The notes beneath the pieces were generated by a model, which did no database searches, was not told the DNA's origin, and was given only the letters and a program-made list of their open reading frames with translations. From Gemmatimonadota bacterium (GTDB taxonomy: Bacteria > JAAXHH01): 64,000 bases of DNA. Shown here piece by piece: positions 1 to 64,000 of the stretch (positions are counted from its first letter, which is position 1; each line of letters begins with the position of its first letter). The DNA lies in NCBI GenBank assembly GCA_026702745.1, contig JAPPBT010000079.1, positions 1-64,000 on the forward strand. Direction: 5' to 3'. Position numbers and translations under genes: made by a program.

Positions 1-62
1 GACTCGAACCCGCGACCCTCAGCTTGGAAGGCTGATGCTCTAGCCAACTGAGCTATTCCCGC
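1..62 (-). tRNA. tRNA-Gly(TCC), 3' end cut by window edge
   Basis: Read on the minus strand, the sequence starts with acceptor GCGGGAA, then a D arm GCTC...GAGC, then an anticodon stem TCAGC/GCTGA closing the loop CTTCCAA, which gives anticodon TCC (glycine, GGA codons). The T arm begins with GCGGGTTCGAGTC before the window ends, so the last acceptor bases are missing. It is the third member of a Thr-Tyr-Gly cluster. Confidence 0.93.
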
Positions 63-178
63 CGGTCTTCGTTCTGAAGCTGCTCAACAGCCTGGACAGC
101 CTGTCGGTCTCAACGGCCCGGTTATCCTGGTCAGTCCATGCGGTCCAGCCGGCCTTGCCGGGCCCTCTTCGCGAAACA

Positions 179-260
179 TGGGGAGGGCAGGATTCGAACC
201 TGCGAAGGCTGAGCCAACGGATTTACAGTCCGTCCCATTTGACCGCTCTGGAACCTCCCC
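179..260 (-). tRNA. tRNA-Tyr(GTA)
   Basis: Minus-strand type II tRNA with a long variable arm. Acceptor GGGGAGG pairs with CCTCCCC at 180-186, with discriminator A at 179. The anticodon stem ACGGA/TCCGT closes the loop CTGTAAA (anticodon GTA), and the T stem GCAGG/CCTGC closes TTCGAAT. CCA is not encoded. It lies between tRNA-Thr and tRNA-Gly. Confidence 0.96.
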
Positions 261-272
261 TGGCTGCCTGAA

Positions 273-345
273 AGCCACCACTCGGATTCGAACCGAGAAC
301 CTACTGATTACAAATCAGCCGCTCTGCCATTGGAGCTATGGTGGC
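273..345 (-). tRNA. tRNA-Thr(TGT)
   Basis: Minus-strand tRNA. Acceptor GCCACCA (339-345) pairs with TGGTGGC (274-280). The anticodon stem GCTGA/TCAGT closes the loop TTTGTAA, giving anticodon TGT (threonine, ACA codons). The T arm is CTCGG-TTCGAAT-CCGAG. It is the first gene of the cluster, about 50 bases after the predicted transcription start. Confidence 0.96.
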
Positions 346-400
346 CCATTATAATCAGTACGGATACACATCTTGAGCAGCTCAAGAACACAGACAGGTA

Positions 401-429
401 AATATAATCAACATCCCTGCCATTGTCAA
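401..429 (-). promoter_or_regulatory. sigma70-type promoter of the tRNA cluster
   Basis: On the minus strand a perfect -35 TTGACA (424-429) is followed after 17 bases by -10 TATATT (401-406). It lies between the aspS stop codon and tRNA-Thr and points into the tRNA genes. A short inverted repeat CTTGAG-CAG-CTCAAG (372-386) lies in the predicted leader between promoter and first tRNA. Apart from these elements, 346-464 holds nothing I can identify. Confidence 0.8.
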
Positions 430-464
430 GGGTGTATGTAAAATAAAATGGAAGCGGGACCGGG

Positions 465-2237
465 CTACCGCCGAAGGCGGATGTGGAGTTCCCGGAGCTG
501 TTTTTCGCTGACTTCCCCGGGCGCGCCCATGAGCAGGTCCTGGGCGTTCTGGTTCAGGGGGAAGGCGATGACTTCCCGGAGATTGGTTTCGTCGGTGAGG
601 AGCATGACGATACGGTCGATGCCCGGAGCGATGCCGCCGTGGGGCGGCGCGCCGTACTTCAGCGCGCTGATCATGCCGCCGAACTCGGCGTCGACCTCGC
701 CGGCGGAGTAACCGGCGATTTCGAAGGCCCGGTACATGATGTCGGGCCGGTGGTTCCGGATGGCGCCGCTGGACAGTTCCGTACCGTTGCAGACGATGTC
801 GTACTGGTAGGCCAGGACTTCGAGGGGCGGCGTGGTCTCCAGGGCTTCGAGGCCGCCCTGGGGCATGGAGAAGGGATTGTGCGAGAAGATCACCTTGCCC
901 GATTCGGCGTCGTATTCGTACATGGGGAAATCGACGATCCAGCAGAAGCGGTAGGCGCCCGGTTCCCGCAGGTCGAGCAGGTCGGCGAAATGCAGCCTGA
1001 GGCGGCCCGCCACATCGACGGCCCGTTCCTCCGTGTCGGCCACGAAGAACCACGAGGCCCCCGTTTCGGGTTCGATGACGGATTTCAGCCGTTCCAGGGT
1101 CGGACTGTCCAGCACGCGGGCGATGGAACCCTTGACCCCGTCCTCGGTAAAGGAGATGTACGCCGCGCCCCGTCCCCCGAAATCCTCCTTCACGGTCCGG
1201 TCCAGGTTGTCGAAGAAACTGCGGGGCCGCGCGGCCACGCCCGGGACGGCCAGGACCCTGACGACGCCGCCCTTCTCGACGATCTGGCGGAAGGCGTTGA
1301 ATTCCGATGCCCGGAAGGCCTCGGTGACGTCCTCGATCTCCAGGCCGAAACGAAGGTCGGGCTTGTCGGTCCCGTAGCGGAGCATGGCGTCGCGATAGGG
1401 GATGCGCGGGAAGGGCGGGGCGGTGACGTCCCAGTCGCTGAACTCGGTGAACAGGCCGTAAAACAGGGTTTCCAGCGCTTCGAAGACGTCATCCTGCTCG
1501 ACGAAGGACATCTCCACGTCCAGCTGGTAGAACTCGCCCGGCGACCGGTCGGCCCGGGCATCTTCATCCCGGAAGCACGGGGCGATCTGGAAGTACCGGT
1601 CGAACCCCGAGATCATCAGGAGCTGCTTGAATTGCTGCGGCGCCTGGGGAAGGGCGTAGAACTTGCCGGGATGCACGCGGCTCGGGACCAGGTAGTCCCG
1701 GGCGCCCTCGGGCGAACTGCTGGTGAGGATGGGCGTGTTGAACTCGTTGAATCCCATTTCCGTCATGCGGCGCCGTACGCTCGCGATGATGCGCGACCGC
1801 ATGATGATGTTGTGGTGCAGCCGCTGCCTGCGCAGGTCCAGCATGCGGTAGGTCAGCCGGGTGGCTTCCGGGTATTCCCGCTCGTCGGCGACCGACAGGG
1901 GCAGGGCATCCGCGGCGCTGAGCACCGTCATGGAATCGGACTTCACCTCGATGTGCCCGGTAGGCAGGTTGGGGTTGATCGCATCGTCAGCCCGCAGGAT
2001 CACCTCGCCGGTAAAGGTGGCGACGCTCTCCGAACGCAGGTCCCCCGCCTCCTCGTGGAATCCGCTTTCCGGCGTGATGACGACCTGCGTGATCCCGTAG
2101 TGGTCTCTCAGGTCGATGAAGAGCAGGCCGCCGTGGTCCCTTTTGCGGTGCACCCAGCCGGCGATCCGCACCCGCGTTCCGTCGTCGGTCTGCCGCAGTT
2201 CACCGCAGGTGTGCGTCCTGTACGGGTGGTCTTTCAT
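465..2237 (-). CDS. aspS: aspartyl-tRNA synthetase
   Basis: Charges tRNA-Asp with aspartate in the cytoplasm. The 591-residue product has the usual bacterial length and order: an N-terminal OB-fold anticodon domain (about residues 1-115), then a class II catalytic core with motif 2 [10 protein letters not shown] and motif 3 GIDRIVMLL near the C-terminus. The bacterial GAD insertion sits roughly at residues 290-420. I chose the ATG at 2237 because [15 protein letters not shown] matches the family N-terminus and a GGAAAGGGAAGAAAGGG purine run lies just upstream. An in-frame ATG at 2291 would add 18 unlikely residues. Whether it also charges tRNA-Asn cannot be read from the sequence alone. Confidence 0.96.
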
Positions 2238-2287
2238 CTTATTCCCTTTCTTCCCTTTCCGGTTGAACCGCGACTCGGGTCGGTGCG

Positions 2288-3181
2288 TCACGCGGGCCGG
2301 CCGGACCGCTCTACGCCCAGTTCGGCCAGGAGGTCCAGCGTGTTCCGCATGCAGATCCTGGAGGCCGCTTCGCCGGCCTCCGAAAACTGTTTTCCACCGG
2401 GCAGTTCAAGCAGTGCGTGCTCGATCTGCTCCGGTCCGACGCGCCAATGGGTCTCGAGTGACACGCAACCTTCGTAGCCCTGCTCGAGCAGTTCGGCAAA
2501 CTGACCACGGTAGTCGATCTCGCCTTCGCACATGGGAACGTTGACATACTTCTTGTCCGTACCCCTGGCCCCATCCTTGATGTGCATGTGATACATGTCC
2601 GACCGGATGTGGTCGTAACCGTCGGGATAAGGTGCGTGACCGTCGTCGTCGAACAGTTCGTTGCAGGGATCCCAGAGGGGCTTGACGACCTGTGTATCCA
2701 GGGCGTCGATCAAACGCCGGGTCTCCGCGCCGGTGCCGATCATGGTGGACATTTCGTTTTCCAGTCCCAGCACGACGCCCTCGCCCTCGGCGATACGGAC
2801 AGGTTCAAGGAACCGTTCTACAATCCGGTCCCAGTACTTATCGAGGGGATCCTGTTTCCAGAAGGCGAAAACGCGGACCAGCGGCGTGTCCAAACCCCGG
2901 GCGACCCGTATGCTCCTGCGGAGGATTCCGAGATGTTCCCTGTACGAGGCGTCGTCATCAATGTCGCATTTGTAGAAGGGTGGTGCCACGCCGACGACCG
3001 CCAGTCCGGCTTCACCGGTCCGGTCCCTGATCCGCGCGATCTCGTCGTCGTCAAGATCCTGTGGCGGTTTGTCCCAGATCGATCGGATCTCGATCCCGTC
3101 CAGGTTGAAGTCACGGGCGAATGCGATGACCCTGTCCAGGTCCTGGGACACCTCGTCGGTGATTACGGCGATCGTGAACAT
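2288..3181 (-). CDS. sugar phosphate isomerase/epimerase-like TIM barrel protein
   Basis: The 297-residue protein has the pattern of the xylose-isomerase-like/AP endonuclease 2 TIM barrel superfamily. It starts [19 protein letters not shown] with DGIEIRSIW, and has acidic and histidine residues at strand ends: [27 protein letters not shown] and a final SLETHWRV. In this family such residues bind a divalent metal and act on sugars or inositols, but the substrate cannot be told. It ends 50 bases upstream of aspS and may share its transcript. A second, different member of the same superfamily lies at 45697-46698. Confidence 0.82.
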
Positions 3182-3228
3182 GGGGCTGGATGCCTCCCTT
3201 GCGCGTCTTTTGCTGTGCGCGTTTTTTG

Positions 3229-3735
3229 CTATGCCTTGTGCCCGGTCATGGATTCGGCGAACCGGAAGATCGACGATTCCTGGTCGAAGGTCTCCACCGA
3301 ACCGGGCCGGCTGTTCCTGATTTCCGCTATGGCGGCTTCGGGCGTGGATCCCTGCCAGACGAGATACCCGGCCAGCACGGTTCCGGTCCGGCCTATGCCC
3401 GCCATGCAGTGTACGACCACGCCGCCGTGTTCCACTTGCTCATCGATGTACTGGACGGCCTGGAGGATCTGTTCCGGAGAAGGCGCCGTCATGTCCTCCA
3501 CGGGGATGTGCATGCTGCTGAACCCGCAGTGGTCCAGCGTCCCCCCGTGGAGCGGTTCGTGCGTCAGGGACACCACGGTGCGCACGCCCAACTCCTTCAG
3601 GCGCATCAGGTCCTGTACCAGCGCGGGGTCCGCCCCGGGGTCCGCCTTGCCGCCCGCGCGTCTGCGAAGGGCGCTCGTCGGCAGGGCCATGCCGGCCAGC
3701 CGCCGGGGTATGACCCAGGTAAAGTTTCTCAGCAT
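3229..3735 (-). CDS. DUSP23-like dual-specificity protein phosphatase
   Basis: The 168-residue protein carries the cysteine phosphatase signature HCMAGIGRTG (Cys109, Arg115). Overall it resembles the small eukaryotic phosphatase DUSP23/VHZ: the N-terminal NFTWVIPRRLAGMALP, the RTVVSLT strand, and RPGSVETFDQE after the P-loop all have counterparts in that family. The family hydrolyses phosphotyrosine or phosphoserine/threonine through a phosphocysteine. Asp80 in IPVEDM is a candidate general acid. The start ATG directly follows an AAAGG, an unusually tight spacing, and the whole upstream gap is a 17-bp tandem repeat containing AAAGGG in each unit. The substrate is unknown. Confidence 0.85.
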   Translation of the reverse strand: MLRNFTWVIPRRLAGMALPTSALRRRAGGKADPGADPALVQDLMRLKELGVRTVVSLTHEPLHGGTLDHCGFSSMHIPVEDMTAPSPEQILQAVQYIDEQVEHGGVVVHCMAGIGRTGTVLAGYLVWQGSTPEAAIAEIRNSRPGSVETFDQESSIFRFAESMTGHKA

Positions 3736-3803
3736 CCTTTGCTCACGGGGTCCCTTTGCTCACGGGGTCCCTTTGCTCACGGGGTCCCTTTGCTCACGGG
3801 GTC
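3736..3803. repeat. 17-bp tandem repeat, four copies
   Basis: Four near-perfect copies of tttgctcacggggtccc (TTTG at 3738, 3755, 3772 and 3789) fill the gap between the small membrane ORF and the phosphatase gene. On the coding (minus) strand each unit reads GTGAGCAAAGGGACCCC and so carries an AAAGGG purine core like a ribosome-binding site. The unit is not a multiple of 3, which fits a noncoding position. The last unit runs directly into the phosphatase start codon. Confidence 0.95.
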
Positions 3804-4014
3804 ACTTCCCCGGTATGTCCTCGAACTTGCCTTCCTCGATATTCTTCGGATCGATGGTCGTCTTCGGCTTCTTCGGCGTCCTGGACCGGGGTTCGGGCTC
3901 CGGCCGGGCCGGCCGGGGGGGACGCATGACCATGGCGGCCAGGAAACGAAGGGCCTGCTGGATCAGGATCCCCGCCAGGAATCTCATTACGAACCGGAGT
4001 ATGTAAGTCAGCAT
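3802..4014 (-). CDS. small membrane-anchored protein of unknown function
   Basis: The 70-residue ORF starts with a hydrophobic stretch (MLTYILRFVMRFLAGILIQ and following, about residues 1-30). A proline/arginine-rich linker follows, then an acidic end NIEEGKFEDIPGK. It begins 4 bases after the tmk stop, so translational coupling is likely, and it has its own stop just before the 17-bp repeat. Small proteins with an N-terminal membrane segment and a short acidic C-terminal motif of this kind occur next to housekeeping genes in Bacteroidetes-like genomes (DUF4834 type). I only note the resemblance and cannot assign a function. Confidence 0.55.
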   Translation of the reverse strand: MLTYILRFVMRFLAGILIQQALRFLAAMVMRPPRPARPEPEPRSRTPKKPKTTIDPKNIEEGKFEDIPGK

Positions 4015-4018
4015 GGCG

Positions 4019-4681
4019 CTATCCGTCGCAGGAGGGTTGCATCACTTCTTCCACACACGCGCGCGCTTCCTCCTGTACTTCATCGGGCGTGCGCGCGCCG
4101 TCGATGATCCTGATGTGGTCCAGGACGCTTCTCCGCCGCGCCAGTTCCAGGTAGTTCTCGCGGATGGCGCGGAGCGTTTCGAGATCTTCGAACAGTTCGG
4201 TATCCGGCCGCGCCCGGCTGATACGGTCCATGCAGACTTCGGCGGGCGCATCGATCAGCAGGGTCAGGTGGGGGTGGATCGCCCGGGCGTTGATCGACTC
4301 GATCCAGTCCAGTTCGCCGGGCATCTCCCGCCACTGGTAGGCGAAGGACGAGAGGAAGTACCGGTCGCAAAGCACGGGGATTCCGCGGTGTATGTGGGAT
4401 TCGATTTCCGTTTTGACGTGGTCGATCCGATCGGCCGCGAAGAGCAGCGCGTGACAGATGCCGTCCAGTTCCACCCGGCGCTGAAGGGCGTCTTTCAACA
4501 GTCTTCCGATGGGGCGGTTCGTGGGTTCCCCCGTCGTATGAACCGGACCTCCGAAACGGGTTTCCATCCACCGCCTGAGCCGTTCCAACTGGGTCGTCTT
4601 GCCCGCCCCGTCGATCCCTTCGATCACGATGAACGGCGCGGTGGCCTCCCCGGCGTCGCCGCGGACCTCCTTCCCCATCAT
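4019..4681 (-). CDS. tmk: thymidylate kinase
   Basis: Phosphorylates dTMP to dTDP for DNA synthesis. The P-loop GIDGAGKT follows the first strand FIVIEG. The DRY-type motif CDRYFLSSFAYQ and the LID-region arginines (RISRARP) are in the expected places. The chosen start at 4681 gives about 220 residues and an ATGA overlap with the upstream membrane gene (stop 4678-4680). An ATG at 4714 would add 11 residues inside that gene. It is part of a minus-strand run with the membrane gene before it and a small ORF after it. Confidence 0.95.
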   Translation of the reverse strand: MMGKEVRGDAGEATAPFIVIEGIDGAGKTTQLERLRRWMETRFGGPVHTTGEPTNRPIGRLLKDALQRRVELDGICHALLFAADRIDHVKTEIESHIHRGIPVLCDRYFLSSFAYQWREMPGELDWIESINARAIHPHLTLLIDAPAEVCMDRISRARPDTELFEDLETLRAIRENYLELARRRSVLDHIRIIDGARTPDEVQEEARACVEEVMQPSCDG

Positions 4682-5358
4682 GAATACCCCCATGGGCGGA
4701 GCAGGTCCCGCCAACCGCGCGCTTCTTCCAGGACGCCGGCTTCCTTTTGTTCATATCGTCTCAGGATTTCCCTCAGCCCGGTGCTGAACAGGACGCCGAT
4801 GGCGCCGAGACCCAGAAAGAGCAGCCCGATGCCGCTGGCCAGGCTGAAGGCCATGACGAGGGAACCGGCCGCCAGCAGCGCGAAGGAACGACGCGGGTTG
4901 TCCACGACCAGGTATACGCCCGTCCGGACGATCTGCCAGACGGGTAATTGCTCGCGCAGCATGAGGGGCAGCGCGTATACGGCCGTCATGCAGACGAAGA
5001 CGATCAGCCACAACATCACGCCGCTCAGTATTGCCCCCGTCCATGGCCAGTCTTCCATGAGCCGCACGTAGAAGAACACGTTGGCCGCGAGCAGGACCAG
5101 GACGCCCGCGTACAGGCCGCAGAGCGAAAAGCTCCGGCCCAGGTCCCCGCGGGTGTGGGCGAAGAAATCCCTGATGCCTGTTTCTTCATAGGCCGCGATA
5201 CGTCCGGTGACCCGGAACAGTCCGGCGAAGGCGAGGGGAAGGGTAACCAGCGGCAGGGCAAGCAGCAACCAGAGGATGTTGATCACGATCAGCGTTCCCA
5301 GGTAATCATAAGTATTCCAGAACCACTTCCTGAACAGACCGGGTTCCCTGTCCTGCAT
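4678..5358 (-). CDS. DUF624 (YesL-like) integral membrane protein
   Basis: The product is about 226 residues with several hydrophobic segments (YLGTLIVINILWLLLALPLV, then LYAGVLVLLAANVFF, AILSGVMLWLIVFVC, and two near the C-terminus). The order of segments and the DNPRRSFAL loop fit the DUF624/YesL family, whose members often lie next to carbohydrate transporters but whose role is unsettled. The start at 5358 (MQDREPGLFRKWFW) is preferred because residues encoded further upstream fall in a direct repeat. It overlaps tmk by ATGA. Confidence 0.72.
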   Translation of the reverse strand: MQDREPGLFRKWFWNTYDYLGTLIVINILWLLLALPLVTLPLAFAGLFRVTGRIAAYEETGIRDFFAHTRGDLGRSFSLCGLYAGVLVLLAANVFFYVRLMEDWPWTGAILSGVMLWLIVFVCMTAVYALPLMLREQLPVWQIVRTGVYLVVDNPRRSFALLAAGSLVMAFSLASGIGLLFLGLGAIGVLFSTGLREILRRYEQKEAGVLEEARGWRDLLRPWGYS

Positions 5359-5363
5359 TTTCA

Positions 5364-5437
5364 GCGCACCCCGATTCCAAAGGCCGACTCGGACTGGGCG
5401 ACGATACGCGCACCCCGATTCCAAAGGCCGACTTGGA
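5364..5437. repeat. direct repeat, two ~30-bp copies 44 bp apart
   Basis: The block gcgcaccccgattccaaagg, continuing gccgact, occurs at 5364 and again at 5408, with one C/T change near its end. It sits directly upstream of the DUF624 start codon and between two divergent transcription units. No protein or RNA function is apparent. Confidence 0.9.
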
Positions 5438-5454
5438 CGCAATACAACGCCAGC

Positions 5455-5483
5455 ATGGTACAGGCTGCCCCCCGAATTCGCAA
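5455..5483 (-). promoter_or_regulatory. possible promoter of the DUF624-tmk unit
   Basis: On the minus strand TTGCGA (5478-5483) and TACCAT (5455-5460) are separated by 17 bases. Each matches four of six consensus positions. The predicted transcript would start about 90 bases before the DUF624 ATG. This is a weak match, proposed because a divergent promoter is expected here. Confidence 0.35.
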
Positions 5484-5507
5484 CTGTTTTCTTGGTGAGA
5501 AAAAACC

Positions 5508-5536
5508 TTGACTTTACCGCCGTACCGCGCTATAAT
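5508..5536 (+). promoter_or_regulatory. sigma70-type promoter of the aromatic supra-operon
   Basis: TTGACT (5508-5513) and a perfect TATAAT (5531-5536) are separated by exactly 17 bases. The start of transcription would be near 5543, leaving a leader of about 390 bases before trpEG. A perfect 13-base palindrome TTCGGCAGCCGAA lies at 5550-5562, just after the predicted start, and could be an operator or the first hairpin of the leader. Confidence 0.88.
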
Positions 5537-5549
5537 GGCGCATTCGACA

Positions 5550-5562
5550 TTCGGCAGCCGAA
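5550..5562. promoter_or_regulatory. 13-base palindrome at the predicted transcription start
   Basis: TTCGGC-A-GCCGAA is a perfect inverted repeat about 8-20 bases after the predicted start, followed by ACGGTTTTT. In DNA it could be a repressor site; in RNA it would form a small hairpin followed by a short U run. There is no direct evidence for either. Confidence 0.4.
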
Positions 5563-5590
5563 CGGTTTTTACATCGAGCATTGGACTGAA

Positions 5591-5710
5591 ATGACAGCCG
5601 CAAGTTCGTCCCGGTCATCCCGATTCTACGCTTGGCGGAAGCAGAGCGATCTGTTTACCTGGTGGCCTTTTTACGGGACGAGGCGGCATGTCATGCGAAG
5701 CGGCGCCTGA
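5591..5710 (+). CDS. candidate aromatic-rich attenuator leader peptide (39 aa)
   Basis: This short frame begins with ATG 48 bases after the predicted start of transcription and ends at TGA 5708-5710. Residues 12-28 read FYAWRKQSDLFTWWPFYG: three Trp, three Phe and two Tyr among 17 residues, with tandem Trp codons at 5660-5665. A GGACTGAA stretch before the ATG may serve as a weak ribosome-binding site. Its place between promoter and intrinsic terminator, upstream of trpEG, is that of a leader peptide used for ribosome-mediated attenuation. The Phe and Tyr codons suggest that the other aromatic amino acids are sensed too, which fits the genes downstream. Confidence 0.7.
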   Translation: MTAASSSRSSRFYAWRKQSDLFTWWPFYGTRRHVMRSGA

Positions 5711-5742
5711 TTGAAGTAGATTCATCCTTCGTTGATTTGACC

Positions 5743-5780
5743 GGCCTCTACCCTCACAAGGTAGCGGCCTTTTTTATTTT
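5743..5780 (+). terminator. intrinsic terminator / attenuator before trpEG
   Basis: GGCCTCTACC (5743-5752) pairs with GGTAGCGGCC (5760-5769), nine of ten positions, around a CTCACAA loop. It is followed by TTTTTTATTTT. It lies about 78 bases after the tandem Trp codons and 150 bases before the trpEG start, so it would stop transcription before the structural genes. Upstream segments that could compete for its 5' arm include GGTGGCC over the Trp codons (5661-5667) and GAGGC near 5680. I could not compute which folds are stable. Confidence 0.85.
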
Positions 5781-5930
5781 ATGGGGTGGTCGAAGACGGA
5801 CCGCTGAAGGCGTGAGATTCGTGTCGACGCTACGCTTGAGGTCGACGGGCACGTCGGGTGAATCAAAGACGGGCCGCTAACAGGGTTGGGGATACCTTAA
5901 GGATCAGTTCACCGGGAGCGGGACAGGATC
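5781..5930 (+). other. leader remainder between attenuator and trpEG
   Basis: These 150 bases hold a ribosome-binding region GGGAGCGGGACAGG just before the trpEG ATG. They also hold two similar short blocks, gaagacggaccgctga (about 5810) and aaagacgggccgctaa (about 5866). I see no second promoter and no further conserved element such as a T-box. Confidence 0.5.
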
Positions 5931-8174
5931 ATGCGAGTTACCCATATACACCTGGAAGCCATCGAATACCAGACCGAGGGCGGCCTGGCCGTCAAGCGGT
6001 ACGCCGAGCATCTTTCTCCGGACGAAGCCATTGAACCCGTTATCGACGCGCTCGATGCCCACCTGGGCGCCCTGTTCGCGTCCGGCTACGAGTATCCCGG
6101 AAGATATACCCGGTGGGACATGGGGTTCGTCGATCCGCCGATCCGGATCGAAACCCGGGAGAACGCCTTCCTTATCGAAGCCCTGAACGCCCGGGGCGGG
6201 GTGTTGCTGCCCGCGATCCTCGCGCAGGTCGAAGGTCTGCGGGCCACGCGTGCCGTTGCCCGTCACGAAGAACGCATCACCGGCGAGGTGCATACGCCCG
6301 GCGGACATTTCACGGAAGAGCAGCGCAGCCGTCAACCCTCCGTATTCTCGATCCTGCGGGGGATCATAGACCTCTTCTCCTGCCCGGACGAACATCATCT
6401 CGGCCTCTACGGCGCCTTCGGCTACGACCTTGCCTTTCAGTTCGAACCCATGGACTACCGGCTAAGCCGCCCGGCGGACCAGCGGGACCTGGTGCTCTAC
6501 CTGCCAGACCGGCTGGTGACGGTCGATCACAACCGCGAGGTGGCCGTCCGGTACGACTACGAATTCGATACAGGCGGCGGGTCTACCCAGGGCCTGCCCA
6601 GGGAAGGCGCCGTCCAGCCCTACCGTGCGGGACGGGCCACGGCCGCCCGGGAATTCGAGAAGGGCGCTTATGCCGACGTCGTCCGCAAGGCGCAAGAGTA
6701 TTTCAGGAGAGGTGACCTGTTCGAAGTCGTGCCCAGCCAGACCTTCTACGAGTCCTGCCCGGACCCGCCCTCCGAAATCTTCCGCCGCCTGAGGGAACGG
6801 AATCCCGCGCCGTACGCCACGCTCATCAACCTGGGACAGCGCGAATATCTGGTCGGCGCGTCGCCAGAGATGTTCGTCCGGGGCGAAGGGATCCGTATCG
6901 AGACCTGCCCCATTTCAGGTACGGTCAGCCGGGGGAACGACGCGCTGAGCGACGCCGACCAGATCCTCAAGCTGCTGAGCTCGGAGAAAGAGGAGTCCGA
7001 GTTGACCATGTGTACGGACGTGGACCGGAACGACAAGTCGCGGATCTGCGTGCCCGGCAGCGTTCGGGTCATCGGACGGCGCCAGATTGAGATGTACTCG
7101 AGAGTGATCCACACGGTCGACCACGTGGAAGGCATCCTGCGGCCGGAGTATGATGCGCTGGACGCCTTTCTCGCGCACACATGGGCGGTCACCGTGACCG
7201 GCGCGCCGAAGATATGGGCGATGCGGTTCATCGAAAACAATGAACGGTCGTGCCGCGCCTGGTATGGCGGCGCGATCGGATTCCTCGGATTCGACGGGAA
7301 CATGAACACGGGGCTTACCCTCCGGACCATACGCATCAAGGACGGTATCGCCGAGGTGAGGGCCGGGAGCACGCTGCTGATCGACTCCGATCCGGGGGAC
7401 GAGGAGCGTGAGACGGAACTCAAGGCCATGGCGTTCATCGATGCGATCGGGCGTCCCCGGGAATCCCAGGGGGGAAGCGCCCATCCCGGATTCGCGGAAG
7501 ACGCCGGATCGGGAAAGCGCGTGCTGCTGATGGACTATGAGGATTCTTTCGTGCATACGCTGGCCAACTACCTGCGCCAGACCGGCGCCGATGTCATGAC
7601 GGTCCGAACGGGCATCTCGCGGTCCAAGCTGATGGAACTCATGGACGCCTACGACCCGGACCTGGTCTTTCTGTCGCCCGGTCCCGGCCAGCCGTCGGAT
7701 TTCGACGTGGCGCTGGCCATCGACGCGGCGCTGGAACGGGCGCTGCCCGTCTTCGGTGTCTGCCTCGGGCTGCAGGGCATCGTCGAGTACTTCGGCGGTA
7801 CCCTGGGTGTGCTGCCCTATCCCATGCACGGGAAGGAGTCGCGCGTGATCGTCCGGGACAGGCGGTCCGGACAAGCCGGGCGGACCGGGACCCTGTTCGA
7901 AGGGTTCCCCCAGTCCTTCACCGTAGGCCGCTATCACTCGCTGCATGCCGAACGCGATCGGCTGCCGCCTGAACTTACCGTCACGGCGGAGACGGAAGAC
8001 GGCGTCGTCATGGCCATCGAACACCGCACCATGCCCGTGGCGGCGGTACAGTTCCATCCCGAGTCCATCATGACGCTCAAGGACGGGATCGGCATCCGGC
8101 TCATCGACAATGTCTTCAGGTATCTGGTCAAAGCGGCCGACGCGGTGGACGCGCGCCGGGAGGGCAGTCCATGA
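5931..8174 (+). CDS. trpEG: anthranilate synthase, fused TrpE-TrpG
   Basis: Converts chorismate and glutamine to anthranilate, the first committed step to tryptophan. The 747-residue protein joins a TrpE chorismate-binding component (residues 1 to about 505, with PISGTVSRG and GGAIGFLGFDG) to a class I glutamine amidotransferase (from about residue 527). The amidotransferase has nucleophile Cys611 in GVCLGLQG and His709/Glu711 in QFHPES. The N-terminal YEYPGRYTRWDMGF is typical of single-chain TrpE(G) proteins, known for example in rhizobia, rather than of separate TrpE. It follows the attenuator leader and overlaps trpS by ATGA. Confidence 0.95.
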   Translation: MRVTHIHLEAIEYQTEGGLAVKRYAEHLSPDEAIEPVIDALDAHLGALFASGYEYPGRYTRWDMGFVDPPIRIETRENAFLIEALNARGGVLLPAILAQVEGLRATRAVARHEERITGEVHTPGGHFTEEQRSRQPSVFSILRGIIDLFSCPDEHHLGLYGAFGYDLAFQFEPMDYRLSRPADQRDLVLYLPDRLVTVDHNREVAVRYDYEFDTGGGSTQGLPREGAVQPYRAGRATAAREFEKGAYADVVRKAQEYFRRGDLFEVVPSQTFYESCPDPPSEIFRRLRERNPAPYATLINLGQREYLVGASPEMFVRGEGIRIETCPISGTVSRGNDALSDADQILKLLSSEKEESELTMCTDVDRNDKSRICVPGSVRVIGRRQIEMYSRVIHTVDHVEGILRPEYDALDAFLAHTWAVTVTGAPKIWAMRFIENNERSCRAWYGGAIGFLGFDGNMNTGLTLRTIRIKDGIAEVRAGSTLLIDSDPGDEERETELKAMAFIDAIGRPRESQGGSAHPGFAEDAGSGKRVLLMDYEDSFVHTLANYLRQTGADVMTVRTGISRSKLMELMDAYDPDLVFLSPGPGQPSDFDVALAIDAALERALPVFGVCLGLQGIVEYFGGTLGVLPYPMHGKESRVIVRDRRSGQAGRTGTLFEGFPQSFTVGRYHSLHAERDRLPPELTVTAETEDGVVMAIEHRTMPVAAVQFHPESIMTLKDGIGIRLIDNVFRYLVKAADAVDARREGSP

Positions 8175-9244
8175 GCCAACTTATGAATCGACCCATGAAC
8201 CGACCCGCAGTCATCCTGACGGGAATCAAGCCCACGGGCAGTCCGCACCTCGGCAACTACATCGGCGCCATCCGGCCCGCGCTGGAGCACGCGCGGCGGT
8301 CGCCCGACGTGCGTGCCATGTATTTCCTGGCGGACTACCACGCACTGACGCTCGTCAAGGACCCTGTGCGATTCAGGGACCTGTGCCACGAACTCGCCGC
8401 GACCTGGATCGCCTGCGGACTAGATCCCGAACGGCAGGTCTTCTACCGCCAGTCGGACGTGCCGGAGGTGTTCGAGCTGTCCTGGATCCTGTCCTGTTCG
8501 ACGTCGAAGGGCCTGATGAACCGCGCCCACGCGTACAAGGCGCACGTGGATCGTCACACGCGAGGCGGACGGGACGCGGACTCCGGGAATCCGGACGCCG
8601 GGGACGCGGACGCCGGGGACGCGGACGCCGGGGTGAATATGGGCTTGTATTCCTATCCCATACTCATGGCGGCGGACATCCTGCTGTTCCAGGCGAAGTA
8701 CGTACCGGTGGGACGGGACCAGGAACAACATATCGAGATCGCCAGGGACATTGCCGCGCGTTTCAATCGGTCCTTCGGCGACGTGCTCACCCTGCCGGTA
8801 TATCTGTCCGACCCTTCAACGGCCGAGATTCCCGGCACGGACGGAAGAAAGATGAGCAAGGCCTATAACAATACCATACCGCTTTTCGGGTCGCGCGAGC
8901 AGTTGCGCAAGGCCATATTCGGGATCAAGACGGATTCGAGTCCGCCCGGCGCGCCCAAGGACCCCGGGACGTCGCTCGTATTCCAGATCTACAGGCAGTT
9001 CGCGGACCGGGACCGGACCGAGTCGATGCGGAACCGGCTGGAGCGGGGACGGATTACGTGGAAAGCGGCCAAGGAAGAGTTGTTCGACCTTGTCGACGGT
9101 TTGCTGGAACGTCCAAGGGCGGTCTACGAGGAACTGATGGCCGACCGGACCCGCATCGACCGCTTGCTGGAATCGGGCGCCAGCAGCGCGCGGGAACTGG
9201 CCCGGCCGACCATGGAGACCGTGCGGCAGGCGGTGGGGCGATAG
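8171..9244 (+). CDS. trpS: tryptophanyl-tRNA synthetase
   Basis: Charges tRNA-Trp. This 357-residue class I synthetase has the HIGH-type motif PHLGNYIG after GIKPTGS, and the KMSKS-type motif KMSKAYNN. An acidic insert near residues 135-155 (DADSGNPDAGDADAGDADAG) is encoded by 15-bp tandem repeats at 8578-8632, between the conserved Rossmann-fold parts. The rest is of normal length. It overlaps trpEG by ATGA, so its expression should follow the same attenuator, linking tryptophan supply and tRNA charging. Confidence 0.95.
   Translation: MSQLMNRPMNRPAVILTGIKPTGSPHLGNYIGAIRPALEHARRSPDVRAMYFLADYHALTLVKDPVRFRDLCHELAATWIACGLDPERQVFYRQSDVPEVFELSWILSCSTSKGLMNRAHAYKAHVDRHTRGGRDADSGNPDAGDADAGDADAGVNMGLYSYPILMAADILLFQAKYVPVGRDQEQHIEIARDIAARFNRSFGDVLTLPVYLSDPSTAEIPGTDGRKMSKAYNNTIPLFGSREQLRKAIFGIKTDSSPPGAPKDPGTSLVFQIYRQFADRDRTESMRNRLERGRITWKAAKEELFDLVDGLLERPRAVYEELMADRTRIDRLLESGASSARELARPTMETVRQAVGR
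8578..8632. repeat. 15-bp tandem repeat inside trpS
   Basis: The unit ggacgccggggacgc occurs 2.7 times from 8593, preceded by a degenerate copy at 8578. It encodes a DAG/DAD acidic loop in tryptophanyl-tRNA synthetase. The unit length keeps the reading frame. Confidence 0.92.
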
Positions 9245-9362
9245 CGGCGTTAGGCGCCGTGAACGGGAAGCGCGCAACCTGCGGCCTGCAAGCCGGTGTC
9301 GGGAGATAGCGGCGTTCATGCCGTCGTCCCGGGTTTCAAGCGACAGGAAGGGACAGGGTTTC

Positions 9363-10373
9363 ATGATTCAGCAGGCCATTGCGAAGGCGATCGACGGGAT
9401 CTCGCTGACCGAAGCGGAAGCCGTGGAGGTCATGAATGGGATCATGTCGGGGGACGCCACGCCGGCGCAGATCGGCGCGTTCCTCGTCGCATTCCGTCTG
9501 AAGGGCGAGACGATCGAAGAGGTCACCGGGTTCGCCAGGGTCATGCGCGACCGGGCCACGCGGGTCGAATGTCGGGCTTATCCCATCGTGGATACCTGCG
9601 GCACGGGCGGCGACGGAAAGCATACGTTCAATATATCGACGGCAGCAGCTTTCGTGGCCGCGGCCGCGGGCGCCTTTATCGCCAAGCACGGCGGCCGCGC
9701 GGCATCCAGCAAGGCGGGCAGTGCCGACGTGCTGACGGCCCTGGGCGTCAATATCGAAACGCCGCCGGAAAGGGTGTCCGCCTGCATCGACGAGATCGGC
9801 ATCGGGTTCATGTTCGCCCCGGCCCTCCATTCGGCCATGCGGTTCGCGAGCGGTCCGCGCCGGGAACTCGGCGTGCGGACGGTGCTCAACCTGCTGGGAC
9901 CGCTCACAAATCCGGCCGGGACCACGGCCCAGGTCATGGGCGTGTACGACGCGAGTGTCATCCAGACCGCCGCCCACGTGCTGAACAACCTGGGGGCGGA
10001 GCGCGCTTTCGTGGTGCACAGCGCAGACGGCCTGGACGAGTTCACCACCACCGCGCCGACCCACGTGGCGGAGGCCCGGGACGGCGTCGTGCGGACCTAT
10101 GACGTCGCGCCGGAAGACTTCGGTCTGCCGCGGGCGTCCATCGAGGACCTCAAAGGGGGCGAGGTGGAAGAGAACGCGGAGATCATCCAGTCCGTGCTGG
10201 CCGGGGAATCCGGTCCCCGGCGGGACATCGTCCTGCTTAACGCCGCGGCGGCGATCGTGGCCGGCGGTGCCGCGGAGGACTTCGACGAGGGTATCGAAAA
10301 GGCGGCCCGGGCCATCGACACCGGCGGGGCGCGGGAGAAACTCGACGCACTGGTCCGCATGACCGGCGAATGA
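9363..10373 (+). CDS. trpD: anthranilate phosphoribosyltransferase
   Basis: Transfers phosphoribose from PRPP to anthranilate. The 336-residue protein has the glycine-rich PRPP site DTCGTGGDGKHTFNIST, then KHGGRAASSKAGSADVL, and further on FAPALHSAM and LGPLTNPA, all characteristic. The ATG at 9363 follows a GGAAGGGACAGGG purine run and gives the usual start MIQQAIAKAIDG. The in-frame ATG at 9318 would add 15 atypical residues. The 118-base gap after trpS is the largest inside the trp half of the operon and shows no clear signal. Confidence 0.95.
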   Translation: MIQQAIAKAIDGISLTEAEAVEVMNGIMSGDATPAQIGAFLVAFRLKGETIEEVTGFARVMRDRATRVECRAYPIVDTCGTGGDGKHTFNISTAAAFVAAAAGAFIAKHGGRAASSKAGSADVLTALGVNIETPPERVSACIDEIGIGFMFAPALHSAMRFASGPRRELGVRTVLNLLGPLTNPAGTTAQVMGVYDASVIQTAAHVLNNLGAERAFVVHSADGLDEFTTTAPTHVAEARDGVVRTYDVAPEDFGLPRASIEDLKGGEVEENAEIIQSVLAGESGPRRDIVLLNAAAAIVAGGAAEDFDEGIEKAARAIDTGGAREKLDALVRMTGE

Positions 10374-10416
10374 CCCTCCGGACCCCGGACAGCGGGATGG
10401 GAGAGACACGAAAGCC

Positions 10417-11262
10417 ATGAATATCCTGGATCGGATCGTAGCGCATAAGATCGAAGAGGTGGAAGACCGGAAGCGGCGCATGCCCCTGCCGGTTGCCGGA
10501 CCCGAAACCGGGCCCGTACGCCGCCGCGATGTCCGGCCCTTCGACCGTGCGCTGAAACAGGGAAACGGCATCGGGGTCATCGCCGAATTCAAGAAGGCTT
10601 CGCCCTCGAAGGGGGCGATCCGTTCCGACGCGGCGCCCGTGGAGATCGGACCGGTCTATGCAGCCCATGGGGCATCGGCCATATCGGTGTTGACGGACCG
10701 GCGGTTCTTCCAGGGCAGCGACGAGGACCTGGTGGCCCTTCGGCGGTGCGTCCCCGTGCCTGTGCTGCGCAAGGAGTTTATCGTGGACGAGTACCAGGTG
10801 CACGAGACCGCGGCGTTGGGTGCGGACGCCATGCTGCTCATCGCGGCCATCCTGGACGACTCCCGCCTGACGGCCCTGCAGCGGACCGCGGCGGACTGCG
10901 GTCTGCACTGCCTGGTGGAAGTGCACGACGAGCGGGAACTGGACCGGGCCCTGGCGGCGGGCAGCCGCATCATCGGCATCAACAACCGGGACCTGGCGGA
11001 CTTCACCGTTACGCTGGATACGTCGCTGCGTCTCAGGCCGCGCATCCCCCGGGACATCGTGACCGTCAGCGAGAGCGGCATCCATGGGCGCGAGGACGTC
11101 CTGCGGCTGCAAGAGGCGGGATTCGACGCCGTACTCGTGGGCGAGTCCCTGATGGGGGCGGAGGAGATCGGCGGACAACTGGACGCCCTGCTGGGCCGGT
11201 CCATCGAGAAGGCGCAACAGGGGATCCGAAGGCGAACGGCTTCCCCGGGGACAGGGCCATGA
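10417..11262 (+). CDS. trpC: indole-3-glycerol phosphate synthase
   Basis: Closes the indole ring from carboxyphenylamino-deoxyribulose phosphate. The 281-residue TIM barrel shows VIAEFKKASPSKG with the catalytic lysine, the LRKEFIVDEYQ strand with the second lysine, IGINNRDLADFTVTLDTS, and the phosphate-binding VSESGIHGREDV. It overlaps trpF by ATGA, so the two are probably coupled. Confidence 0.95.
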   Translation: MNILDRIVAHKIEEVEDRKRRMPLPVAGPETGPVRRRDVRPFDRALKQGNGIGVIAEFKKASPSKGAIRSDAAPVEIGPVYAAHGASAISVLTDRRFFQGSDEDLVALRRCVPVPVLRKEFIVDEYQVHETAALGADAMLLIAAILDDSRLTALQRTAADCGLHCLVEVHDERELDRALAAGSRIIGINNRDLADFTVTLDTSLRLRPRIPRDIVTVSESGIHGREDVLRLQEAGFDAVLVGESLMGAEEIGGQLDALLGRSIEKAQQGIRRRTASPGTGP

Positions 11263-11873
11263 ATTCGGTCAGGATCAAGATCTGCGGCATTACGAACGAG
11301 GCGGACGCCGCCGCGGCGGTTCGCGCGGGCGCGGACGCGCTCGGGTTCATCTTCTATGAGGGCAGTCCCCGCTGCGTGACGCCGGGCCGGGCCGCGGAAA
11401 TCGTGGCCGGACTGCCGCCCTTTGTCGTCCCGGTGGGCGTATTCGTGAACGCGTCGGCCGACGACGTGGACGGAATCTGCGGGGCCGTGGGTATCCAGGT
11501 CGTGCAGCTCCACGGCGACGAACCACCCGGTTTCTGCGAAGCACTCGGGCGCCCGGTCATCAAGGCCTTTCGCGTCAGGGACGCATCGTGGAAATCCGAC
11601 GCAGAGGGCTATCCCGTCGACGCGGTACTACTCGATACGTATGCCGAAGACCGGTACGGCGGCACGGGGGCCACCTTCGACTGGTGGCTCGTGGAAGGCA
11701 GTCCCCACCGTGTCATCCTGAGCGGCGGGCTGAATCCGGACAACGTGGCCGAGGCCGTAAGCTGCGTGCGGCCCTACGGCGTGGATACGGGCAGCGGCGT
11801 GGAGCGTGAACCGGGCCGCAAGGACCACGGCAAGATCCGTGATTTCGTGGAGGCGGTGAGGCGGCCTATATGA
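11259..11873 (+). CDS. trpF: phosphoribosylanthranilate isomerase
   Basis: Isomerises phosphoribosylanthranilate. The 204-residue barrel begins VRIKICGITNEADA with the catalytic cysteine in KICG. It continues with GFIFYEGSPR and ends with the phosphate-binding LSGGLNPDNVAEAV and GVDTGSGVE segments. The start ATG overlaps the trpC stop, and trpF in turn overlaps aroE by ATGA. An upstream in-frame ATG at 10746 exists only inside trpC and is not used. Confidence 0.95.
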   Translation: MNSVRIKICGITNEADAAAAVRAGADALGFIFYEGSPRCVTPGRAAEIVAGLPPFVVPVGVFVNASADDVDGICGAVGIQVVQLHGDEPPGFCEALGRPVIKAFRVRDASWKSDAEGYPVDAVLLDTYAEDRYGGTGATFDWWLVEGSPHRVILSGGLNPDNVAEAVSCVRPYGVDTGSGVEREPGRKDHGKIRDFVEAVRRPI

Positions 11874-12757
11874 CCTCTTCGCTTGAAAACGGGCCCATCG
11901 GCCTCGCCATATCGGGTTCGACCCGCGTGGTCGGCGTATGCGGCCAGGGCATCGGGTATACGCTTTCGCCGGCCATGCACAACGCGGCCTTTCGCCATTG
12001 CGGACTGGATTACGTGTATGTAACCTTCGAAATCGCGGCCACCGAAGTGCGGCGGGCCGTCGACGGCATCCGGGGGCTGGGGCTGGCTGGGGTCAACGTG
12101 ACCAAGCCGCTCAAGACGGACGTGCTGCCCTATCTGGACGAGGTGTCCGAAGAAGCCCGCAGGATCGGCTCGGTCAACACCATCGTGAACCATGGGGGCC
12201 GCCTCGCTGGCATGTCGACGGACGGCGACGGACTGTTGCGGGCGCTCGAGGAAAAAGGCGTAGCCGTCGCCGGTTCGAGAATGTTGATCCTGGGCGCGGG
12301 AGGAGCGGCCCGGGCGGCCTGCGCCATGGCCCGCGGGCAGGGGGCCGCATCGATTACCATTGCCGCACGCAACGTGGACCGGGCCCGGGACACGGCGTCG
12401 GTGGGTGGCGCAAAGGCGATCACGCTTTCGCCATCGGACCTCGGCGTCGCGGTCCGTGGCGCCGACCTGGTGATTAACGCGATCCCGGAAGACCTGCCGC
12501 TGGGAGGTGACTGGTTTTACGAAGGGCAGTTCGTCTACGACACGCGTTACGACCAGGCGGAGACCGGACTGATGCGATGCGCCCGGTCGCGGGGCGCGGA
12601 AAGCTCGAACGGCATCGGCATGCTGCTGTTCCAGGGTGCGGCGTCTTTTGAAATCTGGACCGGCCACGCGGCGCCGGTCGAAGTGATGAGAAGCGCGTTG
12701 GAGAAACAGCTAAGGCACAGGAAGGCTCGGGAGGAGAAGGCATGTTGCGATACCTGA
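11870..12757 (+). CDS. aroE: shikimate dehydrogenase
   Basis: NADPH-dependent reduction of 3-dehydroshikimate. The 295-residue protein has the substrate site [18 protein letters not shown] with the catalytic lysine, GSVNTIV, and a dinucleotide-binding [11 protein letters not shown]. The first 25 or so residues (through STRVVGVCG) are slightly longer than usual. It overlaps both trpF (ATGA) and aroC (16 bases). This marks the switch from trp to shikimate genes within one transcript. Confidence 0.93.
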
Positions 12758-13899
12758 CCGCAGGCGAATCACACGGACCGGCCATATCGGCAATTCTCGA
12801 AGGTCTGCCCGCGGGGCTGCCGGTGGCTGCGGAAGACATCAACCGGGACCTGAAACGGCGCCAGGGCGGATACGGCCGGGGCCGGAGAATGCAGATCGAG
12901 ACCGATACGATCGAGATCCGGGGCGGCGTGCGCCACGGCAGGACCATGGGCGGACCGGTTTCTCTCGTCGTGCAGAACCGGGACTGGCAGAACTGGACGG
13001 ACGTCATGGCGATCGAGGAGGCCGACGGTCCGGTGAGGCGGCGGGTGACCCGGCCCCGACCCGGCCACGCCGATCTCGCGGGCGGACTGAAGTACGACCG
13101 ACGCGATCTGCGGGACATCCTGGAACGGGCGAGCGCGCGGGAGACGACCATGCGGGTCGCGGTCGGCGCGGTCGCCCGTTCCCTCCTCGCTCAGTTCGGC
13201 ATGCGCGTGCTCAGCCACGTGGTGCGGATCGGGCAGGTGGACGCGGACGTGAGCGCCCTGTCGAACGATGAGATCATCGACCGGGCCGAAGCCTCTCCCG
13301 TGCGCTGCGCCGATGAAGACGCCGCGCAGAAGATGATCGCGGAGATCGACCGGGCGAAGTCTCTCAAGGACACGATCGGCGGGGTCTTCGAGGTCAAGGT
13401 GCTGAACGCGCCGCCCGGCCTCGGCAGCCATGTGCAGTGGGACCGCAAGCTCGACGGACGGCTGGCCCAGGCGGTCATGAGCATACAGGCCGTGAAGGGC
13501 GTGGAGATCGGGCTGGGTTTCGGCGTGACCCGGGTCCTCGGTTCGGAGGTCCACGACGAGATCTTCTACGAAGGAGGACGGTTCTACCGCGAAACGAACC
13601 GGGCCGGCGGCGTCGAGGGCGGCATGACCGAAGGCGAGGAAATCGTCGTCCGCGGCGCGCTCAAGCCCATCGCGACGCTCATGCGCACGATCATGTCGGT
13701 GGATATCGAGTCCAAGGAAGCCTTCGATTCCGCCAAGGAGCGGTCGGACGTGTGCACCGTGCCCGCCGCCGGCGTGATCGGCGAAGCGGTGGTGGCCTTC
13801 GTTGTCGCCGACGCCATGCAGGAGAAATTCGGGGGCGACAGTCTGGAGGAAATGAAGCGCAACTACCAGGGCTACATGGACCAGCTGGCGCGGTACTAG
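12742..13899 (+). CDS. aroC: chorismate synthase
   Basis: Makes chorismate from EPSP with reduced FMN as cofactor. The 385-residue protein starts [20 protein letters not shown], has [25 protein letters not shown] and [18 protein letters not shown], and ends near [12 protein letters not shown] as full-length members do. It overlaps aroE by 16 bases. After its TAG stop the same frame stays open for 30 more codons with coding-like composition (to 13992), which may be a lost or alternative C-terminal extension. Confidence 0.95.
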
Positions 13900-14021
13900 C
13901 ACCGGCAGGAGCGTTACTGGCGAAAGTATCGGCGCGCGTTCGTCGAAGCGCTGGATCGGGGCCGGCGGACCGCGCCGCCGCCTTCCGGCTAATCGAGGCG
14001 CGGGCAACAGGCGGACGGGAA

Positions 14022-15626
14022 GTGGCTGAGTCTGGAGCACATCAATCCGGCGGAATCGTCCTTATCGGTTTCATGGGCACGGGCAAGACGGCGGTGGGCT
14101 GGCGCCTCGCACGGGCCCTGGGCGTGCCCTTCGTGGACACCGACGCGCTGATCGAAAAGAAGGCCGCGGCGCGTATCCCCGAGATCTTCGAGCAGCGGGG
14201 GGAGACCGGTTTCCGGGCGATCGAGAAGTCTGTCATCCGGAGCCTCGCCGACGGGGTGCGCAGAGTGATCGCCACGGGCGGCGGCGCGGTGCTTGATCCG
14301 GACAACTTCGACGTGCTGCGGTCGCTGGGTCCGGTCATACATTTGAACGCGCCGGCAGAGACGGTACTGGCGCGCACGCGGGGCGATTCGGGGACCCGGC
14401 CGCTCCTGACCGGGGAAGACCCGCTGGAACGGATCCGGTCACTCCAGCGCGAGCGAGCGCCGGTCTACGGCGGGGCGGACCATGAAGTCGACACGTCGCG
14501 GCATTCGATCGAGGATATAGTGGAGATGGTCAAGGCCTGGGTAGAAAGCGAAGAACGGGTGATCCGAGTGGACCTCGGATCCGACAGCTATGACATCGTG
14601 ATCGGGCCCGATGTGCTCGACCGGCTGGGAAGCCGTATGACGTCTTTCGATCTGACCGGCCGCGCGCTGGTCGTGACCCATCCGGGCATCGCGCAGCGCT
14701 ACGGCGGTCGGACGACAGACTCTCTGCGGTCGGCCGGGTTCGAACCGGATCTGGTCGAAGTTCCGGACGGCGAGGCGCAGAAGTCGCTGCAGTGGGCTGA
14801 GAAACTCTATGACGCCATGCTGGCCCACGGGATGGACCGCCGTTCCCCCGTTATCGCGCTGGGCGGCGGGGTCATCGGCGACCTGGCCGGTTTCGCCGCG
14901 GCCACTTTCCTGCGCGGCGTCCCGTTCGTCCAGGTCCCCACCTCGCTCCTGGCCCAGGTGGACGCCAGCGTGGGGGGCAAGGTGGCCGTGGACCACCGCC
15001 GCGGGAAGAACCTGATCGGTGCGTTCTACCAGCCCCTGCTCGTGCTGGCCAGCCTGGATACGCTCGACAGCCTTCCGGACCGGGAACTGCGTGCGGGCAT
15101 GGCGGAAGTGATCAAGTATGGCGTCATTGCAGACCCAGGACTGTTCGCCTATATTGAGGGGCGCCTGGACGATATACTGAAACGCGACCGCGGCGTGCTG
15201 GCGCACCTCGTGGCGCGGTCCTGCGAGATCAAGGCGGAAGTGGTCGCCGGAGACGAACGCGAACATGGACGGCGAGCCATCCTCAACTTCGGCCATACCA
15301 TGGGCCACGCCATCGAGACGCAGACGGGCATGCTGCACGGCGAGGCCGTGGCCATCGGCATGGTCTACGCCGCCCGGGTCGCGGAGCGCATGGGCCTGCT
15401 GGACGGCGAAAGCGTCCGGCGGCTGATCGAACTGGTGCGGCGCACGGGGCTGCCCTGCCGGTGCGACGGACTGGACGTCCCGGCGACGATCGAGACCATG
15501 AAGTTCGACAAGAAGTCGGTGGGCGGCCGCCCGCGTTTCATCCTGCCCAGCCGCATCGGCGAGGTGGCCGTACGCGACGACGTGCCCGCCGAATACATCC
15601 GGTCCGTCCTCGCGACGGGGAACTAG
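14022..15626 (+). CDS. aroKB: shikimate kinase / 3-dehydroquinate synthase fusion
   Basis: One 534-residue chain carries two shikimate-pathway enzymes. Residues 1 to about 175 are shikimate kinase, with P-loop GFMGTGKT, the shikimate-binding DTDALIE, the [10 protein letters not shown] segment and ATGGGAVLD. From about residue 178 ([15 protein letters not shown]) it is NAD-dependent dehydroquinate synthase, with [35 protein letters not shown], the zinc-site region EVIKYGVI, and [12 protein letters not shown] chose the in-frame GTG at 14022, preceded by GGACGGGAA, because no ATG fits before the P-loop. Fused AroKB proteins are known in a few other lineages. Confidence 0.92.
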
Positions 15627-15660
15627 AAGGGCGGCGCCCAGGCGCCGGATCAGTGAAGGC

Positions 15661-16110
15661 ATGATGAAAATACTCGTATTGCACGGTCCGAATCTGAACA
15701 TGCTGGGCGTCCGGGAACCGGAAGTCTACGGTACGGACACGCTGGAGGACATCAACCGGTCCCTCGAGACGGCCGCGGCGGGACAGGGGATTGAGGTGCG
15801 CATCCGCCAGTCCAACCACGAGGGGGTGCTGGTGGACGAGATTCAGGATGCCCTCGGCTGGGCCGACGGCATCCTGATCAATCCCGGCGCGTACACCCAC
15901 ACGAGCATCGCCCTGCGCGACGCGATCGTCGCCGTGGGCCTGCCCGTGGTGGAAGTCCACCTGTCGGACATACACGCCCGGGAAAAGTTCCGGCATCATT
16001 CCTATATCGAGCCCGTGGTCCTCAGGCAGATCTGCGGACACGGAAGCGACAGCTATCGGCTGGGCCTGGAGGCCCTGATCGACCACATCAGCATTGGGAG
16101 CGAAGGATGA
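15661..16110 (+). CDS. aroQ: type II 3-dehydroquinate dehydratase
   Basis: Dehydrates 3-dehydroquinate to 3-dehydroshikimate. The 149-residue size and motifs are those of the small dodecameric type II enzyme: [21 protein letters not shown] with the catalytic tyrosine loop, [17 protein letters not shown], and [18 protein letters not shown]. Two adjacent ATG codons (15661 and 15664) are possible starts. It overlaps trpB by ATGA. Confidence 0.95.
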
Positions 16111-17315
16111 CGGCGATCACGCTGCCCGACCAGCGCGGACATTTCGGGATATTCGGCGGCCGCTACGTTCCGGAGACGCTGATGACGGCCCTGGACGAGC
16201 TGCTGGACGTCTACGAGGCGGCAAAAACAGATCCGGAATTCGAGGAGGAATTCCGTTACTACCTCCGGGACTACGTGGGCCGTCCGTCCCCCCTCTACTA
16301 CGCGGAGCGGTTGACGCAGACCCACGGCGGCGCGCGGATCTATCTCAAGCGGGAGGACCTGAACCACACGGGCGCCCACAAGATCAACAACACGATCGGC
16401 CAGATCCTGCTCACCCGGCGCATGAAGAAACCACGGGTCATCGCGGAGACCGGTGCGGGCCAGCACGGCGTGGCCACGGCCACCGTGGCCGCCCGCTTCG
16501 GCCTGGAATGCGATGTCTACATGGGTTCCGAGGACATGGAACGCCAGGCGCTGAACGTCTTCCGCATGCGCCTGATGGGCAGCCGGGTCATCGCCGTCGA
16601 CGCGGGCAGCCGCACGCTGAAGGACGCGCTGAACGAGGCCCTGCGGGACTGGGCGACCAACGTCCGCCATACCCATTACATCATCGGATCGGTGGCGGGG
16701 CCCCATCCCTTCCCCATGCTGGTGCGCGATTTCCAGTCGGTCATCGGCCGGGAAGCGCGGGAGCAGGTCCTGGAGAAAGAAGGGCGGCTTCCCGATGTGC
16801 TCGTCGCCTGTGTGGGGGGCGGCAGCAACGCCATCGGGCTCTTTCATCCCTTCCTCGGCGACGGCGTTCGCCTGGTCGGCGTGGAGGGCGCGGGACACGG
16901 GCTGGATACGGGGATGCACGCGGCGACGCTGGGCATCGGCACGCCAGGCGTCCTGCACGGCGCCATGAGTTATACCGGACAGGACGCGAACGGCCAGATC
17001 CAGGTCGCCCACTCCGTCTCCGCGGGACTCGACTATCCCGGTGTGGGACCCGAGCACAGTTACCTGAAGGATTCCGGCCGCGCGGAGTACGTGAGCGTGA
17101 CCGACGACGAGGCGCTGGAGGCCTTCGAACTGCTCTCCAGGGTCGAAGGCATCATACCCGCGCTCGAAAGCGCCCACGCCATCGCCCATATCGCCCGGAT
17201 CGCCCCGGAAATGGACCGGGAGGAGGTCATCGTCGCCGGGCTGTCGGGCCGCGGAGACAAGGACGTCGAGCAGGTGGACGGGTTGCTGGCCCGGCGCGAA
17301 GAGGACGCTGAATGA
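16107..17315 (+). CDS. trpB: tryptophan synthase beta chain
   Basis: Joins indole and serine to make tryptophan, using PLP. The 402-residue protein shows [10 protein letters not shown] near the N-terminus, the PLP lysine in [29 protein letters not shown], and the phosphate-binding [10 protein letters not shown]. It is the canonical TrpB1 type that works with TrpA. It sits in a chain of ATGA overlaps (aroQ-trpB-trpA). Confidence 0.97.
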
Positions 17316-18133
17316 ACCGGATCGAAGAGACCTTCGCATCGCTGAAGTCCGCGGGCCGCACGGCGCTGATCCCCTACATCATGGCGGGGGACCCGGACCT
17401 GGAAACGACGGCCTCGCTGGTCGTTGAAGTGGATCGCCGCGGGGCCGACCTGGTGGAACTGGGCGTGCCCTTCTCCGATCCCATCGCCGACGGCCCCACG
17501 ATCCAGCGCGCCGCGTTGCGGGCCCTGGACCGGGGCACGACCCTGCGGGCCATCGTCGACACGGTAGCCTCGATCAGAAAGCAGTCCTCCATACCCATTG
17601 TCTTGATGACCTACTACAACCCGGTGCTCGCTTACGGGATTGGGGAATTCTGCCGGGATGCCGCCCGCGCGGGGGTGGACGGCCTGATCGTGCCCGATCT
17701 GCCGCCGGAGGAAGGGGCCGAACTGTCCGATGCCTGCCGGCGGCACGGCCTCACCGTCGTCTTCCTGGTGGCGCCCACGAGCACTACGCAGCGGATCGAA
17801 CTGGTGAACCGTCACTCCACGGGGTTCGTCTACTGCGTCTCCCTCACGGGCGTCACGGGCGCGCGGGGAGAGCTGGCGGACGGGGTGGACGCGTTCATGG
17901 CGCAGGTGCGGTCCCACACAGACCGGCCTCTCGGGCTGGGCTTCGGCATCTCGTCGCCGGAGCAGGCCGGAGAGGCCGCGCGACTGGCCGACGGGGTCAT
18001 CGTGGGCAGCGCCATCATCAACGTGATGGAAGCGCACGCCGGCAAGCCGGACATGCTCCGGTCCGTGGGCGAATACGTGGCTTCACTGAGGACGGGTATA
18101 GACCAGGGAACACCGGTGCCCGCACAGGGCTAG
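17312..18133 (+). CDS. trpA: tryptophan synthase alpha chain
   Basis: Cleaves indole-3-glycerol phosphate and passes indole to TrpB. The 273-residue barrel has the catalytic glutamate in [17 protein letters not shown], the second catalytic aspartate in DGLIVPDLP, and [10 protein letters not shown] at the phosphate site. It overlaps trpB by ATGA. A 186-base gap follows before aroH. Confidence 0.96.
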
Positions 18134-18319
18134 TTTTGCGAATGGGGCCGGGCAGGTGCCTGCTCGCATGGAGCATTGGGATGGTACAGGCTTCACGTCA
18201 AAAGGGAGATGCGTGTGGGCGTCCAGGAGACCGGTCCGGTCTTCGCGGCGTCCACCTGTTTTACCCCGTTCCCGGTTTTTGCCGGGATAAATCGGGTACG
18301 CACCAACCCGGGAGGAACT
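18134..18319 (+). other. 186-base gap with a small hairpin, trpA to aroH
   Basis: This is the longest gap in the supra-operon. A short inverted repeat TCCCGG-tttttg-CCGGGA lies at about 18270-18287 without a T run, so it is not an intrinsic terminator. It could be a processing site or a pause signal. The aroH ribosome-binding site GGAGGAACT is at its end. I see no clear promoter. Confidence 0.4.
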
Positions 18320-18685
18320 ATGGTCCGAGGCGTTCGCGGCGCCATAACCGTTGAATCGAATACAGCGGAAGCCATTCGAAGCGCGGCCCATCGGCTGCTT
18401 ACGACGATTATGGACCGAAACGGCATCGAACTGGAACAGATCGCCAGCGTGGTTTTCTCCGTGACGAAGGATATCGACGCGGAATCGCCCGCTTATGGCG
18501 TGCGGCAGATGGGATTGGTCGCCGTTCCCCTGTTCAGTCTGCAGGAAATGGAGGTCCCGGGTTCGCTTGTCCGTTGCGTACGGGTACTGGTTCATATAAA
18601 CACCGACAAATCACAGGACGAAATACGGCATGTGTACCTGGACGGCGCCGTCGTGCTCCGGCCGGACATCGCCGGGAGGGAATGA
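18320..18685 (+). CDS. aroH: monofunctional AroH-class chorismate mutase
   Basis: Rearranges chorismate to prephenate, the branch to Phe and Tyr. The 121-residue protein begins MVRGVRGAITVESNT and has the AroH-type pattern (RGVRGAI, FSVTKDIDAESPA, HVYLDGAVVLRPD), not the helical AroQ fold. Start 18320 is fixed by GGAGGAACT just upstream; longer in-frame versions lack a binding site. It is followed after one base by the DAHP synthase gene. Confidence 0.93.
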   Translation: MVRGVRGAITVESNTAEAIRSAAHRLLTTIMDRNGIELEQIASVVFSVTKDIDAESPAYGVRQMGLVAVPLFSLQEMEVPGSLVRCVRVLVHINTDKSQDEIRHVYLDGAVVLRPDIAGRE

Positions 18686-18686
18686 A

Positions 18687-19703
18687 ATGGTCGTCGTAAT
18701 GAAACCGCAGGCCACGGAAGCACAGAAGGAACACGTCCGCGAGACGATCCGGGCCTTCAGATGCAAACCACGGGATATCCAGGGGGACGTGATCACCATC
18801 ATCTGTCTTATCGGCAATACGCTCAGTCTCGTTCCCGAACAGTTCGAGATCCTGGAGGGGGTGGACCGCGTTCAGCGCATCCAGCGGCCCTACAAGCTGG
18901 TGAGCCGGGAGGTGCAGCCGCACAAGACCCGTTTCAAGGTGGGCGACGTAATGATCGGCGGCGACGGCATCGCCATCATCGCCGGTCCCTGTTCCGTCGA
19001 ATCCTACGACCAGTTCCTGGAGGCGGCGCAGCACGCCCGATCCGCAGGGGCCCATATCATACGCGGCGGAGCCTTCAAGCCCAGGACCTCGCCCTACAGC
19101 TTCCAGGGGCTCGGTGAGGAGGGCCTGAAGATCATGGCCCGGGTCAGCGAGGAAACAGGCCTGCCGACCATCTCGGAAGTGATGGAGCCCGAGATGGAAC
19201 CCATGGTCTCGGAATACGTGGACATGCTGCAGATCGGCGCCCGGAACATGCAGAACTATCCGCTGCTGAACGTCGCGGGACGGAGCAGCAAGCCCGTCAT
19301 GCTCAAGCGGGGCATGTCCGCCACGCTCGAAGAGATGCTCCTGGCGGCCGAGTACATCCTGGCGGCGGGGAACCACAACGTCGTCCTGTGCGAAAGGGGC
19401 ATCCGGACTTTCGAGACCTGGACCCGGAACACCCTCGACATCTCCGCCGTACCGGTGCTGCAGAAATACACCCATCTGCCCGTGTTCATCGACCCGAGCC
19501 ACGGGACCGGCAACGCCGATTTCGTGGGGCCGGCCGCCCGGGCGGCCGTGGCGGTGGGCGCCGACGGGCTCATGATCGAGATGCATCCGACGCCGGAGCG
19601 CGCGCTGTCCGATGGGGACCAGTCCCTGACTCCGGAAGCGCTGACCTCCCTGATCCCGGAACTGCAGGCGGTCGCGACGGCCGTCAACCGGACCATCGGC
19701 TGA
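18687..19703 (+). CDS. aroF: DAHP synthase, type I beta with N-terminal ferredoxin-like domain
   Basis: Condenses PEP and erythrose 4-phosphate to start the shikimate pathway. The 338-residue protein has a small N-terminal domain (residues 1 to about 70, ending RVQRIQRPYKLVSRE). In this family such a domain mediates allosteric control. The catalytic barrel follows, with IIAGPCSVES, RGGAFKPRTSPYSFQG, IGARNMQN, and the metal ligands around LCERGIRTFE and FIDPSHGTG. Start 18687 follows GGGAGGGAATGAA. Confidence 0.95.
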   Translation: MVVVMKPQATEAQKEHVRETIRAFRCKPRDIQGDVITIICLIGNTLSLVPEQFEILEGVDRVQRIQRPYKLVSREVQPHKTRFKVGDVMIGGDGIAIIAGPCSVESYDQFLEAAQHARSAGAHIIRGGAFKPRTSPYSFQGLGEEGLKIMARVSEETGLPTISEVMEPEMEPMVSEYVDMLQIGARNMQNYPLLNVAGRSSKPVMLKRGMSATLEEMLLAAEYILAAGNHNVVLCERGIRTFETWTRNTLDISAVPVLQKYTHLPVFIDPSHGTGNADFVGPAARAAVAVGADGLMIEMHPTPERALSDGDQSLTPEALTSLIPELQAVATAVNRTIG

Positions 19704-19711
19704 GCTGGCCT

Positions 19712-20575
19712 ATGCGCATTACCATTATCGGCGTGGGACTGCTGGGCGGTTCCTTCGGCATGGCGGTCCGGAAGGCGGGGGCGGCGGAACGCGTCGCGGG
19801 CGTCGACCTGGACCGGGCCGTACTGGACCGGGCCCTGGAGCGCGGCGCCATCGACGCGGGATACCTTGAAACGGCCGAAGGGGCGGAAGGCGCCGACCTG
19901 GTCGTACTCGCCACGCCCGTGCGGTCTATCCTGGACATGGTGCCCCGCCTCGCGCCGCTCCTCGGTGAGGAGACCATCCTCCTGGACCTGGGCAGCACCA
20001 AGGAGGCCATCGTTTCCGCCATAGCCGGCGAGGCCGGCATCAGGCGGTACGTCGGCGGCCACCCCATGGCGGGTACCGAGCACACCGGCATCGACCACGC
20101 CGATGACGGGCTGTTCCAGGGCGCGACCTTCGCCCTGGTTCCGCCGCCCGCGGTGGATGTAGGCGCGCTCGACCTGCTCAGGGACCTGGTCCGCCGGATC
20201 GGGGCGCGTCCCGTCGTCATTCCCGCCGAGCGCCACGACCGGATCGTCTCCGTCACCAGCCACCTGCCCTACCTGTTGTCCGTGGTGCTGGCCCTTGCCG
20301 CGGAGCAAACGGCGCGCGAGGAAGAACGCCTGGGTGAGTTCGCCGCGTCGGGATTCCGGGACACGACCCGGCTGGCTGCGTCCACCGTGCGGGTGATGGC
20401 CGACATCTGCCTGACCAACGGACGGCCCCTGCTGCGCGGCATCGAGGACGCCAGGCGGTTGCTCGACGACCTGGCGGCGCAGATCGAGGAGGGGCGCGAA
20501 ACGGAACTGGTGGAGACGCTGACGAAGGCGAAGGATAGCAGGGCCGCGTTGCTGGGTGAAAGGAGGACCGATTGA
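19712..20575 (+). CDS. tyrA: prephenate dehydrogenase
   Basis: Oxidatively decarboxylates prephenate to 4-hydroxyphenylpyruvate for tyrosine. The 287-residue protein has a Rossmann start ITIIGVGLLGGSFGMAVR, VVLATPV, LLDLGSTKEAI, and the substrate-site GGHPMAGTEHTG, then a helical C-terminal part (SHLPYLLSVVLAL, SGFRDTTRLAAS). No ACT or chorismate-mutase domain is attached. The ATG at 19712 is 8 bases after the previous stop. It overlaps pheA by TTGA. Confidence 0.94.
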   Translation: MRITIIGVGLLGGSFGMAVRKAGAAERVAGVDLDRAVLDRALERGAIDAGYLETAEGAEGADLVVLATPVRSILDMVPRLAPLLGEETILLDLGSTKEAIVSAIAGEAGIRRYVGGHPMAGTEHTGIDHADDGLFQGATFALVPPPAVDVGALDLLRDLVRRIGARPVVIPAERHDRIVSVTSHLPYLLSVVLALAAEQTAREEERLGEFAASGFRDTTRLAASTVRVMADICLTNGRPLLRGIEDARRLLDDLAAQIEEGRETELVETLTKAKDSRAALLGERRTD

Positions 20576-21414
20576 AGAAGTACAGGACCGGCTTCCAGGG
20601 CGAGCTGGGAGCCTTCAGCGAAATGGCCGTGCTCGCCTATTTCGGAGACGGGGCCGAACCGGTACCCCACGGATGGTTCGACGACGTGTTCCGCGCCGTG
20701 GACGAGGGCAGCTGCGACTACGGCATGCTGCCGATCGAGAACACCCTGGCGGGCAGCATCCACGTCAACTACGACCTGATGCAGGAGCACGACCTGCAGA
20801 TCGTGGGCGAAATCGTGCTCCGCATCGTCCACAACCTGATGGCGAAACCGGGTGTCCGGCCGGAGGAGCTCCGCCGGGTCCAGTCCCATCCCAAGGCGCT
20901 TGAACAGTGCGTCCGGTTCTTCCGGGAGCATCCGTCGATGAAACCCGACACCGTGTACGATACGGGCGGGGCGGCCAAGATGCTCGGGGAGGGAGATGCC
21001 CGGGACGTCGGCGTCATCGCGAGCACGCGGGCCGCGGAGCGTTACGGACTCGAGATCCTGGAAAGCGGGATCGAGGACAACGTCCAGAACTATACGCGTT
21101 TCCTGGTCCTGGGCAAAGAGCCTGAACCACCGGAGGGCGAACGCCTGAAGACCTCCATCGTGTTCTCGGTGCCCCACGAACCCGGCATGCTGTTCAAGGC
21201 CATGAGCGTCTTCGCGCTGCGGGATATCTCCATCAACAAAATCGAATCGCGGCCCCTGGTCGGATCCCCCTGGGAGTACCTGTTCTACCTGGATTTCGAG
21301 GGTCACGCGGAGAGCCTGCTCTGCAGCCGGGCGCTCAACCATCTCCGGGAGATCGCGGCAAACTACAAGCTACTGGGCTCCTATGCCGAGGGCCGCATCG
21401 TGGACCGGGTTTGA
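20572..21414 (+). CDS. pheA: prephenate dehydratase with ACT domain
   Basis: Converts prephenate to phenylpyruvate. The 280-residue protein has the catalytic domain FQGELGAFSEMA, LPIENTLAGSIHVNYDL, and the conserved NYTRFLVL. A C-terminal ACT domain follows (KTSIVFSVPHEPGMLFKAM, then NKIESRPLVG), which in this family binds phenylalanine for feedback inhibition. There is no chorismate mutase domain; aroH supplies that step. The start is TTG at 20572, with AGGAGG five bases upstream and a TTGA overlap with tyrA. It ends the supra-operon, facing rqcH. Confidence 0.94.
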   Translation: MKKYRTGFQGELGAFSEMAVLAYFGDGAEPVPHGWFDDVFRAVDEGSCDYGMLPIENTLAGSIHVNYDLMQEHDLQIVGEIVLRIVHNLMAKPGVRPEELRRVQSHPKALEQCVRFFREHPSMKPDTVYDTGGAAKMLGEGDARDVGVIASTRAAERYGLEILESGIEDNVQNYTRFLVLGKEPEPPEGERLKTSIVFSVPHEPGMLFKAMSVFALRDISINKIESRPLVGSPWEYLFYLDFEGHAESLLCSRALNHLREIAANYKLLGSYAEGRIVDRV

Positions 21415-21433
21415 TGGGAGCGTGTCAACCCCG

Positions 21434-23233
21434 TCAGGACGTTTCCTGCGCGTCGGCTTGCCGGAGCGCCAGCCCGGGTTCGACGAAGAGCGTTTTTTCG
21501 CGGGTGAACACGACCTGCCCGGGGCTGCCGTTTTTCATTTTCCGGACGTAACGGCGCTCCGTGTAGTCCACCGGTACCGTGGTGGAACCGCGGCCCTTGC
21601 TGTACCAGGCCGCCAGGCAGGCCGCTTCGTGGAGGGTCTTCCTGCTCGGCATCTGGGTCTTGTCCTCCCGCCGCAGGATCACGTGGGAACCGCCGAGGTT
21701 CCGCGCGTGCAGCCAGATGTCGTCCGGCGCTGCCGATTTCGTCAGCGCTTCGTTCTCCCGGCTGTTGCGGCCGACGAGCAGCAGGTGTCCACTGGAGGTG
21801 AGGTACCTCCTCGGATGGATGTCCTGCCCGGCCTTCTTGCGCGGCCGTTTCGAAGCGCCGGTTTTCGAAGTGCCGGTTTCGCGGGGCGCCTTGACCAGGT
21901 CCAATCTGATGCAGGCTCTGTAAACCTCCTCCAACCTCTCTTCATCGGCGTCGCATCCCAGCTTCGCGCGGATGCCCGTGACTTCTTCCAGGCGTTTCCG
22001 TGCCCGGGCGATGCGTTGGGCCACCGCCTTCCGGCCATCCCGGGCCTTGCGGGCCTGGCGGAAGTACCACCGGGCGTTCTCCGCCGGCGACAGGCCGGGC
22101 TTCATGGGAATAGCGACTTCCTCCCGGCCACTGCTGAAGTAGTCTTCGACCACGGCTTCCGCCGCCCCCGATTTGAGCCGGGCCAGGTGAGAGGTGATCA
22201 GCTCGCCGTACCGGCGGTATTCCTCTTCCTGCTCCACGTCAATCAGGTCCTGACCCAGGTTCTCCGCCAGGCGTTCAAGGCGCCGGGTCTCATCGCGCAA
22301 GGCCCGCTGCACGTTCTGCAGCCGTTGCCTGAACGCTTCTTCGGCCATCCGTTCTTCGTAGAAACTTTCCACCGCGACGCTGACGGATTCGTGGCGTTCC
22401 ACCTGCACCTCGGGCAGGGAATGGACCGGGACCGCGGAAAGGATGCGGGCCCGCCCGTCCTCCGATCTTCCGATGCAGGGCGTCCAGTCCCGTGCCCTGA
22501 CGCGGTGGACAAGCTCCTCCAGGCTCCGCCCGGTCCGCGCGATGCGGTCCTCCATGTCCGTGCCCTCAAAACCCGTCGCGTCCGAAAGGCCCGCACGGGC
22601 GAGGACCTCCCGGGCCATATCCCGGGACAGGCCCGCAAACGTGGCGGTTATATGACGCGCCAGTTCCTCCGGCGTCTCCAGGCGGTCCGCCCCGGCCATG
22701 CAATCCGTCCCGGACAGCCGTTCGACCGTGGCTTCGTCGAGGGGTGTCTTCTTCATCGGCGGTGGGAACGCGTAGGGCTCGCCGGGAACCAGCGTCCTAT
22801 CCGTGCCCCGGATGCGGCGGAGGGTCTCCAGGATAACCTGTTCCGGGTCGGAGAGGAAGACCATGACGCCCCGGTTCCCGATGAGCTCGGCGATCAGGCG
22901 GTACCGGCCGGATCCCGGAGAAGGCCGGCCCCGGCAATGGAGTTGCACCACCCGTTCGAAGGGGGCTACGTCGACCTTTTCCAGCACACCGGGGATGAGA
23001 TGGTCCCGCAACACGGCGAGCAGCGCGGACGACGCTGCGCCCTTCTTCGCGGCATCCGACAGATGAACCCGGGAGAAACCCGGCTGCACGGAAAGAGACA
23101 GCACGCGCCTGCCCGTGCTCATCTTCAGGACGAGGCCGATTTCCATGGGTGCGTACTGTTCGACGGCCACAATACGCGCCCCCTCAAGCTCCCCGCATTC
23201 GTCTTTCACGGCCTGCAACACCAGGGCGTCCAT
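21434..23233 (-). CDS. rqcH: RqcH (NFACT family) ribosome quality-control protein
   Basis: NEMF/Rqc2/RqcH proteins bind stalled 50S subunits and recruit tRNA-Ala to add alanine tails to stuck nascent chains. The 599-residue protein has the NFACT-N domain from MDALVLQAVKDE, an FERVV at the place of the conserved Asp-Arg pair (Glu instead of Asp), a long coiled-coil middle (about residues 290-420), and the NFACT-R part IWLHARNLGGSHVILR. Start 23233 is chosen for family alignment and an upstream GGAG. The longer in-frame ORF reaches into an 11-bp repeat region and is unlikely to be translated. Confidence 0.9.
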   Translation of the reverse strand: MDALVLQAVKDECGELEGARIVAVEQYAPMEIGLVLKMSTGRRVLSLSVQPGFSRVHLSDAAKKGAASSALLAVLRDHLIPGVLEKVDVAPFERVVQLHCRGRPSPGSGRYRLIAELIGNRGVMVFLSDPEQVILETLRRIRGTDRTLVPGEPYAFPPPMKKTPLDEATVERLSGTDCMAGADRLETPEELARHITATFAGLSRDMAREVLARAGLSDATGFEGTDMEDRIARTGRSLEELVHRVRARDWTPCIGRSEDGRARILSAVPVHSLPEVQVERHESVSVAVESFYEERMAEEAFRQRLQNVQRALRDETRRLERLAENLGQDLIDVEQEEEYRRYGELITSHLARLKSGAAEAVVEDYFSSGREEVAIPMKPGLSPAENARWYFRQARKARDGRKAVAQRIARARKRLEEVTGIRAKLGCDADEERLEEVYRACIRLDLVKAPRETGTSKTGASKRPRKKAGQDIHPRRYLTSSGHLLLVGRNSRENEALTKSAAPDDIWLHARNLGGSHVILRREDKTQMPSRKTLHEAACLAAWYSKGRGSTTVPVDYTERRYVRKMKNGSPGQVVFTREKTLFVEPGLALRQADAQETS

Positions 23234-23369
23234 GACGGCTCCATCCTGATTCCGGTTCCGGTGCGATCTTTGTTCGATGACGTTCCACGCCGGCGGGACC
23301 ACCGCGTTCCGCCTTTTGCTTAATATAACGGGACCGGCTACGTCATGGGTGATGATTCTTCTTTTCGGC

Positions 23370-23457
23370 CTGCCCGTGGCGTGCCCGGAGCGTACCCGGA
23401 GCGTACCCGGAGCGTAACCGTGGCGTGCCCGGAGCCTGCCCGGGGCGTGCCCGAAAT
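23370..23457. repeat. 11-bp tandem repeat, eight copies
   Basis: Eight contiguous 11-bp units resemble gtgcccggagc, the closest ones being gtgcccggagc and gtacccggagc and the last one gtgcccgaaat. The unit is not a multiple of 3 and the tract lies between two divergent genes. It is noncoding in my reading. Confidence 0.93.
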
Positions 23458-23493
23458 GGGCGGGAACGCCGCCGGACGGCCACCAATATGTTA

Positions 23494-23522
23494 TTGACAA
23501 ATCGCCGTTTAGCGTGTATTTT
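23494..23522 (+). promoter_or_regulatory. sigma70-type promoter of the yicC-gmk-rpoZ run
   Basis: Perfect TTGACA (23494-23499), 17-base spacer, TATTTT (23517-23522, four of six matches). The predicted start is about 40 bases before the yicC ATG. This is the only good promoter before a 16.6 kb co-directional run of genes. Confidence 0.8.
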
Positions 23523-23567
23523 CATGTTTCTTGGAAACAGGCGGTAACGGGGATTCAGGGGCTTTGA

Positions 23568-24446
23568 ATGATATGCAGCATGACTGGATACGGCGCCGGG
23601 GAATCCGACCTCGCCGACGTCCGCACCGTCGTCGAACTGCGTTCGGTTAACGGCCGGTTCTGCGACATCGCGGTACGGCTGCCGAAGTCTCTGGGTTCGC
23701 TGGAAGGACGCGTGCGCGCGTACGTGCAGGACCACGTGACGCGGGGCAACGTCTCAGTGTCCATCCGGTGCGACGATGGAGAAACCAACGCCCACGGGAT
23801 CAGGATCGACGCGGAGGCGGGAAGGAAGTACTGCGACGCGCTGAGGCGGCTCAAGGACGAGCTCGGCGTATCGGGCGAGGTCTCGCTGGAAATGGTCGCC
23901 GCCTACCCGGGCCTGGTTACGCCAGAAGCCGACGAAGTCGACCCGGCCGAGCGCTGGGCGGGAATCGAGGCCGCCCTGGAGCGCGCCCTCGCCGCCTTCA
24001 AGGACATGAAGCGGAACGAGGGGAAGGCGCTCGAAATTGATCTGCGCGGCAGGATACAGGCCATACAGGCCCTGCTGCGGTCGATCGAGGACCGGGCGCC
24101 GGACCGGGTGGCCGAATTCCGGGCACGCCTGCGCCATCGGATCGAAGGCCTGCTCGACGACGGACCGGTCGACCCGCAGCGCGTGGCCATGGAGATCACC
24201 CTGTTCGCGGAGCGCAGCGACGTGACCGAGGAATGCGTCCGCATGAACGCCCATTGCGGCGCCTTCCTGGAAGCGCTGGGGGACGACGGGAGTCCGGGCA
24301 GGCGCCTCAACTTCCTCATCCAGGAGATGAACCGGGAGATCAATACCATCGGATCCAAGGGCAACGATACGGAAATCAGCCATTCCGTCATCCAGGCCAA
24401 GGAAGAATTGGAGAAGGTCCGCGAACAGGTGCAGAACATTGAGTGA
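23568..24446 (+). CDS. yicC: YicC/YloC family endoribonuclease
   Basis: The 292-residue protein starts with the family signature MICSMTGYGAGES and VELRSVNGRFCDIAVRLP. It ends with the highly conserved RLNFLIQEMNREINTIGSKG and IQAKEELEKVREQVQNIE. Members of this family have been described as endoribonucleases affecting RNA turnover. Its 3' end lies in a 30-bp duplication that also contains the gmk start. Confidence 0.93.
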   Translation: MICSMTGYGAGESDLADVRTVVELRSVNGRFCDIAVRLPKSLGSLEGRVRAYVQDHVTRGNVSVSIRCDDGETNAHGIRIDAEAGRKYCDALRRLKDELGVSGEVSLEMVAAYPGLVTPEADEVDPAERWAGIEAALERALAAFKDMKRNEGKALEIDLRGRIQAIQALLRSIEDRAPDRVAEFRARLRHRIEGLLDDGPVDPQRVAMEITLFAERSDVTEECVRMNAHCGAFLEALGDDGSPGRRLNFLIQEMNREINTIGSKGNDTEISHSVIQAKEELEKVREQVQNIE

Positions 24447-24493
24447 TTCCGTCGCGCCCGGCCGCACATTGAGTGATTCCGTCGCGCCCGGCC
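24437..24493. repeat. 30-bp tandem duplication across yicC stop and gmk start
   Basis: The block cattgagtgattccgtcgcg, continuing cccggcc, occurs at 24437 and again at 24467. It contains the last yicC codons and stop plus a possible TTG start of gmk, so both are duplicated in frame. The gmk N-terminus therefore carries the repeat SDSVAPG twice. Confidence 0.95.
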
Positions 24494-25092
24494 AAACGGA
24501 GGCAAAGGGGTTCTGCCTGGTCCTCTCCGCACCGTCGGGTACGGGAAAGACCACGATCGGCGAGTTGCTGACGACCGGTGACCCGGCCATCGTCCGGTCC
24601 GTATCCATGACGACCCGGATGAAGCGGCCGAACGAGCGGGAAGGGATCGATTACCAGTTTGTCAGCGCGGATGAATTCAAGGAGAAGATACGTCAGGGCG
24701 ACTTTCTCGAATGGGCGGAAGTTTACGACGGGGTGCTGTACGGTACCCCACGGGACGCCGTCGAGCAAATCATCCGGTCCGGGGGCGTGGCCCTGCTGGT
24801 CATTGACGTCCAGGGCGGAGGGGCCGTCAAGGCCATTTTCCCGGAGGCCGTTCTCGTCTTCCTCATTCCGCCATCCCTGGACAGCCTGGCGCGGCGGTTG
24901 AAACAGCGAGGCCTGGAAACGGACGATCAGATCCGCAAGCGACTGGAAAAGGCGCGCACCGAGATGAAGTACCTGCCCGCGTATGACTACGGGGTCGACA
25001 ATGAAGACGGCAAGCAGCAGTCCACCGTTGACGCCATTCGGGGGATCATAGCCGCCGAACGGCGTCGCATCAGCCGATGGGAGCAGCCATGA
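24439..25092 (+). CDS. gmk: guanylate kinase
   Basis: Phosphorylates GMP to GDP. It shows the P-loop SAPSGTGKTT, the GMP-binding SVSMTTRMKRPNEREGIDY, and the GK-type GTPRDAVEQII and LVIDVQGGGAVK. The start is uncertain: no ATG precedes the core, and two equivalent TTG codons (24439 and 24469) lie in the 30-bp duplication. The longer form has 217 residues. It overlaps yicC by 8 bases from the first TTG and overlaps rpoZ by ATGA. The yicC-gmk-rpoZ-coaBC order is common in bacteria. Confidence 0.93.
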   Translation: MSDSVAPGRTLSDSVAPGQTEAKGFCLVLSAPSGTGKTTIGELLTTGDPAIVRSVSMTTRMKRPNEREGIDYQFVSADEFKEKIRQGDFLEWAEVYDGVLYGTPRDAVEQIIRSGGVALLVIDVQGGGAVKAIFPEAVLVFLIPPSLDSLARRLKQRGLETDDQIRKRLEKARTEMKYLPAYDYGVDNEDGKQQSTVDAIRGIIAAERRRISRWEQP

Positions 25093-25331
25093 ACGCCACG
25101 AAAACCACACAGTACATTTCCCAGGAGCGCATGAGGGACGTCGCCGACAACATCTACGAGGCCGTCATGGTGACGGCCATGGAGGCACGGAGAATCAACC
25201 TCCATAACAAGATGCTGGGCACGCAGGACGACCGCGCCGAGAAAGTGACGACCCAGGCGCTGGACCGGTTGCTCGGTGACGAGTTGAACTACGACTACCA
25301 GCCGGCCGAGGAAGACGAGGCCGTGGAGTAA
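25089..25331 (+). CDS. rpoZ: RNA polymerase omega subunit
   Basis: The 80-residue protein matches the omega pattern in its middle, with NIYEAVMVTAMEARRINLH followed by AEKVTTQALDRLLGDEL, and ends in an acidic tail. Omega helps assemble beta' into RNA polymerase. The start ATG overlaps the gmk stop, and its position between gmk and coaBC is the usual one, which supports the call for such a short gene. Confidence 0.85.
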   Translation: MNATKTTQYISQERMRDVADNIYEAVMVTAMEARRINLHNKMLGTQDDRAEKVTTQALDRLLGDELNYDYQPAEEDEAVE

Positions 25332-25345
25332 GGCAGGAGCTTTCG

Positions 25346-26563
25346 ATGTCCAGGTTGAAAGGACGCCGGATCGTCCTCGGCGTGACGGGCAGCATTTCGG
25401 CCTACAAGGCGGCGGAAGTAGTCCGCGGGCTCATCCGGGAACAGGCGGACGTCCGGGTGGTGATGACCCGTGAAGCCGGTGCGTTCGTCGGTGCCGTAAC
25501 CTTCAGCGCGCTGACCGCCCATCCCGTGGCCGTCGAGCAGTTTCCCGATACCGGGATGGCTGGCGAAGAACACGTCGATCTCGCGGTCTGGGCCGATACG
25601 GTGGTCATCGCGCCCGCCACGGCCAATATCATCGGCAAGATGGCGAACGGGCTGGGCGACGACCTGCTCTCCTCCGTGATGCTGGCCTGCGAAGCGCCCT
25701 GCTGCCTGGCGCCGGCCATGAATTTCCGCATGTGGAGAAACGAGGCCGTCCAGTCGAATCTCGACCGCCTCCGGAGTCGTGGCGTTCACGTCGTCGAACC
25801 GGAATTCGGCCTGCTGGCCAACGGCGAAGAGGGGGACGGGAGGCTGGCGGCGCCGGAGCATATCGTGGAAGCGATCGCCATTCTCGCCGATCCCGACCAC
25901 GACCTGGCCGGATGTAACGTGCTGGTGAGCGCCGGCCCCACGGCGGAGGACATCGATCCCGTCCGGTGCGTGACGAACCGCTCCAGCGGAAAGATGGGTT
26001 ACGCCCTCGCAAGGGCCGCGGTCCGGCGCGGCGCGTCGGTCACGCTCGTGGCGGGACCCACGAACCTCCAGGATCCCTACGGGGTTGCAGTCGAACACGT
26101 CCGGACCGCCGGTGAAATGCGCGAAGCCGTCCTGGCCAACCGCGAAGGCCAGCACGCCGTGATCATGGCTGCGGCCGTGGCGGATTACCGGCCGGGTGAC
26201 CAGTCCCCCCGGAAGATGAAGAAGACGCAGGATCGTCTCACGTTGGAAATGACGCGGACCACCGATATCCTCGCGGAAGTGGCCGCCGACCGGCCGCCTG
26301 TGCTGATCGGCTTCGCCGCGGAGACCCATGACGGTCTTGAATACGCGCGCAGGAAGCTGGCGGAGAAGGACCTGGACCTGGTGGTCTACAACGACCTCAC
26401 CGCCGAGGGTGCCGGGTTCGGAACGGATACGAACATCGTCACCCTGATACGCCACGACGGCCGCGAGGAATCCCTGCCCCTGCAGTCCAAGTCCGACGTG
26501 GCGGACCGCGTCATGGACGAAGTCGCCGCCCTGCTGAGAAACCGGGAAGTCGTTCCCGCATGA
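25346..26563 (+). CDS. coaBC: CoaBC: phosphopantothenoylcysteine decarboxylase / synthetase
   Basis: Two consecutive steps of coenzyme A synthesis in one 405-residue chain. The flavin-dependent decarboxylase half has GVTGSISAYKAAE, the active-site histidine in EEHVDLAVWAD, and PAMNFRMW. The synthetase half has VLVSAGPTAEDIDPVR, RSSGKMGYALA, AAVADYRP and the lysine-rich KMKKTQD. At the place of the active-site cysteine known from E. coli (usual pattern LACGxxGxGR) this protein reads LANGEEGDGR with Asn159. It overlaps the next gene by ATGA. Confidence 0.94.
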   Translation: MSRLKGRRIVLGVTGSISAYKAAEVVRGLIREQADVRVVMTREAGAFVGAVTFSALTAHPVAVEQFPDTGMAGEEHVDLAVWADTVVIAPATANIIGKMANGLGDDLLSSVMLACEAPCCLAPAMNFRMWRNEAVQSNLDRLRSRGVHVVEPEFGLLANGEEGDGRLAAPEHIVEAIAILADPDHDLAGCNVLVSAGPTAEDIDPVRCVTNRSSGKMGYALARAAVRRGASVTLVAGPTNLQDPYGVAVEHVRTAGEMREAVLANREGQHAVIMAAAVADYRPGDQSPRKMKKTQDRLTLEMTRTTDILAEVAADRPPVLIGFAAETHDGLEYARRKLAEKDLDLVVYNDLTAEGAGFGTDTNIVTLIRHDGREESLPLQSKSDVADRVMDEVAALLRNREVVPA

Positions 26564-27507
26564 ACAACCAAGCGTCGCTGTCCGACCTGATACGCCAGAC
26601 CGTCGAGGCCGTGAGGCAGGAAGAAGAGCAGGGTCTCGAATCGCTCTACCTGCCGGAGGGCCTGGACGGGGCGCTTCCGCTGCCGGAACAGAGGGGGTTG
26701 CCTCGTTCCGAACAACCGGGCCAACCTGCCGGGGCCGGGCGAGCGGCCCAGGCGGGCCAACCTGCCCGGAGCAGCCAGACTGCCCCGACCGCTCAACCTG
26801 CCCGAAGTGGCCAACCTGTACGGCCGGGCCAACCTGCCGGGGCCGGGCGAGCGGCCCCTGTGGCCCCTGTGGCCCCTGTGGCCCAGGCGCCCCAGGCGCC
26901 CCAGACGGACCCGGCAACGTCCCTCGAGGCTCTGTATGCGAAATACCATCGCTGCACGGCCTGCGCGCTGGGATTCAAGCGAAAGCACTTTGTATTCGGT
27001 ACCGGGAACGAGCACGCCGACGTGATGTTCGTGGGCGAAGCGCCCGGCGCCCAGGAAGACGAACAGGGCCAGCCCTTCGTGGGCCAGGCGGGAAAGCTGC
27101 TGACCCGCATCCTGAACGCCATTGATTTCACCCGGGACGAGGTGTACATCACCAACATCCTGAAATGCCGGCCGCCGAACAACCGCGACCCGATGCCCGA
27201 AGAGATCGACGCGTGCGACGCCATCCTGAAGGAGCAGATCCGGCTCGTCCGACCCAGGTTGATCTGCGCCCTCGGCCGCGTCGCGGCCCAGGCCCTGCTC
27301 GGGAAGAACGATTCGATTCGGTCGCTGCGGGGCAGGTTCCACGACTATCACGGCATCAGACTGCTGGTGACGTACCACCCTTCCGGCCTGCTGCGCAATG
27401 CGGCCTACAAGCGGCCGACCTGGGAAGACGTGCAGATGTTGCGGAAGGAATACGACCGTATCGCGCAGTCCGATGCGCAGGCGACCCCGGGAGCTGAGGT
27501 CTCATGA
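26560..27507 (+). CDS. family 4 (Fe-S) uracil-DNA glycosylase with low-complexity N-terminal region
   Basis: Removes uracil from DNA. The catalytic domain (about residues 120-305) has the Fe-S cysteines in HRCTACALG and LKCRPPNNRDP, the active-site motif GEAPGAQEDEQGQPFVG, and the C-terminal VTYHPSGLLRN. Between a short N-terminal helix (residues 1-45) and this domain lies a 75-residue stretch rich in Pro, Ala, Gln and Gly, encoded by imperfect repeats. One 33-bp block (26717 and 26824) is present twice. Overlaps by ATGA on both sides place it firmly in the operon. Confidence 0.9.
   Translation: MNNQASLSDLIRQTVEAVRQEEEQGLESLYLPEGLDGALPLPEQRGLPRSEQPGQPAGAGRAAQAGQPARSSQTAPTAQPARSGQPVRPGQPAGAGRAAPVAPVAPVAQAPQAPQTDPATSLEALYAKYHRCTACALGFKRKHFVFGTGNEHADVMFVGEAPGAQEDEQGQPFVGQAGKLLTRILNAIDFTRDEVYITNILKCRPPNNRDPMPEEIDACDAILKEQIRLVRPRLICALGRVAAQALLGKNDSIRSLRGRFHDYHGIRLLVTYHPSGLLRNAAYKRPTWEDVQMLRKEYDRIAQSDAQATPGAEVS
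26700..26912. repeat. nested repeats coding a Pro/Ala/Gln-rich linker in the UDG gene
   Basis: A block beginning ccgggccaacctgccggggc is found at 26717 and again at 26824, 107 bp apart. The 9-bp unit ggcccctgt follows in about 3.5 copies (26853 onwards), then a doubled aggcgcccc. All keep the reading frame. Confidence 0.88.
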
Positions 27508-28865
27508 ACAGCCAGAGCGACGGGGCGGAGCGACTTCCGCCACAGGCCGTGGAAGCGGAGGCGGCGGTCCTGGGCGCCATGCTGCTGGAGCAGGACGCCA
27601 TATCGATCGCCCTCGAGATCCTGGACGATACCGCGTTCTACCGAGAGGCGCACCGCAAGATCTTCAACGCCATCATTGCCCTGTACGACCGGAACGAACC
27701 CACCGACGTGATCACCCTGAGCGAAGAGCTGGAGAAGCGGCATGAACTGCCCGCCGTGGGGGGATCCTTCTACCTGGTCGGCCTGACGGAAGGCGTTTCG
27801 ACTGCGGCCAACGTGGAATATCACGCCCGGATTGTGCTCGAGAAGTCCCAGGGACGCAAGCTGATCAACGTGGCGACCCAGATCGCCTCCCGGGCCTATG
27901 AATCGTCGGAAGACACCGCGGAACTGCTGGACGACGCCGAACGGATGGTGTTCTCCCTGTCCCAGCGCGACGCCCGACGCGGCTTCACCCAGCTCAATCC
28001 CATTCTGCACGACACCTTCGAGAACATCGAAAAGCTCCATGAGCAGGACACCACCGTGACCGGCGTGCCCACGGGCTTCACCCGGCTGGACGAGATGACC
28101 GCCGGCTTCCAGCGCGGGGACCTGGTCATCATCGCGGCCCGGCCGGCCATGGGGAAGACAGCCCTCTGCCTGAACATCATCCGCCACGTGGCGGTGGAGG
28201 CCGGGGTCGGCGTCGGCCTGTTCAGCCTCGAGATGACCAGCCACCAGCTGGCCCAGCGGATGCTCTGCAGCGAGGCTCGTGTGGATTCCCACTTGATGCG
28301 CACCGGCCGGCTGCCGGGAGACGCGTGGTCGAACCTGAGCATCGCGGTTGGGGCCCTCGCCACCGCGCCGGTGTACATCGACGAGACCCCGGCGTTGTCG
28401 GTTACCGAAATGCGTTCCCGGGCGCGCAGGCTGATGTCCGAGCATGACGACATCGGCCTGCTGGCCGTCGACTACATGCAGCTCATGCGGGGCCCGAACG
28501 ACGCGGAGAACAGGCAGCAGGAGATCTCCGCCATCTCCCGGAACATGAAGGCCCTGGCCAAGGAGCTGGACGTCCCGATCGTCGCGCTGTCGCAGCTTTC
28601 CAGGGCGGTGGAGATCCGCGGCGGGGACGGTAGGCCGCAGTTGTCGGACTTGAGGGAGTCGGGCGCGATCGAACAGGACGCCGACGTGGTGCTGTTCATC
28701 TACCGGCCCGCCCGTTACGCAGACGGCGAGGAACAGGAGCAGAACCAGGCGGAAATCATCATCGGCAAGCAGCGCAACGGTCCCGTCGGAACGGTGGACC
28801 TGGTCTTCGTGGACCGTTTCGCCCGTTTCGAGAACCCGGATCTCTATCACGAAGACCCGGGCTGA
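27504..28865 (+). CDS. dnaB: replicative DNA helicase DnaB
   Basis: Unwinds DNA at the replication fork. The 453-residue protein has the N-terminal DnaB domain (PPQAVEAEAAVLGAMLLEQD), the RecA-like core with Walker A ARPAMGKTALCLN, the catalytic FSLEM, Walker B LLAVDYMQLM, and the sensor region ALSQLSRAVE, with SDLRESGAIEQDADVV further on. No intein is present. It overlaps the UDG gene by ATGA. Confidence 0.97.
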   Translation: MNSQSDGAERLPPQAVEAEAAVLGAMLLEQDAISIALEILDDTAFYREAHRKIFNAIIALYDRNEPTDVITLSEELEKRHELPAVGGSFYLVGLTEGVSTAANVEYHARIVLEKSQGRKLINVATQIASRAYESSEDTAELLDDAERMVFSLSQRDARRGFTQLNPILHDTFENIEKLHEQDTTVTGVPTGFTRLDEMTAGFQRGDLVIIAARPAMGKTALCLNIIRHVAVEAGVGVGLFSLEMTSHQLAQRMLCSEARVDSHLMRTGRLPGDAWSNLSIAVGALATAPVYIDETPALSVTEMRSRARRLMSEHDDIGLLAVDYMQLMRGPNDAENRQQEISAISRNMKALAKELDVPIVALSQLSRAVEIRGGDGRPQLSDLRESGAIEQDADVVLFIYRPARYADGEEQEQNQAEIIIGKQRNGPVGTVDLVFVDRFARFENPDLYHEDPG

Positions 28866-28898
28866 CCGTTCTTCCCGCGTTACGATCTCTACCCGCTC

Positions 28899-29645
28899 AT
28901 GATCGAAATCGTACACTTGAGAAAAGCCTTCGGGAAACCGGTGCTGAAGGATGTCAACCTGACCATCGAGTCCGGGGAGACCATGGTCATCATCGGCCGG
29001 AGCGGATGCGGTAAGAGCGTGCTGCTCAAGCACATCACAGGCCTGCTGCACCCGGACGGCGGAACGCTGCTGGTGGACGGCAGGGACGTGACCAGGCTGT
29101 ACGGCACGAAGCTGGACGAAATCCGGAAGCGGTTCGGTTTCCTGTTCCAGGGCGGCGCCCTCTTCGATTCCATGACCGTGGGCGAGAACGTGGGGATCGC
29201 CCTGAAGGTACACACCGACCGGACCGAGGCGGAGATCAACGAACGGGTCCGGACCTGCCTCCAGATGGTCGGCCTGTCTGACGTGGAGGAACAGAAGCCG
29301 GCGGAACTTTCGGGCGGCATGCGCAAGAGAGTGGGACTCGCCAGGGCGATCGCCATGAACCCGGAGTACATTCTCTACGACGAACCCACTACGGGTTTGG
29401 ATCCCATCATGGCGGACATCATCAACGACCTGATCCTGGACATGAACCAACGGCTGTCGGTGACGGCGATCGCAGTGACCCACGACATGATCAGCGCGTA
29501 CAAGATCGCGGACCGCATCGCCATGCTCCACGACGGGGTGATTCACATGGTGGGGACACCGGACGAGATCCGGAACTGTGACGACGCGCTGGTGCAACAG
29601 TTCATCCTGGGCCGCGGCGAAGGCCCCATCAAATCGCTGGAATAG
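28899..29645 (+). CDS. mlaF: MlaF-like ABC transporter ATPase
   Basis: The 248-residue ATPase has Walker A GRSGCGKSV, the signature ELSGGMRKRVGLARAI, Walker B YILYDEPTTGLDP and a switch histidine in VTHDM. FGFLFQGGALFDSMTVGENV and the GGMRKR signature are typical of MlaF, which powers phospholipid transport between the membranes together with MlaE permease and MlaD. No mlaE or mlaD is found next to it, so its partners must be elsewhere. It follows dnaB by 33 bases. Confidence 0.88.
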   Translation: MIEIVHLRKAFGKPVLKDVNLTIESGETMVIIGRSGCGKSVLLKHITGLLHPDGGTLLVDGRDVTRLYGTKLDEIRKRFGFLFQGGALFDSMTVGENVGIALKVHTDRTEAEINERVRTCLQMVGLSDVEEQKPAELSGGMRKRVGLARAIAMNPEYILYDEPTTGLDPIMADIINDLILDMNQRLSVTAIAVTHDMISAYKIADRIAMLHDGVIHMVGTPDEIRNCDDALVQQFILGRGEGPIKSLE

Positions 29646-29684
29646 TCATGGACCAATCGACTGGAGGATCGCGGGTCTCGCGGT

Positions 29685-30887
29685 ATGGCTTCGCTGGCCT
29701 TTAACCTGCTCGCCCGGGACCCGGCTTCCAACGCCCGGGCCGGCCGCATGACGACCCCCCACGGCGAAATCCGCACGCCGGTGTTCATGCCCGTGGGGAC
29801 CCAGGCGACGGTGAAGACGCTGACGCCGGAGGAACTCGAGGCCGCCGGCGCGCAGATCATACTCGGCAACACCTACCACCTGTTTCTCAGGCCCGGACAT
29901 GCGTTGATCCGGGAGATGGGCGGGCTGCACGGCTTCATGAACTGGCGGCGGCCCCTGTTGACCGACAGCGGGGGCTACCAGGTGTTCAGCCTTTCGGACC
30001 TCAAGTCCATTCAGGAAGAGGGGGTGACCTTCCAATCGCATATCGACGGCTCGCGGCACCTGTTCACGCCGGAGTCCGTCATGGAAATAGAGACCGCACT
30101 CGGCGCCGATATCATCGCGCCCCTCGACGAGTGTCCACCCTATCCCTGCGACTACGGTTACGCGAAGGATTCCGCCGCCCTGACGTTGCGATGGGCCGAG
30201 CGGTCCCAAAAGCGTTTCGACGAACTGGAGGGAGAAAGGGCGCATCCCCAGGCGCTGTTCGGCATCGTGCAGGGAAGCGTCTACGAAGACCTCCGGGTCG
30301 ACTGCGCGCGGTCGCTGGTGGACCGGGGATTTGACGCCTACGCCATCGGAGGGATGTCGATCGGGGAGCCGAAATCGGCCATGGCGGACCTGATCGACGC
30401 CACCGTAGAACACCTGCCGGAAGACCGGCCCCGTTACCTGATGGGCGCCGGCACGCCGGAAGACCTCGTCGACGCCGTGGGACGGGGTATCGACATGTTC
30501 GACTGCGTCATTCCCACCCGCGAGGGCCGGAACGGCGCGCTTTACACGCGCTCCGGACGCATCAATATCTATAACGCTCGCTTCAGGGCCGATGACGGAC
30601 CGATCGATTCATCCTGTTCCTGTTATGCCTGCCGGACCTTCAGCCGCTCGTACATCCGGCACCTTTACCGCGCGGGAGAAATACTGGGTCCGAGAATGGG
30701 GACTCTGCACAACATCCACTTCTACGTCGGCCTGGTCTCCGAGATGAGAAAAGCCATCCTGGAAGGCCGTTTTGGCGCGTGGAGCAGGTCGTTTCTGACC
30801 GCGTATCGCAGTGAGACCGCAAGAAGTGAGACCGCAAGAAGTGAGACCGCAAGAAGTGAGACCGCAAGAAAGGAGCAACCCCAGTGA
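29685..30887 (+). CDS. tgt: tRNA-guanine transglycosylase
   Basis: Exchanges guanine 34 for a queuine precursor in certain tRNAs. The 400-residue protein has LTDSGGYQVFSL with the active-site aspartate, the second aspartate in DMFDCVIPTREGRNGALYT, and zinc ligands CSCYACRTFSRSYIRHL plus a later histidine. The C-terminus ends in four copies of SETAR, coded by a 15-bp tandem repeat, before KEQPQ. It overlaps yajC by GTGA, the usual tgt-yajC pair. Confidence 0.95.
   Translation: MASLAFNLLARDPASNARAGRMTTPHGEIRTPVFMPVGTQATVKTLTPEELEAAGAQIILGNTYHLFLRPGHALIREMGGLHGFMNWRRPLLTDSGGYQVFSLSDLKSIQEEGVTFQSHIDGSRHLFTPESVMEIETALGADIIAPLDECPPYPCDYGYAKDSAALTLRWAERSQKRFDELEGERAHPQALFGIVQGSVYEDLRVDCARSLVDRGFDAYAIGGMSIGEPKSAMADLIDATVEHLPEDRPRYLMGAGTPEDLVDAVGRGIDMFDCVIPTREGRNGALYTRSGRINIYNARFRADDGPIDSSCSCYACRTFSRSYIRHLYRAGEILGPRMGTLHNIHFYVGLVSEMRKAILEGRFGAWSRSFLTAYRSETARSETARSETARSETARKEQPQ
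30810..30869. repeat. 15-bp tandem repeat at the 3' end of tgt
   Basis: Four exact copies of agtgagaccgcaaga, encoding a (SETAR)4 tail. They lie just before the tgt stop and yajC start. Confidence 0.96.
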
Positions 30888-31219
30888 TTCAAGATGCCTT
30901 TGCCATGGGCCCCGGCGGTGGCGGAGACGCTTCCGGACCGGGTTTCCTGATCTCCATGATCCCCATCCTGTTGATGTTCGCGATCATCTACCTTCTGCTG
31001 ATCCGTCCCCAGCAGAAGCGTCAGCGGGAACACCAGGCCATGCTGGACGCCCTGCAGAACGGGGACAAGGTGGTGACGCAGGGCGGGATCATCGGTGTCG
31101 TTACCGGACTGAAGGCGGACACGGTCACGGTGCGTATCGCCGACGACGTCCGCATCGACCTGCAACGCAGCGCCATTTCCCGCCTGATCAGCAGCAAGAA
31201 GGGCGGCAAGGAAGAGTAG
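30884..31219 (+). CDS. yajC: preprotein translocase accessory subunit YajC
   Basis: The 111-residue membrane protein has a glycine-rich N-terminus, one transmembrane segment (about residues 22-42, ISMIPILLMFAIIYLLLIRP) and the conserved RPQQKRQREHQAML with GDKVVTQGGIIGVV. YajC associates with SecDF at the Sec translocon. The start is GTG overlapping the tgt stop. SecD and SecF, often next in other bacteria, are not here; def follows instead. Confidence 0.92.
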   Translation: MIQDAFAMGPGGGGDASGPGFLISMIPILLMFAIIYLLLIRPQQKRQREHQAMLDALQNGDKVVTQGGIIGVVTGLKADTVTVRIADDVRIDLQRSAISRLISSKKGGKEE

Positions 31220-31242
31220 GAAAGGAATAACAGGAAGCAGCC

Positions 31243-31797
31243 ATGGCGGTCAGACCCATTCGCATATACGGCGACCCGGTACTCCGGGAAAAGTCCCGCC
31301 CGGTGGGGGAGATATCTTCGGCGCTGCGCCTCCTCGCCGGGGACCTGGTCGACACCATGTACGACGCGGAGGGTGTCGGGCTTGCGGCTCCGCAGGTCGG
31401 GGAGCCCGTCCGCATGTACGCGGTGAACCTCGGGGCGATCGGTCCGGAACTCTTCCTGGACCGCCGTGGGCCGTCCCTGGACGAAGAGCCGGAACACCTG
31501 GTGCTGGTGAACCCGCGCGTCGTCAAGCAGGAAGGCGCGCAGACGGGAGACGAGGGGTGCCTGAGTTTTCCCGATCTGTTCGACAAGGTGACCCGGCCCG
31601 AGGTCGTGCGCGTCGAGGCGACGGACCTGGACGGACGCCCCGTCGAGATCGAGGGCAGCGGACTGCTTGCGCGGGTCCTGGTCCATGAGTACGACCACCT
31701 GGAGGGCGTCCTGTTCATCGATCACCTCAGCAAGCTCCGCCAGCAGTTCCTCCGCGGCAAGCTGAGGAAGCTCAAGGAGAGCGGTCAGGCGGTCTGA
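31243..31797 (+). CDS. def: peptide deformylase
   Basis: Removes the formyl group from new proteins. The 184-residue metalloenzyme has the three family motifs: GVGLAAPQVGE, EGCLSFP and HEYDHLEGVLFID, which supply the Cys and two His metal ligands and the catalytic Glu (here HEYDH). It is followed after one base by fmt, the classic def-fmt pair. Confidence 0.96.
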   Translation: MAVRPIRIYGDPVLREKSRPVGEISSALRLLAGDLVDTMYDAEGVGLAAPQVGEPVRMYAVNLGAIGPELFLDRRGPSLDEEPEHLVLVNPRVVKQEGAQTGDEGCLSFPDLFDKVTRPEVVRVEATDLDGRPVEIEGSGLLARVLVHEYDHLEGVLFIDHLSKLRQQFLRGKLRKLKESGQAV

Positions 31798-31798
31798 T

Positions 31799-32746
31799 AT
31801 GCGCGTGGTCTACATGGGTACGCCCGCCTTCGCGGTGCCAAGCCTCGAGGCGCTGATCGGCCGCCCGGAACACGAGGTGGCCGGCGTCGTCACCGGCCCC
31901 GACCGACCGAAGGGGCGGGGATTGAAGACCGCGCCTTCACCGGTGAAGGAAACCGCCCTACGGCATGGTATACCGCTCTGGCAGCCGGAGAAGTTGCGCG
32001 ACCCGGGTTTCCTGGACGCCCTTCGGTCCCTGGACGCCGGCCTGTTCGTGGTCGTGGCCTTCCGCATCCTGCCGGACGAACTGCTGGCCATCCCCCCGCG
32101 CGGCACGATCAACCTGCATCCTTCCCTCCTGCCCCGGTACCGCGGCGCGGCGCCCATCCAGTGGGCGGTGATGAACGGGGACGAGGTTACGGGCGTCACC
32201 ACGTTCCTGGTCGAAAGGAAGGTGGACACGGGCGACATCCTCTGCCAGGAGACCGTGCCGATCGGACCGGAAGAAACCGCCGGCGGACTGCACGACCGAC
32301 TGTCCCGCACCGGCGCGGACCTGCTCCTGCGCACGGTGGATCGGGTGGCGGACGGCCGCATAACGCCGCGTCCGCAACGGGGCGAAGCGTCGCCCGCGCC
32401 GAGGATCTCCCGGGAGGACGGCCGCATAGACTGGCGGCTGCCGGCCCGTGCCATACACAACAGGGTGCGCGGCCTGAACCCAATCCCCATGGCCTTCACC
32501 ACCTGGCGCGGCCAGCGCCTCCGGGTTATTTCGAGTCAGCCCCTCAGCCTGAAAGGGGAAGGGGAAGGGGGCGGGCCGCCCGGAGAGATCGTCTCCGCCG
32601 ACGAACGCCGGGGCATCACGGTGCAGACCGGAGAAGGCGGGTTGAGGCTGACCATGGTGCAGCCCGAGGGCCGGAGCAGGATCGAAGGCGCGGAATTTGT
32701 GAGAGGATACCGGCCCGTAGCAGGCGACCTTCTCGGCGGCTCCTAG
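31799..32746 (+). CDS. fmt: methionyl-tRNA formyltransferase
   Basis: Formylates initiator Met-tRNA. The 315-residue protein has an N-terminal RVVYMGTPAFAVPSLE, the folate-site and catalytic INLHPSLLPRYRGAAPIQW with VTTFLVERKVDTGDIL, and a C-terminal OB-like domain that binds tRNA. It lies directly after def and before rsmB. Confidence 0.96.
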   Translation: MRVVYMGTPAFAVPSLEALIGRPEHEVAGVVTGPDRPKGRGLKTAPSPVKETALRHGIPLWQPEKLRDPGFLDALRSLDAGLFVVVAFRILPDELLAIPPRGTINLHPSLLPRYRGAAPIQWAVMNGDEVTGVTTFLVERKVDTGDILCQETVPIGPEETAGGLHDRLSRTGADLLLRTVDRVADGRITPRPQRGEASPAPRISREDGRIDWRLPARAIHNRVRGLNPIPMAFTTWRGQRLRVISSQPLSLKGEGEGGGPPGEIVSADERRGITVQTGEGGLRLTMVQPEGRSRIEGAEFVRGYRPVAGDLLGGS

Positions 32747-32807
32747 CGTCCGCGGTCCGCGGTCGAGCACGGCCGGACAGCACCGTCCTGAGCACGGAAC
32801 CTCTATC

Positions 32808-34253
32808 ATGGTTCGACCTGACCACGAAACGCCGACCGAGGCCGGAGAGAACGCGCCATCGGTGCGCGAGACTGCCCCATCGGTGCGCGAGACTGCCCCA
32901 TCGGTGCGCGAGACTGCCTCATCGGTGCGCGAGATCGCGTTGAAAGCGCTGCATCGCGCGGAAGATCGGGACATGGGGCCGCGGGATGCCCTCCATGCCC
33001 TCTTCCGGCGGCACGATTACCCGGCCCGGGACCGGGCCTTCGCGACTGAACTGGTATACGGTTCCATCCGCTGGCGCCGCCGCCTGGACTGGATGCTTGG
33101 CCGGCTGCTGCGTGGCAAACCGGAGTCGTTGACGCCGTGGATCCGCCTGATCCTCCACATGGGCCTGTACCAGTTGATGATGATGGACCAGGTCCCCGAC
33201 GCCGCCGCCACCCATGAATCCGTGCAACTCGCCAAGCGCTACGGGCACGAAGGCACCGTCCGCCTGACCAACGCGATCCTGAGGTCGGCCATCCGGCAGC
33301 GGGACCAGCTTTCGCGGCCACCGCATGGGGGAGACCCCGTCTCGGACCTCGGCATTACCCATTCCTATCCCGATTGGCTGGCGAAGCGATGGATCGATCG
33401 GTACGGCGTGGAATCCGCCGCCGCCCTCATGGAGGCCGGGAACCGGCCGCCGACCCTGTCCGCTCGGGTCAACACGGCGAGGTCCACGCCGCAGGACCTC
33501 GCCGCATCGCTTGCGTTGCACGGCATCCAGGTGGAGCCGGGGCGATGGCTCGATGATTTCCTGATTCTTAGGCACGCGGGCGAACTGCACGGACTGGCCG
33601 CACATGAGGCGGGACTTTTCCAGGTACAGGACGAAAGCGCGGGTCTCGCGGTGAGGCTTTTGGGCCCGAAAGTGGGCGAGAACGTTGTCGATTTATGTTG
33701 CGCTCCGGGCGGAAAAACAACATATATTGCGCAAATTGTGGGCGCGGGCGGACGGGTGATCGCCTGCGATACGTCACCGCATCGACTCCGCCGCGTGGAG
33801 GAACACCGGCAGCGAATGGGGTTGGGGCAGGTGCGTCTTGTCGTCATGGACGGCCGGTCGCCCGGCCTGGATTTAAAGGCCGACCGGGTCCTGGTGGATG
33901 CGCCCTGTTCCGGTCTCGGCACCATCGCGCGCAGGCCCGATCTGCGGTGGCGGAGAACGGCGGAGGACATCGGCCGGCTCCGCGGCGAGCAACTGGCGTT
34001 GCTGGAGAAAGGCGCCGGCATGGTGAAGCCGGGCGGCGTCCTGGTGTACAGCACGTGCACCATCGAGCCTGAAGAGAACGAGGACGTCGTGGCCGCGTTT
34101 TGCAGCAGGCATCCCGGTTTTCGTCCGGACAGCCCCGGCGGCTGGCCGGAGGAACTGGCCGGAGTAATGGACGGCGCGGGCCGGATCGCCACGCTTCCGC
34201 CGGTACACGGGGTGGACGGGAGTTTCGCGGCGCGGTTTCGAAAAACCGGCTGA
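32808..34253 (+). CDS. rsmB: 16S rRNA (cytosine-5) methyltransferase RsmB
   Basis: Methylates C967-type cytosine in 16S rRNA. The 481-residue protein has a NusB-like RNA-binding domain (about residues 45-180) and a SAM-dependent methyltransferase domain with VDLCCAPGGKTTYIAQ, the catalytic DAPCSGLGTIARRPDLRW and STCTIEPEENE. Residues 17-44 are a repeat of SVRETAP-like heptapeptides encoded by a 21-bp tandem repeat. A start after the repeat is not obvious, so the tail is probably translated. The def-fmt-rsmB order is widespread. Confidence 0.94.
   Translation: MVRPDHETPTEAGENAPSVRETAPSVRETAPSVRETASSVREIALKALHRAEDRDMGPRDALHALFRRHDYPARDRAFATELVYGSIRWRRRLDWMLGRLLRGKPESLTPWIRLILHMGLYQLMMMDQVPDAAATHESVQLAKRYGHEGTVRLTNAILRSAIRQRDQLSRPPHGGDPVSDLGITHSYPDWLAKRWIDRYGVESAAALMEAGNRPPTLSARVNTARSTPQDLAASLALHGIQVEPGRWLDDFLILRHAGELHGLAAHEAGLFQVQDESAGLAVRLLGPKVGENVVDLCCAPGGKTTYIAQIVGAGGRVIACDTSPHRLRRVEEHRQRMGLGQVRLVVMDGRSPGLDLKADRVLVDAPCSGLGTIARRPDLRWRRTAEDIGRLRGEQLALLEKGAGMVKPGGVLVYSTCTIEPEENEDVVAAFCSRHPGFRPDSPGGWPEELAGVMDGAGRIATLPPVHGVDGSFAARFRKTG
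32857..32940. repeat. 21-bp tandem repeat at the rsmB N-terminus
   Basis: Four copies of catcggtgcgcgagactgcc plus one base (starts 32857, 32878, 32899 and 32920) encode SVRETAP, SVRETAP, SVRETAS and SVREIAL-like units ahead of the NusB domain. Confidence 0.95.
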
Positions 34254-34335
34254 CCGCACTGGGCAGCCAGTCTGAGAAATGACGGCTGACCCTACAGGGT
34301 GGCAAGCCTGAGAAGAACCGGTTGACCGCACTGGA
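34240..34335. repeat. imperfect ~37-bp repeat between rsmB and ffh
   Basis: The end of rsmB and the gap after it contain about 2.5 imperfect units, each with a ccggctgaccgcactggg-like start (34246, about 34281 and 34318) and a ggcagccagtctgag / ggcaagcctgag middle. The third copy carries the TTG at 34322 that opens the ffh frame. Confidence 0.65.
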
Positions 34336-34342
34336 GCGTATC

Positions 34343-35677
34343 GTGTTTGAAGAACTGACCGGACGCATGGAAGGAATCGTCCGGAATCTCCGCGGCCAGG
34401 GCAAGCTGACGGAGAAGAACATCGACGACAGCCTCCGGCAGGTGCGCCGCGCCTTGCTGGAAGCCGATGTGAATTTCAAGGTAGCCCGGACCTTCATCGA
34501 CTCGGTCAAGGTAAAGGCCCTGGGGCAGGGCGTGCTCAGGAACCTTTCCCCGGGGCAGCAGATGGTGGGGATCGTCCACCAGGAGCTGATCTCCCTGATG
34601 GGCGAGGAAGCCGTCGAGGTCGCCCTCGCGGAATCGCCGCCGACCATCGTCATGCTGGCCGGCCTGCAGGGGTCCGGCAAGACGACGGCCACGGGGAAGC
34701 TGGCCCTCCACTTCCTCAGTGCGGGCCACCGGCCCATACTGGCCGCGGCGGATATCTACCGGCCCGCGGCGGTGAAGCAGCTGCAGGTACTCGGCGAACA
34801 GCTGGACGTGCCGGTCGTGGCCCTCGGGGACGGCCGGTCTCCTCTGGCCATCTGCAGGGTCGCCGTGGACCGCGCGGACCGGGAGGACCACGACGTCGTC
34901 ATCCTGGACACGGCGGGTCGACTGCACGTCGATGAGGAGATGATGGATGAACTCCGCGGGATCCGCGAGGCGGTACATCCCCACGAGATCCTGCTCGTGG
35001 TGGACGGGATGACGGGACAGGACGCGGTCAACGTGGCCGAGGTCTTCGACCAGCACCTTGACATCGACGGCTGTATCCTGACGAAGATGGATGGGGACGC
35101 CCGCGGCGGCGCGGCGCTGTCCATTCGGCAGATTACCCGGAAGCCCATCAAGTTCGTGGGCGTCGGCGAGAAACTGGACGCCCTGGAGTTGTTCCATCCC
35201 GAACGGATGGCGTCCCGGATCCTGGGGATGGGCGACGTGGTTTCCCTGGTCGAGCGCGCACAGGCTGCCATCGACGTGGAGGAAGCGCGCAAGCTCGAAA
35301 CGAAACTACGCAAGCAGACCTTCGATCTTGAGGATTTCCGGTCGCAGCTCCAGCAACTGGGAAAAATGGGTTCCATGCAGGAACTGGTCGAAATGATGCC
35401 GGGAGTAAACAAGAGGGCGTTGAAGGATATGGACATGGATGAGAAAGCGCTCGTTCGCATGGACGCCATTCTGAGTTCCATGACCAGACACGAAAGGGCG
35501 CGCCCCGTGGTCATCAATGGCAGCAGGCGCCGCCGGATCGCGCGGGGAAGCGGCACGAGCGTACAGGAGGTGAACCAGTTACTGAAACAATACAACATGA
35601 TGCAGAAAATGATGAAGCAGTTGAACCGGCCGGGCGCCCTCGAACGGCTCGGTCAGAAAATGCTGCCTTTCGGGTAG
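34343..35677 (+). CDS. ffh: signal recognition particle protein Ffh
   Basis: Binds signal sequences and the SRP RNA and delivers ribosomes to FtsY. The 444-residue protein has the N domain, the GTPase with LAGLQGSGKTTATGKLA, DTAGRLHVDEEMMDEL and TKMDGDARGGAALS, and a methionine-rich M domain (YNMMQKMMKQL). I chose the GTG at 34343 because MFEELTGRMEGIVRNL matches the family start and GGAG lies six bases upstream. A TTG at 34322 would add seven residues encoded by repeat DNA. Confidence 0.95.
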   Translation: MFEELTGRMEGIVRNLRGQGKLTEKNIDDSLRQVRRALLEADVNFKVARTFIDSVKVKALGQGVLRNLSPGQQMVGIVHQELISLMGEEAVEVALAESPPTIVMLAGLQGSGKTTATGKLALHFLSAGHRPILAAADIYRPAAVKQLQVLGEQLDVPVVALGDGRSPLAICRVAVDRADREDHDVVILDTAGRLHVDEEMMDELRGIREAVHPHEILLVVDGMTGQDAVNVAEVFDQHLDIDGCILTKMDGDARGGAALSIRQITRKPIKFVGVGEKLDALELFHPERMASRILGMGDVVSLVERAQAAIDVEEARKLETKLRKQTFDLEDFRSQLQQLGKMGSMQELVEMMPGVNKRALKDMDMDEKALVRMDAILSSMTRHERARPVVINGSRRRRIARGSGTSVQEVNQLLKQYNMMQKMMKQLNRPGALERLGQKMLPFG

Positions 35678-35692
35678 CCTAAGGAGCGGAAC

Positions 35693-35977
35693 ATGGCAGT
35701 GGCCATACGGCTTCGCCGCACGGGAGCCAAGAAGAGACCCTTTTACCGGATCGTCGTTACGGACAACAGGAAACGCCTGGGCGGCAAATACATCGAAAGC
35801 CTGGGTTACTACAACCCCATTTCGCCGGAACAGCTGGAGATGGACGTGGAAAAGGCTGTCGACTGGCTCAACCGCGGCGCCCAACCGAGCGAAACGGTGC
35901 GGTCGCTTCTGGTGAAGAGCGGCGCGATTCAGAAGTGGCGCGGCGACAACGAAGAGACGACCGAAGCGGCCGAGTAA
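35693..35977 (+). CDS. rpsP: 30S ribosomal protein S16
   Basis: The 94-residue protein begins AVAIRLRRTGAKKRPFYRIV and continues LGGKYIESLGYYNP, which is the S16 signature. It begins the rpsP-rimM-trmD-rplS cluster directly after ffh. The small KH-domain gene often found between rpsP and rimM is absent. Confidence 0.97.
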   Translation: MAVAIRLRRTGAKKRPFYRIVVTDNRKRLGGKYIESLGYYNPISPEQLEMDVEKAVDWLNRGAQPSETVRSLLVKSGAIQKWRGDNEETTEAAE

Positions 35978-35981
35978 ACTG

Positions 35982-36058
35982 AAGCGGATCGGTCGGCGGT
36001 GTGCCGGGGCGGGCGAGAGCGGTAAAGCGGATCGGCCGGCGGTGCGCCGGGGCGGGGT
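35982..36058. repeat. direct repeat between rpsP and rimM, two ~33-bp copies
   Basis: A block starting aagcggatcgg and ending gtgccggggcggg occurs at 35982-36015 and 36025-36058, 43 bp apart, with two substitutions. It fills almost the whole 85-base gap where a KH-domain gene often lies in other bacteria, and it runs up to the rimM GTG start. Confidence 0.9.
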
Positions 36059-36062
36059 GTAA

Positions 36063-36575
36063 GTGAGCGCAGACTGGATCAATATCGGATTCATCCGCAA
36101 ACCCCACGGCCTCAAGGGCTTCGTCCGCGTGGAAGGACTGTCGGACGCACCGGACCGGTTCGCGGACCTGGTCCGGATCGGCGTGGAACTGAAGGACGGA
36201 CGGCGGGAGTCGCTTGAGATCGAACGCTGCGACCGGGACGGGAACGGCTGGCGGATGAAGTTCCACGGGGTCGATAAGGCGGAGCATGCGGAACGGCTCC
36301 GCGGCGCGTACATCCAGGTGCCCGAAGAAGCCGTCGCCCCGTTGCCCCGTGACGCGTATTATGTCTTCGAACTCGAAGGCTGCGCGGTCGTTTCCGACGA
36401 AGGAGAAGAGATCGGAACCCTCCGCGAGGTGATGTCCCTGCCCGCGAACGACGTGTTCGTGGTGGACACGCCAACAGGAGAAGCGATGATCCCGGCGGTC
36501 CGGGACATCGTGGTGGAACTCGATCCCGGTGAGGACAGGATCGTCGTACGGAAGATCCCGGGATTGATCTCGTAG
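36063..36575 (+). CDS. rimM: ribosome maturation factor RimM
   Basis: Assists 30S assembly around S19 and 16S rRNA helices. The 170-residue protein has the RimM start WINIGFIRKPHGLKGFVRVE and a C-terminal PRC-barrel (ALPRDAYYVFELEGCAVV-like, then PANDVFVVDTPTGEAMIPAV). The start codon is GTG at 36063. It lies between rpsP and trmD as usual. Confidence 0.94.
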   Translation: MSADWINIGFIRKPHGLKGFVRVEGLSDAPDRFADLVRIGVELKDGRRESLEIERCDRDGNGWRMKFHGVDKAEHAERLRGAYIQVPEEAVAPLPRDAYYVFELEGCAVVSDEGEEIGTLREVMSLPANDVFVVDTPTGEAMIPAVRDIVVELDPGEDRIVVRKIPGLIS

Positions 36576-36586
36576 CGGAACTGACC

Positions 36587-37414
36587 ATGCGTATCGACAT
36601 TCTCACGGCTTTCCCGGGTGTATTCGCGGGACCCTTCGGGGAGAGTATCGTGGGCCGGGCGTGCCGGCAGGACCTGGTGGATGTCTTCGTCCACGACCTG
36701 CGGGCATTTACGATGGACCGCCACAAAACCGTCGATGACTACGCTTACGGTGGAAGCCCGGGCATGGTGCTCAAGGCGGAGCCTATATGCAGGGGCGTAA
36801 AGCATATCCGGCGGCAAGTTGACGAAGCGTCCCGGGCGTCCAGGGCTGACCAGGTCGACACGTCGTCCCGGACTGACCAGGCTGACGAACCGTCCGGGGC
36901 TGACCGGACTGACCGCTCCCGTACCGTGCTGCTGTCGGCCGGGGGCAGGCCCTTCGTGCAGGATACGGCCAGGTCCTTCGCGGAACTGGACCAGCTGGTC
37001 CTGATCTGCGGGCATTACAAGGGTGTCGACGAACGGGTGGCCACGGGCCTGGGCGCCGAGGAGTACTCCGTGGGCGATTTCGTCGTCACCGGCGGAGAGA
37101 TCCCGGCCATGATGGTCGCCGACGCCGTGATCCGTCTCCTCCCCGGGGTCCTGGGCGAAATGGCTTCCGCGGTCACGGATTCGCACTACGAAGGACTGCT
37201 GGGCAACGCCGTGTACACGCGGCCGGAGAACTACCAGGAATGGCGCGTGCCCGAGGTGCTGCTTTCCGGGCACCATGGGCGCATTGAAAGATGGGAAAGG
37301 CAGGACGCCCTGAAGAAGACGTACCAGCACCGTCCCGAGTTGCTGGAAACCGTGGAATTGACCGGAGAGGATATGACTTATCTGAGAACCCTTCAACAGG
37401 ACGAAAACGGGTAG
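36587..37414 (+). CDS. trmD: tRNA (guanine37-N1)-methyltransferase
   Basis: Methylates G37 in tRNAs using SAM held in a trefoil knot. It shows the start [31 protein letters not shown], the knot-region [13 protein letters not shown] with [16 protein letters not shown], and the C-terminal PRPENYQEW-like [19 protein letters not shown]. About 30 residues between the SAM-site halves ([10 protein letters not shown] to DRTDRS, near residues 80-110) are a Ser/Asp/Arg-rich insert encoded by imperfect repeats at about 36825-36920. TrmD normally has a much shorter loop here. Confidence 0.94.
36825..36920. repeat. imperfect repeats coding a loop insert in trmD
   Basis: Variants of ggactgaccaggctgac recur several times, encoding SRADQVD, SRTDQAD and SGADRTD. 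The stretch lies between conserved parts of TrmD and stays in frame. Confidence 0.8.
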
Positions 37415-37452
37415 CGTACCCGCGGTCGTTCGAAAGGACGGAAGTTACCATC

Positions 37453-37797
37453 ATGAACGCATTAGACACGATCACCCAGGACCAGCTGCGGACCGACCTG
37501 CCGGAATTCCGTGCCGGAGACACCATTCGGATGGAGGTCAAGGTCCGCGAAGGCGACAAGGAACGCGTACAGCTTTTCCAGGGCGTGGTTATCCAGCGGT
37601 CCGGCTACGGCATCGGCGAGACCGTCACGGTCCGCAAGATCTCACAGGGGATCGGCGTCGAGCGCATCTTCCCGCTGCATTCGCCGTCGGTTGGAAAGAT
37701 CCAGGTGCTGCGCAGGGGCAAGGTGCGGCAATCTCGCATCTACTACCTGAGGAAGCTCAAGGGCAAGGCCGCCCGGATCGCCGAGCGGCGCAACTGA
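37453..37797 (+). CDS. rplS: 50S ribosomal protein L19
   Basis: The 114-residue protein has [50 protein letters not shown] and [12 protein letters not shown]-like [11 protein letters not shown] at the end, all L19 features. The ATG at 37453 follows GGACGGAAG. It closes the rpsP-rimM-trmD-rplS cluster. Confidence 0.97.
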
Positions 37798-37799
37798 GC

Positions 37800-38444
37800 A
37801 TGGCGAAGGGCGACGCGGAGCGGAAGAGACACCGGGCCATGGCCCGCTTTGAACGGTCCCTCCTCGGTCATGGCGCGCGGCCCGCGGCCGGTGTCGACGA
37901 AGCCGGGCGGGGCGCCCTGGCCGGCCCCGTAATCGCGGCCGCCGTGATGCTGCCGGATGATGCCGTGATTCCGGGCCTGGACGATTCGAAACGCCTCACG
38001 CCCGCCAGGCGGGAGGCCCTCTACGAGAAGATAACGGCCGTTGCCACGGCCATCGGCGTCGGCCGGTCCGACCCGGCCGAGATCGACACGGTGAACATCC
38101 GCCGGGCGAACCTTATCGCCATGAAAGAAGCCGTGGAGGCCCTATCGCCGCCTCCCGGCCACCTGCTCGTCGACGGGATCGACCCCATCGACTGGCGGGG
38201 CCCCCAGACCACCGTGGTGGGAGGCGACGCACGCAGCCTCTCCATCGCGGCGGCGTCCGTCATCGCGAAGGTGACGCGGGACCGGATCATGATCGCGTGC
38301 GACCCGGAATACCCCGAATACGGATTCGCCCGTCACAAGGGTTACGGCACGGCGGCGCACCTGGCCGCGCTCGAGGACCATGGACCGTCGGCCGTGCATC
38401 GCCGCTCCTTCCTGCGGAAGAGATTCGTTTTCACCCCGGCCTGA
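37800..38444 (+). CDS. rnhB: ribonuclease HII
   Basis: Cuts RNA at single ribonucleotides in DNA. The 214-residue protein has the family motif AGVDEAGRGALAGPV with the two acidic metal ligands, DSKRLTPARRE, and LLVDGIDPIDW further on, with the SIAAASVIAKVTRDR segment. It starts 2 bases after rplS, a common neighbour. Confidence 0.95.
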   Translation: MAKGDAERKRHRAMARFERSLLGHGARPAAGVDEAGRGALAGPVIAAAVMLPDDAVIPGLDDSKRLTPARREALYEKITAVATAIGVGRSDPAEIDTVNIRRANLIAMKEAVEALSPPPGHLLVDGIDPIDWRGPQTTVVGGDARSLSIAAASVIAKVTRDRIMIACDPEYPEYGFARHKGYGTAAHLAALEDHGPSAVHRRSFLRKRFVFTPA

Positions 38445-38526
38445 CCACTGGCTAGCATCGAATATACGCCCTGTCATCCCGTGTTGATCCCGGGCACTGA
38501 TTCCGGGCATTCATCTCGAAGGCATC

Positions 38527-38901
38527 ATGACCACATCGACGCAAATCCTGGGTTCACGCGGCGAGTCCATCGCGGAAGCCCTTCTGCGCCGAAAGGGCCA
38601 TGACGTGCTGGCCAGGAATTACCGGGACCCCGTCTCCCGATGCGAAATCGACCTCATTACCCGGGACGGCGACGAACTCGTATTCGTGGAGGTCAAGGCC
38701 GGAACCGGCCGCCGGTTCGGGGACCCGCAATCCCGGGTGGACGCGAGGAAACAGCGTCATATCGCCCGGGCCGCCCGAAGGTTCCTGCAGGAACGAAGCT
38801 GGCAGGAGACGCCGTGCCGTTTCGACGTCGTCGGGATCGACCTCTCTCGGAACCCACCCGGGGTAACGCACCTGGAGCACGCATTCTGTGGTGGCGTCTG
38901 A
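38527..38901 (+). CDS. YraN/UPF0102 family nuclease-like protein
   Basis: The 124-residue protein has the UPF0102 pattern: GSRGESIAEALLRRKGHDVL near the start, NYRDPVSRCEIDLITRDGD and VFVEVKAGTGRRFGDP. The E-ID-EVK arrangement matches the restriction-endonuclease-like fold, so a DNA-cutting role is plausible but unproven for the family. It lies after rnhB, as is often seen. Confidence 0.9.
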   Translation: MTTSTQILGSRGESIAEALLRRKGHDVLARNYRDPVSRCEIDLITRDGDELVFVEVKAGTGRRFGDPQSRVDARKQRHIARAARRFLQERSWQETPCRFDVVGIDLSRNPPGVTHLEHAFCGGV

Positions 38902-39022
38902 TGGGTCGAGTCCACCTTGAGGCGTAAACGAGGAGGCGCTCCTCTCCTTGTGGTTGCGGGCGGGCGAGCCGGAAGTGGCCGCTCCGGAACAGATCGGGCC
39001 TTCAAACACCGGACGGGTTGTC

Positions 39023-40198
39023 ATGCCGAATCTGCGTAAATCGCTGAAAATACTCGTCGCGGCCGGTTTCCTGCTCTGGATCGTCGATGGGTACCTGATC
39101 ATGCGGTCCGAATATCCCCGTTCCGCGCCGGACCCGGATCCCGGGCTTTCGCCGCGCTATTCCGGCGCCATCCACATCCATTCCACCTACTCCGACGGCG
39201 GGGGATCGGTCGAGGATATCGTCCGGGCGGGGCAGAACGCGGGACCGGATTTTCTCGTACTGACCGATCACGACACCATGCAACCCCTGATCGACGGCCA
39301 CCAGGGGTATCATGACGGCTTGCTGCTGCTGGTGGGCGAAGAGGTCAACACCAGCGCGGGCCACCTGCTTTCCCTCGGCGTGGGCAGGGATGTGAGCCAG
39401 GACGGCCCCCTGGGGCTACCAGCAGTTGTCGAGGAGATTTCCGAATCGGGCGGTGTGTCCATCGCGGCGCACCCCACGGGCCGCCGGCCCTGGACCGACT
39501 GGACCCTGGAAGAGATGGACGGCCTGGAAGTGCTCAACGGGAACAGCGAATGGCGCGATGACGGCGTGCTGGAACTATTGCGGGCCTTTGTTTTCCTGCC
39601 GTTCATGCCCGACGGGGTCTTCAACAGCCTCATCGACCGTCCCGACGAGGCCATCCGACTCTGGATGCATCGCGCGCAGCGCCAACCGGTGACCGTGATC
39701 GGCAGTCTGGACGCCCACGAGCGCATAAAGCTCTGGGGTGAACGCCACCTGTCCTTCCCCACCTATGAACGCATGTTCGGATTGATCCGGACCTATGTGA
39801 TCACCGGTACGGAACTGACGGGCGACGCCGGGGTCGACGAGAAGATCCTGTTGAACGCGATCCACCGCGGAAGTTGCTACGTGGTGTTGGAAGGATACGA
39901 GCCGGCTCCCGGTTTTTCCTTCAAGCACTCCAGGGGACCGGAGACTGAGTCCATGGGGTCCAGTGTCGAGTACCAGGACGGCGGACGGTTGCACGTGACT
40001 GCGCCGTCATCGGGCCCGGTGCGCATACGGCTGTACCGAGACGGAGTACCCCTGATCGAGACCAAAGGACATGAACTGTTCGTGGAGGTTCCCGGCCCGG
40101 GGGTCTATCACACCGAGGTCTACCAGCTTCGCAGCACCCTGTTGCGCGGCGAGCGCCAGAGGCTCTGGATCATCTCCAACGCCATCCGGTTGGAGTAG
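39023..40198 (+). CDS. membrane-anchored PHP-domain phosphoesterase
   Basis: The 391-residue protein has an N-terminal signal anchor (about residues 7-28, LKILVAAGFLLWIVDGYLI). A PHP domain with metal-binding histidines follows: GAIHIHSTYSDGGGS, LTDHDTM, AAHPTGRR and SLDAHER. PHP proteins are metal-dependent phosphoesterases. The anchor places the domain outside the cytoplasmic membrane, and the C-terminal 90 residues look like a beta-rich domain (RLHVTAPSSGPVRIRLYRDG). I prefer the ATG at 39023; an upstream TTG frame lacks a binding site. The substrate is unknown. Confidence 0.82.
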   Translation: MPNLRKSLKILVAAGFLLWIVDGYLIMRSEYPRSAPDPDPGLSPRYSGAIHIHSTYSDGGGSVEDIVRAGQNAGPDFLVLTDHDTMQPLIDGHQGYHDGLLLLVGEEVNTSAGHLLSLGVGRDVSQDGPLGLPAVVEEISESGGVSIAAHPTGRRPWTDWTLEEMDGLEVLNGNSEWRDDGVLELLRAFVFLPFMPDGVFNSLIDRPDEAIRLWMHRAQRQPVTVIGSLDAHERIKLWGERHLSFPTYERMFGLIRTYVITGTELTGDAGVDEKILLNAIHRGSCYVVLEGYEPAPGFSFKHSRGPETESMGSSVEYQDGGRLHVTAPSSGPVRIRLYRDGVPLIETKGHELFVEVPGPGVYHTEVYQLRSTLLRGERQRLWIISNAIRLE

Positions 40199-40227
40199 GC
40201 TGCGTCCCGTCCGCGCCACCCGGCCTT

Positions 40228-41235
40228 TTACCGCACTTCCGCCACCGCCCAATCCAGTTCCCTGCCGGGATACATGGGGACGACGTCGCCGTACCGCTCG
40301 GGGATGACCGCCCCGGTCTTCTCGAACACCACGGTTTTTGCAGGCGGTGCGACCCCGTAGATCCGTTTCGCGTTATCCGAGACAAAGGCCTGCAGCCGGT
40401 CCAGCGCGCCGTGTTCCTCGAAAAGCCCGACGAGCATCTGCAGGGCGATGGGGGCGGTGAAGACCCCCGCGGCGCAGCCGGCGCTCTCCTTTTTGTCGAC
40501 CGGGTGGGGCGCGGAATCGCTGCCGAAAGCGAGCCCGGGATGGGCTTCGAGGGCGAGCGCGAGGAGCGCGTCGCGGTCTTCCGGCCGTTTGGCGATGGGC
40601 TTGCAGAAGAGGTGAGGGTTGAGCAGGCCGCCCGCCACGTCGTCCAGGGTGATGATCAGGTGCTGCAGGGTGACGGTGGCGGACAGGTTCTCGTGGCGAT
40701 CCAGCAGCGCGGCGGACTCACGGGTCGTGATGTGTTCCATGACGATGTGCAGCCGGGGAAAGCGCGTGGCCAGGTCTTCGTAGACGGGGAGAAACGCGCG
40801 CTCCCGGTCCATGACGAAATCCGTCGTTTCGCCGTGAACCATCAGCCGGATGCCCAGGTCCTGCATCAGGGCCAGGGTGTCCTCCACGTCGCGAAGTTCG
40901 CCGACCCCTTCATCGCTGTGGGTGGTTACGCCCTCCGGGTACAGCTTGACGCCGATGATACGGTCCTTCATCGAAGCCAGTTCACTTTCGGGGTAGGGCC
41001 GCATGAACAGGGTCATGTAGGGTTCGAAGGCGTGGCGGTCCACGACCGCCCTGATTTCCCGCTCGTACCGTTCCAGACGGTCGGGGTTGTCCACGGGGGG
41101 CACCAGGTTGGGCATGATCACGCCGCCCGCGAAGGTCTCCGCGCTCAGCGGCGCCACGCGCCTCATCATGGCGCCTTCGCGGAAGTGGATGTGCATGTCC
41201 AGGGGGGATTGCAGGGAGAAGGTAGTGTTCGACAT
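40228..41235 (-). CDS. pyrC: dihydroorotase, PyrC type
   Basis: Closes the dihydroorotate ring in pyrimidine synthesis. The 335-residue protein matches the short class II enzyme: HxH in [10 protein letters not shown], the carboxylated-lysine motif [13 protein letters not shown] and MEHITT with the other histidines, and the catalytic aspartate in FGSDSAPH. I chose the ATG at 41235 because [15 protein letters not shown] fits the family. The in-frame ATG at 41313 would read through a tandem repeat. Confidence 0.93.
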
Positions 41236-41280
41236 GGGATGCGCCGGGATTCCTGTAATACGCCTTCCGATATTTGGGGT

Positions 41281-41382
41281 CTGGGTCGTGCAACAAGGGC
41301 TTGGGTCGTGCAATAAGGACCGGGTCGTGCATCAAGAGCCGGGATCGTGCATCAAGGGCTCTGGCCGTGCTTCAAGAGCCGG
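41281..41382. repeat. ~20-bp tandem repeat, five copies, between ygfZ and pyrC
   Basis: Units resembling gggtcgtgcatcaagagcc recur every 19-20 bp (the core cgtgc lies at 41287, 41307, 41326, 41346 and 41366). The tract lies upstream of pyrC and runs into the last codons of ygfZ. Confidence 0.9.
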
Positions 41383-42475
41383 GGTTGTAGAAAGGCAGGT
41401 CCGCGATTTCGGCGCGGACCGGAAGGCCGTTCACCTCGACTTCCAACGGTCCGCCTGGTCCGCCCGACGCCATGGATCTCCGCCGGACGAATCCCAGCGC
41501 GATGATCCCGTCGACCGCCTGTCCGTGGACCGCCGTGGTGATCCACCCGGCTTCCTTCCCGTCCTTCCGGATCATGGCGTCTGGCTCGGGCCGCGTTTCC
41601 CCTTCGATGACCAGTCCCGACAGCAGGCGGTTGGGGCGGCCCCGATGCTCCATCATCACGACGGGCTCCTGCCCGATGTAGCAACCCTTGGTGAAACTGA
41701 CGGCCCGGTCCTTCACCGCTTCGTTGGGTATGATCCGGTCGTCCAGTTCCGCCGTGCAGCGGGGAATGCCCGCTTCCACGCGCAGGACCTCCAGGGTCTC
41801 GTATCCAATGGGTACGCAGGGAGCGCCGCCTCCCGCGCCATCTCCCGCGCCGGCGAGTAACGCCTTCCAGATTTCATCCGCACTTCCGGCGGGTACGTAG
41901 ATGTCGTAATCCCGTTCGCCCGTACGATGCGCACGCGCCACCGTCGCGGGCACGCCGCTTAATTCGATCTCCCCGTGTCCGCCGGGCGGAAGCGGCGGCA
42001 GGGGACCGGCCAGGCCCTGGATGCAGTCGTCCGCCCGCCTGCCGGACACGCCGATCAGACCGTAGCAGGCAGTGACGTCCGCGATCTCGACGTCGTCCAT
42101 GAGGGCGTACCGGTCGAGTGTATTCCGGAGCACGTCCGCCATCCCTGGTTCCACGTCGATGAGCAGGTCCTCTTCGCGGACATGGACCGTCATGTCCGAG
42201 ATGATCTTCCCCTGGGGCGTCAGCATGCAGGCATAGACGCCCTCGCCGGCGCCGAGCTGCTCCACGTCGTTGGTCACCACGCGGTGCATGAAGCGCTGCC
42301 GGTCCGCGCCGGTCATGCGCAACTTGCCGCGGCCGGAAAGGTCGCTCAGGCCGGCGGCGGTCCGGACTGCCCGGTATTCGGCGGCGCAATCCCCGTAGTG
42401 CAGTATGGCCGGCCGGCCCTGGAAATCACCGGCGACCGCGCCGAGATCGTCGTGGCTTATGGCCGTTTCATGCAT
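41372..42475 (-). CDS. ygfZ: YgfZ/GcvT-like folate-binding protein
   Basis: The 367-residue protein belongs to the aminomethyltransferase-like family but carries the YgfZ signature KGCYIGQE with its cysteine, together with MLTPQGKIISDMTV. YgfZ (IBA57 in mitochondria) helps repair or build certain Fe-S enzymes with the help of a folate. The ATG at 42475 (MHETAISHDDLG) is preferred over the one at 42544. A short Gly/Ala-rich insert (AGAGDGAGGGAP) lies near residue 215. It points away from glyS and may be co-transcribed with pyrC. Confidence 0.85.
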   Translation of the reverse strand: MHETAISHDDLGAVAGDFQGRPAILHYGDCAAEYRAVRTAAGLSDLSGRGKLRMTGADRQRFMHRVVTNDVEQLGAGEGVYACMLTPQGKIISDMTVHVREEDLLIDVEPGMADVLRNTLDRYALMDDVEIADVTACYGLIGVSGRRADDCIQGLAGPLPPLPPGGHGEIELSGVPATVARAHRTGERDYDIYVPAGSADEIWKALLAGAGDGAGGGAPCVPIGYETLEVLRVEAGIPRCTAELDDRIIPNEAVKDRAVSFTKGCYIGQEPVVMMEHRGRPNRLLSGLVIEGETRPEPDAMIRKDGKEAGWITTAVHGQAVDGIIALGFVRRRSMASGGPGGPLEVEVNGLPVRAEIADLPFYNPGS

Positions 42476-42708
42476 CGATAGCACCGGGTATCCGATTGAG
42501 GTTCTGGAAGCAGGATGAAACACCTTTAAAACGCTATGTATCAATGCGCGGGCACCCGGTTTCTGTCAATCTATATTTTAGGCGCGGCCAGGGCCTTTTG
42601 GGTTGACACCGCAGGGTGTTTTCGTTATGGTGAACCCGTTGTTCGCGGCGTGCCTGAAGTGCCGCGCTGCCTGCCATCTCCCCATTGTACAAACTCGAAA
42701 GGACCGCG
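42476..42708. other. divergent intergenic region between ygfZ and glyS
   Basis: These 233 bases hold the glyS promoter (42603-42631). On the minus strand there is a perfect TTGACA (42564-42569) with TTGATA (42539-42544) at a long 19-base spacing, a possible ygfZ promoter. No other gene is seen. Confidence 0.5.
42603..42631 (+). promoter_or_regulatory. sigma70-type promoter of glyS
   Basis: Perfect TTGACA (42603-42608), 17-base spacer, TATGGT (42626-42631; four of six). Transcription would begin near 42638, about 70 bases before the chosen glyS start. The leader is too short for a T-box, and I see none. Confidence 0.78.
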
Positions 42709-44307
42709 GTGGCCGCTGTCTCGCTGGAACAACTCGTCTCCCTCTGCAAGCGCCGCGGAATCATCTACCCGGGCTCGGAAATCTATGGCGGCCTGCAGGG
42801 CCTGTACGACTACGGCCCGGTGGGCGTCGAGCTGAAGAACAACATCGTGGACTCCTGGTGGCGGCGCAACGTCTATGAGCGGGATGACATGGAGGGGCTC
42901 GACAGCGCCATCCTGATGAATCCGCTGACCTGGAAGTACTCGGGTCACGAAGAGACCTTCGTCGACCCCCTGGTGGACTGCCGCAAGTGCCAGGGACGGT
43001 GGCGCGCCGACCAGATCGGTGGGGTGTGCCCGGCCTGCGGATCCACGGACCTGACCGAGCCGCGGCCCTTCAACCTGATGTTCAAGACCCAGGTGGGTCC
43101 GGTATCTGAAGAAGGTGCTTTTGCCTACCTGCGACCTGAGACGGCCCAGGGCATATTCGTCAATTTCAACAACGTGCTGACCACCACGGCGCGCAAGCTG
43201 CCCTTCGGCATCGCCCAGGTGGGCAAGGGGTTCCGCAACGAGATCAATCCCCGCAACTTCCTGTTCCGCGTCCGGGAATTCGACATGCTGGAGATCGAGT
43301 TCTTCGTTCATCCCGGTACCGAGGACGAATGGCAGGACAGGTGGCTGGAGGACCGCCTCGCCTGGTGGGAACACATCGGCGTCAGCAGGGAAAACATCCG
43401 GATCCTTGACGTGCCGCAGGATGATCTCGCCCACTACTCGAAGAAGACCTACGACCTCATGTACCGATATCCCACCCTCGGCTTCGAGGAACTCGAGGGC
43501 ATCGCGAGCCGGACGGACTTCGACCTGGGCTCCCACACGCGGTACCAGGAACAGTACGACCTCACGGCGCAAGTAGCGGAAAACCCTTCCAGCACGACCA
43601 GGCTTTCCTATTTCGATCCGCAGGCGAACCAACACGTGATCCCCTTCGTGGTCGAGCCGGCGGCGGGGGTCGGCCGCTGCCTGCTGGCCGTGCTCAGCGA
43701 AGCCTACGACGAATCCATGGTAAAAGCGCCGCCCGAAGACAAGCTTTCCGCCGTCAAGGGTGGGCTGGACGCCTTCAACGCGTCGGTCGCGAAGAACAGC
43801 AAGATGCCGGAGGAAACGCGGGAATCCCTGCTGGCCTTCGGGGAGGCGATCGCCGGCGATCTGCCCGAAAACATGCCGCGCATCGACGCGCTCCTGGCCA
43901 TGTCGGGGGCGGACCGGATCAAGGAGGGCAAGACGCTGCGGAACCTGTCGCAGAAGGTCATCGGCGACCACTACCGTACGGTATTGCGGCTCAAGCCCCA
44001 CCTGGCCCCGGTCAAGGTGGCGGTCTTTCCGCTGAAGCGGACCGACGAACGGCTTGCCGAAACGGCCCGGGATATCCGCCGGTCGCTGCAGTCCGGGGGC
44101 AGGATACGCACGGTGTACGACGACACCGGCGCCATCGGCAAGCTCTACCGGCGCCAGGACGAAATCGGCACGCCGCTCTGCGTCACGGTCGACTTCCAGA
44201 CCTTAGATGACCAGGCGGTGACGGTCCGCGACCGGGATACCATGGCGCAGGACCGGGTGGCCATCAATGAACTGGAAGATTACGTAGCGGAAAAGCTGGC
44301 ATCCTGA
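42709..44307 (+). CDS. glyS: glycyl-tRNA synthetase, single-chain alpha2 type
   Basis: Charges tRNA-Gly. The 532-residue class II enzyme is the eukaryote/archaea/Thermus-like form, with GIIYPGSEIYGGLQGLYDYG, RPETAQGIFVNF, QVGKGFRNEI and a C-terminal anticodon domain (LAPVKVAVFPL, VTVRDRDTMAQ). Two CxxC pairs (CRKCQGRW, CPACGS) may bind zinc. An 80-90-residue stretch (about 350-435, KAPPEDKLSAVKGG to LSQKVIGDHYR) separates motif 3 from the anticodon domain, where typical members have only a short link. The start is GTG 42709 with AAAGGA; a TTG at 42685 is the alternative. Confidence 0.95.
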   Translation: MAAVSLEQLVSLCKRRGIIYPGSEIYGGLQGLYDYGPVGVELKNNIVDSWWRRNVYERDDMEGLDSAILMNPLTWKYSGHEETFVDPLVDCRKCQGRWRADQIGGVCPACGSTDLTEPRPFNLMFKTQVGPVSEEGAFAYLRPETAQGIFVNFNNVLTTTARKLPFGIAQVGKGFRNEINPRNFLFRVREFDMLEIEFFVHPGTEDEWQDRWLEDRLAWWEHIGVSRENIRILDVPQDDLAHYSKKTYDLMYRYPTLGFEELEGIASRTDFDLGSHTRYQEQYDLTAQVAENPSSTTRLSYFDPQANQHVIPFVVEPAAGVGRCLLAVLSEAYDESMVKAPPEDKLSAVKGGLDAFNASVAKNSKMPEETRESLLAFGEAIAGDLPENMPRIDALLAMSGADRIKEGKTLRNLSQKVIGDHYRTVLRLKPHLAPVKVAVFPLKRTDERLAETARDIRRSLQSGGRIRTVYDDTGAIGKLYRRQDEIGTPLCVTVDFQTLDDQAVTVRDRDTMAQDRVAINELEDYVAEKLAS

Positions 44308-44445
44308 GCCGGGTCGCCCCGGTGGAGCAAGGGCCGCTTCGGCGGAGATAGGGTCGCCTGGCGGAGAACGGGCCGCCCGGCGGAGAACGGGCCGCCCGGC
44401 GAAGAACGTGACCGCCCCGGTGGAGATTGGGTCGCCCCGGCGGCG
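44308..44445. repeat. ~20-bp tandem repeat after glyS, about seven copies
   Basis: Units like gggccgcccggcggagaac repeat with small changes through the whole 160-base gap between glyS and the next gene. They stop just before the GAGAAAGGAG ribosome-binding site. No coding frame explains them. Confidence 0.9.
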
Positions 44446-44467
44446 CGAGACGAGAAAGGAGCAATAC

Positions 44468-45640
44468 ATGGCACGGAACGTTAACGTGGGCCTGGTGGGT
44501 TATTCGTTCATGGGCAAGGCACACAGCCACGCCTTCAAGGACATGTCCTTCTTCTTCCCTGACGCGGCCGGCGTGCCGGTCATGAAGGCCATCTGCGGGC
44601 GCAACGCGGAGAACGTGAAAGGCGCGGCCGCCGAGTTCGGGTGGGAAGGATACGAGACCGACTGGAAGACGCTGATCGCCCGGGACGACATCGATCTCAT
44701 CGACGTTTCGACACCGGGCGACAGCCACGCGGAGATCGCCATCGCCGCCGCCGAAGCGGGCAAGCACGTCTTCTGCGAAAAACCGCTGGCCAACACCCTC
44801 GCGGAGGCCCGCGCCATGGCCGAAGCCGTGAACCGGGCGGGCGTGAAGAGCATGGTGGCCTACAACTACCGGCGGGTGCCCGCCGTCGCGCTGGCGAAGC
44901 GGCTCATCGAAGAAGGCCGCATCGGCCAGGTGTATCACTGGCGCGCCGTCTACCTGCAGGACTGGATCATGGACCCCGACTTCCCCCTGGTCTGGCGGCT
45001 GCAGAAGGAAAAAGCCGGATCGGGCCCCCACGGCGACCTGAACGCCCACATCATCGACCTGGCCCGGTATCTCATCGGCGAGATCACCGAGGTGACGGGC
45101 ATGCAGGAGACCTTCATCAAGGAGCGTCCCATCGTGGAGGAGATCGACTCGGCCCTGGGCGCGAGCGCCGGCGGTTCCACGCGGACGGGACCGGTGACCG
45201 TGGACGACACGACCCTGGCGCTGGCCCGGTTCGAGAACGGCGCCGTGGGCTCCTTCGAGGCCACGCGCTTCGCCGGCGGGCGCCGGAACGGAAACCGATT
45301 CGAGATCAACGGCAGCAAGGGCTCCATCGCCTTCAACCTGGAGAAGATGAACGAGCTCCAGTACTACAACAGGGATGACGAGGACCACGTGCAGGGCTTC
45401 CGCGAGATCATCGTGACCGAAGGCGCCCACCCCTATATGGACCGGTGGTGGCCGCCCGGACACATCATCGGCTGGGAACACACCTTCATCCACGAGGTGT
45501 ACGATCTCATGCAGGCCATCGCCGGCGCCGACGACAATCTCCATCCGGATTTCGACGAAGGCGTCCGGGACCAGGCCGTGCTGGAAGCCGTTTCGCTGTC
45601 GGCTGAGAACGGCAGCTGGGTCCGGATCGCCGACCTGTAG
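44468..45640 (+). CDS. Gfo/Idh/MocA family oxidoreductase
   Basis: The 390-residue NAD(P)-dependent oxidoreductase has the Rossmann start VNVGLVGYSFMGKAHSHAF, the family EKPLANTLAEA with the conserved lysine, and a C-terminal beta domain with GPHGDLNAHIIDLARY holding the catalytic-site His/Asp region. Such enzymes oxidise or epimerise sugars, inositols or their derivatives; the substrate is not evident. The ATG at 44468 follows AAAGGAG. The next gene is a sugar-isomerase-like protein with an equally good binding site, so the two likely work in one sugar or inositol pathway. Confidence 0.9.
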   Translation: MARNVNVGLVGYSFMGKAHSHAFKDMSFFFPDAAGVPVMKAICGRNAENVKGAAAEFGWEGYETDWKTLIARDDIDLIDVSTPGDSHAEIAIAAAEAGKHVFCEKPLANTLAEARAMAEAVNRAGVKSMVAYNYRRVPAVALAKRLIEEGRIGQVYHWRAVYLQDWIMDPDFPLVWRLQKEKAGSGPHGDLNAHIIDLARYLIGEITEVTGMQETFIKERPIVEEIDSALGASAGGSTRTGPVTVDDTTLALARFENGAVGSFEATRFAGGRRNGNRFEINGSKGSIAFNLEKMNELQYYNRDDEDHVQGFREIIVTEGAHPYMDRWWPPGHIIGWEHTFIHEVYDLMQAIAGADDNLHPDFDEGVRDQAVLEAVSLSAENGSWVRIADL

Positions 45641-45696
45641 GTTAGTGGCCACCGCGCTGTACATGGCGACTATGCATCAGAAAGGAGCAGTCAATC

Positions 45697-46698
45697 ATGT
45701 CTCGTCCCGTAACGCTTTTTACCGGCCAGTGGGCGGACCTCACCCTCGACACACTCGCCGGGAAGGCGGCAAGCTGGGGGTTCGACGGTCTCGAGCTGGC
45801 CTGCTGGGGTGATCATTTCGACGTGAATCAGGGCGCTGAAAGCAAGGCGTACTGCGAGGACCGCAGGGCGCTGCTGGACAAGCACGGCCTGCAGGTGTTC
45901 TCCATCAGCAACCATCTCGCCGGCCAGGCGGTCTGCGACCTGATCGATGCCCGCCACGAGGCGATCCTGCCGCCCCATGTCTGGGGGGACGGGAACCCGG
46001 AAGGCGTGCGCCAACGCGCCGCCGAGGAGATGAAGCAGACCGCCCGGGCCGCCGCGAACATGGGCCTCGACGTGGCCAACGGGTTCACCGGCTCGTCGAT
46101 CTGGCACCTGCTCTACTCGTTTCCGCCCGTGGACCCTTCATCCATCGACGCGGGATACGAAGACTTCGCGGCGCGCTGGAATCCGATCCTGGACGTGTTC
46201 GACGAGGTGGGCGTGAAGTTCGGCCTGGAGGTGCATCCCACGGAGATCGCCTTCGACCTCTCCTCGGCACAGCGGGCGCTGGACGCCCTGGGCAACCGCG
46301 AGGCCTTCGGATTCAACTACGACCCCAGCCACTTCGGCTACCAGGGGGTGGACTACGTCGAGTTCATCCGGACCTTCAGGGACCGCATCTACCACGTGCA
46401 CATGAAGGACGTCTGGTGGTCGGAACGCCCGACCCGGGCCGGCGTCTTCGGCGGACATGTAAACTTCGGCCATTCCGACCGCTACTGGGATTTCCGGTCC
46501 CTCGGCCGCGGCAGCATCGATTTCGAGGAGATCATCCGCGCGCTGAACGAGATCGGATACCAGGGTCCCCTATCCATCGAGTGGGAGGACAGCGGCATGG
46601 ACCGCGAGCACGGCGCCGAGGAAGCCTGCGCCTTCACGAAGGGCGTCGACTTTCCTCCGTCCGACGTGGCCTTCGACGCCGCCTTCGCCGAAGAGTGA
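45697..46698 (+). CDS. sugar phosphate isomerase/epimerase-like protein
   Basis: The 333-residue TIM barrel has metal-site residues typical of the xylose-isomerase-like family: [35 protein letters not shown] and [10 protein letters not shown]. It starts with [18 protein letters not shown]. The ATG follows AAAGGAG. It sits 57 bases after a Gfo/Idh/MocA gene; this pair is a recurrent unit for catabolism of sugars, inositols or glycosides, though the compound is unknown. Confidence 0.88.
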
Positions 46699-46766
46699 CC
46701 AACCAGCCCGCGGCTGCAGCACCGGCCTAGTGGCCGGCGGGGTTCCGCGGCGGCCGGGAGGGCACG

Positions 46767-48476
46767 ATGGGAGTACGGAACTACGTCTTGATCTGCGCCG
46801 CCGCGCTGGTCGCAGCGGCCTGCGGGTCCCCGGTTATCGAGCCGGGCGACGGGACGGAGGCCTCGCGCGTCAATACGGTGGGGCGGGAACTGCCCGCCGA
46901 CGCCGCTCCACTCAGCGAGCAGTACATCCGGCTGAGCATGCTGGAACCGTCCACCCTGGACGTGGGCATCTCCCTCTTCGACGCCCAGTTCAACGCCTTC
47001 CTCTTCGAATCCCTGCTGGTCTTCGACGAAGACATGGAAATCAGGGGCGCGGCCGCCGAATCCTGGTCCGTGGCGGACGACCACGTGACCTGGACCTTCA
47101 GGATCCGCGCAGGTGCGAAGTGGAGCGACGGCCGGCCGGTGACGGCCCACGATTTCGAATGGTCCTTCCGCCGGCTGCTCGATCCCGCCCACGCCAACAT
47201 CTTCGCCTACTTCTACTACCCGATCAAGGGCGCCCGGGCTTTCAACACGGGACAGACGAACGACCCGCAGGCCGTCCGCGTCCGGGCCGTGGACGACCGT
47301 ACGCTGGTGATCGAGACCGAAGAACCCTGCTCGCACTTTCCCTATATCCTCACCTTCTTTACTTCCGTGCCCGCGCCCAGGTGGCAGGTGGAGAAATACG
47401 GAATAAGGTGGTCCGAGCCGGAGTACTGCGTGTCAAACTCCACCTGGCGCCTCGCATCGTGGGACAAGAACGTCGGCATGAACTACACGCTGAATCCCCA
47501 TTACAACGGTCCGTGGAAGGGATATCTCGAACGCATCGAGTTCACCTTCATCCTGCCGGGCTGGCGGGGCCTGCCGGCCTATGAGAACAGCGAGTTCGAC
47601 CGGATCGGCGTCATGGGTCCGGATTACCATCACGCACGCATGGACCCCGTCCTGAGCCGCGAGCTGATCACCTATCCGAACTTCGGGACGTACTACACGA
47701 TCTTCAGGACGCGCGAGCCGCCCTTCGACAACATCCGGCTGCGCCAGGCCCTGGCCCACGCCATCGACCGCGAGGCCATCTGCAACGTTGTGCTCGGCGG
47801 CGCCGCCACGCCGGCCTACGGCATGCTGCCGAAGAGCTTCCCGGGGTACCAGGCGGACCGGATCCGCGCGTACCAGGCTTTCGATCCGGAGCTGGCCCGG
47901 CAGCGGCTGGCGCAGGCCGGCTACCCCGAAGGCAAGGGGCTGCCCGCGCTCGAACTCTGGGTGCGGGGCCAGCCGCCGACGCCCGATGAATGGAACGTGG
48001 TCGTCGCCATGCAGCAGATGTTCGAGGACCACCTGGACATCGAGGTGAACCTGCGGCAGCAGTCCACCAACGCCTTCAACGCCTTCATGCGCGACCACGA
48101 GATCCCGTGGGGTTTCCTGTGGTTCAACATGGACTATCCCGACCCCAGCGACATGATCGCTGTGCCCTGGCGCTCCCAGCCCGTGGGATCGGGCCGGCAG
48201 GACTGGAAACACGACGAGTTTGACCGCCTGGTGGATGCGGCCGCGCGGGAATTCGACGAGGAGAAGCGCGTCGCCATGTACCAGGACGCCGAGGTGATCC
48301 TGTCCGAGCAGGCCGCGGGCGTGTTCCTGCACAACATGGTCAACGCGACCCTGAGCAAGCCGTGGGTCCTGGGCATCGAGGAAAATCGGTACGGCGACCG
48401 GCGGTGGAGCGGTTTCGCGCCGGCCTTCTCTACCCTGTATATCGGTGAAACCGGGCGGGAATCCGGCCGTCGGTAG
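46767..48476 (+). CDS. peptide/oligopeptide ABC transporter substrate-binding lipoprotein
   Basis: The 569-residue protein has a lipoprotein signal with lipobox AAAC (Cys20), then a family 5 solute-binding domain: STLDVGISLFDAQFNAFLFE, WTFRIRAGAKWSDGRPVTAHDFEWSF, and RLRQALAHAIDREAI. This is the DppA/OppA pattern. It would be anchored outside the cytoplasmic membrane. No permease or ATPase genes are next to it, so it is an orphan here, placed after a sugar-type gene pair. The ATG follows GGGAGGG. Confidence 0.9.
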   Translation: MGVRNYVLICAAALVAAACGSPVIEPGDGTEASRVNTVGRELPADAAPLSEQYIRLSMLEPSTLDVGISLFDAQFNAFLFESLLVFDEDMEIRGAAAESWSVADDHVTWTFRIRAGAKWSDGRPVTAHDFEWSFRRLLDPAHANIFAYFYYPIKGARAFNTGQTNDPQAVRVRAVDDRTLVIETEEPCSHFPYILTFFTSVPAPRWQVEKYGIRWSEPEYCVSNSTWRLASWDKNVGMNYTLNPHYNGPWKGYLERIEFTFILPGWRGLPAYENSEFDRIGVMGPDYHHARMDPVLSRELITYPNFGTYYTIFRTREPPFDNIRLRQALAHAIDREAICNVVLGGAATPAYGMLPKSFPGYQADRIRAYQAFDPELARQRLAQAGYPEGKGLPALELWVRGQPPTPDEWNVVVAMQQMFEDHLDIEVNLRQQSTNAFNAFMRDHEIPWGFLWFNMDYPDPSDMIAVPWRSQPVGSGRQDWKHDEFDRLVDAAAREFDEEKRVAMYQDAEVILSEQAAGVFLHNMVNATLSKPWVLGIEENRYGDRRWSGFAPAFSTLYIGETGRESGRR

Positions 48477-48497
48477 GGTTCGGTGCGTCGGCGGCGA

Positions 48498-49370
48498 TCA
48501 GGCGAAGGGGTCCAGGTCGAATCCCGTTTCCGGCCGGATCCGTTCGGTGCCTTCGGGCCAGTCCGAGGGCCAGTCCCAGCCCGGGATCTGCAGGCTTTCC
48601 GCGCGGACCCGGTGCGCGGCGGCCCGCCGGTGCACGCCGTGCGGCGCCGTACTGACCTCCGAGCTGTGGAGCATGGTGGGATAGTAGAAGGTGACGCTTC
48701 CCTCGCCCGCCGTGCAGTCGATCGCCTCGTGTTCGTGCGCGGCGACATAGGCTTCGGGGCCGCCCTTCAATTCAAGCGGTCCTTCGAGATAGGAGCCGGG
48801 GAGGACCTTCATGGCGCCGTTCTCGATGGTCTGCGGGTCCACGTTGATGCGGACGATGATGGTCTGCTGGAAATAGTCTTCCTTCCAATCGATGTCGGCG
48901 GGCCTGATGTGTATGTGGCCGAACTGGTTCCAGTAGCCGGTAAGATCGAGGTCCCGGTCCGGGGGCGGGTCCACGATGAAGAAGGTGTCCTGGTGCCAGC
49001 CGATCTCCGCGTCGCCGCCGGCCACCTTGTCGAACATGGTGCCGATGCTCGCGTGCTTCACCGGTTCGCCCAGGGCGCGTTCGAGCACGCTGACGATGGC
49101 GGGATGCCGGGAGTACCGGAGCCCGCCTTCGCACACGGCGTAGAGTTCCCACAGCAGCCAGACCGTGTCCTTCGATTTCCCGAGAAGCTTTTCGGTCGGC
49201 CGCCCCTTGTATTCATCTACGCGGCGTGCTTCCGCGATGGTCCGGTCCAGCAGACCGCGGAACGTAACCATCTCTTCCGCGGAGAATACGCCTTCGACGG
49301 TCACGATGCCCTGCGTCCTCAGCGCATCCACCGCTTCCTGCAGACCGAGGGCGTTTTTTACCTGGATCAT
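48498..49370 (-). CDS. phytanoyl-CoA dioxygenase (PhyH) family protein
   Basis: The 290-residue Fe(II)/2-oxoglutarate oxygenase has the HxD of the metal triad in IGWHQDTFFIVDP, followed by the distal histidine in YPTMLHSSEVST and an arginine-rich RRAAAHRVR likely to bind 2-oxoglutarate. PhyH relatives hydroxylate many small molecules, so the substrate cannot be given. It converges on the binding-protein gene (21-base gap) and lies 28 bases after the lipoprotein gene stop. Confidence 0.87.
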   Translation of the reverse strand: MIQVKNALGLQEAVDALRTQGIVTVEGVFSAEEMVTFRGLLDRTIAEARRVDEYKGRPTEKLLGKSKDTVWLLWELYAVCEGGLRYSRHPAIVSVLERALGEPVKHASIGTMFDKVAGGDAEIGWHQDTFFIVDPPPDRDLDLTGYWNQFGHIHIRPADIDWKEDYFQQTIIVRINVDPQTIENGAMKVLPGSYLEGPLELKGGPEAYVAAHEHEAIDCTAGEGSVTFYYPTMLHSSEVSTAPHGVHRRAAAHRVRAESLQIPGWDWPSDWPEGTERIRPETGFDLDPFA

Positions 49371-49398
49371 GGTGTTCCTCCCCTGACGCGCCGGACCG

Positions 49399-51264
49399 CT
49401 AACGGTTCAACCTGAGCGTGATGTCTTCCGTCTCCCATCCCAGTCGTACTTCCAGGGTGTCCGGATGGACCATGGACCGTTCGGCGGGAACGAATGGCAA
49501 GGGGTTGCCGTAATCGAATCTACCGTTTCCGTTCGCGTCGCGGTAGGCTTGAAGGATATACTGGCCCGGCAGCACATTGTCAAACCGAAAACCCCCCGGT
49601 CCGGCCAGTTCGATCTCCGCGGTGGGCTCCGAGTCCCGTAACTGGTAAAGGGAGATCCCCACGGCTCCCGCCCCCGCGGTGTCTTCATCCTCGAACCGTC
49701 CCGACAGCGAACCGTAGCTCTCGGGATCGATGGTCGTGAAGGTATACGAGAGCGTGTCGGGACGGTCGCCGGTGGCCTGCAGCGGCTGGTCGAACCCGTT
49801 CTTGACCAGGCCGGCCAGTACGAGGATCTCGTAGTCGGTACTCGGCTGCAACATGAAATCGGGCCGCATTGCGGCGACCGTGGCGTCGATCCACCGGAGA
49901 TCCCCGCCAGTCTTCCGGTCCGTGGAATCCCGAAGTACCACGGCCCCTTCCTCCAGGGTGACGGGTTCGCTGAACGAAAATCGAAGCTCGACGGACTGCG
50001 CGACGTCCCGCGCACGGTTGCCGGGGTAGACTTCCAGCAACCTCGGTGCCGGCGAGTTCTCAATGGACGACCCGGTAAACTCGGCGGTGTTCTCCGTCGT
50101 GTCCATCGGCTCAGACCAGGTATTTTCCAGTCCGGTAACGGTCAGGCGATAGACCCGGTCGCGGACCTGGGGCGCCGTGGTGAGCACGATGGTCGCCGGA
50201 TCCGCCGGATCCTGGTACGCGGATGTGACCTCGAGGCCTTCGTCCTCCTCCACGCCAGTGATGGCATAGGCACCCGTGTCCCGGACCATGTCCGCGCGAG
50301 GCGCCTCGCTCAGGAAGACACTCACTTCGCGGCGGTGGGCAACCCGGGCGGACATTACGTGCATGGCGGCGGTATCGTTCACGGCCATCCGAAACCACAT
50401 GGGACCGTCCACCATGCCCTCCTCCGCTATACCTTCTTCCGCCATGCCCTCTGCCGCCATGCCCTCTGCCGACAGGACGACGTCCCGGGTGGGCACGCCG
50501 ATGGGGTCCACCCCCGCGTCGTAGAGACGGTCTCTGCCCTGGTCCAGGAAGGCGAAGAGGCGGTAACGGCCAGCCGAGAGATGGGTGAAGGTGAAGGTGC
50601 CGTCCCGACCGGCCTGGACCAGGTAGTCCGGGGTCGTGCCGGACGGGTCGGGATCGGGCTTCCCGGCGAGATCGTAGGCCCAGACATAAGTATTCCTGGC
50701 GGGTTGGCCGTCGTGGACCGTCAGGCCGCTTACCTCCCCTTCTTCGATGCCGGGGCCGGTCGACAGTGCGTATACGTAGGTGGAATCCATGCGGTTACTC
50801 CGCATGTCCCTGATGCCGGTGCCCACCGTGATGATGTAGGTTCTGTCGACCAGCAGGGGCTCCTCGAAACGGACCGTGATCTCGTTACCCCGCCAGTTCG
50901 CTTCGGCTTCGAATTCCACGATCGGCGCAATGAACAGGTTGCCTTCGATAGAGCGGGGCTGGATGCGTTCGCTGAAGGTCAGTTTCGGGGAAACGTCCTG
51001 CGGCACGTGGGTCGAACCCGCCGGGGGATCGGTTTCAACCACCCAGGGCGGAATACGGTCGCGCGGTCCGCCGGGCGGCATGCCCTCGCGGGCGCAGGCC
51101 ACGGCGACCAGGCCGACCAGGCCGACCAGGCCGACCAGGCAGGCCATGGCGACCAGGCAGGACGGGCCGAACTGGCGGGCCGTGTCGACCCGTCGGACCA
51201 TGTCGACCTGTCGGGCCAGGCTGACCGGAATCTTCTGCGCGGAGTGGTCCGGCGTCCTGTTCAT
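49399..51264 (-). CDS. Ig-like (Big_5) domain outer-surface lipoprotein
   Basis: The 621-residue protein has a hydrophobic N-terminal segment with LVGLVGLVGLVAVAC as a lipobox region and a mature start CAREGMPPGGPRDRIPP. That C-PxGGPxDxxPP start and the following Ig-like repeat (DPPAGSTHVPQDVSPKLTF...) are typical of Big_5/SbsA-like lipoproteins common in Bacteroidetes-type bacteria. A second similar Ig-like repeat begins PAPRLLEVYPGNRARDVAQ. The C-terminus is a carboxypeptidase-regulatory-like fold (LQAYRDANGNGRFDYG). Two repeat tracts are coded: 9-bp units for LVG, and EGMAxEG repeats. It starts 3 bases after xerC. Confidence 0.82.
   Translation of the reverse strand: MNRTPDHSAQKIPVSLARQVDMVRRVDTARQFGPSCLVAMACLVGLVGLVGLVAVACAREGMPPGGPRDRIPPWVVETDPPAGSTHVPQDVSPKLTFSERIQPRSIEGNLFIAPIVEFEAEANWRGNEITVRFEEPLLVDRTYIITVGTGIRDMRSNRMDSTYVYALSTGPGIEEGEVSGLTVHDGQPARNTYVWAYDLAGKPDPDPSGTTPDYLVQAGRDGTFTFTHLSAGRYRLFAFLDQGRDRLYDAGVDPIGVPTRDVVLSAEGMAAEGMAEEGIAEEGMVDGPMWFRMAVNDTAAMHVMSARVAHRREVSVFLSEAPRADMVRDTGAYAITGVEEDEGLEVTSAYQDPADPATIVLTTAPQVRDRVYRLTVTGLENTWSEPMDTTENTAEFTGSSIENSPAPRLLEVYPGNRARDVAQSVELRFSFSEPVTLEEGAVVLRDSTDRKTGGDLRWIDATVAAMRPDFMLQPSTDYEILVLAGLVKNGFDQPLQATGDRPDTLSYTFTTIDPESYGSLSGRFEDEDTAGAGAVGISLYQLRDSEPTAEIELAGPGGFRFDNVLPGQYILQAYRDANGNGRFDYGNPLPFVPAERSMVHPDTLEVRLGWETEDITLRLNR
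50397..50472. repeat. 15-bp-type repeat coding EGMAAEGMAEEGIAEEG
   Basis: On the plus strand units such as ccgccatgccctctg, atgccctcctccgct and ataccttcttccgcc follow each other. They encode the EGMA/EEG/EGM series between the two halves of the Ig-like lipoprotein. Confidence 0.75.
51104..51140. repeat. 9-bp tandem repeat in the lipoprotein signal sequence
   Basis: Four units of the type ccgaccagg, first variant gcgaccagg. On the coding strand each encodes LVG (ctg-gtc-ggc), so the hydrophobic core of the signal peptide is itself a minisatellite. Confidence 0.88.
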
Positions 51265-51267
51265 AGA

Positions 51268-52164
51268 TCAGGCGCGGGGATGCGCCTCTTCGTACGTTTT
51301 CTTGAGGCGGTCGAGGGCGACGTGGGTATAGACCTGAGTGGTCGAAAGTCGTTCGTGGCCGAGTAGCTCCTTGACCGCCAGCAGGTCCGCTCCGGCGTCG
51401 AGCAGGTGCGTGGCGGTCGTATGGCGAAGCATGTGGGGCGTCAATCCCTGCTGGCTGATCCTGAGACCGTATCTCCCCAGGATGTACTGGACCCCTCGTC
51501 CCGTCAGCCTGCGGCCGTGTTGATTCAGCAGGAGCGCGGTTGTTTCGTCACGCTCGGTTTTGATCAGCGTGAGGCGGACGTCCATATAGGCCGCCAGCGC
51601 GGACAGCGCTGGCCCGCCCAGCGGCACGATGCGTTCCCTGTCCCCCTTCCCGATCACGCGGATCCGTTCCTCCGTCATTTCGATCGCGCCGACGTCGAGT
51701 CCGACGAGTTCCGACAACCGCATGCCCGCTCCGTATAGCAGTTCCAGGATGACCACGTCCCGCAGCCCGAGCACCCGGCCGCGGTCGGGCTGACCGAGCA
51801 GGGCCTCCACCTGGCCCTTGTCCAGGAATCGGGGCAGGTGGCGGTCCCATTTCGGCGTGGTCAGGTAGACGCACGGGTTGGAGGAAACGACCCCTTCCCG
51901 GCAGAGGTAGTGGAAGAAGGACCGCACGGCCGCGAAACGGCGCGCGATCGTCCGCCTGCTGAAGCCTTCCCGGTGCAGGTGGTGCAGGAACGCCCGCACC
52001 ACGGACTTGTCGACGGATTCCGGGTCGGGCGTAGCACCACCGCCGGCTTCGGAAAGGAAAGACTGGAATTGGCCCAGGTCGCCGGCATAGGCCGACCGGG
52101 TATGCCCGGAGTAATTACGCTCGATCTCGAGATGATCGAGGAATGCGCTGACCAGTTTCTCCAT
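51268..52164 (-). CDS. xerC: tyrosine recombinase XerC/XerD
   Basis: Resolves chromosome dimers at dif with a partner recombinase. The 298-residue protein has the SAM-like N-terminal domain (SAFLDHLEIERNYSGHT) and the catalytic residues: Arg in GAGMRLSELVGLDV, Lys in GKGDRERIVP, His-x-x-Arg in HMLRHTTAT, His in LGHERLSTTQ, and nucleophile Tyr in VYTHV. Whether it is C or D is not decidable here. It starts 6 bases after the topA stop; topA-xerC proximity is common. Confidence 0.93.
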   Translation of the reverse strand: MEKLVSAFLDHLEIERNYSGHTRSAYAGDLGQFQSFLSEAGGGATPDPESVDKSVVRAFLHHLHREGFSRRTIARRFAAVRSFFHYLCREGVVSSNPCVYLTTPKWDRHLPRFLDKGQVEALLGQPDRGRVLGLRDVVILELLYGAGMRLSELVGLDVGAIEMTEERIRVIGKGDRERIVPLGGPALSALAAYMDVRLTLIKTERDETTALLLNQHGRRLTGRGVQYILGRYGLRISQQGLTPHMLRHTTATHLLDAGADLLAVKELLGHERLSTTQVYTHVALDRLKKTYEEAHPRA

Positions 52165-52170
52165 GGTCGG

Positions 52171-54501
52171 TCAAGCCTCCTGGAGGGTCTGGCCGGCCTG
52201 GCCGGCCTGTCCGGCCTGGTCGGCATGGTCCGCCTGGACGTCCCGGTCCGCCTGGTCGGAACCGGCGGCCTGCGACTCGGCGGCCCGCACGCGATGCTTG
52301 CATGACGGACACTGCAGCGACGCACGGCCGGACCGTTCCTGTTTCTCGACCATTAGGGGATAGTCGCACCGGGGACAGCGTCGGTCGACCGGCTTGTCCC
52401 ACACCACGAAACGGCACTTGGGGTAGTTGCTGCAACCGTAAAAATTCCGGCCCTTCTGCGACCGGCGCGCCGTGAGGAACCCGCCGCATTCTTCTTCAGG
52501 ACAGTCGACCCCAAGGTTGACCGGCCGCGTCTCCCGGCAACGGGGATATCCGCTGCACGCCAGGAAGGGGCCGTACCGGCCGGTCTTCACGACCATTTTC
52601 TCGCCGCATTTCCCGCATACTTCGTCGGTACTCAGGTCGGCGTTCTCTTCGTCGTTCATCGGCCGGGTGTTTCGGCATGCGGGAAATCCTCCGCAGGCCA
52701 TGAACCGCCCGTTCCGACCCCATCGGATAACCATGGGCTTGCCGCATTTCTCGCACTTCTCGTCCGTCTCCTCCGTCAGCGAGCTCTTCAGCTCCGATCG
52801 CTGGGCGTTTACGGTCTGCAACCGCTCATTGAAGGGCTGGTAGAAGTCCACCAGGGTGCCGGTCCAGTCCAGTTCCCCGGTTTCGATGCGGTCCAGCGCG
52901 TCCTCCATCTTCGCGGTGAACGCCACGTCGAACAGGTCCGGAAAAGCCATGACCAGGATCCGGTTTACGGCTATGCCGAGGTCCGTCGGGGTGAACCGGC
53001 CCGCTTTCATGGCCGCGTACTTGCGCATACGCAGCGTGCTGATGATCTGCGCATAGGTACTCGGCCGGCCGATCTGCCGGACTTCGAGTTCCTTGACGAG
53101 ACTCGCCTCGGTGTACCTGGGCGGGGGCTGGGTGAAATGCTGCCTGGGTTCGAGCTCTTCCAAGGCGAGTTTCTCGTCCTTCCGAAGCTCGGGAAGGGAT
53201 TTCTCATCGTCCTTGACTTCCGCGTCCTCGTCGACCGGTTCTTCATAGGCCTTCAGGAATCCCGCGAAGGTCGGTACGGTACCCGTGGCGCGGAACTGGT
53301 ACTTCCCGCACCGTAAGTCAACGGTAGTCACATCGAACCGGGCCGGTCGCATCTGGGACGCCACGAAGCGCAGCCAGATCAGTTCATACAGCCTGTACTG
53401 GTCCTTCGTCAGGAAGGGCTTCATCTTCTCCGGGGTGCGGTCCGCCGCCGTGGGCCGGATCGCCTCGTGGGCGTCCTGGGCGCCGGCCTTGGTCTTGAAC
53501 CTCCTCGGTTTGGGGGGGACGTATTCGTCGCCGTAGACCCGGCCGATCAGGTCCCGGACGGCCGCGATCGCCTCGTCCACGACCCGGGTCGAGTCGGTCC
53601 TCATGTAGGTGATCAGCCCGATGGCCCCCTCGTCGCCCAGCTCGATGCCTTCGTAAAGTTGCTGGGCGATCATCATGGTCTTCTGGGTGGTGAACCGAAG
53701 GCGCCTGGCCGCGTCCTGCTGCAGGGTGCTGGTAATGAAGGGTGGATAGGGATTGCGCTGCGTGCGCTTCCGCGTGATGCCCTCGATCTCGAAGGTCTTC
53801 CCGCGCAGGTCCTCGATCAGCGCCCGGGCCGACTTCTCGTCGGGCAGGTTGAACTTCTCTCCGTCCACGCGGATCAGCTTGACGGGGAATACGACGTCCC
53901 CCTCGGACCGGAGGTGGGCCGTAATGGACCAGTACTCTTCGACCTTGAACTGCTCGATTTCAACTTCCCGTTCGCAGATCAGCCGCAGCGCCACCGACTG
54001 TACCCGGCCCGCGCTCAGACCGCCGGTGATCGTCTTCCAGAGGAAGGGGCTGACCTGGTATCCGACGAGACGGTCCATGACGCGCCGCGCCTGCTGGGCG
54101 TTGACTTTCTGCATGTCGATCGACACGGGCTTGTCGATCGCGGTCCGTACCGCCCCGGGGGTGATCTCGTGGAAAAGCACCCGCCCCACTTCCTTCTTGC
54201 TGTTGCCCAGCTGGCTGGCCACGTGCCAGGCGATGGCCTCGCCCTCCCGGTCGGGGTCGGTCGCGAGGAAGATCTGATCGGCCGTCCGCGCCGCGCTGCG
54301 GAGGTCCTTCACGACCTTTTCCTTACCCGGGATCGTTACGTATTCGGGCTGGAATCCGTTCTGGACGTCGACACCCAGGCTCTTGGGCGGCAGGTCCCGG
54401 ACATGACCCACGGACGCCATGATCTCGAAATCCTTGCCCAGGTACTTCTTGATCGTACGGGCCTTGGCCGGGGACTCCACGATAACGAGTGATTTGGACA
54501 T
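52171..54501 (-). CDS. topA: DNA topoisomerase I
   Basis: Relaxes negative supercoils. The 776-residue type IA enzyme begins KSLVIVESPAKARTIKKYLG (TOPRIM), has DPDREGEAIAWHV, and the nucleophile tyrosine in IGLITYMRTDSTRV. Four zinc-ribbon-like units follow: CEKCGKPMVIRWGRNGRFMAC, then CGKCGEKMVV, CPEEECGGFL and CPRCDYPLMV. The last 40 residues are a low-complexity Ala/Asp/Gln tail (DQADRDVQADHADQAGQAG) encoded by repeats at about 52180-52260. Confidence 0.96.
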   Translation of the reverse strand: MSKSLVIVESPAKARTIKKYLGKDFEIMASVGHVRDLPPKSLGVDVQNGFQPEYVTIPGKEKVVKDLRSAARTADQIFLATDPDREGEAIAWHVASQLGNSKKEVGRVLFHEITPGAVRTAIDKPVSIDMQKVNAQQARRVMDRLVGYQVSPFLWKTITGGLSAGRVQSVALRLICEREVEIEQFKVEEYWSITAHLRSEGDVVFPVKLIRVDGEKFNLPDEKSARALIEDLRGKTFEIEGITRKRTQRNPYPPFITSTLQQDAARRLRFTTQKTMMIAQQLYEGIELGDEGAIGLITYMRTDSTRVVDEAIAAVRDLIGRVYGDEYVPPKPRRFKTKAGAQDAHEAIRPTAADRTPEKMKPFLTKDQYRLYELIWLRFVASQMRPARFDVTTVDLRCGKYQFRATGTVPTFAGFLKAYEEPVDEDAEVKDDEKSLPELRKDEKLALEELEPRQHFTQPPPRYTEASLVKELEVRQIGRPSTYAQIISTLRMRKYAAMKAGRFTPTDLGIAVNRILVMAFPDLFDVAFTAKMEDALDRIETGELDWTGTLVDFYQPFNERLQTVNAQRSELKSSLTEETDEKCEKCGKPMVIRWGRNGRFMACGGFPACRNTRPMNDEENADLSTDEVCGKCGEKMVVKTGRYGPFLACSGYPRCRETRPVNLGVDCPEEECGGFLTARRSQKGRNFYGCSNYPKCRFVVWDKPVDRRCPRCDYPLMVEKQERSGRASLQCPSCKHRVRAAESQAAGSDQADRDVQADHADQAGQAGQAGQTLQEA
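52180..52262. repeat. repeat tract coding the topA C-terminal tail
   Basis: Units such as ggcctggcc, ggcctgtcc and ggcctggtc alternate with short spacers. In the topA frame (minus strand) they read as DQAG/GQAG residues. The 9-bp core is the same GCCTGGTCG motif that repeats in the lipoprotein gene at 51104, on the other strand. Confidence 0.8.
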
Positions 54502-54556
54502 GTTTGAAAGTAGTCGCGTGAAATGAGTCGCGCTGGAGATGAAGGAAGGTCGGACT

Positions 54557-55027
54557 TCAGTTCCCGACGATGCCCTCTTCGAGGTCGTCGGGCAGCCAGA
54601 TCATGACCTGGCCGGATTCCGACTCGAGCAGGATCGGTGCGGCGATGGTTTTTATGTCATCCCTGGTGACGGAACGGGCGCCCGTCAGCATGGCCCGTTC
54701 GATGATCAGTTCGGTCTGCGTATCGGTGATCAGGCCCAGTTCGCGAAGCTCCAGCAGGTAGCCGTAGGCGTCCGGCTGGATCATCAACTGTTCCACGGCG
54801 TGCAGAATCCGGTTGGGTTTGGGCTGGAGCGGCCTGGTCGGATCGACCACGACTTCCGCCTGCGCCTGGAGACGGTCGAAGAGCCAGGCGAAGGCCGTGT
54901 TGACCTCCTGCTGGGTATAGCCGTGCCCGACGAGGGTCTGGGAGACGTCGGCGATGTCGTTGAAGCGGCCTTTCTCATCCTGCATGTGCTTCATGAGGAA
55001 AACGATGATTTCCATCACTTTTTCCAT
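54557..55027 (-). CDS. smg: Smg / DUF494 family protein
   Basis: The 156-residue protein matches the Smg family (DUF494): EKVMEIIVFLMKHMQDEKGR at the N-terminus, LVGHGYTQQEVNTAFAWL, and the later LRELGLITDTQTELIIERAM. Function is unknown; in many proteobacteria it lies beside smf/dprA and topA. It lies 55 bases upstream of topA on the same strand. The ribosome-binding site CAGGAGAAAA precedes the ATG. Confidence 0.88.
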   Translation of the reverse strand: MEKVMEIIVFLMKHMQDEKGRFNDIADVSQTLVGHGYTQQEVNTAFAWLFDRLQAQAEVVVDPTRPLQPKPNRILHAVEQLMIQPDAYGYLLELRELGLITDTQTELIIERAMLTGARSVTRDDIKTIAAPILLESESGQVMIWLPDDLEEGIVGN

Positions 55028-55174
55028 GATTTTCTCCTGAAGGAATGCGAAGATGTGATCAGAACCGGGCCCAAAAACGACCCCTGGCCGTACACCGTAC
55101 TTTTCGGTTTTCGCTGTCCAAATCTAAGCTTCCGGGGGTCCGCATGCAAGTTTTTTTACCGGTCCCGGACGGGG

Positions 55175-56197
55175 TTACGTCGATTCGAACACCTTGCCGA
55201 TTTCATCCCGGTCGAAGGCTGGTAGATCGGAGGTTTCACCCTTGCTCCTGATCCGGATTCCGAACCCGGGAGGCTGTACGGACCCGATCTCGGCGACCGG
55301 GATGCCGGCTTCGCCAAGGCGGACCGCCAGGGGCTCCGCTCGGTCTGCCCCCACCACGATGAGCAGGGCGCCCGACGCGATGACCCCCAGGGGATCCAGG
55401 CCGTAAAACGCGCAAAGGGCCTCCGGTTCGGGCAGCACCGGAATCCGGTCCTCCTCGATGAGCATGCCGACCCCGGAAGCGACGGCGATCTCCCGCAGTC
55501 CCGACGCGAGTCCGCCCTCCGTGGGATCGTGCATGGCGTGGACCCCGCCGGTTTCCATGGCGAGTCGGGCTTCCCTGACCACGCTGAGGCCGGGTTGCCT
55601 GAGATACCGCTGGCAGGTCTCGAGAAACCCGTCGGAAAACTGCGTCCGGACCTCGTCGCTTTTCTCCATGGCGATCAGCGCCGTTGCCTCGATGGCGATC
55701 CCCTTGGTCAGCAGGATCCGGTCGCCCACCCGGGCGCCGTCGCCGGAGACATAGCCGTCGGCTGTCGTTTCCCCCAGCATCTGCCCGATCAGCAGCGGCC
55801 GATCCAGGCCGTGGGTGATTTCAGTGTGACCGCCGCAGAGGGTGATGTCGAGTTCGCGGCAGGCGTCGGCCAGGCCGGAGAATATGCGGTCCACCAGTTC
55901 GGCGTCGGTTTTGTCTTCCGGAAGCAGTATGGTCGAGAGGAACCACCGGGGCGCCGCGCCCATGGCGGCGATGTCGTTGGCGTTGATGTTGACGGCGTAC
56001 CAGCCGATTTCCTCGGTGGCGAAAGTGATGGGGTCGGTTTTCGAAACGAGTACGCTGGAACCGAATGAGATGACCGCCGCGTCCCGTCCGATGCCAGGGC
56101 CCACGAGCAGTCTCGGGTCGGCGCCGGAAGCGTAGCGGCGCAGGATGCGGTCCAGGTCTTCCGCGGGCAGCTTGCCGACCGGATAAAAAGGAGGCAT
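55175..56197 (-). CDS. HypE/AIR-synthase-like protein
   Basis: The 340-residue protein has the AIR-synthase/HypE/SelD fold: GPGIGRDAAVI at the start, SKTDPITFATEEIGWYAVNINANDIAAMGA (here split in the family pattern), GGHTEIT and HDPTEGGLASGLREIA. HypE carries a C-terminal cysteine used for cyanide ligand synthesis; this protein ends DRDEIGKVFEST without it, and the SelD N-terminal Cys/Sec motif is missing too. It is therefore probably a related ATP-using enzyme of unknown substrate. No hydrogenase genes are present. Confidence 0.8.
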   Translation of the reverse strand: MPPFYPVGKLPAEDLDRILRRYASGADPRLLVGPGIGRDAAVISFGSSVLVSKTDPITFATEEIGWYAVNINANDIAAMGAAPRWFLSTILLPEDKTDAELVDRIFSGLADACRELDITLCGGHTEITHGLDRPLLIGQMLGETTADGYVSGDGARVGDRILLTKGIAIEATALIAMEKSDEVRTQFSDGFLETCQRYLRQPGLSVVREARLAMETGGVHAMHDPTEGGLASGLREIAVASGVGMLIEEDRIPVLPEPEALCAFYGLDPLGVIASGALLIVVGADRAEPLAVRLGEAGIPVAEIGSVQPPGFGIRIRSKGETSDLPAFDRDEIGKVFEST

Positions 56198-56242
56198 GTC
56201 TCGCTGTTTGGCGTGGGTGCGTCGATGCCGCGCGTCGGCCGG

Positions 56243-56545
56243 TTACTCCCGACGCTTCCGCTGGGCGCGCAAAGCTTCCTTCAGGATCTTTCCGGGCTTG
56301 AACTTGGCTTTCCGGCGGGCTGGAACCTCGATGGTGTAGCCGGTCCGCGGATTGCGGGCCGCCGGCTTGGGGCGGGTATTCCTGATCTCCAGCGCGCCGA
56401 ATCCCCTGATCTCGATCCGGTTGCCTTCGACCAGGTTCTCCCGCATGATTTCGAAGAGCGCGTCGATCACGGGATAGATCTGCGTCTTCTTCAGTCCCAG
56501 CGTCTCGCTGATTTCGTTGACCAGTTCTCTGCGCGTTGTCGTCAT
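56243..56545 (-). CDS. HU/IHF family DNA-binding protein
   Basis: The 100-residue protein has the HU/IHF pattern: RRELVNEISETLGLKKTQI, then GNRIEIRGFGALEIRNTRPK and the arm region RNPRTGYTIEVPARRKAKFK with the tip NPRTG. It bends or coats DNA. It overlaps the upstream aldolase gene by ATGA. Confidence 0.95.
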   Translation of the reverse strand: MTTTRRELVNEISETLGLKKTQIYPVIDALFEIMRENLVEGNRIEIRGFGALEIRNTRPKPAARNPRTGYTIEVPARRKAKFKPGKILKEALRAQRKRRE

Positions 56546-57228
56546 GTAGATTCCTCGGTCCGGTATCCTTCGTTTCCGCCGGATGTATTATAGGGCCGGC
56601 CGTACAGGCGGTGCAGCTTGTCCACGTTCTCCTGGTCGATGGAGTTGACCTGGCCAAGCATGCGCGCCACGAGGGCGATCTGCGCGCAGTGCTCCATGGT
56701 TTCCATCTTGTGATAGGCCGAAACGATGTCCGGACCCAGGGTCAGCGCGCCGTGGTTTTCGAGCAGGACCGCGTCGTGGTTCCGCACGAATCCCCGCAGC
56801 GATTCGACCAGTTCCATGGTCCCCGGCGTCCCGTAAGGCGCGATGGGTACGAAACCCAGGGAGACGATCACCTCGGGCAGCAGGGCGTCGGGCAGATGCA
56901 CGCCGGCCACCGAGAAACCCGTCGCGGCCGGGGGATGGGCGTGAGCCACGGCGTGCACGTCCGGACGCTCGCGGTACACCATCAGGTGCATCTTCATCTC
57001 TGACGACGGTTCGTGCGTCCCCGAGATCACCGCGCCGTCATAGTCGACGATCACGAATTTGTCCGGGTCCAGGAAACCCTTGCTCACCCCGGTCATCGTG
57101 ATCAGCAATCGGTCTTCGGACAGTCGAACGCTCAGGTTTCCGTCGTTCGAGGCTACGTATCCCCGGTCATACATCCGCTTACCGACGTGGATTACGTCGG
57201 ATACGACTTGCTCTATTTGCAAAATCAC
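56542..57228 (-). CDS. class II aldolase/adducin family protein (fuculose-phosphate aldolase-like)
   Basis: The 228-residue zinc aldolase-fold protein has MYDRGYVASNDGNLSVRL, the ITMTGVSKGFL turn, PSSEMKMHLMVYRERPD, the zinc histidines in HAHPPAAT and a third in LLENHGALTLG. Such proteins cleave sugar phosphates such as L-fuculose-1-phosphate or act in methionine salvage. A matching kinase or isomerase is not next to it. The start is GTG at 57228. It is co-transcribed with the HU-like gene from the promoter at 57272-57300. Confidence 0.85.
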   Translation of the reverse strand: MILQIEQVVSDVIHVGKRMYDRGYVASNDGNLSVRLSEDRLLITMTGVSKGFLDPDKFVIVDYDGAVISGTHEPSSEMKMHLMVYRERPDVHAVAHAHPPAATGFSVAGVHLPDALLPEVIVSLGFVPIAPYGTPGTMELVESLRGFVRNHDAVLLENHGALTLGPDIVSAYHKMETMEHCAQIALVARMLGQVNSIDQENVDKLHRLYGRPYNTSGGNEGYRTEEST

Positions 57229-57271
57229 GTTGTTCCGGTTGAAAGATTGCGGATTGCGGTGGTACGGTTCG

Positions 57272-57300
57272 AATATATCCGGCCTGCCGTTCCCTTACAA
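57272..57300 (-). promoter_or_regulatory. sigma70-type promoter of the aldolase-HU unit
   Basis: On the minus strand TTGTAA (57295-57300), 17-base spacer, TATATT (57272-57277). Transcription would begin about 37 bases before the GTG start of the aldolase gene. Confidence 0.72.
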
Positions 57301-57334
57301 GTATTATTATTTCCATAAGTTATAAACCGGAAAG

Positions 57335-58750
57335 TTACAGGTTGGACCGCACGATTCGCGCCACGTCGTCGATGCGATGCGGCGCCACGCCCCGCAGGTC
57401 GATCCGGACCCGGTCCCGGCCGCATTCGGCCAGCAGCGGCGGGGTTCCCGTCAGCCACCGGGCCGCCAGGCCGCCGGGATCGCCGCCCGGCCGCCGTATG
57501 GAGACGGCGTAACCGGGCAGGGCGTCGGCGGGGAGTCGGTACGCCGTGAGATACGCACGGTTTTCGATCAAGGAACACGCACCGCGGAGCCGGCCGTCTT
57601 CTGACAGGCGTTCGAACAGCAGGCGGGCACGGGCGCCTACCTCCTCCCCGGAGGCAGCCAGCATGTGGGCCGCCGGATGGCACGCCAGGTCGCAGGACCC
57701 ATCGGCAAGTTCCGCCAGCCGCGTGTCGATCCCCGCTCGCACGTGCCGGGAGGCCCGCGCCGCCGGCCAGGTGCCGTGCGCTTTCAGTCGAGCGATGACC
57801 CGTCGCGTCCCGATCAGCAGGCCGCACGGCGGACCGCCTATGAGGCCGCCGCCGGCCGCGATGGTCAGTGGCGTGCCGGCCTGCACGGCATCGGTGACCG
57901 AGCCCCTGGCCGCGAAGGGGGCGGATGAGACCGGGCGCAACGTCGTATTGCCGGCCAGGTGAAGCACCGTGGCGCCGGATTCCGCGCCGGTCCGGACGAT
58001 CTCCTCCGGAGCCGCTTCTTCGGTGAAACCTCGAAGGGCGCAGGTGGACGGACGGGCCGTGACGATCAATGCGGTGCGGTCGCCCACCGCGCGTCCGTAG
58101 TCGGACAGACGGGATTTGTTGGTTGCACCGGTCTCGATCACTGTAGCGCCGGCAAGGGCGCAGAGCGACACCGGGTTCACGGGCCGTTCCTCGTAAGGCG
58201 CGTCGATCAATCCCGCCTGGCTGCGGCCGATGACCACTTCCGCTCGTCCCGCGAGCGCCCGGACCGCCAGGAGGAAGGCGGCGGCGACGGACCGGCAGAC
58301 CAGTGCGTCTTCGGCGCCGGTCAATTCGCGCACCAGGCCGGCGGTACGGCCGTCCTTCTCGTAAGCCGCGAGGGTGAGGGCCAGCCTCGAGGCCCTTCCG
58401 GCGGCCGTTCCGGCGTATGGGGGCCGCGCAAGCGGATGGAAGAGGATGCCGGAGGCGTTGATCAGCACCCCACTCGCCGAATGGGCTTCACCCTCCAGAC
58501 GTGCGGCGGTCCGTTCGGCGAAGCGCTCCGGGGCGAATCCGTCCGCTCCCGCGAATCCGTCCTCGTCAATCTCCGGGGGACGAAACCGGATCCGGTCCCG
58601 CGCGTCGCTCAGTTCCTTCCGGATCGCGGCGTCGATCTGCCCATCCTCGAACCGGCCGTGCAGCGCCTCGATGCGGGATTCGCCCTGCACCAGGCGCACG
58701 GAAGGCAGGCGGGCAAACTGGCGGCGCAGCGCTTCCCGGTCGGCATTCAT
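57335..58750 (-). CDS. SelA-like protein lacking the PLP lysine
   Basis: The 471-residue protein aligns with L-seryl-tRNA(Sec) selenium transferase: N-terminal LRRQFARLPSVRLVQ, LINASGILFHPLARPPY in place of the SelA LINATGVxLHTNLGRAP, ETGATNKSRLSDY, and VIARLKAHG. The SelA segment SGDKLLGGPQAG, whose lysine forms the internal aldimine with PLP, reads AGGGLIGGPPCG here. The position equivalent to the lysine is Gly302 (codon 57845-57847). The ATG at 58750 has GGGAGGG upstream and overlaps the previous gene's stop by ATGA. It may be a repurposed or inactive relative; selB and tRNA-Sec are not seen. Confidence 0.8.
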   Translation of the reverse strand: MNADREALRRQFARLPSVRLVQGESRIEALHGRFEDGQIDAAIRKELSDARDRIRFRPPEIDEDGFAGADGFAPERFAERTAARLEGEAHSASGVLINASGILFHPLARPPYAGTAAGRASRLALTLAAYEKDGRTAGLVRELTGAEDALVCRSVAAAFLLAVRALAGRAEVVIGRSQAGLIDAPYEERPVNPVSLCALAGATVIETGATNKSRLSDYGRAVGDRTALIVTARPSTCALRGFTEEAAPEEIVRTGAESGATVLHLAGNTTLRPVSSAPFAARGSVTDAVQAGTPLTIAAGGGLIGGPPCGLLIGTRRVIARLKAHGTWPAARASRHVRAGIDTRLAELADGSCDLACHPAAHMLAASGEEVGARARLLFERLSEDGRLRGACSLIENRAYLTAYRLPADALPGYAVSIRRPGGDPGGLAARWLTGTPPLLAECGRDRVRIDLRGVAPHRIDDVARIVRSNL

Positions 58751-59598
58751 GGGTCCCTCCCTTTCCGGCTCACGGCGTCGAGCGCGGTTTCCGTGCATCG
58801 ACCGGTCAGGTGGTCGCCGCAGGCGCGCAACGCCCGAATTTCCCGCGCGATCCGGTCCAGGTCGGCGGGACGGTCCACGTCGTGCCAGGTCGGGAGTTCG
58901 TGGCATGAAAGCCCGCTCGCCCGGATGGCCGCCCGGGTCTGTTGCAACACGCGGCCGGTGCCCCAGGGAATGGATTCGAAGAGTCGGACGTACCGGACGT
59001 CGCCGTTCCTCGGGCGTCCCGGACTTTCTGGTTTTTCTGAATCGTCTGGACTGGCGAGACCGATCGGACTGCCTGGCCCATCTAGGTCGCCCGGACCGCC
59101 TGGGTCGCCCGATTCGCCCGGGTCGCCCGGGTCGCCCGGACCGCCCAGTCCGATCAGGTAGTATCCTCCATCATCGGCGGGACCGAGCACGACGTCGTGC
59201 CGGTCCAGCGCCTCGAAGGCCTCTTCGACGTATTCCCGGGGCAGGAGGGGGCTGTCACCGCCCAGCACGACGGTCTTTTTCCAACCGGCTTTCCGAAAGG
59301 CTGCGAAGGCGTTCGACAACCGTTCCCCGAGATGGCTGCCCCGCTGACGGAGCCAGTTCACATCGGGACCGCCCGGACCGCCCAGGGCGTTAAGGAGTTC
59401 CGTCCGTCCGTCGTCGGGCGTCCAGGCCACGAAGAGGTCCGTACCGGCGATCCGCTGGGCCTGGTGCAGCGTGTCCACGATGAAGGCGCGGTAGAGATCC
59501 GCCGCCTCGTCCATCGTTACCCGCGGCGTCAACCGGGTTTTCACGGTTCCGGGTATCGGGGCTTTCATGAACAGGACGAGGGCGTTCGACATGGGCAT
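58747..59598 (-). CDS. DUF2064 / TIGR04282-type glycosyltransferase-like protein with collagen-like insert
   Basis: The 283-residue protein has the family start LVLFMKAPIPGTVKTRLTPR, GGDSPLLPREYV, and VVLGPADDGGYYLIGLG followed later by SIPWGTGRVLQQT. Members resemble CofC-type nucleotidyltransferases and occur in arsenosugar and other pathways. After GYYLIGL, where the family continues directly, this protein has about 45 extra residues, first GGPGDPGDPGESGDPGGPGD. This is a Gly-X-Y-like series coded by 9-bp repeats. Start codons at 59598 and 59592 are both possible. The overlap with the SelA-like gene suggests joint function. Confidence 0.78.
   Translation of the reverse strand: MPMSNALVLFMKAPIPGTVKTRLTPRVTMDEAADLYRAFIVDTLHQAQRIAGTDLFVAWTPDDGRTELLNALGGPGGPDVNWLRQRGSHLGERLSNAFAAFRKAGWKKTVVLGGDSPLLPREYVEEAFEALDRHDVVLGPADDGGYYLIGLGGPGDPGDPGESGDPGGPGDLDGPGSPIGLASPDDSEKPESPGRPRNGDVRYVRLFESIPWGTGRVLQQTRAAIRASGLSCHELPTWHDVDRPADLDRIAREIRALRACGDHLTGRCTETALDAVSRKGRDP
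59090..59150. repeat. 9-bp repeats coding a collagen-like stretch
   Basis: Units such as gcccgggtc, gcccgattc and gcccggacc follow each other through the DUF2064-type gene, in frame, encoding Gly-Asp-Pro, Gly-Glu-Ser and Gly-Gly-Pro triplets. Confidence 0.85.
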
Positions 59599-59685
59599 GT
59601 AACGAGCGGGAGACTATGGGAAAGGCCTGGTCCGCACCGGAAGGCGGCAAGGCGTAGATGCTGAAGGTTCCCCTGGACTCCATCC

Positions 59686-59714
59686 AACCTACCGGCCGAC
59701 CGGTGGCGTGTCAA
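59686..59714 (-). promoter_or_regulatory. promoter of the DUF2064/SelA-like unit
   Basis: On the minus strand a perfect TTGACA (59709-59714), 17-base spacer, TAGGTT (59686-59691; three of six). A perfect inverted repeat ACCGG/CCGGT lies in the spacer and could bind a regulator. Confidence 0.55.
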
Positions 59715-59777
59715 TTAAAACGCTTATTTATCAACTATTTAACCCGTTTCCGATCCGCTCAGAATCAACAATAAACC

Positions 59778-59807
59778 TTGACATGAAGGGCGGCTGATCA
59801 TTATTTT
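59778..59807 (+). promoter_or_regulatory. promoter of the nrnA-PTPS-folE run
   Basis: Perfect TTGACA (59778-59783), 18-base spacer, TATTTT (59802-59807; four of six). The leader to the nrnA start would be about 120 bases. Confidence 0.6.
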
Positions 59808-59934
59808 CGACGATTCTTACCGGCACGCCGGATCACCCGATGCGGCGGACCCAGGCGGAATCAAATGCGCGTCGTACGAAACAAGGCCCGACGAAGAGGT
59901 ACTACGCAACGCCGCCGGGACCGATCCATGGACA

Positions 59935-60939
59935 ATGGCCATGTGGGATGAAGTCAAGGCAGTCATCGCGTCGAACCAGTCCTTCGTGATCTCCAGCCAC
60001 GTCAACCCCGACGGGGATTCGATCGGCTCGGCCCTGGGGGTCTACGAGTGTCTGAAGGCGTTGGGGAAGGACGCCGTCGTCGCCATGAACGACGCCATTC
60101 CCGCCGCCTATATCTGGCTGGATCCCGATGGTGAAATCCTCGCACCCGCTTCGGATGATGAGACAGGGCGCCTCGCCGCCGCGGACGTAGTCGTCATCGT
60201 GGACGCCAACGGCTGGGACCGGCTGGGGCGATTGCGGAAGCCGCTGGAGGAGTCGGCGGCGGCAAAGATCGTGATCGACCATCATCCTTACAGTGAACTG
60301 ATCACGCCGCTGTCGGTGATCGACACGAAGGCGTCCTCAACGGCTGAATTGATTTACGATCTGATCGACTCGATCGGCGCGCCGCTCACGTCGAGGGCGG
60401 CGGACGCGCTTTACACGGGCATCCTGACCGATACCGTGTCGTTCCGCTTCGCCAGGAGCGCGCCGTGCGCCCATATCGTCGCGGCCAAACTCCTCTCCAC
60501 GGGCGTCGACCCGTCCCGGGTCTACGACCAGATCTACAACCGGAACACGGGCGCCCGTACCCGGCTCATGGGCCGCGCGCTTTCCAATATACAGTTTAGC
60601 GGATGCGGCCGCGTCGCCTGGTTGACCGTTACGCGGTCCATGATTGAGGAAACCGGTGCCCGGTCGTCGGATACGAGCGGGTTCGTGGACGTGACCATGA
60701 CCATCGCCGGAGTCGAAATCGGGATCATATTCGTGGAAGGCAAGGCGGGTACCGTCCAGATCAGCTTGCGGTCCCGGCCGGATACCGACGTCAACCAGGT
60801 CGCCGTGGCCCTGGGTGGCGGCGGCCACAAGAATGCCGCAGGCGTCACGTTCAACGGCACGCTGGATGAAGCCGTCGGGACCGTGACGGCGGCGGCCGCC
60901 AAAGCGTTGCAGCCAGAAGGTCGCCCGCGCGCCGTCTAG
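59935..60939 (+). CDS. nrnA: DHH-family phosphoesterase, NrnA-like
   Basis: The 334-residue protein has the DHH motifs: SSHVNPDGDSIGSALG, VVIVDANGWDR, IDHHP and GILTDTVSFRF. The DHHA1 domain follows with GGGGHKNAAGV. NrnA degrades short RNA fragments and can hydrolyse pAp. Starts at 59935 and 59941 are equally good. It opens the last plus-strand run of the window. Confidence 0.92.
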   Translation: MAMWDEVKAVIASNQSFVISSHVNPDGDSIGSALGVYECLKALGKDAVVAMNDAIPAAYIWLDPDGEILAPASDDETGRLAAADVVVIVDANGWDRLGRLRKPLEESAAAKIVIDHHPYSELITPLSVIDTKASSTAELIYDLIDSIGAPLTSRAADALYTGILTDTVSFRFARSAPCAHIVAAKLLSTGVDPSRVYDQIYNRNTGARTRLMGRALSNIQFSGCGRVAWLTVTRSMIEETGARSSDTSGFVDVTMTIAGVEIGIIFVEGKAGTVQISLRSRPDTDVNQVAVALGGGGHKNAAGVTFNGTLDEAVGTVTAAAAKALQPEGRPRAV

Positions 60940-61019
60940 TCGATGATTCTCACGGTCTGCCGCCGACCGATCCACCTGCCGCCCGACCGTTCCACCCGCC
61001 GTCCGAACCACCCGACCGC

Positions 61020-61844
61020 ATGATGCTCATAACGCGAAAAACCCGGTTCTCGGCGACGCACCTGTGCCGCAATCCGGAGTGGACGGAAGCCAGGAACCGG
61101 TGGGTCTACGGTTCCAGCGCCTTCGGCACCGCTCACGGTCACGATTACGAGGCCGAATTCACCTTCGGGGGACCGGTCGATCCCCGTACCGGCGTGGTCC
61201 TGAACCTGACCGAGGTCAAGCAACTGCTGCACGCCGTGATCGAACCGTTGGACCTGAGCCACCTGAACCACGATCACGACGCCCTGAAAGGTCCGGCGCC
61301 GACGAGTGAAAGACTCGCCCGGTACCTCTGGCACGCGGTGGATGGCGGTACCGGACCGTGCGTACTCAAGCGCGTCCTGCTGCGCGAAAGCCGCACACGA
61401 AACATCGTACACACCGGAGACGACAGCATGGTCCACGTTACAAGAAACGTCGAGTTCAACGCCGCCCACCGCCTGCACAGTATAAGGTTGAGCGACGAAG
61501 AAAACGTGCGTATATTCGGTAAGTGCAACAATCCCCATGGCCACGGACACAACTATGAGCTGGAGGTGACAGTCCGAGGCCCGGTGGACGAGAAGACCGG
61601 GATGGTCATCGAAATGGGACGTTTCGATGAGGTCCTGCAGAAGGAAGTCGTGGATCGCTACGACCATCGCCACCTGAACCGGGACCTGGAGGAATTCAGG
61701 ACCGTCAATCCGACTTCTGAGGAACTGCTCAGGGTAATCTGGAAGCGGCTGCTTCCGTTTTTTGATTCCCCTTCGCTCTACCGGATTCGCCTGGTGGAGA
61801 CATCCAAAAACGCTTTCGAGTATTATGGCGAGGAGGACCCGTAA
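61020..61844 (+). CDS. tandem 6-pyruvoyl-tetrahydropterin synthase-like protein
   Basis: The 274-residue protein is two PTPS/QueD domains in series. Domain 2 (about residues 138-270) has the zinc histidines FNAAHRLH and [10 protein letters not shown], the catalytic cysteine in FGKCNNPHG (Cys169), and [10 protein letters not shown]. It should act on dihydroneopterin triphosphate. Domain 1 (1 to about 130) keeps the zinc histidines (FSATH, AHGHDYE) but has Ser33 where the cysteine belongs. Domain 2 looks like the biopterin-type enzyme; folE directly downstream supplies its substrate. The pathway could be pterin, folate or queuosine synthesis. Confidence 0.88.
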
Positions 61845-61849
61845 CCACA

Positions 61850-62401
61850 ATGGACCCGATCGAGGGATTGACGAGGTCGCTGCTCACGGAGATCGGCGAG
61901 GATCCGGAACGGGACGGTCTCCGGCGCACGCCCCTCCGCGTGGCGCAGTCCCTGCGGTTTCTGACCCAGGGTTATGAAAAAAGCATTGATACCGTCCTGA
62001 ACGGCGCTATCTATGAAGAGGACTACGACGAGATGGTGCTGGTGAAGGACATCGAGTTCTTTTCGCTGTGCGAGCACCATCTGCTGCCCTTCTTCGGACA
62101 GTGCCATATCGCTTACATTCCCAACGGCAAAATCATCGGTCTGGGCAAGGTCCCCCGCATCGTGGACGTCTTCGCGCGGCGGCTTCAGCTGCAGGAACGA
62201 CTGACCTCCCAGATCGCCCAGACCCTGCAGACCTGTCTCGATCCCCTGGGAGTAGCCGTCGTCATGGAAGCCAACCACCTCTGCATGATGATGCGCGGCG
62301 TGGAGAAACAGCATTCCAAGGCGACGACGAGCGCTATGCTCGGCGTGTTCAGGGACGATCGCAGTACCCGGATGGAGTTCCTCGACCTGACCCGGTCGTA
62401 G
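61850..62401 (+). CDS. folE: GTP cyclohydrolase I
   Basis: Converts GTP to dihydroneopterin triphosphate, the start of folate, biopterin and queuosine synthesis. The 183-residue protein has the zinc ligands in [11 protein letters not shown] and [30 protein letters not shown], and an N-terminal [14 protein letters not shown]. It begins 5 bases after the tandem PTPS gene. Confidence 0.96.
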
Positions 62402-62495
62402 CGTTGGGGACAGGCGAATCTGTCGCGCGGGATCTGACACGCGGGGCCCGGCGCACCGGAGACCGGCCGCGCGATCGGAAATACGGAGGTTACCG

Positions 62496-63941
62496 ATGAA
62501 TAAAGACCAGCTCGTCGAACGGCTTGCGGACGTACTGGGCCGGGAGAACGTCATCGACGCGCCGGACCAGCTGATTGTCTACGAATGCGACGGGCTGACC
62601 ATCGACCGGAACGCCCCGCACGCCGTCGTCTACCCCACCACGACGGAGGAAGTCGCGGCCGTGGTCCGGATTCTCCATGAAGCGCGGATTCCCTTCGTGG
62701 CGCGCGGCGCGGGCACCGGCCTGAGCGGCGGAAGCCTGCCGCCCGACGGCGGGGTCATGATCGCGCTGACCAAGATGAACCGCATCGTGGAGGTCGACTT
62801 CCGCAACCAGCGGGCGCTGGTGGAAGCCGGCGTGGTCAATCTGCACCTGTCGAAGGAGACCGGTAAGCAGGGCTATCACTTCGTGCCGGACCCCTCTAGC
62901 CAGTACGCCTGTACCATCGGGGGGAACATCGCCGAGAACTCGGGCGGTCCCCACACCCTGAAGTACGGGGTCACGACCAACCATACCCTGGGCGTGGAAG
63001 TGGTCCTGCCGGACGGGCAGGTCACCTGGTTCGGCGGCAAGGCGGAAGACGCCGTGGGTTACGACCTGCGCGGTCTCATGATCGGATCCGAGGGCATGCT
63101 GGGCATCGTGACACGGGCGTGGGTCAAGCTGACCCGCCTGCCTCAGGCCTGGCGGACGTTCCTGGTGGTTTTCGACCAGGTGGAAGACGCCTCGCGCGCC
63201 GTCGCCGGCGTCGTCGGCCGCGGGATCGTACCGTCGGCCCTCGAGATGATCGACAAGGTCGCCATCGGCGCCATCGAGGCGGCCTATCATTTCGGGTTTC
63301 CCATGGACGCCGAAGCCGTGCTGATCATCGAACTCGAAGGTCACGAGGCGGGCCTGGGCACCCAGGCCGAAGCAGTGGCCGAGGTCTGCCGGGAAAACCG
63401 GGCCAGCGATATCCGCACCGCGGAGGACGACAAGGAACGCGCCCTGCTGTGGATGAGCCGCAAGCGGGCCTTCGGCGCCATGGGGCGCTTGAGTCCCAGC
63501 TACTACGTGCAGGACGGCGTGGTTCCGCGGACGAAGATCCCGGACATCATGCGGGTCATCCAGGACACTGCCGAGAAATACGATCTGCTGATCGGCAATG
63601 TTTTTCACGCGGGGGACGGCAACATCCACCCCTGTATCGCGTACGACGACCGGGACGAGGAGCAGGCGCGGAAGACCGTGGAGGCCAGTAACGAAATCCT
63701 GCGGGCCTGCGTCGACCTGGGCGGGTCCATCACCGGTGAACACGGCATCGGATACGAAAAGGTCGACCTGATGCCCCTGATCTTCAATGAAGCGGATATC
63801 GAGGCCATGGAGACGGTCAAAGCGGTGTTCGACGAGGAGAACCTCAGCAATCCCGGCAAGATGTTTCCCACGAACCGCACCTGCATCGGATGCGGAACGG
63901 CGGAGCTGAAGTACACCAACCGCCAGGCGGCACTGCTATAG
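62496..63941 (+). CDS. glcD: FAD-linked glycolate/D-lactate oxidase subunit GlcD
   Basis: Oxidises 2-hydroxyacids such as glycolate. The 481-residue protein has the PCMH-type FAD site ARGAGTGLSGGSLPP, PSSQYACTIGGNIAENSGG and GSEGMLGIVT, and the C-terminal oxidase domain with HAGDGNIHP and TGEHGIGYEK. It ends with a CIGCG pair and a short basic tail. The following gene, cut off by the window, is likely its partner. The ATG follows ACGGAGG. Confidence 0.93.
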   Translation: MNKDQLVERLADVLGRENVIDAPDQLIVYECDGLTIDRNAPHAVVYPTTTEEVAAVVRILHEARIPFVARGAGTGLSGGSLPPDGGVMIALTKMNRIVEVDFRNQRALVEAGVVNLHLSKETGKQGYHFVPDPSSQYACTIGGNIAENSGGPHTLKYGVTTNHTLGVEVVLPDGQVTWFGGKAEDAVGYDLRGLMIGSEGMLGIVTRAWVKLTRLPQAWRTFLVVFDQVEDASRAVAGVVGRGIVPSALEMIDKVAIGAIEAAYHFGFPMDAEAVLIIELEGHEAGLGTQAEAVAEVCRENRASDIRTAEDDKERALLWMSRKRAFGAMGRLSPSYYVQDGVVPRTKIPDIMRVIQDTAEKYDLLIGNVFHAGDGNIHPCIAYDDRDEEQARKTVEASNEILRACVDLGGSITGEHGIGYEKVDLMPLIFNEADIEAMETVKAVFDEENLSNPGKMFPTNRTCIGCGTAELKYTNRQAALL

Positions 63942-63965
63942 ACACGAAGGCACTCAGGTTACTCC

Positions 63966-64000
63966 ATGTCCGATGAGGTGCTGCACAGCAGGCTCGGAAC
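63966..64000 (+). CDS. start of a further gene (partial)
   Basis: An ATG 24 bases after the glcD stop opens MSDEVLHSRLG to the window edge. A GlcE-type FAD-binding subunit is expected here from gene order in other bacteria, but 11 residues cannot show it. Confidence 0.35.
   Translation, partial: MSDEVLHSRLG

Follow-up and report, generated by a model that had tools for sequence, protein, structure and literature searches.

Several branched-chain amino acids are sensed by known leaders, and multivalent leader peptides precede the ilvGMEDA and thr operons; among aromatic systems, the pheA and pheST genes of enterobacteria are preceded by Phe-rich peptides with attenuators, and the rhizobial trpE(G) leader (peTrpL) provides an attenuator ahead of a fused trpEG gene. 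To our knowledge, each of the known aromatic attenuators senses one amino acid and serves one branch. In the classical trp scheme, ribosome stalling leads to pairing of strands 2 and 3 and to readthrough, and arrival of the ribosome at the stop codon leads to 3:4 pairing and termination (Elf and Ehrenberg, PMC1183508); ilvGMEDA, thr, and pheA are numbered among the attenuated operons in the same account. Trp codons are the sole regulatory codons of actinobacterial trp attenuators (PMC1262725). In the part of it available, a 2005 survey of tyrA reports supra-operons containing tyrA, aro, and, once, trp genes that are apparently attenuator controlled (PMC1173090); the attenuators there are putative and taken from a database and leader peptides go undiscussed in that part, whereas a leader peptide is described here.

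The locus that we describe lies in a stretch of DNA of 64,000 nucleotides (the window) and recurs in all 16 available genomes of the Latescibacterota, an uncultured phylum. It is very probably a ribosome-mediated transcription attenuator of the classical four-strand type, predicted to respond to Phe, Tyr, and Trp and to control nearly the whole aromatic pathway; this reading is founded directly on leader anatomy, conservation, constraint at the RNA level, and computed switching, from which we infer ribosome stalling, termination in vivo, and a single long transcript. As in E. coli trpL, a leader ORF, mutually exclusive 1:2, 2:3, and 3:4 pairings, and a terminator lie ahead of trpE, strand 1 overlies the regulatory codons, and strand 2 would be covered by a ribosome that has reached the stop codon; trpL differs in sensing Trp only and in serving five trp genes, whereas here the codons of three amino acids precede 15 shikimate, Trp, Tyr, and Phe genes, and the Rfam model of trpL did not match this leader in sequence. 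The ilvGMEDA and thr leaders are alike in that one peptide, with codons for several amino acids of a shared pathway, controls that pathway, but their codons are branched-chain or Thr/Ile codons, and they are enterobacterial and unrelated in sequence. The pheA and pheST leaders are also attenuators but contain regulatory codons for Phe only and govern one branch or one synthetase. The rhizobial peTrpL attenuator likewise precedes a fused trpEG but has Trp codons only, and since the Latescibacterota leader is also found before unfused trpE, it is not tied to the fused gene.

In the window, a sigma-70-type promoter on the plus strand (TTGACT-17-TATAAT, 5508 to 5536; 11/12 consensus match) is followed on the same strand by a 39-codon leader ORF (5591 to 5710; stop codon at 5708) and by an intrinsic terminator, the 3:4 hairpin (GGCCUCUACC-loop-GGUAGCGGCC plus U6, 5743 to 5775). 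The encoded peptide, MTAASSSRSSRFYAWRKQSDLFTWWPFYGTRRHVMRSGA, contains three Phe, three Trp, and two Tyr residues, 8 of 39 overall and 8 of 17 between F12 and Y28, an enrichment with a P value of 2e-3 against the 6.2% F+W+Y background of neighbouring proteins. The terminator hairpin, GGCC-T-CTACC/GGTAG-C-GGCC, occupies 5743 to 5769 and is succeeded by TTTTTT at 5770 to 5775; its free energy of -15.3 kcal/mol (z score, -4.9) was equalled by none of 200 shuffles. The original prediction, made from this DNA alone, had described the consensus promoter before trpEG, the 39-codon frame with its run of 8 aromatic residues in 17, and a strong hairpin plus T run at 5743 to 5780; all were recovered, with only the extent of the hairpin requiring correction. 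A terminator-like match at 5550 to 5571 in the 5' UTR was discarded, as it is not conserved in relatives, and terminator-like sites on the plus strand between 5440 and 21600 were no commoner than in shuffles.

Promoter, aromatic-rich ORF, and nearly identical terminator were found at the equivalent position in all 16 Latescibacterota genomes; 15 leaders were located by DNA match, one in each genome, and the sixteenth (G015) by reading upstream of trpE. The promoter conforms throughout to TTGAC(T/A)-15/17-TATA(A/T)T, and in every genome in which both sides were read the leader has a divergent YesL-like gene plus tmk on one side and trpE on the other. The leader peptides differ between genera but are nearly identical within the genus; those of other genera are MTTVTYFPISFMGYWRQSFLFTWRPFYGKRRDVKRSHEHE (G013), MSFMLPVFFSYSFRPFWQAFRFVWRPFYPAIARRDTTRS (G012), MCDAHRSPQSFRPYLFQAWPWRPFPFTPWYFYGFPVGREVRRSIEPGL (G014), and MTFIVSPISVYRIQAWLWRVFPFTRWFFTGLR (G015). 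All 16 contain 8 to 12 F/W/Y residues in 32 to 48 codons, with all three kinds in each, and the enrichment in the leaders of four divergent genera is stronger (P values, 1e-4 to 3e-6); the aromatic content on which the original prediction depended is thus retained across the phylum. Scanning of 84,980 species with the terminator pattern returned 11 contigs, all from this phylum. No TrpR was detected in any of the 16 genomes by a search that recovers the E. coli control, which suggests that transcription may be controlled chiefly by the attenuator.

Minimum-energy structures of full leaders contain the terminator together with a 1:2 hairpin, the anti-antiterminator, in which strand 1 (GCCUU, plus strand, 5665 to 5669, over the Trp25-Pro-Phe27 codons) pairs with GAGGC at 5680 to 5684. 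The latter forms part of strand 2 (GGG..GAGGCGGCAUGUCAUGCGAAG, plus strand, 5675 to 5700), which lies within the final codons of the ORF and was delineated by folding and by pairing in the alignment. Strand 3 (CUUCGUUGAUUUGACCGGCCUCUACCC, plus strand, 5727 to 5753), supported by folding, shuffles, and alignment pairing, takes in GCCUC from the 5' arm of the terminator, so that the 2:3 antiterminator and the terminator are mutually exclusive. Standard pairs fill 89.9% of the strand 2:3 alignment cells, compared with 34 to 53% when the strands are slid by one to three columns; covariation is modest, four pairs being changed on both sides where shuffles give 1.3 and reach 4 in 14 of 500 trials, and is weak column by column because the genus members are near identical and the helix register slips in other genera. 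Competing pairings had been suspected in the original prediction, which could not establish an antiterminator; folding now supplies one, and the alternative hairpins are kept in the homologous leaders. The objection that GGTGGCC over the Trp codons would impose the wrong logic falls away, because this element supplies strand 1 (GCCUU) of the hairpin with GAGGC. Placed over the Trp codons, strand 1 gives the correct classical logic: a stalled ribosome would melt 1:2 and free strand 2 for the antiterminator.

Switching was modelled by removing the RNA beneath the ribosome at each codon and computing the probability of the terminator from folding. For the window leader this probability was 0.99 without a ribosome, 0.01 to 0.12 for stalls at F12, Y13, W15, F22, and W24, 0.61 at W25, and 0.98 to 0.99 from F27 through the stop codon. 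With a smaller assumed ribosome footprint W25 became productive (0.01) and F22 uncertain (0.43 to 0.95), the value for a Phe22 stall ranging from 0.02 to 0.95 according to the footprint assumed. Sensing is therefore predicted to rest on Phe12, Tyr13, Trp15, Phe22, Trp24, and probably Trp25; stalls at Phe27 and Tyr28 are not predicted to antiterminate because, in the model, they lie too near strand 2. In the sequence of events that we propose, RNA polymerase would start near 5543, as judged from the promoter, and a ribosome would then begin the 39-codon leader. When charged tRNA-Phe, tRNA-Tyr, or tRNA-Trp is short, the ribosome would stall at Phe12, Tyr13, Trp15, Phe22, or Trp24/25 and block strand 1, strand 2 would pair with strand 3 and trap the terminator 5' arm, and transcription would read through into the 15-gene trp-aro-tyr-phe operon. 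When all three amino acids are plentiful, the ribosome would reach the stop codon and cover strand 2, and the terminator would form, ending the transcript near 5775; with no ribosome present, the 1:2 and 3:4 hairpins would likewise give termination.

Leaders of G007, G003, G004, G011, and G013 switched in a fashion similar to that of the window, and those of G014 and G015 had fewer switching codons. At equilibrium, spacer shuffles matched the real switch in 4, 1, 1, 0, 7, 13, and 4 of 300 cases in seven leaders, the best stall codons for G014 and G015 having been picked after inspection of their profiles. The G012 terminator is too strong for switching at equilibrium (0.6 to 1.0 for all stalls); at the stage when its 3' arm is yet to be transcribed, trapping of the 5' arm reaches 0.75 to 0.78 with stalled ribosomes and 0.33 with the ribosome at the stop codon, and predicted switching in this genome is supported by the kinetic view only. 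Across nine leaders, this view gave trapping of the 5' arm of about 0.75 to 1.00 for most aromatic stalls, except at the last one or two aromatic codons, and of 0 to 0.33 with the ribosome at the stop codon in all nine. The kinetic measure did not exceed shuffles for most leaders (36 to 113 of 300 as high; 0 in G013 and 21 in G015, the exceptions), since it scores every pairing that GCCUC makes, and the equilibrium competition is the discriminating test.

The alternative that survives best, though we consider it improbable, is that the ribosome-mediated attenuator effectively senses Trp alone, or Trp and Phe, and that the Tyr codons are a by-product of the RNA sequence of strand 1. Tyr by itself is not significantly enriched in any leader (P values, 0.07 to 0.54), Tyr28 occupies a position at which the model predicts no antitermination, and the UUUUUAC/U stretch belongs to conserved RNA near strand 1. 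Against this, Tyr at codon 13 or 14 is retained in all 12 members of the genus while the adjoining codons change (YA, YY, HY, DY, and NY), a stall there is predicted to antiterminate, every one of the 16 leaders has at least one Tyr, and the operon ends in tyrA and pheA. Productive stalls for each of Phe, Tyr, and Trp are predicted for this genus and for G013, and more weakly for G012, G014, and G015, with Tyr not being enriched on its own. The original prediction that a shortage of any aromatic aminoacyl-tRNA would stall the ribosome thus holds for Trp and Phe, for which modelled sensing is well supported by codon content and position, and is less firm for Tyr, the weakest leg of the trivalent reading, which leans on the retention of codon 13/14 amid changing neighbours.

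Near identity of the peptide within the genus, and a recurring core (F-T-W-(W/R)-P-F-Y in two of the genera, F-V-W-R-P-F-Y in another), could indicate instead that the peptide arrests the ribosome through a ligand or its own sequence, as in TnaC, or acts in trans after release, as in peTrpL. We regard this as quite unlikely, since synonymous positions are conserved equally to amino acids within the genus. Mean identity to the window there is 97.5% for codons 11 to 40, 99.7% for the spacer, and 98.3% for the terminator, and 78 to 81% for the 5' UTR and upstream DNA; among the three most diverged members, 73 of 75 third positions of leader codons 16 to 40 are identical (24 to 25 of 25 each), and among the most diverged members the non-coding spacer is 97 to 100% identical. 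Fourfold sites of trpD, aroC, trpB, and aroF are only 65 to 67% identical between the window and G003 and G004. The disparity between leader third positions and spacer (96 to 100%) and fourfold sites (about 66%) implies constraint on the RNA in addition to that on the peptide. Genera also differ in how many aromatic residues their peptides have (8 to 12) and in where these lie, the conserved Arg-Arg is accounted for by strand 2 (AGGCGG), and codon stalls already predict switching, all of which favor the four-strand attenuator over an arrest or trans-acting peptide.

Behind the leader, profile searches identified 15 plus-strand genes between 5931 and 21414, many with overlapping ends: trpEG (5931 to 8174; fused anthranilate synthase, TrpE-clade3, TIGR01815 at 1110 bits); a second trpS, for tryptophan--tRNA ligase (8171 to 9244; the other copy is on contig C18); trpD (9363 to 10373); trpC (10417 to 11262); trpF (11259 to 11873); aroE (11870 to 12757); aroC (12742 to 13899); aroK-aroB, shikimate kinase and 3-dehydroquinate synthase in a single frame (14031 to 15626); aroQ, a type II dehydroquinase (15661 to 16110); trpB (16107 to 17315); trpA (17312 to 18133); aroH, chorismate mutase (18320 to 18685); aroF, DAHP synthase (18687 to 19703); tyrA, prephenate dehydrogenase (19709 to 20575); and pheA, prephenate dehydratase (20572 to 21414), the final gene before a convergent gene at 21434. 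The starts of trpD, trpF, aroK-aroB, aroH, and tyrA are approximate. The sole common-trunk gene outside the cluster is aroA (contig C46). The shikimate, Trp, Phe, and Tyr genes of the original prediction are thus confirmed; that they share one transcript is suggested by spacing and strand. The convergent gene (21434 to 23500) resembles RqcH/NFACT ribosome-rescue proteins, and its position beside an operon predicted to be controlled by stalling is probably a coincidence. At the other edge of the window, positions 1 to 345 hold three tRNA genes on the minus strand.

The order trpE-trpG-trpD-trpC-trpF-aroE-aroC-aroKB-aroQ-trpB-trpA-aroH-aroF-tyrA-pheA is complete in G003, G013, and G004 (over two pieces in G004), and the same cluster was followed to the contig limit in G012 and G014. 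G013 has a 427-aa gene between trpA and aroH (L052, 6918 to 8201), which by eye resembles ornithine cyclodeaminase-like proteins of the TIGR00300 family; G012 has a gap of about that length at this place. TrpEG is fused in ten genus members, the window included, and the same leader is followed by separate trpE and trpG in G003, in G004, and in every other genus (the G015 contig ends before trpG). The second trpS is inside the operon of nine genus members, in addition to a housekeeping copy elsewhere; in G004 a separate trpG is followed by the decayed N terminus of trpS (MNQPDVILTGIKPPDGPLIGNYAG..). The span replaced in place corresponds to 5931 to 9244 of the window, as seen by comparison of loci L056, L058, and L026-L028. 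The presence of fused and of separate genes behind one leader indicates that the leader is older than the present first genes in this genus.

The terminator intervenes between the promoter and trpEG, and the stretch from 5790 to 5930 that separates the terminator from the gene is long and poorly conserved, as would be expected if the promoter-terminator pair produced an independent small RNA or marked where a short gene unrelated to the operon ends, with the operon using a different promoter. This is very unlikely: the promoter at 5508 to 5536 is the only sigma-70-like site on the plus strand between 5440 and 21600, the antiterminator is conserved, and in other genera the first gene follows closely on the terminator (<30 nt in G012), leaving little space for a second promoter. 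T-boxes are common before the aromatic operons of low-GC Gram-positive bacteria, but a T-box, or another riboswitch that binds tRNA or protein, is barely credible here, as it would leave the aromatic-rich ORF unexplained and an Rfam search of the leader region gave nothing relevant at gathering and no amino-acid leader (Trp_leader, Phe_leader) or T-box even at an E value of 10.

Further upstream, the sequence GCAACTGTTTTCTT (5480 to 5493) is kept in all genera, as GCAACCCTTTTCTT in G015, at a distance from the -35 box that varies from 26 to 87 nt; it may be part of the promoter of the divergent YesL-like gene (TTGC being the -35 element on the other strand) or a regulator site. The divergent gene carries two copies of a short repeat, CCCCGATTCCAAAGGCCGACTYGGAC, at its 5' end (5367 to 5437); their number varies among genus members, and the genome has no copies beyond these two.

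In summary, the mechanism is a known one, and what looks new is that one leader would sense all three aromatic amino acids on behalf of a supra-operon and is fixed throughout a phylum. A literature search found no description of a leader whose codons cover Phe, Tyr, and Trp together, which is weak evidence given that most subscription journals lie outside its coverage, and no attenuator described for the Latescibacterota. A single transcript, with a single switch that would fire on any uncharged tRNA of the three, seems to serve the shikimate trunk together with the Trp, Phe, and Tyr branches, which raises the question of how a cell short of Tyr only avoids overproduction of Trp and Phe; feedback inhibition would need to provide the fine-tuning. 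On balance, we favor the view that, throughout the phylum, nearly all of the aromatic pathway is switched chiefly by one trivalent attenuator, and that this was kept while the genes behind it were exchanged, separate trpE-trpG for fused trpEG, a second trpS being present in some cases and absent in others. The locus illustrates clearly how a cis-regulatory RNA can be retained while the first genes behind it are replaced.
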